DNA of 34,052 nt, taken from contig DYGG01000022.1 in the NCBI GenBank assembly GCA_020724775.1, positions 17,731 through 51,782 of the forward strand. The letters run 5' to 3'. The notes beneath the pieces were generated by a model. The model made no database searches and was not told the DNA's origin. It saw only the letters and a list, made by a program, of their open reading frames with translations. The position numbers were made by a program, and so were the translations under genes. The stretch's first letter is position 1, and every line of letters starts with the position of its first letter. Source of the DNA: Ignavibacterium sp. (GTDB lineage: Bacteria; Zixibacteria; MSB-5A5; GN15; PGXB01). Below, piece after piece: positions 1 through 34,052 of this stretch.

Positions 1-1
1 A

Positions 2-1120
2 TATGTTCGGCGCACAATCTTTTTAACCGGTCCCACTGGAAATCTCGGAGCCCCGCTTCTATGGCGCCTACTGCAAAGAGCAGAGGTTGACCGGGTCTAT
101 ACCCTGGTGCGGGCAAAATCAGACCAGGAGGGGCTGGCGCGAGTCCTTGATGCGATTGTCGCCGCCACCGGCCGAATCGAACTTCCCCTTATATATCAGA
201 AACTGCGCGTAGTCTGCGGCGATATTACCGATTCCCGGTTAGGACTTTCCCCGTCGATTCGCAAAGTATTACTGTCTGAAGTTACCGATATCATTCACTC
301 CGCGGCGCAGACCGCGTTCACTCTGCCGCTGGATACAGCCCGTCAAACCAACTGCCTCGGCGCCGAACATATAGCCGCGCTCGCGCAGGATATCAACGGC
401 CGCCGAGAACTGCAGCGCTACTTTCATATCAGCACCGCTTTCGTCTGCGGCGAATCCGAAGGAACTATCACAGAACAGTTCCGCAATACGACCAACTTTT
501 CCAATTCATACGAACAATCCAAATTCGAAGCCGAGCAGGTTCTGCGTAAAAGATATCGCGACCTGCCCTGTACCATCATCCGACCGACCATCGTCGCCGG
601 AGACTCTGAAACCGGAAAAATCCTGGCTTGCAATGTCCTTTATACACCGCTGAAATGGATACTGCACGGCTATCTGGACCGCCGGACTGTCGAAACAGAT
701 ATTTTGCTCGATGTCGTCCCGGTCGATTATGTCGCAGCCGCCACCGTCGCCCTGCTCTCACATTCGGAGCGAAATCTCCCGTCACCGATTCATCTTGCCG
801 CCGGAGAAAATTCCAATATGACCGTCAGCGAAATTGTCCGATTTACGATGGAGCATGCCCGCCGACGCAAGTATATGTTACATACTGCGAGCCATCGCCG
901 TATCGATTGTCGGACAACTCCCTACTCCCCATATGTAACGCTTCACCGGTCATTTGCCATCAACCATTCGGCAGCACTTCTGGCGCCGCTTGGCCTCAGT
1001 CCGCGGCCCCTGGCAGAATATCTTGCCTGCCTTCTTGACCATGCTTTTCAGACTAATTGGAGCAAGAATCTCTCCGGAGATTCCTGCACTCGACGGAAGG
1101 AGAGAGCATGCGCGGCATGA
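2..1120 (+). CDS. SDR-type thioester/fatty-acyl reductase-like protein, 5' partial
   Basis: Extended short-chain dehydrogenase of the NAD_binding_4 (thioester reductase/fatty acyl-CoA reductase, Male-sterility-like) type. The open frame runs into the left edge without a start codon, and the Rossmann glycine motif GPTGNLG is encoded near base 31, so only the first few residues are missing. The SDR catalytic YxxxK appears as SYEQSK, with its Tyr codon at about 509, preceded by the typical HISTAFVCG strand. Family members reduce acyl thioesters or modify NDP-sugars and isoprenoids; the substrate here cannot be read from sequence. The lipid-kinase gene overlaps its 3' end, which places it in the same operon as the lipid genes downstream. 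An epimerase-like role is the main alternative. The SDR assignment is firm; the thioester-reductase subclass is inference. Confidence 0.8.
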   Translation, partial: YVRRTIFLTGPTGNLGAPLLWRLLQRAEVDRVYTLVRAKSDQEGLARVLDAIVAATGRIELPLIYQKLRVVCGDITDSRLGLSPSIRKVLLSEVTDIIHSAAQTAFTLPLDTARQTNCLGAEHIAALAQDINGRRELQRYFHISTAFVCGESEGTITEQFRNTTNFSNSYEQSKFEAEQVLRKRYRDLPCTIIRPTIVAGDSETGKILACNVLYTPLKWILHGYLDRRTVETDILLDVVPVDYVAAATVALLSHSERNLPSPIHLAAGENSNMTVSEIVRFTMEHARRRKYMLHTASHRRIDCRTTPYSPYVTLHRSFAINHSAALLAPLGLSPRPLAEYLACLLDHAFQTNWSKNLSGDSCTRRKERACAA

Positions 1121-2178
1121 TTATCGTCAATTCTCTTTACAGAGATAGCCTTTCGCCGCAGGCGCTGTCGCATCTGTGCGAGTTGACTGACGGCTCCGTA
1201 TCATTCACCGCTTCGCCCGGACATGCCCGATATCTGGCGCAAAAAGCGGCGGAACGAAGATATGATATAGTTGTCGCCGTCGGCGGCGATGGCACCGTCA
1301 ATGAAGTCTGTAACGGGCTGGTCGGAAGCGGCACCGCCCTTGCCGTATATCCGGTCGGTACCGCCAATGACCTCGCCCGGCAGATGAAAATCTCCCTTCA
1401 GCGGATGCGGGCATGCCACCACCTGGCATTATGCCGTCTTCGTCCGATTGACTTGATAAAAATCAACGGATGGCATTTTGCCACTGTCGGAGGGATTGGA
1501 CTTCCTTGCGAAGTGCTCCGGAAGATGGAAATCAATCGCCGCGTGAACGGACAGACTTTGTCCGGCAGAGGCTACTTCCGCCGCTTCTCATACCTGCAGG
1601 CTTTTATCTCCCTTTTTGGCGCCATCCCTGATTCGCGCGGCGAGATCGAAATAAAAACCGAGCAAAACGGCCTAATCGGCGAATATATTGCCCTTCTCAT
1701 TTCCAATCAGCCAAAGGTCGGGCATCTCTTCTACTCTGCCCCCGATGCCGATAATCATGACGGCTGCTGCGACCTGATGCTCCTCGCTCCGGCTAAAAGC
1801 CGCGCCCGGTCATTTCTCTCAGTCTGTACCACTCTCCTTCCCGGAAATCATCGCTTCGAAAATGTCATCCGTTTCCGCGGACGGCAGTTCCTGATTATCC
1901 TGAAACAGCCGGTTTCCTTTTTCGCTGACGGTGAAATTCCCTTCACGGGACGGTTCTTCCGAATTGAAGTCATCCCGCAGGCGCTTCGCGTTCTGGTCCC
2001 GCCTCCGCTGCTACCGGACAGGCTCCGTTCTCTTCGCTCCCCGGCTCTTCCCCTCCCCTCGCCTGCCACTGCGCCGAACGCATCAATGATTCCAGGCGGC
2101 TCAGTATATTCGACGTCACCAGCGCTTCTCAACAAGGCCGCTGTCAATCATGTATTGACCACGACAAGAGGGAACTAA
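1108..2178 (+). CDS. Diacylglycerol kinase-family lipid kinase (YegS/DgkB-like)
   Basis: ATP-dependent lipid kinase of the DAGK catalytic family, expected to phosphorylate diacylglycerol or a related lipid alcohol at the inner membrane. The N-terminal half carries the diagnostic VAVGGDGTVNEV nucleotide-binding segment followed by YPVGTANDLAR, and the C-terminal beta-sandwich ends with the ADGE segment. ATG at 1108 is chosen because AAGGAG lies 5 bases upstream (1097-1102); the longer frame from 1057 has no such site. ATG 1117 would give the 4-bp ATGA overlap typical of this operon and is the main alternative. Length of 356 aa exceeds the usual ~300 because of a Pro/Ser-rich tail of about 55 residues that looks disordered. 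It overlaps the SDR gene by 13 bp, and UbiA follows 3 bp later. Confidence 0.88.
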   Translation: MRGMIIVNSLYRDSLSPQALSHLCELTDGSVSFTASPGHARYLAQKAAERRYDIVVAVGGDGTVNEVCNGLVGSGTALAVYPVGTANDLARQMKISLQRMRACHHLALCRLRPIDLIKINGWHFATVGGIGLPCEVLRKMEINRRVNGQTLSGRGYFRRFSYLQAFISLFGAIPDSRGEIEIKTEQNGLIGEYIALLISNQPKVGHLFYSAPDADNHDGCCDLMLLAPAKSRARSFLSVCTTLLPGNHRFENVIRFRGRQFLIILKQPVSFFADGEIPFTGRFFRIEVIPQALRVLVPPPLLPDRLRSLRSPALPLPSPATAPNASMIPGGSVYSTSPALLNKAAVNHVLTTTRGN

Positions 2179-2181
2179 AAA

Positions 2182-3147
2182 ATGAAAAACGGATACACCA
2201 TAATTCCGGCAACGCTGAGACCGACATCCGGCATTCTGGTAAGGCTCCGGCTGTACTTTGAATCTATGTATCCTCTGCCGCTTCGCTTTCTCAATGCCGC
2301 CTCCCTTTATATCAGTTTCAGCATAATCTTCTGTCGGGTGAATAATCTTCCTGTTGAACCGGGCAGTCTCTATTCCCTCCTTGGTATCGGTAACATTTTT
2401 CTGCTGGGGATGATTCTTCGGCTGATGGATGAACTGAAAGACCGGGAGATTGACCGGCAATTATTTCCGGAGCGCCCGGTGCCATCCGGCAGAGTCCTTA
2501 TCAACGATATCGTCTTTGCCCTTATCACCGCCGTAGCCATTTACTTAATCATCAACTTTCTCTCTCCGGCGACCTTTATAATAGCGCTGCTCTGCCTCGG
2601 ATATACCTTTCTCATGCTGGTCTATTTCTTCATGCCCCGCTTGCTGCGCCGCAACCTGCTTCTCAATCTTGCCACCCATAACCCTTCCGTGGCGTTTATG
2701 CTGCTCATGTCCGCCGCCATCGCCACCGCGCCGCACGACGTCTCCCTGAATCAACTCAATTGGTCAAAAACGTTGCCCGTCATAATAATGTACTGGTTTC
2801 CCCTCCTCGGCTGGGAACTCTCTCGCAAGATTCGCTCTACTGAAGAAGAAAACGACTATGTAACTTATTCACAAATCTTTGGTCGGGTCCAGGCAGCGCT
2901 GATAACTCTGGCGGTGCTTTCCGTCCCTGTTGCCATCGGCTTTTATCTGACGGCTACCTTGCGCTTCTCGGCTTTATTCGCGGTCATACTTTTGACAGCG
3001 TACGCCGTCGCGTCTTATGGTTTCCTCCGCTTTATCTTCTTCCCCTCGCCGGTTACTTCGCAACTGAAACCCTGCACCGAAAGATATATCCTGCTTTTCC
3101 TCCTTGCCGGAATCATCAATTATCTCCAGGACAGCATTCTGAGGTAA
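2182..3147 (+). CDS. UbiA-family prenyltransferase
   Basis: Polytopic inner-membrane prenyltransferase of the UbiA superfamily (321 aa, about eight or nine hydrophobic segments). The first Asp-rich motif is RLMDELKDREIDRQ (about residues 80-93), followed by the PERPVPSGR segment that marks the family. The second motif region is RKIRSTEEENDYVTYS. UbiA enzymes join a polyprenyl diphosphate to an aromatic ring, a glycerol phosphate lipid or another acceptor. The usual first Asn of NxxxDxxxD is replaced by Arg here, so acceptor or metal binding may differ. Its place between a lipid kinase and phosphatidylserine decarboxylase/BtaA genes suggests a lipid acceptor rather than a quinone, but that is inference. 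Stop and next start are separated by 3 bp. Confidence 0.85.
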   Translation: MKNGYTIIPATLRPTSGILVRLRLYFESMYPLPLRFLNAASLYISFSIIFCRVNNLPVEPGSLYSLLGIGNIFLLGMILRLMDELKDREIDRQLFPERPVPSGRVLINDIVFALITAVAIYLIINFLSPATFIIALLCLGYTFLMLVYFFMPRLLRRNLLLNLATHNPSVAFMLLMSAAIATAPHDVSLNQLNWSKTLPVIIMYWFPLLGWELSRKIRSTEEENDYVTYSQIFGRVQAALITLAVLSVPVAIGFYLTATLRFSALFAVILLTAYAVASYGFLRFIFFPSPVTSQLKPCTERYILLFLLAGIINYLQDSILR

Positions 3148-3150
3148 ATC

Positions 3151-5802
3151 ATGGAAAAGAGAACATACATCATTACCGGCGAATCGCTGAATACCGATTT
3201 CTCAGTCACTGAGATCGGCGCCAAAGCCTATCAACTGCATCTTCTCGAGCGGAGCGGTTTTCCCGTTCCCCCCTGGTTTGCAATCTCAAGCGTCGCTTTT
3301 GAGGAGACGATTGCTCCCATGACCGAGAATTTGAATGAAATTCTCAACTCAATTGACAATATAGATGCGGTCCTGCCGGCTTCCCGCCAGATAGACAAGA
3401 TCCTTGCTCCGCTGAAATTCAATGATTCCTTACTGGCTCAACTTCGCGCTACTATTACCGGGCAGTTCGGAAACTCCGCCCGCCTGGCTGTCCGCTCCTC
3501 GGCCGCCGACGAAGACAGCCCGCTGCATTCCTTCGCCGGGCAGTTCGAATCGCACCTCAATGTCATCCCCGAACAGGTCGCGTCGCGGGTTCTGGATATC
3601 TGGCGCTCCGCTTTCTCCGCGCGGGTGCTGGCATATCGCTGGAAAAAAGGAATCTTACTGCAACCGACGCGGATGGCGGTCATCGTCCAGAAAATGATTT
3701 CCCCTCGCGCCTCGGGCGTCGCCTTCACCCGCAATCCGGAAAACGGAAAAAAAGAAATCTCCATTGAAGCGGCTTACGGTTTGGGCGAAGGTGTTGTCGC
3801 CGACCGGGCGGAGACCGATTCCTACCGTATCGGATGGCATGCCTTCACGGCAAAGCGATGCCTCCGGACTAAATCAAAATTTATCTCTTTGGCGGATGGC
3901 GATGCCAGTGGCACCCGGCAACAGATTCTTCCCGATTCGCTGCGACATAAACCGGTGCTGAGCAGCCGTGAGATTCGACAACTCCGGAGACAGGCGGTCC
4001 GGCTGGAGCGCTGCTTCGGAGCGCCCCAGGATATCGAATGGTCCATTGACAACTCCCGCAGAATATATATTCTCCAGTCTCGCCCGGTTACATCACTGCG
4101 TCGTCCCGAATGCCCGGAGACTACTTGCCTCTGGGACAATTCCAACATTGTCGAAAGTTACCCGGGATTGACTCTTCCCCTCACCTTCAGTTTCATTCAA
4201 TGCAACTATGAAACATTGTTTCGCGCCGCCTCCTGCGGATTGGTGATTTCCAGAAATAAAATGGCGCAGCGAGACGACATCTGGCAAAACATGATAGGAC
4301 TTATTCGCGGGCGCGTCTATTACAATCTGAAAAACTGGTACGCCATGCTTTCCTTCCTCCCCGGTTGCTATAAGCATAAAAGGTCATGGGACGCCATGAT
4401 TGGCATCTCGCGCTCCACAGCAATGAAACCGGGGCGCCTTCGCTGGTACGACCGGATATTCACTCTTTGCCGAATCATCATCTTCCTGTCTGCCCCCCGT
4501 CGTCTGGAGCGTCGCTTCCACCAAAGATTCGCTCCTCTGTATGAACGTTACCGGGCGGCCCGATTGGAAGAGATGACCAACCATCAATTGCTCGCTCATT
4601 TCCGGAAAATGCAGTCAGAGTTACACCGCTTCTGGCACCTGAGCCTCTATGTCGATTTTTGCGCAATGAAATACTTCGATTGGCTGAAATCATTATGCCG
4701 CCGCTGGGTAAAAAGCGGAAATCCCAATCTCCACAGCGACCTTCTTTGCGGTGAACCGGAAACCGAAAGCGTTAAGGCGGTTCGCTCCCTGGTCGCGCTT
4801 GCTGAGATAATTCGCCGCGACCCGGTCTATCGTTCCCTCTTTTCCGACCATAATGCCGTAACCGTCTGGCAGAAAATTCTACAGGATGAGCCCCTGCTTC
4901 CGCTGCGACGGCTTTGTTTGAAACATTTGCAACTTTACGGCGACCGCGTCGCCGAAGAACTGAAATTGGAGACGGCTACCCCGAGGCAGAATCCGGAGTT
5001 GTTGATTAATACAGTGCAGGACTATATCAATACCGAACTGACTGTTTCCGGACTGATTGAGCAGGAAACGGCAAGACGCCGCTCCGCCGAGAATCAGTTA
5101 TTCTCCAACCTCAGGAATCCCTTTAAGAGATTCTTGGTGAGACAGATATTGGCCCGGGCGCGCTTTTCCGTTGCCGGACGCGAAAATCTTCGCTTCGCCC
5201 GCACCCGCGCCTACGGCATCGCTCGCGAGATTTTCCACCTGCTGGCAAAACGTCTAACTGAGATTAACGCAATATCCTGTCCCGAAGATATCGGCTATCT
5301 TACCCTGACGGAGATTTTCGGATATATTCAGGGAACTTCCGTAAATGCTGACTTAATCCGACTGGTCGAAATTCGCCGGGCGGAATATAAACTCTTCGCC
5401 GCGCAAAATCTCCCCTCTCACTTTGAAACCGGCCTCCCGCCTGCCCTCTATATTCCGACGGTAACTACCTGCCCCGGCAACGGAGACCATCGCCTGGTCG
5501 GGACCGCCTGCAGTTCCGGCATCGCCGACGGCACCGCCGTTGTAATGCATCATCTTGACCGCTCCGCGGTCGGACCAAATCAAATAATTGTCGCCGAATC
5601 AACCGACCCCTCCTGGGTTCTCCTCATGATTCGAGCCGCCGGGCTCATTGTCGAGCGGGGAAGTATTCTCTCTCATACCGCCATCGTCGGACGGGAACTT
5701 GGCATCCCCACCATTGTCGGTGTGGAGGGAGCAACTCATCTTATACCCGACCGTTCCCATGTTTCCATGGACGGCGCTACCGGAGAAGTTGTATGGAACT
5801 GA
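3151..5802 (+). CDS. Rifampin-phosphotransferase-like dikinase (ATP-grasp + central domain + swivelling His domain)
   Basis: An 883-aa protein with a PPDK/PEP-synthase N-terminal ATP-binding domain (about residues 15-315; motifs RSSAADEDSPLHSFAGQFES, SPRASGVAFTRNP, QDIEWSIDNSRRIYILQSRPV), a poorly conserved helical middle (about 330-750) and a C-terminal mobile phosphohistidine domain. The His domain reads GSILSHTAIVGRELGIP, with the catalytic His at residue 842. The C-terminal PEP/pyruvate barrel of true PEP synthase is absent, so the layout matches rifampin phosphotransferase, where ATP phosphorylates the His and the phosphate passes to a substrate held by the middle domain. The segment WDNSNIVESYPGLTLPLTFS opens the middle domain as in that family. 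The acceptor is unknown; the neighbours suggest a lipid or isoprenoid alcohol (inference). The next gene overlaps it by 10 bp. Confidence 0.82.
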   Translation: MEKRTYIITGESLNTDFSVTEIGAKAYQLHLLERSGFPVPPWFAISSVAFEETIAPMTENLNEILNSIDNIDAVLPASRQIDKILAPLKFNDSLLAQLRATITGQFGNSARLAVRSSAADEDSPLHSFAGQFESHLNVIPEQVASRVLDIWRSAFSARVLAYRWKKGILLQPTRMAVIVQKMISPRASGVAFTRNPENGKKEISIEAAYGLGEGVVADRAETDSYRIGWHAFTAKRCLRTKSKFISLADGDASGTRQQILPDSLRHKPVLSSREIRQLRRQAVRLERCFGAPQDIEWSIDNSRRIYILQSRPVTSLRRPECPETTCLWDNSNIVESYPGLTLPLTFSFIQCNYETLFRAASCGLVISRNKMAQRDDIWQNMIGLIRGRVYYNLKNWYAMLSFLPGCYKHKRSWDAMIGISRSTAMKPGRLRWYDRIFTLCRIIIFLSAPRRLERRFHQRFAPLYERYRAARLEEMTNHQLLAHFRKMQSELHRFWHLSLYVDFCAMKYFDWLKSLCRRWVKSGNPNLHSDLLCGEPETESVKAVRSLVALAEIIRRDPVYRSLFSDHNAVTVWQKILQDEPLLPLRRLCLKHLQLYGDRVAEELKLETATPRQNPELLINTVQDYINTELTVSGLIEQETARRRSAENQLFSNLRNPFKRFLVRQILARARFSVAGRENLRFARTRAYGIAREIFHLLAKRLTEINAISCPEDIGYLTLTEIFGYIQGTSVNADLIRLVEIRRAEYKLFAAQNLPSHFETGLPPALYIPTVTTCPGNGDHRLVGTACSSGIADGTAVVMHHLDRSAVGPNQIIVAESTDPSWVLLMIRAAGLIVERGSILSHTAIVGRELGIPTIVGVEGATHLIPDRSHVSMDGATGEVVWN

Positions 5803-6929
5803 AATCATTTACATCCGACAAGGAACTGGCCAATGCCTTCTTACGGTTTCCCTATGACCTGTACAAAGACGACAGTAATTATATCCCGCCGATAGAGAGA
5901 GCGCAGAGACAACTGCTCGATTCCCGCAGTCGGGCGCATATAGATTCAGGAACTCTCTGCCGTCACTTTCTGCTTTACTCCTCCGGCGAAATCTTGGGGC
6001 GCGTTTCGGCATTCTTTAATCCGCAATTGCGCACAGCCGATGACCGGCCGGTCGGCGCTGTCGGACTTTTCGAATGTCGAAATGACTATTCCGCGGCAGA
6101 GATACTTCTCCGCAACGCCTGCCAATGGCTTAAAAACCAATTCGGCCTCGCCAGAATCTGGGGTCCTTTGAATGGAAGTATCTGGAACGGCTACCGCTTT
6201 ATGACACGCGGTTTCGACTCTACCCTTTTTGTCGGCGAGCCGTATAACCCGCCTTATTATCCTCTCCTCTTTGAACGGTTTGGTTTTCATGTTTTGCAGG
6301 AATGGGACTCCTTGTTCGTCAGCGGCGTAGAGCGATTGGAAACACTACTCCCCCGCGGCGCCGAGCGATTGAAAATTCTTAAAGATAACGGTTATCGCTT
6401 CGAAAATTTTGACCCTTTGCAACGCCCCGGGCAGATTGAAACACTGCGGAAAGTCTTGCTCTCTTCATACCGCGGATTTGTCGGTTTCACGCCGGTTTCC
6501 TCCGCCCGGTTTCTCGCCATTTTTGAAACTATGGAGACACTTCTTGACCCGAACCTCTTTCTACTGGTCTATAATCCGAATGATTTGCCGGTCGGATTCG
6601 CCGTTGCCTTTCCTGATTACCCCCGTGCCCTCCGCGCCATGAACGGGAAATGCGGCATCATCGCCAATCTCGCTTACCTCTTCCACCGCGAGCGCCGACC
6701 CCGCCTGAATTTCTATATTGGAGGGGTCACTCCCGAAACGGAGAAAGAGGCGGTCGGGCTGGGACGCGCCGGGTTCTATTTCATTGTCAAAAAGGCGCTG
6801 GAGAAGGGATACGATGAAATTATGCTCACTCTCCGCGTTAAAGGGAACAAGGCGCACGCCCTGGCCGGACGATGCGGTATCTCACCACAGCATGAATATG
6901 CTCTCTATGAGTTCAACTATGAAAACTAA
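5793..6929 (+). CDS. GNAT-fold N-acyltransferase-like protein (~380-aa family)
   Basis: A 378-aa protein resembling the long bacterial GNAT-like family with an N-terminal 'YKDDSNYIPP' block, a glycine-rich FFNPQLR...VGLFEC strand, WGPLNGSIWNGYR, and EPYNPPYYPLLFERFGF before a second half. I recognise the family from its order of motifs but know of no assigned reaction. No signal peptide or membrane segment is seen, so it is probably cytosolic. The start ATG lies inside the end of the preceding dikinase gene (overlap 5793-5802), and psd starts inside its own last codons, so translation is probably coupled. In this context it could acylate an amino head group, but that is speculation. Family call moderate, function unknown. 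Confidence 0.68.
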   Translation: MELKSFTSDKELANAFLRFPYDLYKDDSNYIPPIERAQRQLLDSRSRAHIDSGTLCRHFLLYSSGEILGRVSAFFNPQLRTADDRPVGAVGLFECRNDYSAAEILLRNACQWLKNQFGLARIWGPLNGSIWNGYRFMTRGFDSTLFVGEPYNPPYYPLLFERFGFHVLQEWDSLFVSGVERLETLLPRGAERLKILKDNGYRFENFDPLQRPGQIETLRKVLLSSYRGFVGFTPVSSARFLAIFETMETLLDPNLFLLVYNPNDLPVGFAVAFPDYPRALRAMNGKCGIIANLAYLFHRERRPRLNFYIGGVTPETEKEAVGLGRAGFYFIVKKALEKGYDEIMLTLRVKGNKAHALAGRCGISPQHEYALYEFNYEN

Positions 6930-7833
6930 TCTGAAAATAGAATATTTCGACCGGAGAACCGGCGCTATCCGGCGCGAGAAAATTTTCGCTGCCGCCTTTC
7001 TCGCCTGGTCTTACAACAATCCTCTGGGAATGCTTGTCACCCGCTTTATCCTGAGTCATCCTTTTTGCAGCGCCCTCTATGGATGGTACCACCGGTCAAA
7101 AATAAGCCGAAAAAAAATCGAGCCGTTTATTAAGCGGATGGAAATTGACCGTCAGGAATTCACCGCCTCCACCCAATCATTCCGCAGTTTTGCCGAATTT
7201 TTTATCAGGGAAATCGACCTGCGAAAGCGCCCCCTTGACCCCGACACGGCCAGTTGCGTTTCTCCGGTCGATGCCAGAGTCCTGGCAATACCGCAAATTT
7301 CCGCCGACCAGACTTTTCAGGTCAAGCGGCATAGATTCAATCTCCGGACGTTCCTAAAAGATGACAGCCTGGCGCGGCAGTTTGATGGCGGCTCGGCGCT
7401 CATTTTCCGCCTCAGACTGGCCGATTATCATCATTTTCATTTCCCGGTCTCCGGGAAACCCAAGAAAACGCGGATAATCAATGGAACTCTCTACGCCGGC
7501 GGACCTTATTCTATCCGCTATCTGGTGCCGTTCTATTCCGAAAATCTGCGCCACCTGACCAGACTTGAAAGCGATTGTTTCGGTAATGTACTTATAGTCG
7601 AAGTCGGCGCTTTCACTGTCGGCTCCATCAGGCAAAGTTTCACCCCGGGCGTTCCGGTCGCCAAAGGCGACCGCAAAGGGCATTTTGAACTGGGCGGTTC
7701 CACTGTCGTTCTTCTCTTTCAGAAAGATCGCATCAGATTCGATAACGATATTCTGCTCAACTCATCCCGAAAACTCGAAACCGCCGTCCGCATGGGCGAG
7801 CGGGTCGGCCTCGCGACCGGAGGAAACAATTGA
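6919..7833 (+). CDS. psd: Phosphatidylserine decarboxylase family proenzyme
   Basis: Pyruvoyl-dependent decarboxylase that normally converts phosphatidylserine to phosphatidylethanolamine at the inner membrane. Seen: SCVSPVDARV, the FRLRLADYHHFHFPVSG block with the conserved histidines, and the self-cleavage site LGGSTVV near the C-terminus, where the proenzyme would split between Gly and Ser to make the pyruvoyl group. ATG at 6919 gives 304 aa, the normal family size, and overlaps the previous stop by 11 bp; an in-frame ATG 12 bp upstream is possible. The N-terminal FIxxYxI-like region and central core appear intact. It is followed directly by the btaA homologue (overlapping TTGA), so its substrate could be the BtaA product rather than phosphatidylserine; no pssA is visible. 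The family call is strong, the substrate open. Confidence 0.9.
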   Translation: MKTNLKIEYFDRRTGAIRREKIFAAAFLAWSYNNPLGMLVTRFILSHPFCSALYGWYHRSKISRKKIEPFIKRMEIDRQEFTASTQSFRSFAEFFIREIDLRKRPLDPDTASCVSPVDARVLAIPQISADQTFQVKRHRFNLRTFLKDDSLARQFDGGSALIFRLRLADYHHFHFPVSGKPKKTRIINGTLYAGGPYSIRYLVPFYSENLRHLTRLESDCFGNVLIVEVGAFTVGSIRQSFTPGVPVAKGDRKGHFELGGSTVVLLFQKDRIRFDNDILLNSSRKLETAVRMGERVGLATGGNN

Positions 7834-8960
7834 GTATCAACTATGCGCAATGCTGGGAAGATTCGGAACTTCTCCGCAAAGCCCTCGCTATTCAACCCGG
7901 CGACCGGGTTTTATCAATCGCTTCCGGCGGCGACAACAGCCTGGCGTTACTTCTTGATGACCCGGATTCGGTAGTTGCGCTCGACTTTAACCCCGAGCAA
8001 ATCTACCTGACCGCCTTAAAAGCGGCCGCTATTCGTCGCCTCGAATATTCAGACTTTGTCCGGTTCGTCGGCGCTTCTCCCGGTGATGATAGGATTCTCC
8101 TCTACCGCCGGGTCGCGCCCTATCTTGATAGCGATGCCCGGCTCTATTGGGACTCCCGTCGCAAGATTATCGAACAAGGTATCATTCATTGCGGCAAGTT
8201 CGAAACATACCTGAGGCTGTTCCGAAAAGTTATCCTGCCGCTGACTCATACCCGGAGGTCTTTGACCGAAATTCTCGAGGCCCCTTCTCTGGAGAAGCAG
8301 GCTTTTCTCTATCAGAAACTGTCGCAGAATCGCTGGTGGAGGATACTCTTTTCGCTCTTCTTCAGCCGCCTTCTGCTTGGTCGCTGGGGACGATGCCAGG
8401 GTGCATTCTCGCAGGTCACCCAGTCGAACATTGCCGACCGGTTATTCGCCCGTACCAAACGGGGTTTAACCGAGATCCCTGTCGATAGTAATCATTTCCT
8501 CAAATATATCCTGACCGGCAACTACCGTCTGCCCAAATCGGGACCGGACTATCTTCTGCCCCGGCATTACTATCAGATTCGAGAGCGACTCGACCGTCTT
8601 CATCTGAAAGTTGCCGGTCTTGAAGAATATCTGAGACAGAACGAATCTGCAAAATTCGAGGCCTTCAATTTATCCGACATATTCGAATATCTCGATTCCC
8701 GTCAAATCGAAAATCTGTCCCAACTTCTCGGCAGTCGGGCGACTTGCGGAGCCCGTGCCGCTTTCTGGACCATGTTCATATCTCCTGCCATTCCTGATAG
8801 ACTCTCAGAACAGATCGCTTCCGAAACAATCCGGGCCGAAATCCTGCGCCGCAAAGACCGGGGATTCTTCTACGGCTCCTTCAATATCTGGAAATTCGGC
8901 AATTCCGCCATATACGCCGCTTCATCTCTTTCGAATATCGACAGGGAGTCTCTTCCATGA
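7830..8960 (+). CDS. btaA: BtaA-like S-adenosylmethionine:diacylglycerol 3-amino-3-carboxypropyltransferase (DUF3419)
   Basis: BtaA moves the 3-amino-3-carboxypropyl group of SAM to the sn-3 hydroxyl of diacylglycerol, the first step to the betaine lipid DGTS. This 376-aa protein begins with the family signature YAQCWEDSELLRKAL, followed by the SAM-binding-like VLSIASGGDNSLALL and VVALDFNPEQ; near the C-terminus are FNLSDIFEYL and RAAFWTMF, all typical of DUF3419. The start is TTG at 7830, preceded by GGAGGA at 7819-7824, and it overlaps the psd stop (TTGA). No BtaB-type N-methyltransferase is present in the rest of the operon, so the product may not be methylated or may be processed otherwise. 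The ABC permease gene overlaps its end by 4 bp. Confidence 0.88.
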   Translation: MSINYAQCWEDSELLRKALAIQPGDRVLSIASGGDNSLALLLDDPDSVVALDFNPEQIYLTALKAAAIRRLEYSDFVRFVGASPGDDRILLYRRVAPYLDSDARLYWDSRRKIIEQGIIHCGKFETYLRLFRKVILPLTHTRRSLTEILEAPSLEKQAFLYQKLSQNRWWRILFSLFFSRLLLGRWGRCQGAFSQVTQSNIADRLFARTKRGLTEIPVDSNHFLKYILTGNYRLPKSGPDYLLPRHYYQIRERLDRLHLKVAGLEEYLRQNESAKFEAFNLSDIFEYLDSRQIENLSQLLGSRATCGARAAFWTMFISPAIPDRLSEQIASETIRAEILRRKDRGFFYGSFNIWKFGNSAIYAASSLSNIDRESLP

Positions 8961-10063
8961 TTCGCTGCGCCTGGAAATATCTTCGCTTCCGCCCCTCGCG
9001 CTCTCTTCTTATAATCTCCTCTGTGGCGCTTTGCACCCTCCTTATGACTTTTCTTATCTCCGTCTATCGAGGTGTTTCCGATGGTACCCTCGATTATATT
9101 CTGCAGAACCGCTGTGACCTCTGGGTGCTGCAGGAAAATGCCACCAACATTGTCCGTGGCTCCTCCATCCTGCCTGCCAGGCAGGGGAATGTTTTAAGCC
9201 AATTGCCGGGTATTGACTCTTTCAGCCCGATTCTGCTTTCTCTTTCCGTGGTGCAGACGCCAGCCTCAGAAGGAACCGTTTACCTGGTCGGGTATGACCG
9301 GCGCAAGCCGCAGGGCGGACCACCGCGAGTGGTGACGGGTCGCGCGATTGAAAAGGATTATGAGATTGTCCTCGATAATTGCTTTGCCGCCAAGCACCGG
9401 ATTGTCCCGGGTGACACCGTTATATGCAATCGGCAAAAACTAAATGTCGTCGGTCTTTCCGAAGGCACCAATGCCTTTGTTATACAGTATGCCTTTGTTA
9501 CTCTGACAATGGCTCAAAGGCTCGTCGGCGACCTCAAAATAGTCAGCGCCTTACTGGTAAATGCCGATGAAACCGTACCGATCCGCAAACTGTCAAATGA
9601 AATTGCCGGCCGTATCCGCAAATCATCCGTTTTCACTCACGAGCAATTCGTCGCCGCCAATCGCCGTGAAATGCAGTCGGGGTTTCTCCCCTTCATTATT
9701 GCCGTCTGCGTCATAAGTGTCGTGGTTCTGGTCATTATACTCAGTTCGCTCTTATCGCTTATGATTATGGAACGTCGCGCCGACTTTGCCGTGATGAAAA
9801 CTCTCGGCGCCTCCGCCGGTTTTCTCCCCGGATTGATTCTCCTCGTCGCTTCTCTGGTCGCGTCCGCCGGTATAGCCGCCGGTCTTCTCCTCTTTGCCCC
9901 TGTTACATCCCTTATCCGTCTCATCGCCCCGGAACTGCGCACGGTCACGACCTTATTTGAACTGGCGCTGGTCATAGCAACCGTTGCGGCTACCTGCCTC
10001 TTAAGCGGGCTGTTCCCCATGCAGAAACTTAGAACCATTTATCCCGCGGAGACATTTCAATGA
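8957..10063 (+). CDS. ABC transporter permease, FtsX/MacB/DevC type
   Basis: A 368-aa permease with one N-terminal membrane segment (about residues 16-36), a periplasmic domain of about 210 residues, and three C-terminal membrane segments (starting at about 248, 290 and 335). That is the four-helix FtsX/LolC/MacB layout. The cytoplasmic loop ERRADFAVMKTLGAS after the second helix is the usual ATPase contact. Transporters of this class extract lipids, lipoproteins or glycolipids, and the closest functional parallel may be DevC of heterocyst glycolipid export. It follows the lipid genes with a 4-bp overlap and precedes its ATPase with another, so it probably handles the lipid made by this operon (inference). 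Confidence 0.85.
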   Translation: MIRCAWKYLRFRPSRSLLIISSVALCTLLMTFLISVYRGVSDGTLDYILQNRCDLWVLQENATNIVRGSSILPARQGNVLSQLPGIDSFSPILLSLSVVQTPASEGTVYLVGYDRRKPQGGPPRVVTGRAIEKDYEIVLDNCFAAKHRIVPGDTVICNRQKLNVVGLSEGTNAFVIQYAFVTLTMAQRLVGDLKIVSALLVNADETVPIRKLSNEIAGRIRKSSVFTHEQFVAANRREMQSGFLPFIIAVCVISVVVLVIILSSLLSLMIMERRADFAVMKTLGASAGFLPGLILLVASLVASAGIAAGLLLFAPVTSLIRLIAPELRTVTTLFELALVIATVAATCLLSGLFPMQKLRTIYPAETFQ

Positions 10064-10794
10064 CAAATCTTGAAAACGAAACTCTGGTCGAAATGCGGCA
10101 TATCTGCAAAGAATTTGGCCGCGGGCGGCAGACGACCGTAGCGGTTGCGGACGTCTCCTTTGCCGTTCGAAGCGGCGAGACCGCCGTCCTTATCGGCCCC
10201 AGCGGAAGCGGCAAAACAACTTTGCTCACGCTTGCCGCCGGATTGACGTCACCGTCTGCCGGAGAGTTATATCTCTTCGCCAAACCGTTTGATGCCTACC
10301 AGCCGCGAGAACTGCAGAAACTTCGCTCTCGAAATATCGGATTCATTTTTCAGACTTTTCGTCTTCTCGACCCCCTTACCGTTTTGGAGAATCTGATTCT
10401 AACTGGTAAATTCGCCGGAGTCTCGCGCGTCGAGGCCTCCGCTGACGCCGCTCGGCTGCTCTCTAAACTCCGGATTGAAAACCTTGCCGATGCCTATCCG
10501 TTCCAACTAAGCCAGGGAGAGAAGCAGCGAGTTGCCGCCGCTCGGGCGATGATAAACGGTCCGCGTCTTATCATCGCTGATGAACCGACTGCGAATCTGG
10601 AATCAAAACAGGCCCTTTCTCTGTTTGAACTCCTCCGTGAATATGTTAAACAGTCCCGCTGCGGTCTGCTGGTGGCGACTCACGACCAGAGAATTCTCTC
10701 CTTTGCCGACCGTATCCTGCGCATCGAAGACGGCCTCCTCGCGCCGCGCGTCTCTCTGGAATATTATAACCAGGCATGGAACCTATATTATTAG
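10060..10794 (+). CDS. ABC transporter ATP-binding protein (LolD/MacB/DevA type)
   Basis: Nucleotide-binding subunit of 244 aa with every expected element: Walker A GPSGSGKT (46-53), Q-loop Gln98, signature LSQGE (150-154), Walker B LIIADE (170-175) and H-loop His208. It overlaps the permease gene by 4 bp and is the last gene of the visible lipid operon. Two copies would energise the FtsX-like permease from the cytoplasmic side. A Gln replaces the second Gly in the signature (LSQGE rather than LSGGQ), which is common in this subfamily. The substrate is not visible in an ATPase; the context argues for lipid export. Confidence 0.92.
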   Translation: MTNLENETLVEMRHICKEFGRGRQTTVAVADVSFAVRSGETAVLIGPSGSGKTTLLTLAAGLTSPSAGELYLFAKPFDAYQPRELQKLRSRNIGFIFQTFRLLDPLTVLENLILTGKFAGVSRVEASADAARLLSKLRIENLADAYPFQLSQGEKQRVAAARAMINGPRLIIADEPTANLESKQALSLFELLREYVKQSRCGLLVATHDQRILSFADRILRIEDGLLAPRVSLEYYNQAWNLYY

Positions 10795-10801
10795 CAGTAT
10801 T

Positions 10802-10814
10802 GCCTGCCGCAGGC
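10802..10814. other. Short palindrome between convergent genes
   Basis: GCCTGC and GCAGGC flank a single C in the 57-bp gap between the end of the lipid operon and the convergent GNAT gene. It could fold in transcripts of either strand, but no T-run follows, so it is at best a weak terminator. Confidence 0.25.
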
Positions 10815-10851
10815 GAATCGTCAACTTCGAAGCCAGACTCCCTTCACAGCG

Positions 10852-11367
10852 CTACCCTGCCGCATTAAATTCCTCCCTGTATCTGACTACGCCTTTGACA
10901 TCATCAAGCCGTTGCTCATCAAGTACAAGAACCATGAACGCTTCCTCCGGCACATTTTCCCACTGACAGGACAACTGATATTTTGATGCCCGCTCAAATC
11001 CGAAGCGCGGGTAATATTCGGGATGCCCCACAACTACCACAAAGGAGCACCCCCGTTGACGCAGCATTGACAGTCCCGTTTCAATCAGTTGTGCGCCGAT
11101 TCCCTGCCTCTGAAGTTCCGGAAGCACCGCCATCGGACCCAGTCCCATCCCAAAGAGTCTCCCCTTTTCCCCTTCAATCACAACCGGAGAGAATAGTATA
11201 TGACCCGCGACACGACCGTTATCATCCGCCACCAGAGAGAGAATTTCCGGGCAGGACCGCCGTAATTTATCGATAATCTCCCCTTCCGCCGCCTGTCCGA
11301 ATGCCTTCATATTCAGCGCGCGAATCGCCGTCATATCTTCAATTCTCTCTATTCTGACTGTGACCAT
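10852..11367 (-). CDS. GNAT family N-acetyltransferase (YhbS-like)
   Basis: Acetyl-CoA-dependent acyltransferase of the YhbS-like GNAT group. The acetyl-CoA loop is PELQRQGIGAQLIETGL (motif Q/RxxGxG/A), preceded by the beta-4 strand LFGMGLGPMAVLP and followed by GCSFVVVVGHPEYYPRFGFERAS, the classical end of this subfamily. I place the start at the ATG at 11367 (171 aa, MVTVRIER...), because the upstream 18 residues of the longer frame are not family-like. It is convergent with the lipid operon and divergent from the large secreted protein gene. The acetyl acceptor is unknown. A simple housekeeping GNAT is the likely identity. Confidence 0.87.
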   Translation of the reverse strand: MVTVRIERIEDMTAIRALNMKAFGQAAEGEIIDKLRRSCPEILSLVADDNGRVAGHILFSPVVIEGEKGRLFGMGLGPMAVLPELQRQGIGAQLIETGLSMLRQRGCSFVVVVGHPEYYPRFGFERASKYQLSCQWENVPEEAFMVLVLDEQRLDDVKGVVRYREEFNAAG

Positions 11368-11571
11368 AATCACGCAACTCTCACTTCTTATATAATAACG
11401 GATAAATCCTGCCTCCGTCAACCGTTCTGTATCATGCCTCGCTCCAATTTTTTTCTCAGCAACCTCTGCGCACTTTCTGTTGCATCTCGCGGGACGATAA
11501 TTATATGGACAAATTAGTCTTGTTACTTATATTGCCAAAAATAATCCAAAATATGTGTGAGGTTCCCGCTA

Positions 11572-14500
11572 ATGCATCTTCGATTCTCAGCTCTGCTGCC
11601 GGCCGTCCTTTGCGGCTGGCTTTTTCTGTTTTGCTCCGCGACCGCCCAACTGATGCCCGAATGGAATTATAATATTTCCACCCTCGGTCGCTATGCCTAC
11701 ATCGACCATCCCGTTATCATTGACGATTCCGGTAACGCCTTTGTGCTTTCCTATGCAGGTAACAGTCTTGAAGGGGCGCGCGTCACCAAGATAAAACCGG
11801 ATTCCACGATCGCATGGCAGGTCAGTTATCCCGACTCCGGTTTATATCTTAACTATTTCGGTCGCTCCCCGGCAGGCGACCTCTACATCTTCGGACACCA
11901 TGAGGCACTGGGGGGACATGATGCCTCGGCCGTCGGAATCAAGATAAATGCTAATGGAACTCTGGCCTGGGGTCATCTTATTACCGCTCAATTAGCCCCT
12001 TACGCCAGTTATCCCAGGGGAGCAGTTGATATTGACGGCAACCTCTGGATCGGTTTTACCGAAACGCCCGTCGACAGTTTCTGTATCGATTCTCTGCCGG
12101 ACGGTTCCGGCAATCCGGGCCAATCGGGAGTGATCAGCCACGCCGTAATCTACCGACTCGATTCTCAATCGGGCACGCCGACGCTGGTAGAGCGGGTGAC
12201 CGGAGCGGACCGGCAACCGGTCGGCATATGGAACATCAGTGCTGATAATGATGGTTTTGTCAATGTCGGGGTCTATGTCGCTGAATTCTGCTGCAACAAT
12301 CTCTGCCAGAACTGCCGGGACAGTTGCTTTACTGATAATGTATTTGGAAACGTCGGTTATCGCATTACCTACTACCTGCGCCGCTTTACAACCGGCGGTT
12401 CATTCTCCGGCTCAACCTGGGTTGCAGCCTCTGATAATTCCATATATAGCGCCTATGTTTTTACCGGACGGATGGGAGAGTTACTGATATTCAAGCACCA
12501 GTTTATGTCGCCCCAACCCTACTGGAGTCACGTTGAACGTTTCGGACATTGGGCTACCTCTTTTTCCGGAGAGACCAATGTTAGCGGTATGTACGCTCCA
12601 ACAACGGACTATAGTGGCAATGTTTTGCTCTGGCACTGGTTGGTCTCGACAAAAGCCGCGCTTGATGACAACGAGCGCGAGACCATGGTCTTGGACGCCA
12701 CCACCGGGTCTGTCAAATGGACCAAACCGGGTATCGCCGGATATATGGGCGCTGACCGGGATGGCAATATCTATGTCAACGACCGTGTGGCTGTCCACAA
12801 GTTTGACCAGTTCGGTGCGGAACCCTGGGTCTGCACTACCGGTGTTGACCTCGGCTCTATTCTCCATGCCGACACGGCCGGGTGGTTCTACTTCCAGAAT
12901 TATACTACACTCGCCAGATACAACAGCACCAAGTATCTCACTATCCGCGATGCGCACCTGGACAGCATCCCCAATGTCGCATTCGACCTCATCAAGGTGA
13001 CCAACAATCCCCCCTATTTTGATGAAGACACGCTGGGTTCATTCACCACCGATGACAGGGGACGCTTGAGCCTGACACCGCTTGCCCCGGATTCGTTTTT
13101 CGTGCGACTTGACTTGACCGGAGATACTCTGGTGGTCGGCGACAGCCTCAAGATATCCAAGCATGTCTATAGCGAACCGGCGGCGAAACACGAGGCGCTG
13201 CTGGGTACAATGTACAGCGTCCATCTGGACAATGCGCAGTTTGCCGAAAACGGACATCTCTTCTTTGACACGCTGACTTCGGGAAATCAGGACTTAGTTC
13301 TTAACCATACCGAATTGCGATACAACCTTCTGGTCTCCATGGAATGGGAAGCGACTGATACTTATCTCTGGAGTCTGGAAGATAATTTCAGGTATATGTC
13401 CAATTACCTGTACGATGTTAGTGACGGACAGATACGGCTCGATACCGTTTATATCTTCGATAATGACGACTTTTCCGCGGAAGCCGACCTCCTCATTCTC
13501 GCCAGCAATATGGAATGGCCACGGGCTCACGCCGGAGGCATTCTGCGCAACGGCATCGACTATCTCTATATGCCCCGTATCTGGATGGGAGATACCACCC
13601 GCACCAGAAACCATACCGATGCGATGTACCCGCTGGACCTTACCAATCCTTCTCATGATTATCGCACCAAAGTCCATGAGTTCGGTCATTACGCCCTGAA
13701 TTTCTTTGACGAATATCTCTTCTGGCACCCGGACAGCAGCCTCTATTCTCCCAACAACAATTTGCGCTGTCTGCCGCCGACCGTCTTCCGGTACGGCTTC
13801 ATGGACAGTCATTACGAGGACGGCGGTGGAATCTCATCAGAGATGTCGGGCGCCTTTCGCTACAATTTGGAATCCTGTCGCAACACCAATCAGTGGCGGG
13901 TGCATAACAAATCATGCTGGGAGCATCTGGAGAGTTGGGTCGAGGCCGTCTCCTGGGGAGCAGATAACCTGTTCGTGCCGATTCTCAAGCCGGATGCCTC
14001 CGACACTCTGGAACGGGTGGTAACCAACCCGGCCTTATTCTTCTCAGGTCCTAACAATGATTTGAACAATCCCGATTACGACATCGGCTTGATGATCCAC
14101 TTCCCCAATCAAATTTCGCCGCAGGAAGCCGGCTATTCCGACAAACACGTAACCGTGTATCACTCCACCGGCGGTGACAATGCGAATGTGCAGTTGGTCA
14201 ATGACCAGTATGCGGCGACAGCGCGTATTATCGAGCAGGGTCGCACCTCCGACGCCGCCAGAGCCTGGGTGGTCGGTGTCAAGGATGCCAGTTATCAGAT
14301 TCTGGCAACCAAGGGAAACAGTGTCGCGACAGTTACCCCTTCACCATTACTCGCCTCTTCCCAAAATGTAACCACCGGCTGGTTGTACGGTATGGCTGAT
14401 TCGGGCGGGTCGGGCGTGAGCAAAGTCGGTAACAGATTCTCAGCCAACCGCGCTGAAGACAGCCTCACCATTGAGTTGAATGAAGTTCAGGGAAATTATC

Positions 14501-15489
14501 CTCTAATCAGTAGAGCGGTTCTTACTGCCGATGCCGTAACCTATGACATCACCACCGCCCAGCCGTTCTCCTCCGACCCCGGTCTGGAATTATGGCCCTC
14601 TTACGGAGGAAACTACAATCAGACGATAAGTCTGTCTGGATCCGGCTATTCGGCTACGGTATCAGACAGCCTGGGAGTATCCGGTTCGTTCACCCTCTGG
14701 GCGACCGATGATTCTTCACAAACGTTCTTTGTCCCCAATAGGTATACTTCAACCGGAGTAAACCACAATCAATCTTTCATCTGGCTCTTTGGAGCCGAGG
14801 GACAGAGTGAATTCAAGTTAGATTCCACCAACGTCTCTTTGACAAAAGCCATCATTCTTTCTTCGTCTTATCCGGTCATACGGACCGGACTGAGTGACAA
14901 CGCGGCGCAGGCCGGACAGACGCATTGCCTGGCGGTCTTTCCGGATGACCCGCTGACCGGCGTAAATCAGGTGGTCATTCGTTACGACGATGACGATTTG
15001 AGACTGGGAGAAAGGTATCTGGGGGATGAATCCGCGCTGGCAGTCTACCGTTGGGTTGATGACATAACCGGATGGCAGTTGGTCGGCGGTACGGTAGATA
15101 CTTCTCAGAATGCTCTCTATGCTCCTGTCGTGCAGACCGGTGTTTATGGCGCCTTTACCGCTCAGATTATTACTGATGTTAAAGATGACGAGTTTGGGGA
15201 TATACTACCCTTCCGCTTCGAACTATCACAAAACTACCCCAATCCATTTAATCCGATAACAACCATAAAGTACAACCTGCCGGAACGCAGTCACGTCACT
15301 ATCGAAGTGTACAATTCGCTCGGTCAGAAAGTAAGGACCCTTGTCAACCGCGAGGAATCAGCCGGGTCATATACGATTACCTGGAACGGGACAAACTCTT
15401 CCGGCAAGTCCGTTTCCACCGGCGTTTACTTGTATCGTTTTCAGGCCGGAAACTATGTCGAGTCAAAGAAAATGTTGCTGCTGAGGTAA
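11572..15489 (+). CDS. Large secreted protein: propeller-like N-terminus, CLCA-type metalloprotease motif, T9SS sorting domain
   Basis: A 1305-aa exported protein. The start is ATG 11572 with GAGG 9 bases upstream; a GTG at 11557 would add five residues. Residues 1-26 form a signal peptide ending in CSATAQ. About residues 30-450 contain repeated 'D..GN.Y/F' strands like a beta-propeller, with an odd Cys cluster (C240, C241, C245, C248, C252). H702-E-F-G-H706...D713-E714-Y fits the HExxHxxxxxxDEY zinc-site pattern of CLCA-type metallohydrolases. The C-terminal ~90 residues, starting near LSQNYPNPFNP and ending VESKKMLLLR, are a type A T9SS sorting/FlgD-like domain. So it is probably exported by Sec, passed through the type IX system, and acts at the cell surface or outside. 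Substrate unknown. Proteolysis is inferred from the motif only. Confidence 0.85.
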   Translation: MHLRFSALLPAVLCGWLFLFCSATAQLMPEWNYNISTLGRYAYIDHPVIIDDSGNAFVLSYAGNSLEGARVTKIKPDSTIAWQVSYPDSGLYLNYFGRSPAGDLYIFGHHEALGGHDASAVGIKINANGTLAWGHLITAQLAPYASYPRGAVDIDGNLWIGFTETPVDSFCIDSLPDGSGNPGQSGVISHAVIYRLDSQSGTPTLVERVTGADRQPVGIWNISADNDGFVNVGVYVAEFCCNNLCQNCRDSCFTDNVFGNVGYRITYYLRRFTTGGSFSGSTWVAASDNSIYSAYVFTGRMGELLIFKHQFMSPQPYWSHVERFGHWATSFSGETNVSGMYAPTTDYSGNVLLWHWLVSTKAALDDNERETMVLDATTGSVKWTKPGIAGYMGADRDGNIYVNDRVAVHKFDQFGAEPWVCTTGVDLGSILHADTAGWFYFQNYTTLARYNSTKYLTIRDAHLDSIPNVAFDLIKVTNNPPYFDEDTLGSFTTDDRGRLSLTPLAPDSFFVRLDLTGDTLVVGDSLKISKHVYSEPAAKHEALLGTMYSVHLDNAQFAENGHLFFDTLTSGNQDLVLNHTELRYNLLVSMEWEATDTYLWSLEDNFRYMSNYLYDVSDGQIRLDTVYIFDNDDFSAEADLLILASNMEWPRAHAGGILRNGIDYLYMPRIWMGDTTRTRNHTDAMYPLDLTNPSHDYRTKVHEFGHYALNFFDEYLFWHPDSSLYSPNNNLRCLPPTVFRYGFMDSHYEDGGGISSEMSGAFRYNLESCRNTNQWRVHNKSCWEHLESWVEAVSWGADNLFVPILKPDASDTLERVVTNPALFFSGPNNDLNNPDYDIGLMIHFPNQISPQEAGYSDKHVTVYHSTGGDNANVQLVNDQYAATARIIEQGRTSDAARAWVVGVKDASYQILATKGNSVATVTPSPLLASSQNVTTGWLYGMADSGGSGVSKVGNRFSANRAEDSLTIELNEVQGNYPLISRAVLTADAVTYDITTAQPFSSDPGLELWPSYGGNYNQTISLSGSGYSATVSDSLGVSGSFTLWATDDSSQTFFVPNRYTSTGVNHNQSFIWLFGAEGQSEFKLDSTNVSLTKAIILSSSYPVIRTGLSDNAAQAGQTHCLAVFPDDPLTGVNQVVIRYDDDDLRLGERYLGDESALAVYRWVDDITGWQLVGGTVDTSQNALYAPVVQTGVYGAFTAQIITDVKDDEFGDILPFRFELSQNYPNPFNPITTIKYNLPERSHVTIEVYNSLGQKVRTLVNREESAGSYTITWNGTNSSGKSVSTGVYLYRFQAGNYVESKKMLLLR

Positions 15490-15491
15490 CC

Positions 15492-15555
15492 GGATACGAT
15501 TTAATTCTATACGTCCTCGCAAATGGCATTAAAATAAAGTCCGGATATCGTATCC
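15492..15555. repeat. Distant inverted repeat after the T9SS cargo gene
   Basis: GGATACGAT (15492-15500) and ATCGTATCC (15547-15555) are perfect 9-bp inverted copies 46 bases apart, just after the stop of the large secreted protein gene. They may form a long-loop hairpin at the transcript end. No T-run follows, so function is uncertain. Confidence 0.4.
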
Positions 15556-15696
15556 TAAAAGGCGGCGCTGACAACGATGAAATCTACACCTTCGTTCTTG
15601 TCAACTACCTGGTTCTTGGCGCCCTTTGGCAATTCTGAAGTCTATTGCCTGAGACACAACTCGTATGTTATACTTGATAAGAAGGCAGAGACTACC

Positions 15697-15939
15697 ATGC
15701 TCGTGAAAACGCTCAAACAGTTAAGGCGCCTGATTATAGCCGTGGTCGGTTTCACTGTTCTGGCCATCGGCATAGCGCTCATAGTTCTCCCGGGACCGGC
15801 CTTTATCGTCATCCCGACCGGACTTGCCATATTGTCTCTCGAATTTGCCTGGGCAAGAAATCTCCTCAACCGGATGAAAGATAAGTTAAAAAAAGCGACG
15901 GGCGGGGAATCTGCTGACAAGAACGGTAATAATAAGTAA
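15697..15939 (+). CDS. PGPGW-type small membrane protein
   Basis: An 80-aa protein with two hydrophobic segments (about residues 9-28 and 29-48) around the motif LPGPAFIVIPTGLAILSLEFAWAR, shortened here to its core LPGPAFIVIP. This is the PGPGW family of putative transmembrane proteins, whose function is not known. The tail is lysine-rich and ends in a polar stretch. I chose ATG 15697 because family similarity starts there and AAGGCAG lies 8 bases upstream; the frame is open back to 15577, but those 40 residues look non-coding. It stands alone between the T9SS cargo and the perR gene, with no clear operon partner. Confidence 0.75.
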   Translation: MLVKTLKQLRRLIIAVVGFTVLAIGIALIVLPGPAFIVIPTGLAILSLEFAWARNLLNRMKDKLKKATGGESADKNGNNK

Positions 15940-16234
15940 CTCCGAATATCAAGAATCACTTCAAGAATTTTGCCTTGTCACCAGTAGATGACAAGTTCAA
16001 TTTGGTCCTTTTTGCTGTCGCCAGCCCTTTGTTACCGTTATCCGCATCTCCTGGGCGCGCTACCGAAAGATTCGAAAGTAACGCGGTTTTTCCTCGCTCG
16101 AAGGGAATATCCGTCTTAAAGCAGTAAAATAGATACATAATCTCCCTGTCCTCAGTCATTGGCGAATTCTCCGCTTCGCTCTCCTTGATGTTGCAGCTTA
16201 GATGCCCTTTTCAGGCACCCTGATAAATTTTATC
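15940..16234. other. Gene-free stretch with one hairpin
   Basis: About 295 bases before the perR promoter with no supportable gene. A perfect 7-bp stem, CTTGTCA (15974-15980) and TGACAAG (15989-15995) with an 8-base loop, is followed by a T-rich stretch and may terminate the PGPGW gene transcript. I see nothing else; a 67-codon frame on the minus strand has no recognisable content. Confidence 0.4.
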
Positions 16235-16269
16235 TTGACATTGTCTAATATAATACTTATTCTAAGATA
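16235..16269 (+). promoter_or_regulatory. perR promoter with overlapping operator; apparently leaderless
   Basis: TTGACA at 16235-16240 and TATTCT at 16258-16263 are 17 bases apart. The start codon at 16270 is only 6 bases after the -10, where transcription would begin, and no Shine-Dalgarno is present, so the mRNA may be leaderless. An operator-like element (16238-16263, ACATTGTCTAA then ATACT and TTCT) overlaps the promoter and recurs upstream of katG, which suggests autoregulation. Confidence 0.6.
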
Positions 16270-16668
16270 ATGAAAGATGCCCTTTCCATCTTGCGCCGAT
16301 GTAAAATTCAGCCCACCCCGCAGAGGATTGCGGTCGTTGAGTATGTACTCAAAAGCAAAGCCCACCCCTCAGCGGATGATGTCTTGAGTTATGCCCGAAA
16401 GAAATGTCCTACTGTCTCTCGTGCCACGGTTTACAACACCTTGAATCTACTCGTCGAAAAAGGACTTCTGGGGATGCAGACAATTAAGGAAGGCGCTGTT
16501 GTCTTTGACTCCAATATTGAGAAACATCACCACTTCGTCGATAGCGAAACCGGCGATATCTACGACATTCCCTGGGACCAACTGGAGGTCAAGGGAAAGG
16601 ATAAACTCAAAGATTTCGAGATATTTGAGTTTCAGGTGATCTTGCGGGGTAGAAGGAAGAAAAAATGA
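16270..16668 (+). CDS. perR: Fur/PerR-family peroxide regulator
   Basis: A 132-aa metal-dependent repressor. The DNA-binding winged helix includes PTPQRIAVVEYV and the recognition helix VSRATVYNTLNLL (49-61). Residues that align with the PerR regulatory Fe/Mn site are visible: H32, D80, H86, H88 and D99. The Asp at 80 favours PerR over Fur. The structural zinc CxxC pairs of B. subtilis PerR are missing (only C11 and C46 are present), as in a subgroup that lacks this zinc. katG lies 160 bp downstream in the same direction with a shared operator-like element, so this protein most likely represses katG and itself until peroxide oxidises the metal-site His. The symbol is assigned by context and residue pattern. 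Confidence 0.85.
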   Translation: MKDALSILRRCKIQPTPQRIAVVEYVLKSKAHPSADDVLSYARKKCPTVSRATVYNTLNLLVEKGLLGMQTIKEGAVVFDSNIEKHHHFVDSETGDIYDIPWDQLEVKGKDKLKDFEIFEFQVILRGRRKKK

Positions 16669-16691
16669 CTCTTTTTTTGCCCTTCAACAAT

Positions 16692-16723
16692 ACATTGTCT
16701 AACATTATACTATTTCTGTTAGA
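16692..16723 (+). promoter_or_regulatory. PerR operator-like element upstream of katG
   Basis: Bases 16692-16717 match the perR upstream element at 22 of 26 positions (ACATTGTCTAA, then AT, ATACT and TTCT blocks at the same spacing). The katG copy also contains the inverted pair TCTAAC (16698-16703) and GTTAGA (16718-16723). A possible -10, TATACT, lies inside at 16706-16711. Repressor binding here would block transcription. Confidence 0.6.
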
Positions 16724-16756
16724 ACTTCTGCCACGACTAAGAAGAAATAAGAGAAT

Positions 16757-16776
16757 GGCTAACGGGATGGTTAGCC
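16757..16776 (+). other. Hairpin in the katG 5' leader
   Basis: GGCTAAC (16757-16763) and GTTAGCC (16770-16776) form a perfect 7-bp stem with a 6-base loop, 52 bases before the katG start. No T-run follows, so it is not a terminator; it may stabilise the mRNA. Confidence 0.4.
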
Positions 16777-16795
16777 GGCAGAATTTAAGAATTGA

Positions 16796-19024
<2,229 letters not shown>

Positions 19025-19046
19025 ACTGAGAGATGATATCAAATGA

Positions 19047-19080
19047 CCAGGGAGATTGACTCCGTCAACCTCCTTGGTTT
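19047..19080 (+). terminator. Terminator-like hairpin after katG
   Basis: CCAGGGAGATTGAC (19047-19060) and GTCAACCTCCTTGG (19064-19077) pair over 14 positions with one mismatch and one G-T wobble across a TCC loop. TTT follows at once, then a T-containing stretch. It lies 22 bases after the katG stop. Confidence 0.65.
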
Positions 19081-19401
19081 CATTCATAAAAGTTCGGCAT
19101 CCACATAATACTCTTTGCCCCTGCCATCCCACAAACATTCAATCCTTAAGACAGCCATTTTCGGAAGAAAAACCGAGGAATCAGAACTTAGTGGTATGGA
19201 TTGGACGTCAATGAAATGGAAGGGGCTGCCCCCAACCTCATCCCCCAGACTTTGGTGTCCTTAAGCTTTTCGCATAAGACCAGCTACTTCTGTCAAAAAA
19301 GAACTCGTTGAAAGTCAATGAAATCTTGGTTATATGTGGTAGTTTGTCAGTCACGCTTTTCATGAAAAAATATGTTTGAGCGGCGGCCAGGGCCGGCACT
19401 G
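19081..19401. other. Gene-free stretch between katG and CPBP protease
   Basis: About 320 bases with no frame, tRNA or repeat I can support. It separates two convergent transcripts. Confidence 0.5.
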
Positions 19402-20115
19402 TCACGAGATGAGCAGTTTCGTACAGTACCCACCTATGTTCCCAAATGCGTGCACTAGCATTGCCGGAATCAGACTCCCTGTCTGCTCTTTGTGGTAGCC
19501 GGCGATCAGACCCAGCACTGCAGCAAATACGACAATACTCATCACGGGAAGTAACCCCATCCCGGTAGTAAGCAAGGCAGCATGCATCAGTCCAAAGAAG
19601 AGAGCGCCGGTTAGAACCGGAAGACTGATTCTTATGCCGAATACAGCAAAGCCATATTCAGTCAAGGGTGCGAGAAAACTCTGTATCAACCCCCTGGTAA
19701 GTAATTCCTCGCTAACACTAGCGTAGACCCAAGCGAAGATTACAGTCTGGACGAAAGAATACTCCGGCTGGGAAGCTCTGGAGCCTTCTGGAAACAAGTG
19801 TAAGACTGCCGTTAGCGCCACTCCAACAGCCGCACCTGGGATTAGAATCCACGCCATTTTGTAATTCCTCCCCAAGCAAAAACCGAATGAGCGCACCTTA
19901 CCTCGGGAAAGAAACATTATCAGGATCAATGATACCGCCCACATAGTCGTGTGACTGACGAAGCCTACAGACCAGGGCTGAGATTGTAACGGCGTTGGCA
20001 AGCGGCTCGAAATAGAAACTACTATACCCACCGCGTTCAGTACGAAAATCCCCATCAGAATCGCGAAGAGGACTCTTCCTGTCACCTTAAGGGAACGAGA
20101 TTTTAGTGAATTCAT
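19402..20115 (-). CDS. CPBP-family intramembrane metalloprotease (CaaX protease/Abi type)
   Basis: A 237-aa polytopic membrane protein of the CPBP (Rce1/Abi) family. The catalytic motifs are all visible: EELLTR (E136, E137, R141), FFGLMH with H178, and HAFGN (H222, N226). About six to eight hydrophobic segments are present. Family members cleave peptides within the membrane, including CaaX-type tails, bacteriocin precursors and anti-sigma factors; the bacterial substrate is rarely known. GGAG sits 8 bases before the ATG. It lies 14 bp downstream of a kinase remnant on the same strand and may share that transcript. No bacteriocin genes are nearby. Confidence 0.85.
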   Translation of the reverse strand: MNSLKSRSLKVTGRVLFAILMGIFVLNAVGIVVSISSRLPTPLQSQPWSVGFVSHTTMWAVSLILIMFLSRGKVRSFGFCLGRNYKMAWILIPGAAVGVALTAVLHLFPEGSRASQPEYSFVQTVIFAWVYASVSEELLTRGLIQSFLAPLTEYGFAVFGIRISLPVLTGALFFGLMHAALLTTGMGLLPVMSIVVFAAVLGLIAGYHKEQTGSLIPAMLVHAFGNIGGYCTKLLIS

Positions 20116-20129
20116 AGGTCATTCTCCAA

Positions 20130-20429
20130 TCAGAAATCCACACAACACCATATTTGTCTCAATAAGCATCGCACAAATCCGGCCCTGCCACCCCCTTGTG
20201 CCTCACACCTGCATCTTGCTCGGTGTTCTTCGTCCTGGCACAAGTACGAGGAAAGGAACTTGAGCGCAATTTTGCAATTAAGTTCGGTGTCCTCAGTCAG
20301 ATAGACCTCACCCATCCCACCGGCGCCGGTCTTATCGATGATTCGGTAGCGGGAAACCATCGTGTCACTGGTCAACGATATATTGGTTCTTATTTTGTCG
20401 TCGTCAGATCTGCGCATAGACCTTTCCAC
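20130..20429 (-). pseudogene. Truncated Ser/Thr kinase remnant
   Basis: A 99-codon frame whose first ~70 residues resemble the start of the kinase just upstream: RYRIIDKTGAGGMGEVYL, then EDTELNCKIALKFL with the ATP-binding Lys, then HRARCRCEAQ. After that the similarity ends and the frame closes with an unrelated tail; no catalytic loop, DFG or APE segment exists. It starts directly after the stop of the full kinase gene (20433). This is best read as the remnant of a tandem duplication of that kinase. It cannot be an active kinase. A short regulatory decoy cannot be excluded. Confidence 0.75.
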
Positions 20430-20432
20430 AAG

Positions 20433-22694
20433 TCATGATTCCAGGCCGACCTTTCTTAGTAACTCCTCAAACCGTGGGTCTGAGCGAAGGCAATCCAGAA
20501 ACGGAATACCTCTGAGTCCAGTCAGCCATGGTTCGCGCTCCTTAACGGCACTATCCATATGTTCGAAAGCTCGGTCGCGTTGCCCCAAACCTGCATGCAC
20601 CAGTGCAACATAAAAAGGCGAGACATACTTCTGTCCGGACAGCTCATTTAGTTGGTTAAGCGTGGCGAAGGCTTCATCCTGCCTTCCGGCCAAGCCATAG
20701 ACCAAGCCCAGGTGCCCCACGCCGATTGGCGCGTTCAAGGTCATCCTATTGTAAGTGGTCAGAGCTCCAATAGCTTCATCCCACGCCCGAGTTGCGGCAT
20801 AGGTGAAGCCGAGAAAGAGGTAAGTAGGTGCAAAGTCGGACTCCAATTCCAGTGTTCTCTTCAATTGGGCCTCGGACCTTTCATAATCGTGAAACCGATA
20901 GAGGGACAATCCGAACACCGCGTTGGTCATAAGAAGTACCGGATCGATCTCAAGGCTCCGTGTAATCTCCCGATAGCACTCTTGTTCCCGTCCTTGTCCC
21001 TGCAGGAGAATTGCATACCACCTGTGCCCGTGTGCGGAATTGGGGCTTAACTCCAGTGCATGAACTAGATTCGCCTCCGCCGCCGAATAGTCCCAATCAT
21101 AGAACATCTTGATCCACCCGTTACATACGTATGCTTCTGCCAGAGTGTCGTCAATCTGAATTCCTTTAGCGAGAGCCTCCTTCCCTTTCTCGAATGCGTC
21201 CCGCGGTCGCATGAGGCTCCAGACGGCCATCTGGCCGTAACTGTCCGCCACGCCGACGTGGGCAGGGGTGTAAAGAGGATCTTTCTCGATTGCCTCTTCA
21301 AAACAGGCGATCGCCTGCTGCATGCCCCCCTCGTGTCGCCGGTTCCAAAAATACCGCCCCTTGAGATAAAGACCATAGGCCACAGGGTCATCAGTGTACC
21401 GCTTTATGAGCCTGGCCTTGCCGCCAATCCCAAGCTGGACTTTCAAGTGTTCAACCACTGCAAGAGAGATCTCATCCTGGATGGCGAAAACATCCTCCAA
21501 CTCGCGGTCAAACTTCTCCGACCAAATGTGGTATCCGCTCGCGACATCGATAAGCTGGGTTGTGATACGCAATCGGTTCCCCGATCGACGAACGCTTCCT
21601 TCCAGAACGGTCTTAACACCGAGTCTCCTGCCAATCTCACGGACGTCCAGCGCTTGTCCCTTGAAAGAAAAGGCCGTCGTTCTGGCTACGACTTGCAGTT
21701 CCTCAGTGTGGGAAAGCGCGTTAATGATCTCCTCTGCCATACCGTCACAGAAATACTCCTGCTCAGGCTCGGGGCTTAGGTTGGCAAACGGAAGCACAAC
21801 AATGGAAGACTTCTTTGTTCTGACCCTGAAGGTCGGCAGCTGGTTCAGTCCTTTCAGATCCACCAATACGTCGTTAATCTGCTGATACCGAAGATTCTTG
21901 TCCTTGGTGAGTGCTTTGATGACGACCATTTCTAACGCGTCCGGCACAGCAGAATTGAATCTCGATAAAGACTCTGGCTCAGAATAGACAATGGCATGTG
22001 TTGTTGCCACGTCATTGTCTCCCTTGAACGGCAACCTGCCCGTGATCATCTCGTACAACACAATCCCCAGCGAAAAAATGTCCGACCGCGCGTCAAGCTC
22101 CTCCCCCCGCACCTGCTCCGGTGACATATAGTTGACCGTCCCCAAAGTGGAACCGGTCTGTGTAATCTTCTCCGTCCCCTTGACCGCCGCCAATCCGAAA
22201 TCCAGTATACGCGCCCGACCATCGTCATCTACGACGATATTGGCCGGCTTGATGTCCCGATGCACGATCCCAGCCTGATGCGCCTTCGCCAACCCCGCGC
22301 ATACCTGCGCCGCCAAATCCAGCGCCGTCCTCAGAGGCAGGTCGCCTGAGTCAACCATCGTCTTGAGCGTTTTCCCCTGAAGATGTTCCATCACAAAATA
22401 GGGACGGCCGCGGTATTCGTTTACCTCGTGGATGGTTACGATATTGGGGTGGCTCAGCATCGCCGCCGCCTGCGCTTCCCGCTTGAACCGGGCACGGCAG
22501 TCGGCATCCGGACAGAGATGAGAAGGCAGGAATTTGAGGGCGACTTTCCGATTGAGTTCAGTATCCTCAGCCAGATACACCTCACCCATCCCACCGGCAC
22601 CAATGCGCTCGAGGACCCGATAATGCCCGATCTGAATGTCCTTCTGAATCTGTACGTTGGATCGGGTTCTGTCGTCTGATTCGCTTCGCGGCAT
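20433..22694 (-). CDS. Soluble Hanks-type Ser/Thr kinase with TolB-like domain and TPR repeats
   Basis: A 753-aa protein. The kinase domain (about residues 25-285) has the glycine loop GAGGMGEV, Lys54, HRDIKPAN (from 145), DFG (165-167) and SPEQ (from 191), so it should be active. A TolB-like/adenylate-cyclase-associated domain follows at about 297-430 (IVVLPFANLS...EEIINALSH...LEGSVRRSG...IWSEKFDRELEDVFAIQDEI). TPR-like repeats fill 450-740. Unlike PknB-type receptors, no membrane helix separates the domains, so it is probably cytoplasmic. I prefer ATG 22694 with GGGAG 10-11 bases upstream over TTG 22703, which touches that site. The domain order is common in Gemmatimonadota and related environmental phyla. 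Targets unknown. Confidence 0.9.
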   Translation of the reverse strand: MPRSESDDRTRSNVQIQKDIQIGHYRVLERIGAGGMGEVYLAEDTELNRKVALKFLPSHLCPDADCRARFKREAQAAAMLSHPNIVTIHEVNEYRGRPYFVMEHLQGKTLKTMVDSGDLPLRTALDLAAQVCAGLAKAHQAGIVHRDIKPANIVVDDDGRARILDFGLAAVKGTEKITQTGSTLGTVNYMSPEQVRGEELDARSDIFSLGIVLYEMITGRLPFKGDNDVATTHAIVYSEPESLSRFNSAVPDALEMVVIKALTKDKNLRYQQINDVLVDLKGLNQLPTFRVRTKKSSIVVLPFANLSPEPEQEYFCDGMAEEIINALSHTEELQVVARTTAFSFKGQALDVREIGRRLGVKTVLEGSVRRSGNRLRITTQLIDVASGYHIWSEKFDRELEDVFAIQDEISLAVVEHLKVQLGIGGKARLIKRYTDDPVAYGLYLKGRYFWNRRHEGGMQQAIACFEEAIEKDPLYTPAHVGVADSYGQMAVWSLMRPRDAFEKGKEALAKGIQIDDTLAEAYVCNGWIKMFYDWDYSAAEANLVHALELSPNSAHGHRWYAILLQGQGREQECYREITRSLEIDPVLLMTNAVFGLSLYRFHDYERSEAQLKRTLELESDFAPTYLFLGFTYAATRAWDEAIGALTTYNRMTLNAPIGVGHLGLVYGLAGRQDEAFATLNQLNELSGQKYVSPFYVALVHAGLGQRDRAFEHMDSAVKEREPWLTGLRGIPFLDCLRSDPRFEELLRKVGLES

Positions 22695-23056
22695 GACCGA
22701 CAATCTCCCGGTTTACGGCGGATTGACCCCGCCTTGCGTCACACGCTCAAAGCAATTTACGAATTATTAACAAGAATGGCAACGTGTTTAGAAACCGGAG
22801 ATTTAAGATCGTCAGGCTATCCAAGAGAGAACTGGTTAGATTGGAAGAAATACTAGAGAACGGAATTTAGAGGACGCTAAATGATTATGGACTACGCTTG
22901 TCTATGGCGGCCCCGATATCACTCTCCCCAAACTCTTGTGGGTTTCCAGTTCCCGATCCGATTACACTTTGCAAGAATCTGTGGAACTCGCTGGAAAATA
23001 ATCTCGTAGCCTGCGGAGGCATGACTGATGCGGAAACAAACCGTCGATTCTCTCGT
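22695..23056. other. Gene-free stretch upstream of the kinase
   Basis: About 360 bases between the kinase start and the end of the small membrane protein gene. It contains the probable kinase promoter. Frames on both strands reach into it but show no recognisable protein. Confidence 0.45.
22754..22782 (-). promoter_or_regulatory. Probable kinase promoter
   Basis: On the minus strand TTGCCA (22782-22777) and TAAATT (22759-22754) are 17 bases apart, a fair sigma70 match about 60 bases before the kinase start codon. Confidence 0.4.
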
Positions 23057-23401
23057 CTAGGACCTCTTCGCTTTACGACGTTGAAACCACACAAATCCGA
23101 CACCCAGCACCCAGAGTGGTCCGGTAACCGAAGCCACCGACAGAACGTGTTTGTCGAAAATGCCGGCCGGCGTCGGCAACAGCCCGAACCGGAACTCGTC
23201 TCGAGTGACCGTCTGGGTAGTCGTACCACCCTCGTAGAATCCAGCTGCCACTAAAGGATCGTTCGAGTCAGCTTGGGACTTGACCTGTTCAACAACCTCG
23301 TACTTGGTATACCAATCCCCACCGGTTGCCTGCCAGGTTACGACTGATGCGATCGTAAGAAAAACCACCGCGGCCAATACCATCTTGCTTTGCTTGTTCA
23401 T
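23057..23401 (-). CDS. Small membrane protein of unknown function
   Basis: A 114-aa protein with an N-terminal membrane segment or uncleaved signal (about residues 8-24), a polar extracytoplasmic stretch of about 60 residues containing GGTTTQTVTRDEFRFGLLPTP, and a C-terminal membrane helix (about 88-108) followed by a positive tail RRKAKRS. The GAGGTGA Shine-Dalgarno lies just before the ATG, inside an 8-bp gap after the FGE-like gene, so the two are translationally coupled. I do not recognise the family. Its position suggests it works with the formylglycine-generating-enzyme homologue in the envelope. It appears to be the last gene of the sigma-controlled operon. Confidence 0.75.
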   Translation of the reverse strand: MNKQSKMVLAAVVFLTIASVVTWQATGGDWYTKYEVVEQVKSQADSNDPLVAAGFYEGGTTTQTVTRDEFRFGLLPTPAGIFDKHVLSVASVTGPLWVLGVGFVWFQRRKAKRS

Positions 23402-23409
23402 AGCTCACC

Positions 23410-24516
23410 TCAATTCTTCTGCTTGGGTACGTCCATCGCACACCGGAAGCCTACATTATTGAATGCGTGGTCGGGCGGGCTGGCGCCGCGGTAGTGGGTC
23501 GAATAGGCACCGCAGTAGTTCGGACTGCAAAACCAGCTACCACCTCGCGCCACTCGATTCTGACCTGTTACCGGACCTTGCGGATTGGCTATAGGCGAGG
23601 CGGCGTAGTACGATGAGTCATACCAATCAGCTGTCCATTCCCAAACGTTGCCGAGCATGTCATAAACGCCCCAGACATTGGGGGCAAAGGACTCGACAGG
23701 GGCCGTATAATAGAAGCCATCGGTCAGCGCGTTATGCTCAGGCCAATGCCCTTCCCAGATGTTCGCTTGGACTTGGATGTCATCAGAGTGAGATTGAGAC
23801 GCTGCGTGATGCAATCCGCTGTGGTGGCTTTTGCCTGACGGAGAGTGACCGGTCGCAGCAACATTCTGGGCATGTGCCATGTGATCGAAGTGATCACTAT
23901 TCATGTTGCCTGCGTCTGCGACAAACTGTCCGGCAGAACCTGCACGCGCCGCGTATTCCCACTCGGCCTCAGTCGACAGACGCTTTCCGGCCCACTTGGC
24001 ATAAGCCGCGGCATCTTCCCACGAGACACAGACAACCGGATGATCCATCTTATCCGAAATCGATGATGTCGGTCCCTGGGGGTGACGCCAGTTTGTACCT
24101 TCGGCGTACTGCCAGTCCGTTTCACCGCTGAAATACGCCCAGCAGTGACTGTCGCGTTCAGCCCGAGTGACATAATCAGTCGCCTTCACAAACTCCGCAA
24201 ACTGAGCATTGGTGACTTCGTGAGCGTCGAGATAGAATGGACTGACCTGAACCGTATGTCGTGGGGATTCATCAGCGTAAGCGCCTTCGTTGCCCATCAC
24301 GAACTCACCACCTTTAATCAAGACCATGTCCTTTGTATTGGCCCGCGTAGGGGACGCCCCTACTGAAACTTCGGCTGGCGCAATGCCCGAAGCAATGCCG
24401 AAGAGCACTACTGCCGCAGCTACCAGAAACACTGACGTGAACAACTTTGTCAGGGCAGGGAGAGGGGGCTTGCTCACCCTCTCCCAAATTTCCTGCGATG
24501 TGTTTATCTTTATCAT
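23410..24516 (-). CDS. Exported formylglycine-generating enzyme (SUMF1/FGE) homologue with His-rich insertion
   Basis: FGE oxidises a Cys in CxPxR sulfatase motifs to formylglycine using O2 and copper. This 368-aa protein has an N-terminal hydrophobic segment (about 25-45) that should direct it to the periplasm. The FGE-sulfatase domain runs from MVLIKGGEFVMG to NNVGFRC. It keeps both active-site cysteines: C330 and C335 in GGSWFCSPNYC, spaced as in true FGE; most FGE-like proteins lack them. Residues about 205-245, where family members have a short YPWG segment, hold a His-rich insertion with nine His (209, 212, 215, 224, 231, 232, 236, 237, 243). ATG 24516 has AAAGGAC upstream; a longer frame to 24561 lacks support. 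No sulfatase is seen in the window, so the target is unknown. Confidence 0.88.
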   Translation of the reverse strand: MIKINTSQEIWERVSKPPLPALTKLFTSVFLVAAAVVLFGIASGIAPAEVSVGASPTRANTKDMVLIKGGEFVMGNEGAYADESPRHTVQVSPFYLDAHEVTNAQFAEFVKATDYVTRAERDSHCWAYFSGETDWQYAEGTNWRHPQGPTSSISDKMDHPVVCVSWEDAAAYAKWAGKRLSTEAEWEYAARAGSAGQFVADAGNMNSDHFDHMAHAQNVAATGHSPSGKSHHSGLHHAASQSHSDDIQVQANIWEGHWPEHNALTDGFYYTAPVESFAPNVWGVYDMLGNVWEWTADWYDSSYYAASPIANPQGPVTGQNRVARGGSWFCSPNYCGAYSTHYRGASPPDHAFNNVGFRCAMDVPKQKN

Positions 24517-24561
24517 AATTCTTGTCCTTTCGGTTCCAGTATTGAAGGCTCTCAGCTTCAA

Positions 24562-25431
24562 TTACATCTTCCCGCCACAGGGGTTACAAGGATTCTGAGG
24601 CTTCTTTTCACCACACGGGTTGGATGCCTTCTGGCCGCAGGGATTGCCGACTGCCTTGGTCATCTGCGCCTTTTCACCACACGGGTTCATCGCTGCTTTG
24701 CCACCGCAGGGATTTCCGGCCATGGCACCACCGGATGCGGAGGCGACCACGCTGAGGTCGATTTCGACCTTTTCACCGACTTTGCTGCCGATCAAATTCA
24801 TTCCCTTAGGTCCGGTAATGCCGAAATCAGCCAGGGCAACGTCAAAGGTCGTACGAGCCGCCAGCAGATCGCCCGGCATTTTCTGCTCAGTCATCTTATT
24901 TTCCTTAAGATATGTGATGCGTGCCGGCACACTGATCTGTTTGGTCTTGCCATTGAGCGTGAAGTCACCAACTGCCGTTACATCGAATGTCTTGGCGTCC
25001 TTCGTGTTCTTCACTTCCCTGACATTCTTTACCTCTGTGATTTTGAACTCAATATTCGGGTTCTTCGCGGCATTCAGCCAGTCGGAGCTCGCGAGGTGTT
25101 CGTCGCGAAGTGGAATACCAGTGTTCAGACTCTTAATCGGAACGACAAGTTCACCGCGGCCGCCGGCGTTAGGATTGCTCGGGTCAAACACGAGCTGTCC
25201 AGTGATCTGGTTGGAGGTTCCAACGATGTCCTCCAGCGGAGCGGTGCTCTTGAAGGTCACCGTGTTGCGGCCCATCGGGTCTTCCACCGAAAAGACCCGA
25301 CCGTTGTGATCGCCCATCGACTTCATATTTTTCCCTCCGCAGGGATTGCAGGGGTTGCTCTGTGCGAATGAGACAGAGCTGATGGCCAACGTCAGGGTCA
25401 GGCCAAGGATGATATTCTTGAGTGTTTTCAT
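24562..25431 (-). CDS. YceI-family periplasmic protein with NPCG(x)K repeats
   Basis: A 289-aa exported protein: signal peptide (1-23, ending SFAQ), a short NPCNPCGGK block, a YceI lipocalin-like domain (about 45-232; GQLVFDPSNP, IPLRDEHLASSDWLNAAKNP, GDFTLNGKTKQISVPA), and a C-terminal tail of five NPCG-type units at about 240-288. The same NPCNPCGGK unit occurs at both ends. YceI domains bind isoprenoid or fatty lipids in a barrel. The Cys-rich units look like metal- or redox-binding repeats, but I know of no proven function. AAGGAG precedes the ATG. It lies between the 41-aa peptide and FGE genes, downstream of a sigma-specific promoter, so it is probably an envelope stress protein. Confidence 0.88.
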   Translation of the reverse strand: MKTLKNIILGLTLTLAISSVSFAQSNPCNPCGGKNMKSMGDHNGRVFSVEDPMGRNTVTFKSTAPLEDIVGTSNQITGQLVFDPSNPNAGGRGELVVPIKSLNTGIPLRDEHLASSDWLNAAKNPNIEFKITEVKNVREVKNTKDAKTFDVTAVGDFTLNGKTKQISVPARITYLKENKMTEQKMPGDLLAARTTFDVALADFGITGPKGMNLIGSKVGEKVEIDLSVVASASGGAMAGNPCGGKAAMNPCGEKAQMTKAVGNPCGQKASNPCGEKKPQNPCNPCGGKM

Positions 25432-25479
25432 GATTTGTTCTCCTTATTGTTCTTCATTGTGAATTTCAGTTTTTTGCCT

Positions 25480-25605
25480 TTAAGCCAGCCAGTAAACCAG
25501 GCCGACTACCATCGCCATGACCATCATTCCGGCCATGATCTTCTCGTGGATGCACATCCCTTTGTGGTCCGTGCAGTTCGAGCCGACTTTGCACATCTTT
25601 GACAT
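25480..25605 (-). CDS. 41-residue Cys/Met-rich small membrane peptide
   Basis: A short gene with ATG at 25605, the Shine-Dalgarno AAAGGAA upstream and TAA at 25480. The product starts MSKMCKVGSNC and continues with TDHKGMCIHEK, giving Cys at 5, 11 and 18 and two His, then a Met-rich hydrophobic helix (about 24-41) ending VVGLVYWLA. The N-terminal Cys/His part could bind a metal such as copper or zinc while the helix anchors it in the inner membrane; this is inferred from composition. It is the first gene after the duplicated sigma-type promoter at 25679-25708, about 70 bases downstream. I do not recognise a named family. Coding is supported by the ribosome site, operon position and coherent sequence. 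Confidence 0.7.
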   Translation of the reverse strand: MSKMCKVGSNCTDHKGMCIHEKIMAGMMVMAMVVGLVYWLA

Positions 25606-25678
25606 GTTCTGTTCCTTTCATCTAAATTCGTTTTCCGCTGCTTCTCTGAAAGCAGTTGCAGTTTCTTCTTTCTGATGG

Positions 25679-25708
25679 TTAGTCGCAGGAACAGGAGAAG
25701 CGTTACAA
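25679..25708 (-). promoter_or_regulatory. ECF-sigma-type promoter, copy 1
   Basis: On the minus strand TTGTAACGCTT (25708-25698) is followed 10 bases later by TGCGACTAA (25687-25679). Both blocks and the spacing are identical to a copy before the second AhpD gene. The GTAAC/CGACTA pair looks like an ECF -35/-10. Transcription would start about 65 bases before the 41-aa gene. Confidence 0.72.
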
Positions 25709-25784
25709 AGGTGGGCACAATTAGCCCACGAAAAGGCATGACGAATTGATGTTTAAGGGGTTGGGACTTGGGCGGAAAAAAAGA

Positions 25785-26072
25785 CTACGACTTATCGTCG
25801 TTTGGCTCAAGCAGCTTGCTCAGCCGGTCACGGGCGTCACTGCTGAGTTTAGCTTCTTTGGATTGTGAGGCTGACTGTTTGCGAGCGAGATTTCGAACCA
25901 ACTGAAGCTGGTCGGAGTTACGGCGGCACCAGACACACATCAAAAGATGAAGGCGCATTCCCAGACGTTTACGCCACGGAAGTGTTTCATCCATTGCCTG
26001 CGAAGTCAGGTGCGATACTTCCTGACAGGTTGGAAGTACCTTGTTCATCATTCTCATCATGATCTTCATCAT
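25785..26072 (-). CDS. Zinc-finger anti-sigma factor (HxxxCxxC type)
   Basis: A 95-aa (or shorter) cytoplasmic anti-sigma factor without a membrane helix. It has the ZAS/zf-HC2 pattern: C16 in TCQEVSHLTSQAMDE, then H42, C46 and C49 in HLLMCVWCR, the H-x3-C-x2-C motif of RsrA-type redox-sensing anti-sigma factors. In RsrA, thiol oxidation ejects zinc and frees the sigma factor; the same is inferred here. It lies 23 bp after the ECF sigma gene on the same strand. Several ATGs occur at the start (26072, 26069 and later), so the exact N-terminus is unsure; the first 11 residues are Met-rich. Confidence 0.82.
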   Translation of the reverse strand: MMKIMMRMMNKVLPTCQEVSHLTSQAMDETLPWRKRLGMRLHLLMCVWCRRNSDQLQLVRNLARKQSASQSKEAKLSSDARDRLSKLLEPNDDKS

Positions 26073-26095
26073 AGTCTATGCCACCGTCGAGGCTC

Positions 26096-26707
26096 TTACG
26101 CTCCGATCCAGTTTGTTTCCAAACAGTGCCGCATCAGTTTGCGCGCCCGATGCAGCATTACTCGTAAGTTAGTCGGAGTCACTGACAAAACGTTACAGAC
26201 TTCATCGTACTCAATCTCCTGAATGTCCCGCATGTTATAGACTTTGGCCAATCTCTGGTCTAGACCCTCAAGACATCGCCTGAGATGTTCCCAGAATTGC
26301 TTTTGTTCTACCGGGTCATTTGGATCAACAGACCAGGCTTTGGGCTTTCGGTTTGGCTGCCATGTGCCGGCATCGGGTCCGGCGGTGATGTAATCGGTAT
26401 CGTCGGTGTCTGAGATTTGTCCTGGCTCGTTCAAGGGAGTTTCCCGGCTAGATTTACGAAAATGATCCATCACTTTGTTTTTGAGAATGCCGATAAGCCA
26501 GGTCCGCTCCGTTGAGGCTCCTGAAAACGACGAGCGCGCCTTGAGAGCCCCTAACATACATTCCTGAACCAGGTCCTCGGCTGCGGTACGGTCACTGACA
26601 TATCGGAGAGCAAATCCAAAAAGTGCATCGCCATGTTTGGCGACCCATTCTTTTGGTTCGGAGAGTACGGAACTGCTACTTATATGTTCGGTTTCCGATT
26701 CGCTCAT
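26096..26707 (-). CDS. ECF RNA polymerase sigma factor
   Basis: A 203-aa sigma-70-family factor with region 2 at about 22-90 (DRTAAEDLVQECMLGAL, TWLIGILKNKVMDHFRK) and region 4 at about 135-195 (DEVCNVLSVTPTNLRVMLHRARKLMR). A long linker containing AGTWQPNRKPKAWSVDP joins them; this insert resembles the TIGR02943 group, whose members often pair with a zinc anti-sigma factor. The anti-sigma gene follows 23 bp downstream and an AhpD-like gene ends 12 bp upstream. It probably recognises the duplicated promoter at 25679-25708 and 28064-28093. Control by thiol or peroxide stress is inferred from the RsrA-like partner and AhpD-type neighbours. Confidence 0.9.
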   Translation of the reverse strand: MSESETEHISSSSVLSEPKEWVAKHGDALFGFALRYVSDRTAAEDLVQECMLGALKARSSFSGASTERTWLIGILKNKVMDHFRKSSRETPLNEPGQISDTDDTDYITAGPDAGTWQPNRKPKAWSVDPNDPVEQKQFWEHLRRCLEGLDQRLAKVYNMRDIQEIEYDEVCNVLSVTPTNLRVMLHRARKLMRHCLETNWIGA

Positions 26708-26719
26708 GTCTTTCCACTA

Positions 26720-27253
26720 TCATTCCAGCTCAACACCCAGGCCATCGGCAATGCGATTGACATATGCAAAGTAAGCCGTCACCTGAACGATATCATGAAG
26801 CATTCTGGCATCAAAACCCAAATGCTTCAGAGGCGCGATAGTCTCTGCTGTGATCTCTCCCGGTCGCAATGTCAATTCTTCGACAAATTCAAGTATCTGC
26901 CGATCCTCCGGTTCAATGTCGGCTGATCGATAATCAACCACCAGTTGATCTTTTAGTTCATCCGCAACACCACCCAGGGACCGCAACGCGGCCCAATGAT
27001 GCTCAATTCAGTAATGACACTTGTTGAGAGCAGAAACGACAACCGCGATCATTTCCTGGCGGTGCCGAGACAAAGGTGACTTGGGGGAGACGATAGCCCT
27101 GTACAGATTTACATGCTGCTCCATTACCGGCGGATTGATGCCGGATATACGAATGATGTTAGCGGGGCATCTGTCACATCCGCCATACATTTTGTACAGC
27201 CGTTGTAACTCAGGCGAACCATCTTCGAATTCTATATATCCGATATAAGACAA
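26720..27253 (-). CDS. AhpD-like peroxidase-related protein, candidate selenoprotein (in-frame TGA at CxxU)
   Basis: One reading frame of 177 codons interrupted by a single TGA at 27010-27008. Read through, it is a peroxidase-related AhpD/carboxymuconolactone decarboxylase family protein that ends in the family-typical FAYVNRIADGLGVELE. The TGA is codon 82, the second position of the CxxC active site: C79-H-Y-U82, followed by H86 at the same spacing as the paralogue's C86xxC89xxxH93. AhpD-like CxxU selenoproteins are a known class. A SECIS-like hairpin starts 13 bases after the TGA. An extra CDRC pair (C26, C29) lies near the N-terminus. The start is TTG 27253 with AAGGAG upstream. The frame stays intact for 95 codons after the TGA and heads the sigma operon, which argues against simple decay. 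A nonsense mutation or sequencing error remains possible. Confidence 0.75.
26977..27010 (-). promoter_or_regulatory. Putative bacterial SECIS element
   Basis: After the TGA (27010-27008) come 13 bases, then GGGCCGC (26994-26988), a GTT loop (26987-26985) and GCGGTCCC (26984-26977). The arms pair over 7 bp with one bulged T. The loop G is base 21 after the TGA, inside the range known for bacterial SECIS elements, and the loop begins GU as expected for SelB binding. Confidence 0.55.
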
Positions 27254-27280
27254 CCTTGGCTCCTTATGAATTAAGTTGTT

Positions 27281-27309
27281 AATATGTAAATATTTAACGC
27301 ACTCGTCAA
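27281..27309 (-). promoter_or_regulatory. Probable sigma70 promoter of the AhpD-sigma-anti-sigma operon
   Basis: Minus strand TTGACG (27309-27304) and CATATT (27286-27281) are 17 bases apart, about 30 bases before the TTG start. This operon lacks the GTAACG/CGACTAA element, so basal transcription by the housekeeping factor is likely. Confidence 0.5.
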
Positions 27310-27337
27310 TTCAATACTAAAAGTAGGGTGAGTTCAG

Positions 27338-27371
27338 ACAAAACAAACAGCCAACCCCGTTAAGGGTTGGC
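27338..27371 (-). terminator. Intrinsic terminator of the second AhpD gene
   Basis: On the minus strand GCCAACCC and GGGTTGGC (27371-27364 and 27357-27350) form a perfect 8-bp stem with a 6-base loop, followed by TGTTTGTTTTGT. It lies just after the stop of the gene at 27398 and insulates the downstream operon. Confidence 0.85.
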
Positions 27372-27397
27372 CGTATTATCCAGATGTCTCTTTTTTT

Positions 27398-27973
27398 TTA
27401 CGCTGACCACGAATGCGCCTGAAATGCCTCGTCCAAAGGTGTGTTGGCAATGTGATTCGCGTAGTTCGAGATCGTTTTCAAGGAGACGGCTGTAATCACC
27501 GCAAGAATTGTAGCGCCGGTATATCCCGCCGCCAGAAACTCTGAGACCTGTTCATCCTTGAGGTGTCCACGCTGCTGCACCACTGTCGCTATGAAAGAGC
27601 ACAGCGATTCAAGTTTGTCATCTACAATTGGCTGACGGTTACGCAGCGCCTGCACAACCGACTCCGGAAGTTTCATCATGCCGGCAATGGCCGAATGAGC
27701 AGCTACGCAGTATTCGCAGCCGTTCTCGATACTGACCGTGAGCAGAACTACCTGCTGTTCCAGCGCATTGAGACCGGACTTCTCAAGCGCTTTACTTAGA
27801 TACAGGTATGCATCGAGTGTCACCGGATTGGTCGAGAGCATGCCGTACAGATTCGGTACAAAGCCGAGCATTTTCTGCGCGGACTGCAAAGCCTGCCTGG
27901 CCGCTTCCGGAGCAGTCTCAATTGTGTTAACCGGCAAGGCGTTACTTGTTTTGGTTTGAGTCGTGGTCGTCAT
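27398..27973 (-). CDS. AhpD-like carboxymuconolactone decarboxylase-family protein (Cys form)
   Basis: A 191-aa alkylhydroperoxidase-D-like protein. The active site is C86-E-Y-C89 followed by H93 (NGCEYCVAAHSAIAG), which in AhpD uses two cysteines and a His relay to reduce peroxides with an external electron donor. The N-terminal ~20 residues are polar and Thr-rich. ATG 27973 has the Shine-Dalgarno AAAGGAC. An ECF-type promoter (28064-28093) lies about 90 bases upstream and a clear intrinsic terminator follows, so it is a single-gene unit in the sigma regulon. It is a distant paralogue of the TGA-containing AhpD-like gene downstream. The electron donor and substrate are unknown. Confidence 0.88.
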   Translation of the reverse strand: MTTTTQTKTSNALPVNTIETAPEAARQALQSAQKMLGFVPNLYGMLSTNPVTLDAYLYLSKALEKSGLNALEQQVVLLTVSIENGCEYCVAAHSAIAGMMKLPESVVQALRNRQPIVDDKLESLCSFIATVVQQRGHLKDEQVSEFLAAGYTGATILAVITAVSLKTISNYANHIANTPLDEAFQAHSWSA

Positions 27974-28063
27974 TGTTTTGTCCTTTCTATTCGGTTTTTT
28001 TGTGTTTGCAATTTTTTTGAGCTGGAGTTGGCATTCACCACCGATTTCCAGCCTGATTAACCA

Positions 28064-28093
28064 TTAGTCGCACCGAACAGAAAAGCGTTACAA
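28064..28093 (-). promoter_or_regulatory. ECF-sigma-type promoter, copy 2
   Basis: Minus strand TTGTAACGCTT (28093-28083), a 10-base gap, then TGCGACTAA (28072-28064). All 20 block positions match the copy at 25679-25708. It drives the Cys-type AhpD gene with a leader of about 85 bases. Confidence 0.72.
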
Positions 28094-28203
28094 TACTTTC
28101 AATCCCTTGCGTAAACCGCCAATTGAGGTTAATGCCGGAATTCGGCGACCAACGAGACTTATTGGGACACAACAGCATCGAAATGCCGACAAAGCGATTT
28201 TTG

Positions 28204-28232
28204 TTGACTTTTGTAAACTGTCTGCGTATAAT
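28204..28232 (+). promoter_or_regulatory. Sigma70 promoter of the fluoride operon
   Basis: TTGACT (28204-28209) and a perfect TATAAT (28227-28232) are 17 bases apart, placing the transcription start near 28239, immediately before the riboswitch aptamer. Confidence 0.85.
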
Positions 28233-28244
28233 TTTGTAAACCTT

Positions 28245-28319
28245 GGGGATGGAGTCCCCCAGACCAACCGCCCGGGCCAGGCTGATGACTCCTACCGCGC
28301 AGGCCGTGCGGCGGTAGGA
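28245..28319 (+). promoter_or_regulatory. Fluoride riboswitch (crcB motif)
   Basis: The aptamer shows the conserved crcB-motif parts in order: GGGGATGG, CCCC, AACCGCC and GGCTGATGACTCCTACC (28280-28296). GGGG (28245-28248) pairs with CCCC (28257-28260), GCC with GGC (28270-28272, 28280-28282), and the pseudoknot GGAGTC (28251-28256) with GACTCC (28287-28292). TCCTACCGC (28290-28298) is also a perfect complement of GCGGTAGGA (28311-28319), so the unbound state can break the pseudoknot. The freed GCGGT can instead pair with ACCGC of the terminator (28340-28344). This gives an ON switch with fluoride. Confidence 0.93.
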
Positions 28320-28338
28320 TCGTTACGGCACGAAAAGC

Positions 28339-28362
28339 AACCGCTGCAAAGCGGTTTTTTTT
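28339..28362 (+). terminator. Riboswitch intrinsic terminator
   Basis: AACCGCT (28339-28345), loop GCAA, AGCGGTT (28350-28356), with eight consecutive T from 28355. It lies between the aptamer and the first gene and is the expression platform of the fluoride riboswitch. Confidence 0.92.
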
Positions 28363-28412
28363 GCATCTGCGTCGTGGCCCGGATGGTGCTTTCACGAAAG
28401 GAGGACTCTATC

Positions 28413-29614
28413 ATGGAACACATCTTTACCATTGCAGCCCTGTGGCTAGGCCTGGCTGTCATCTCCGCTGTTATCGCTTATCACCTTCGGGTTTCCATCG
28501 CCCTTGTCGAAATCTGCGTAGGTGTGTTCACGGCTGCCGTGGCAGGCCATTTCGGCGCGTTTGACACGCTGGGCTCTGATTCCGAGTGGTTGCGCTTTCT
28601 TGCTTCTTCAGGGGCAATCCTGCTCACTTTTCTTGCCGGTGCTGAACTCGAACCGGAGGTTCTTCAGAAGAAATTGAAGGAAGTGACCGCGGTTGGCCTG
28701 GTCGGCTTCCTCGCGCCGTTCCTTGGCTGTGCGGCGATTGCCCGATATGTCCTGGGCTGGAGCACACAGGCCAGCCTTCTCTGCGGCGTGGCACTCTCTA
28801 CTACTTCAATGGCGGTGGTCTACGCCGTTATGCTGGAAACCGGCCTCAACAAGACGGATTTCGGCAAGGGCATTTTGGGTGCCTGCTTCATCAATGACCT
28901 TGGCACAGTAATCGCGCTCGGTCTGCTGTTCGCGCCGTTCACGCTCAAGACATTTGTGTTTGTCGGCGTCACCGCCTTCATATTGGCGATACTACCTTTA
29001 GTGAGCAGGTGGCTGACACGCATCTACGCCAATCGGACCGCGGCGATTAGAACGAAGTGGGTGATGCTTGTCCTTTTTGGTCTTGGCGCGTTGGCGCTCT
29101 GGTCTGGAAGTGAGGCGGTCCTTCCTGCCTATCTTATCGGCATGGTATTGGCGGAATTCTCAAACGGCGATGCGCAGTGGATTCGCCGTCTGCGGACCCT
29201 GACCGTCGGATTCCTCACGCCGTTCTACTTTCTTCGGGCCGGGACGTTCGTCTCTTTGCCCGCTCTGATATCTGCCCCACTTGTCTTCCTATTGCTTTTG
29301 GGTGGGAAGGTCGTTTCAAAGATCTTCGGTCTCTATCCGGTTGTCGGGCAGTTTCGGCACAAGCGGGACGAACGATGGTATTACACGCTGATGATGTCCA
29401 CCGGATTGACTTTCGGGACAATAGCGGCGCTATACGGTCTATCCCACAAAATCGTGACTCAGAGTCAATACTCGTTTCTTGTCGCAGTTGTTATTGCCAG
29501 CGCGGTTGTTCCGACGGTTATTGCCGGGATGGCTTTCTTGCCAAAACATCTTCTGCCAAAGCCTGTCCCAAGTGAAGTTAGAGCCCCGAGAGAGAGCGGT
29601 CCGGGAGCGGAGGG

Positions 29615-29618
<4 letters not shown>
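28413..29618 (+). CDS. CPA2-family cation:proton (or fluoride) antiporter
   Basis: A 401-aa polytopic membrane protein of the Kef/NapA-type CPA2 family with about 11-13 hydrophobic segments. Conserved core features include SSGAILLTFLAGAELEP, the helix break ALSTTSMAVVYAVMLETG, and NDLGTVIALGL with the Asn-Asp pair typical of ion-binding sites. ATG 28413 is preceded by AAAGGAGG; an open frame runs back to 28107 but crosses the promoter, riboswitch and terminator, so it is not coding. Antiporters occur among genes controlled by fluoride riboswitches; here it is the first gene of the operon and the likely fluoride or proton-coupled exporter, in place of CrcB or CLC-F. No TrkA-N domain is present. 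The ion specificity is inference. Confidence 0.88.
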
Positions 29619-33130
<3,512 letters not shown>

Positions 33131-33144
33131 TTCATGAGGACCAC

Positions 33145-33216
33145 ATGAAGATCAAACTCTCGCTGAATCCACCGGCAGTGCGGGATCCGAATGGCAGATG
33201 GTCATGGGAATTGTGA
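33145..33216 (+). CDS. Possible 23-residue micro-protein
   Basis: ATG 33145 has GAGGA (33136-33140) 4 bases upstream and the frame closes with TGA 6 bases before the next start. The product begins MKIKLSLNPP and ends RWSWEL. It fills the gap between two operon genes and its stop overlaps the Shine-Dalgarno of the next one, so translation could be coupled. I recognise no family; it may simply be chance. Confidence 0.35.
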   Translation: MKIKLSLNPPAVRDPNGRWSWEL

Positions 33217-33222
33217 GGTACC

Positions 33223-33441
33223 TTGCAGGCCGAGCGCACTATAATCGTCTTCATAGCCGCTGTGGCCGGGTGTTTTGCAGGGGCCATGGCCTATCTAATT
33301 TCATATGAAGAATACTTGCACCACTTTCCTGATAAGAGGAAGCCGAGGCGGTTGGCTCTGCAGGCTGGCGTTTTTGCTTTCCTGTTCTTTCTCGGTATCG
33401 GACTCGTCCTGGCGTTTGTACTGCCCGGAGCATTGCCTTAG
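33223..33441 (+). CDS. Small two-helix membrane protein
   Basis: A 72-aa protein starting at TTG 33223 with GAGG 5-6 bases upstream. It has two hydrophobic segments (about residues 7-25 and 49-69) joined by a polar, charged loop EEYLHHFPDKRKPRR with two His. I do not recognise a named family. It is co-directional with the fluoride-riboswitch operon, 92 bases after the HAD gene and 12 before the zinc-ribbon gene, so it is probably co-transcribed. It may be an accessory subunit of a membrane transporter in the operon; that is a guess from size and position only. Confidence 0.6.
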   Translation: MQAERTIIVFIAAVAGCFAGAMAYLISYEEYLHHFPDKRKPRRLALQAGVFAFLFFLGIGLVLAFVLPGALP

Positions 33442-33453
33442 AGCCATCGAGGG

Positions 33454-33876
33454 ATGCCAGAGATGATCTATTTTTGTCCTTCATGCTGGACCGAACTCGA
33501 TCGGGATTACGAGCATTGCCCATCTTGTGGCTGCGACATAGAGAAGCTGTCCCGAAGCCAGGACTACATCGACAAGCTGATCGCGGCGTTGAATCATCCG
33601 GAGCCGGAGACGCCCATCAGGGCAGTCTGGATTCTCGGCCGCCTGTGCGACAAGAGAGCGATTCGGCCGCTCTATGACATAGCGTGTAAAACCAGCGACA
33701 CGTTTTTGCGAGTGGCTGCGATAAAGGCACTAGTCGAGATCGGGACGGCTGAAGCGAATGAATTGGCAACAAAGTGTTTGGAACACGTGTCCGAAGTGGA
33801 GCGCCTGATGGTGACGAACAGATCGGACCAACCTGATAGTCTCGGGAAAAAGGAGCAGGCCAATGGAGGCCAATAA
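33454..33876 (+). CDS. Zinc-ribbon plus HEAT-repeat protein
   Basis: A 140-aa soluble protein. The N-terminal zinc ribbon is FCPSCWTEL...HCPSCGCDI with C8, C11, C22 and C25. It is followed by HEAT/PBS-lyase-like helical repeats (about 38-115; IRAVWILGRLCDKRAIRPLYDIA, then LRVAAIKALVEIGTAEA). The last 25 residues are polar. The start is ATG 33454; ATG 33463 with GAGGG upstream is equally possible. Such small proteins are usually adaptor or scaffold proteins. It overlaps the start of the MFS gene by 14 bp, so the two are translationally coupled. Confidence 0.78.
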   Translation: MPEMIYFCPSCWTELDRDYEHCPSCGCDIEKLSRSQDYIDKLIAALNHPEPETPIRAVWILGRLCDKRAIRPLYDIACKTSDTFLRVAAIKALVEIGTAEANELATKCLEHVSEVERLMVTNRSDQPDSLGKKEQANGGQ

Positions 33877-34052
33877 GCGGTCAGCATTACGATTCATTGT
33901 TCTGCTGGGATTGGTTAGCCTCTTTGCTGACGTCACATATGAGGCGGCTCGGAGCATAAGCGGGCCATACCTTGCCACACTTGGGGCCAGCGCCGCCGTT
34001 GTCGGTATAAGTCAAAGCCGGATGGGAATGATGACTTACGGGAGTTGCTCAA
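33863..34052 (+). CDS. MFS transporter, 3' partial
   Basis: The first 63 codons of a major facilitator protein: a short polar N-terminus, then a first membrane helix ALRFIVLLGLVSLFADVTYE and the motif ARSISGPYLATLGASAAVVG that marks a group of bacterial MFS proteins. After VVGI the frame continues as SQSRMGMMTYG, which does not look like the expected second helix, so a frameshift or assembly problem near 34005-34052 is possible. The gene is cut by the window end. It is probably the next member of the fluoride-responsive operon, overlapping the zinc-ribbon gene by 14 bp. Confidence 0.72.
   Translation, partial: MEANKRSALRFIVLLGLVSLFADVTYEAARSISGPYLATLGASAAVVGISQSRMGMMTYGSCS

Follow-up and report, generated by a model that had tools for sequence, protein, structure and literature searches.

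A predicted AhpD-like selenoprotein with a covarying SECIS hairpin, encoded beside a sigma/anti-sigma factor pair in a Zixibacteria-type bacterium

The locus described here raises the question whether an in-frame TGA within an AhpD-like gene is decoded as selenocysteine (Sec) or marks a gene that is dead or misread. The stretch of DNA analysed, referred to as the window (34,052 nucleotides), originates from a draft assembly of 3.07 Mb with 96% completeness and 0.7% contamination. The gene occupies positions 26720–27253, as given in a preliminary description made from the sequence alone, and lies on the minus strand, which that description had left unstated. It reads from a TTG start codon (27253–27251), with an AAGGAG ribosome-binding site (27265–27260, read directly) 6 nt 5′ of it, to a terminal TGA (26722–26720) and comprises 177 codons for amino acids, one of them an internal TGA (27010–27008, residue 82). 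This single TGA is found, as had been claimed, at the position of the second active-site cysteine of a CxxC motif (CHYU-IEHH). Translation with table 11 splits the gene into pieces of 81 aa (27253–27008) and 88 aa (26986–26720), just as had been expected of standard gene callers. TGA ends 14 of the 28 listed genes of the window, so that the standard code applies and a reassignment of TGA throughout the genome was ruled out. A scan for readthrough frames with at least 45 codons on each side of the stop, from which overlaps with listed genes were filtered out, gave this frame as the sole one in the window yielding a recognisable protein.

A search of the phylum revealed approximately 27 homologues with 39–80% identity, each containing exactly one stop codon, a TGA, together with Cys forms free of stops; in the alignment the TGA is located at one and the same codon. 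In a collection of named genomes, the 80 top-ranking loci carried TGA (50 loci) or TGC/TGT (30 loci) at the Sec codon and no other stop. As three of these 50 duplicate sequences of the phylum search, they contribute about 47 further distinct Sec forms. Sec forms were distributed over Planctomycetota, Gemmatimonadota, Acidobacteriota, Chloroflexota, Bacillota, Fidelibacterota, Poribacteria, Calditrichota and other phyla. The alignment with Cys homologues, proposed earlier as a check, placed Sec82 in a column occupied by Cys in the loci L040, L042 and L043 and in about 30 other Cys forms. In a quick tree of 104 rows with modest branch support and an arbitrary root, the Sec/Cys state switched 3 times, compared with 27 times in shuffles.

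These data bear directly on the possibility of a pseudogene or sequencing error, in which a Cys codon would have turned into TGA in a gene that is no longer functional or was sequenced wrongly. Such an event would explain why an in-frame TGA breaks an otherwise Cys-type family, but the same codon is TGA in the homologues of the phylum and in the further Sec forms alike, with no additional frame damage, and the hairpin described below covaries. At the level of the family this explanation is already refuted, and we consider it extremely improbable. The preliminary description had named TGA codons at random positions or extra frame damage in close relatives as arguments against Sec; neither was observed, the TGA of the homologues being confined to the CxxU position. 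Its statement that frame and family features are intact on both sides of the TGA was confirmed. Several more distant AhpD-type genes also contained a single internal TGA (G110 C139, G131 C5, G057 C207, G066 C569, G044 C4 and others) and probably represent further selenoprotein subfamilies.

Downstream of the UGA, a putative bSECIS hairpin, GGGCCGC-GUU-GCGGUCC (26994–26978, minus strand), is formed by a 7-bp stem (26994–26988 paired with 26984–26978) and the loop GUU (26987–26985). The stem begins 13 nt past the UGA, and the distance from UGA to loop is 20 nt. For loop, stem, G position and spacing, a review (PMC13188914) gives bSECIS elements a loop of 3–9 nt, a stem of 4–16 bp, a G within the first two loop positions and 16–37 nt between UGA and loop; the hairpin lies within these limits, in agreement with the earlier claim of a GU-loop hairpin at the right distance. 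In 21 close relatives, 99.3% of the stem cells were paired, compared with 87.7% after shuffling, and pairing fell to 42–57% when one arm was slid by 1–3 columns. Fourteen cells showed changes on both sides of the stem. At the protein level, residue 88 (A, T, N, S or D) varies jointly with residues 91/92 (RS, HS, RA or QS) while the stem stays paired, as seen in the peptide variants WAALRS, WNALHS, WNALRS, WSALRA, WDALHS and WAALQS. These joint changes across codons indicate that the RNA stem constrains the protein, and the aligned set makes it easy to see how a signal acting as RNA within a gene shapes the encoded sequence. Moreover, the central codons GCG-TTG were unchanged in all 21 relatives, although Ala has four codons and Leu six.

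The folding energy of the whole stretch separated Sec from Cys forms weakly (MFE −12.0 versus −9.8), and a hairpin-centred test against synonymous recodings was therefore required. Applied to 106 genes, this test gave mean stability z-scores of −1.7 (phylum) and −1.2 (elsewhere) for Sec forms, compared with +0.8 (phylum) and −0.1 (elsewhere) for Cys forms; the difference (p = 6e-8) is indicative, because related sequences are not independent. The hairpin of the window gene itself was moderately unusual among its synonymous recodings (p = 0.02), and about 20 of the 74 Sec forms were individually weak in this test. Within the phylum, none of the three Cys homologues showed a Sec-type hairpin. 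Judged from pairing and covariation, the hairpin downstream of the TGA is under selection as RNA. The stem of the close group (21 relatives) follows the pattern GGxxxGC-GUU-GCxxxCY. In many other phyla, a stem of the ACGGAG...CUCCGU type was seen by eye to start about one codon nearer to the UGA, which implies that the register of the hairpin differs among subgroups.

The components required for Sec incorporation, for which a search of the same genome had been suggested, are all present in the assembly. We identified a tRNA-Sec with a UCA anticodon (73.2 bits), SelA (484.9 bits), SelB (PF09107 wing match, 54.2 bits) and SelD (393 bits), with the SelB and SelA genes less than 2 kb apart on one contig. 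A second tRNA-Sec-like match (L002) scored 47.3 bits, just above the cut-off. In the SelD gene (L075, 8732–10021), the active-site motif likewise includes a TGA (CAGUASK), so that this gene is a second selenoprotein gene of the assembly. Because the TGA is conserved at the catalytic Cys codon, the Sec machinery is complete and the SECIS hairpin covaries, we regard the gene at 27253–26720 as a functional selenoprotein gene with a probability of roughly 0.95 on these sequence-based grounds. SelB carrying Sec-tRNA-Sec would bind the hairpin, and the UGA would then be decoded as Sec82.

With regard to function, the encoded protein (hereafter Sec-AhpD) scored 116 bits against the peroxidase-related family TIGR01926, above the curated cut-off of 81.8, and 45.8 bits against PF02627 (cut-off 23). 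A phage protein was ruled out, as no PHROGs match was obtained, and membership in NF041238 (AhpD_rel_CFYUT) was ruled out by a score of 56.5 bits against a cut-off of 175. The AF2 model (pLDDT 92.6) matched the structures 2prr, 6k40, 2oyo, 2pfx and 3c1l with Z values of about 21 over 172–176 residues; these closest structures are peroxidase-related AhpD-type proteins with 25–29% identity. In an alignment of 27 sequences, Glu67 (27055–27053), Cys79 as the first residue of CHYU (27019–27017), Tyr81 and His86 (26998–26996) were invariant, and position 82 was either U or C. Glu67 is located 12 residues before Cys79 and His86 four residues after Sec; by spacing, they are equivalent to Glu118 and His137 of Mycobacterium tuberculosis AhpD, whose proton relay consists of Glu118, Cys130, His132, Cys133 and His137 (PMC3141380). 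The spacing of Glu67/Cys79/Tyr81/Sec82/His86 equals that of this relay, and the distance of the His noted earlier corresponds to that between Cys133 and His137. The arrangement Glu-(12)-Cys-x-x-Cys/Sec-(4)-His is shared by M. tuberculosis AhpD (1knc, 1gu9) and Pseudomonas aeruginosa PA0269 (2o4d, 2ijc), as is the helical AhpD fold (Z 11.2 for AhpD, 17.5–17.7 for PA0269). The window protein differs from both in that Sec replaces the second Cys, with about 9–20% identity in structural alignment.

From these similarities we infer a redox role. In this 177-aa, all-helical protein, Cys79 and Sec82 together with Glu67 and His86 would form a thiol/selenol redox couple in which Sec82 is presumably the more reactive partner, and the protein may reduce hydroperoxides itself or serve peroxiredoxins as an electron adaptor. 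It could instead reduce a different substrate, as a dehalogenase does, for example: its fold is shared by the debrominase Bmp8 (6ohi/6ohj, Z 16.6, 16% identity). As the closest structures are of the peroxidase-related AhpD type and the Glu/Cys/Tyr/Sec/His relay fits AhpD-type proteins, we consider a different substrate unlikely and favour a peroxidase or adaptor function.

A selenoprotein of this kind was to be expected. An AhpD-like selenoprotein (COG2128/TIGR01926) with a CxxU motif was predicted from Sargasso Sea data in 2005 (PMC1088965), an "AhpD-like 1" selenoprotein followed from the GOS data in 2008 (PMC2398784), and an AhpD-like CxxU selenoprotein appears in a table of the review cited above (PMC13188914). 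The earlier remark that such proteins exist is therefore correct in the sense of a family predicted since 2005. The window gene resembles these TIGR01926/COG2128 selenoproteins in family, CxxU motif and a bSECIS-type hairpin after the UGA; it differs in its origin from a Zixibacteria-type phylum and, by eye, in the stem of its close group, which lies about one codon farther from the UGA. With the NF041238 (seleno)proteins it shares an AhpD domain with CxxU, yet it belongs to a different subfamily. On the sequence evidence, the gene adds a well-supported member to the already known AhpD-like CxxU family. What is new is the SECIS-driven covariation of amino acids, along with a sigma/anti-sigma pair as neighbour and a probable gene transfer. 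Standard gene callers would present the gene as two fragments or a pseudogene; read correctly, it encodes a selenoenzyme of redox type, and uncultured bacteria have enzymes of this kind in wide distribution.

An ECF sigma factor gene (26707–26096, minus strand, like the anti-sigma, YceI and CMD genes below) begins 12 nt downstream of the Sec-AhpD stop codon and encodes 203 aa, in which sigma regions 2 and 4 were the only domains found. It is followed by a gene for a small zinc-type anti-sigma factor (26072–25785) with the motif HLLMCVWC, i.e. HxxxCxxC, and an NF052368 score above the cut-off, then by genes for a YceI-domain protein (25431–24562) and an FGE-domain protein. A 12-bp hairpin resembling an intrinsic terminator (27374–27347; consensus match only) lies between Sec-AhpD and the upstream CMD gene and suggests a transcription unit separate from the latter. 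This CMD gene (27973–27398) encodes a second CMD/AhpD-type protein of the Cys type (CEYC) with a TIGR01926 score of 63.5 bits (cut-off 81.8). Sec-AhpD apparently heads an operon with the ECF sigma and zinc-type anti-sigma factors; more tentatively, this pair may be co-transcribed with Sec-AhpD and control it during redox stress.

In genome G120 the sigma and anti-sigma genes adjoin Sec-AhpD in the same order (71% and 66% identity), and in G128 they do so divergently. The pair was not found beside Sec-AhpD in the other relatives inspected, giving three genomes in total; on this count, a linkage common to the whole family was ruled out, and the association with the sigma factor appears suggestive, not general. 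A strong Sec-AhpD gene was present in 8 of the 18 genomes with this type of ECF sigma factor, and elsewhere in the phylum the pair stands without AhpD, twice together with YceI (L189, L191). In these two loci the order sigma, zinc anti-sigma, YceI recurs, with NPCG repeats in the YceI protein. In the sigma/anti-sigma copies L184–L188, the next gene encodes a glycine-rich predicted membrane protein. Ten upstream regions contained no convincing common bipartite motif as a shared ECF promoter of the Sec-AhpD and sigma genes. A neighbourhood of this kind has a precedent in the literature, namely pairs of ECF41 sigma factors and carboxymuconolactone decarboxylases (CMD), with an ECF sigma gene likewise adjoining a CxxC CMD/AhpD-type gene (PMC3426412). 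ECF41 factors carry a C-terminal regulatory domain as a fusion and lack an anti-sigma gene (PMC3426412), whereas in the window the sigma factor is short, its gene precedes that of a zinc-type anti-sigma factor, and the CMD protein has Sec. The 203-aa length, the presence of regions 2 and 4 alone and the adjacent anti-sigma gene place it outside the ECF41-CMD pairs.

One can speculate that, through the UGA, stress signalling depends on the supply of selenium. Sec-AhpD might determine whether the zinc anti-sigma factor is oxidised or reduced, or a UGA left unread at low selenium might, by polarity, lower the expression of the sigma factor gene that follows. Such coupling is very unlikely; if true, either form would imply a transferable selenium-dependent regulatory module. 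Through the sigma/anti-sigma neighbour, a connection of selenium enzymes with redox signalling becomes accessible to testing.

The gene lies in a stretch (19400–34052) that is compositionally foreign, reaches the contig end and contains patchily distributed genes. Its tetranucleotide correlation with three stretches from elsewhere in the assembly was 0.69–0.74, compared with 0.93–0.95 for 1–19.1 kb; GC content was nearly equal on both sides of the boundary at about 19 kb. The same-genus genome G077 matches the window gene by gene from 0.1 to 19.0 kb (75–94% protein identity) and ceases to do so after KatG. A close Sec-AhpD was not found by the phylum search in G077 or other genomes of the same family, nor were close matches to the sigma, GTPase and antiporter genes found in G077 at the thresholds used. 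The nearest relative of Sec-AhpD (80% identity) is in G120, a member of another family, to which the sigma factor is 71% identical. The foreign block holds a second, divergent enolase copy, and enolase was therefore dropped as a yardstick of vertical divergence in favour of SelA, which is 40% identical to the local copy in G120 and 89% in G077. In the tree of 104 rows, the window gene and that of G120 are sisters (support 100) within a clade of 19 rows otherwise from family f2. Among the patchy genes, the antiporter is 84% identical to that of G123 and 74% to that of G095, and the GTPase occurs in 4 of 132 genomes. Within the window, neither tRNA genes nor repeats were found that would convincingly mark a border of the block.

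Horizontal acquisition of the Sec-AhpD gene within the phylum is likely. A contig join artefact, by which a real selenoprotein gene would not share its source organism with the remainder of the assembly, would fit the shift in tetranucleotide correlation and the lack of matches in G077. However, the high identity of the patchy genes to various families of the phylum (Sec-AhpD and sigma to G120, the antiporter to G123 and G095) also fits a genomic island, the order sigma, anti-sigma, YceI recurs in G087 of the same family, and GC content hardly changes across the boundary. An artefact therefore appears improbable, and the selenoprotein reading would stand in either case. Transfer points to a mobility of Sec genes among distantly related members of a single phylum, in which most hosts already decode Sec (selA above the cut-off in 116 of 132 genomes).

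Two further features of the window were observed. A short ORF at 20130–20429 (minus strand) resembles the N-terminus of the adjacent Ser/Thr kinase gene (20433–22703) and is seemingly a truncated duplicate. The region 11557–15489 encodes a very long protein of the secreted type with a C-terminal T9SS-like sorting signal recognised by eye, and this stretch also deviates from the trinucleotide usage of the genome.
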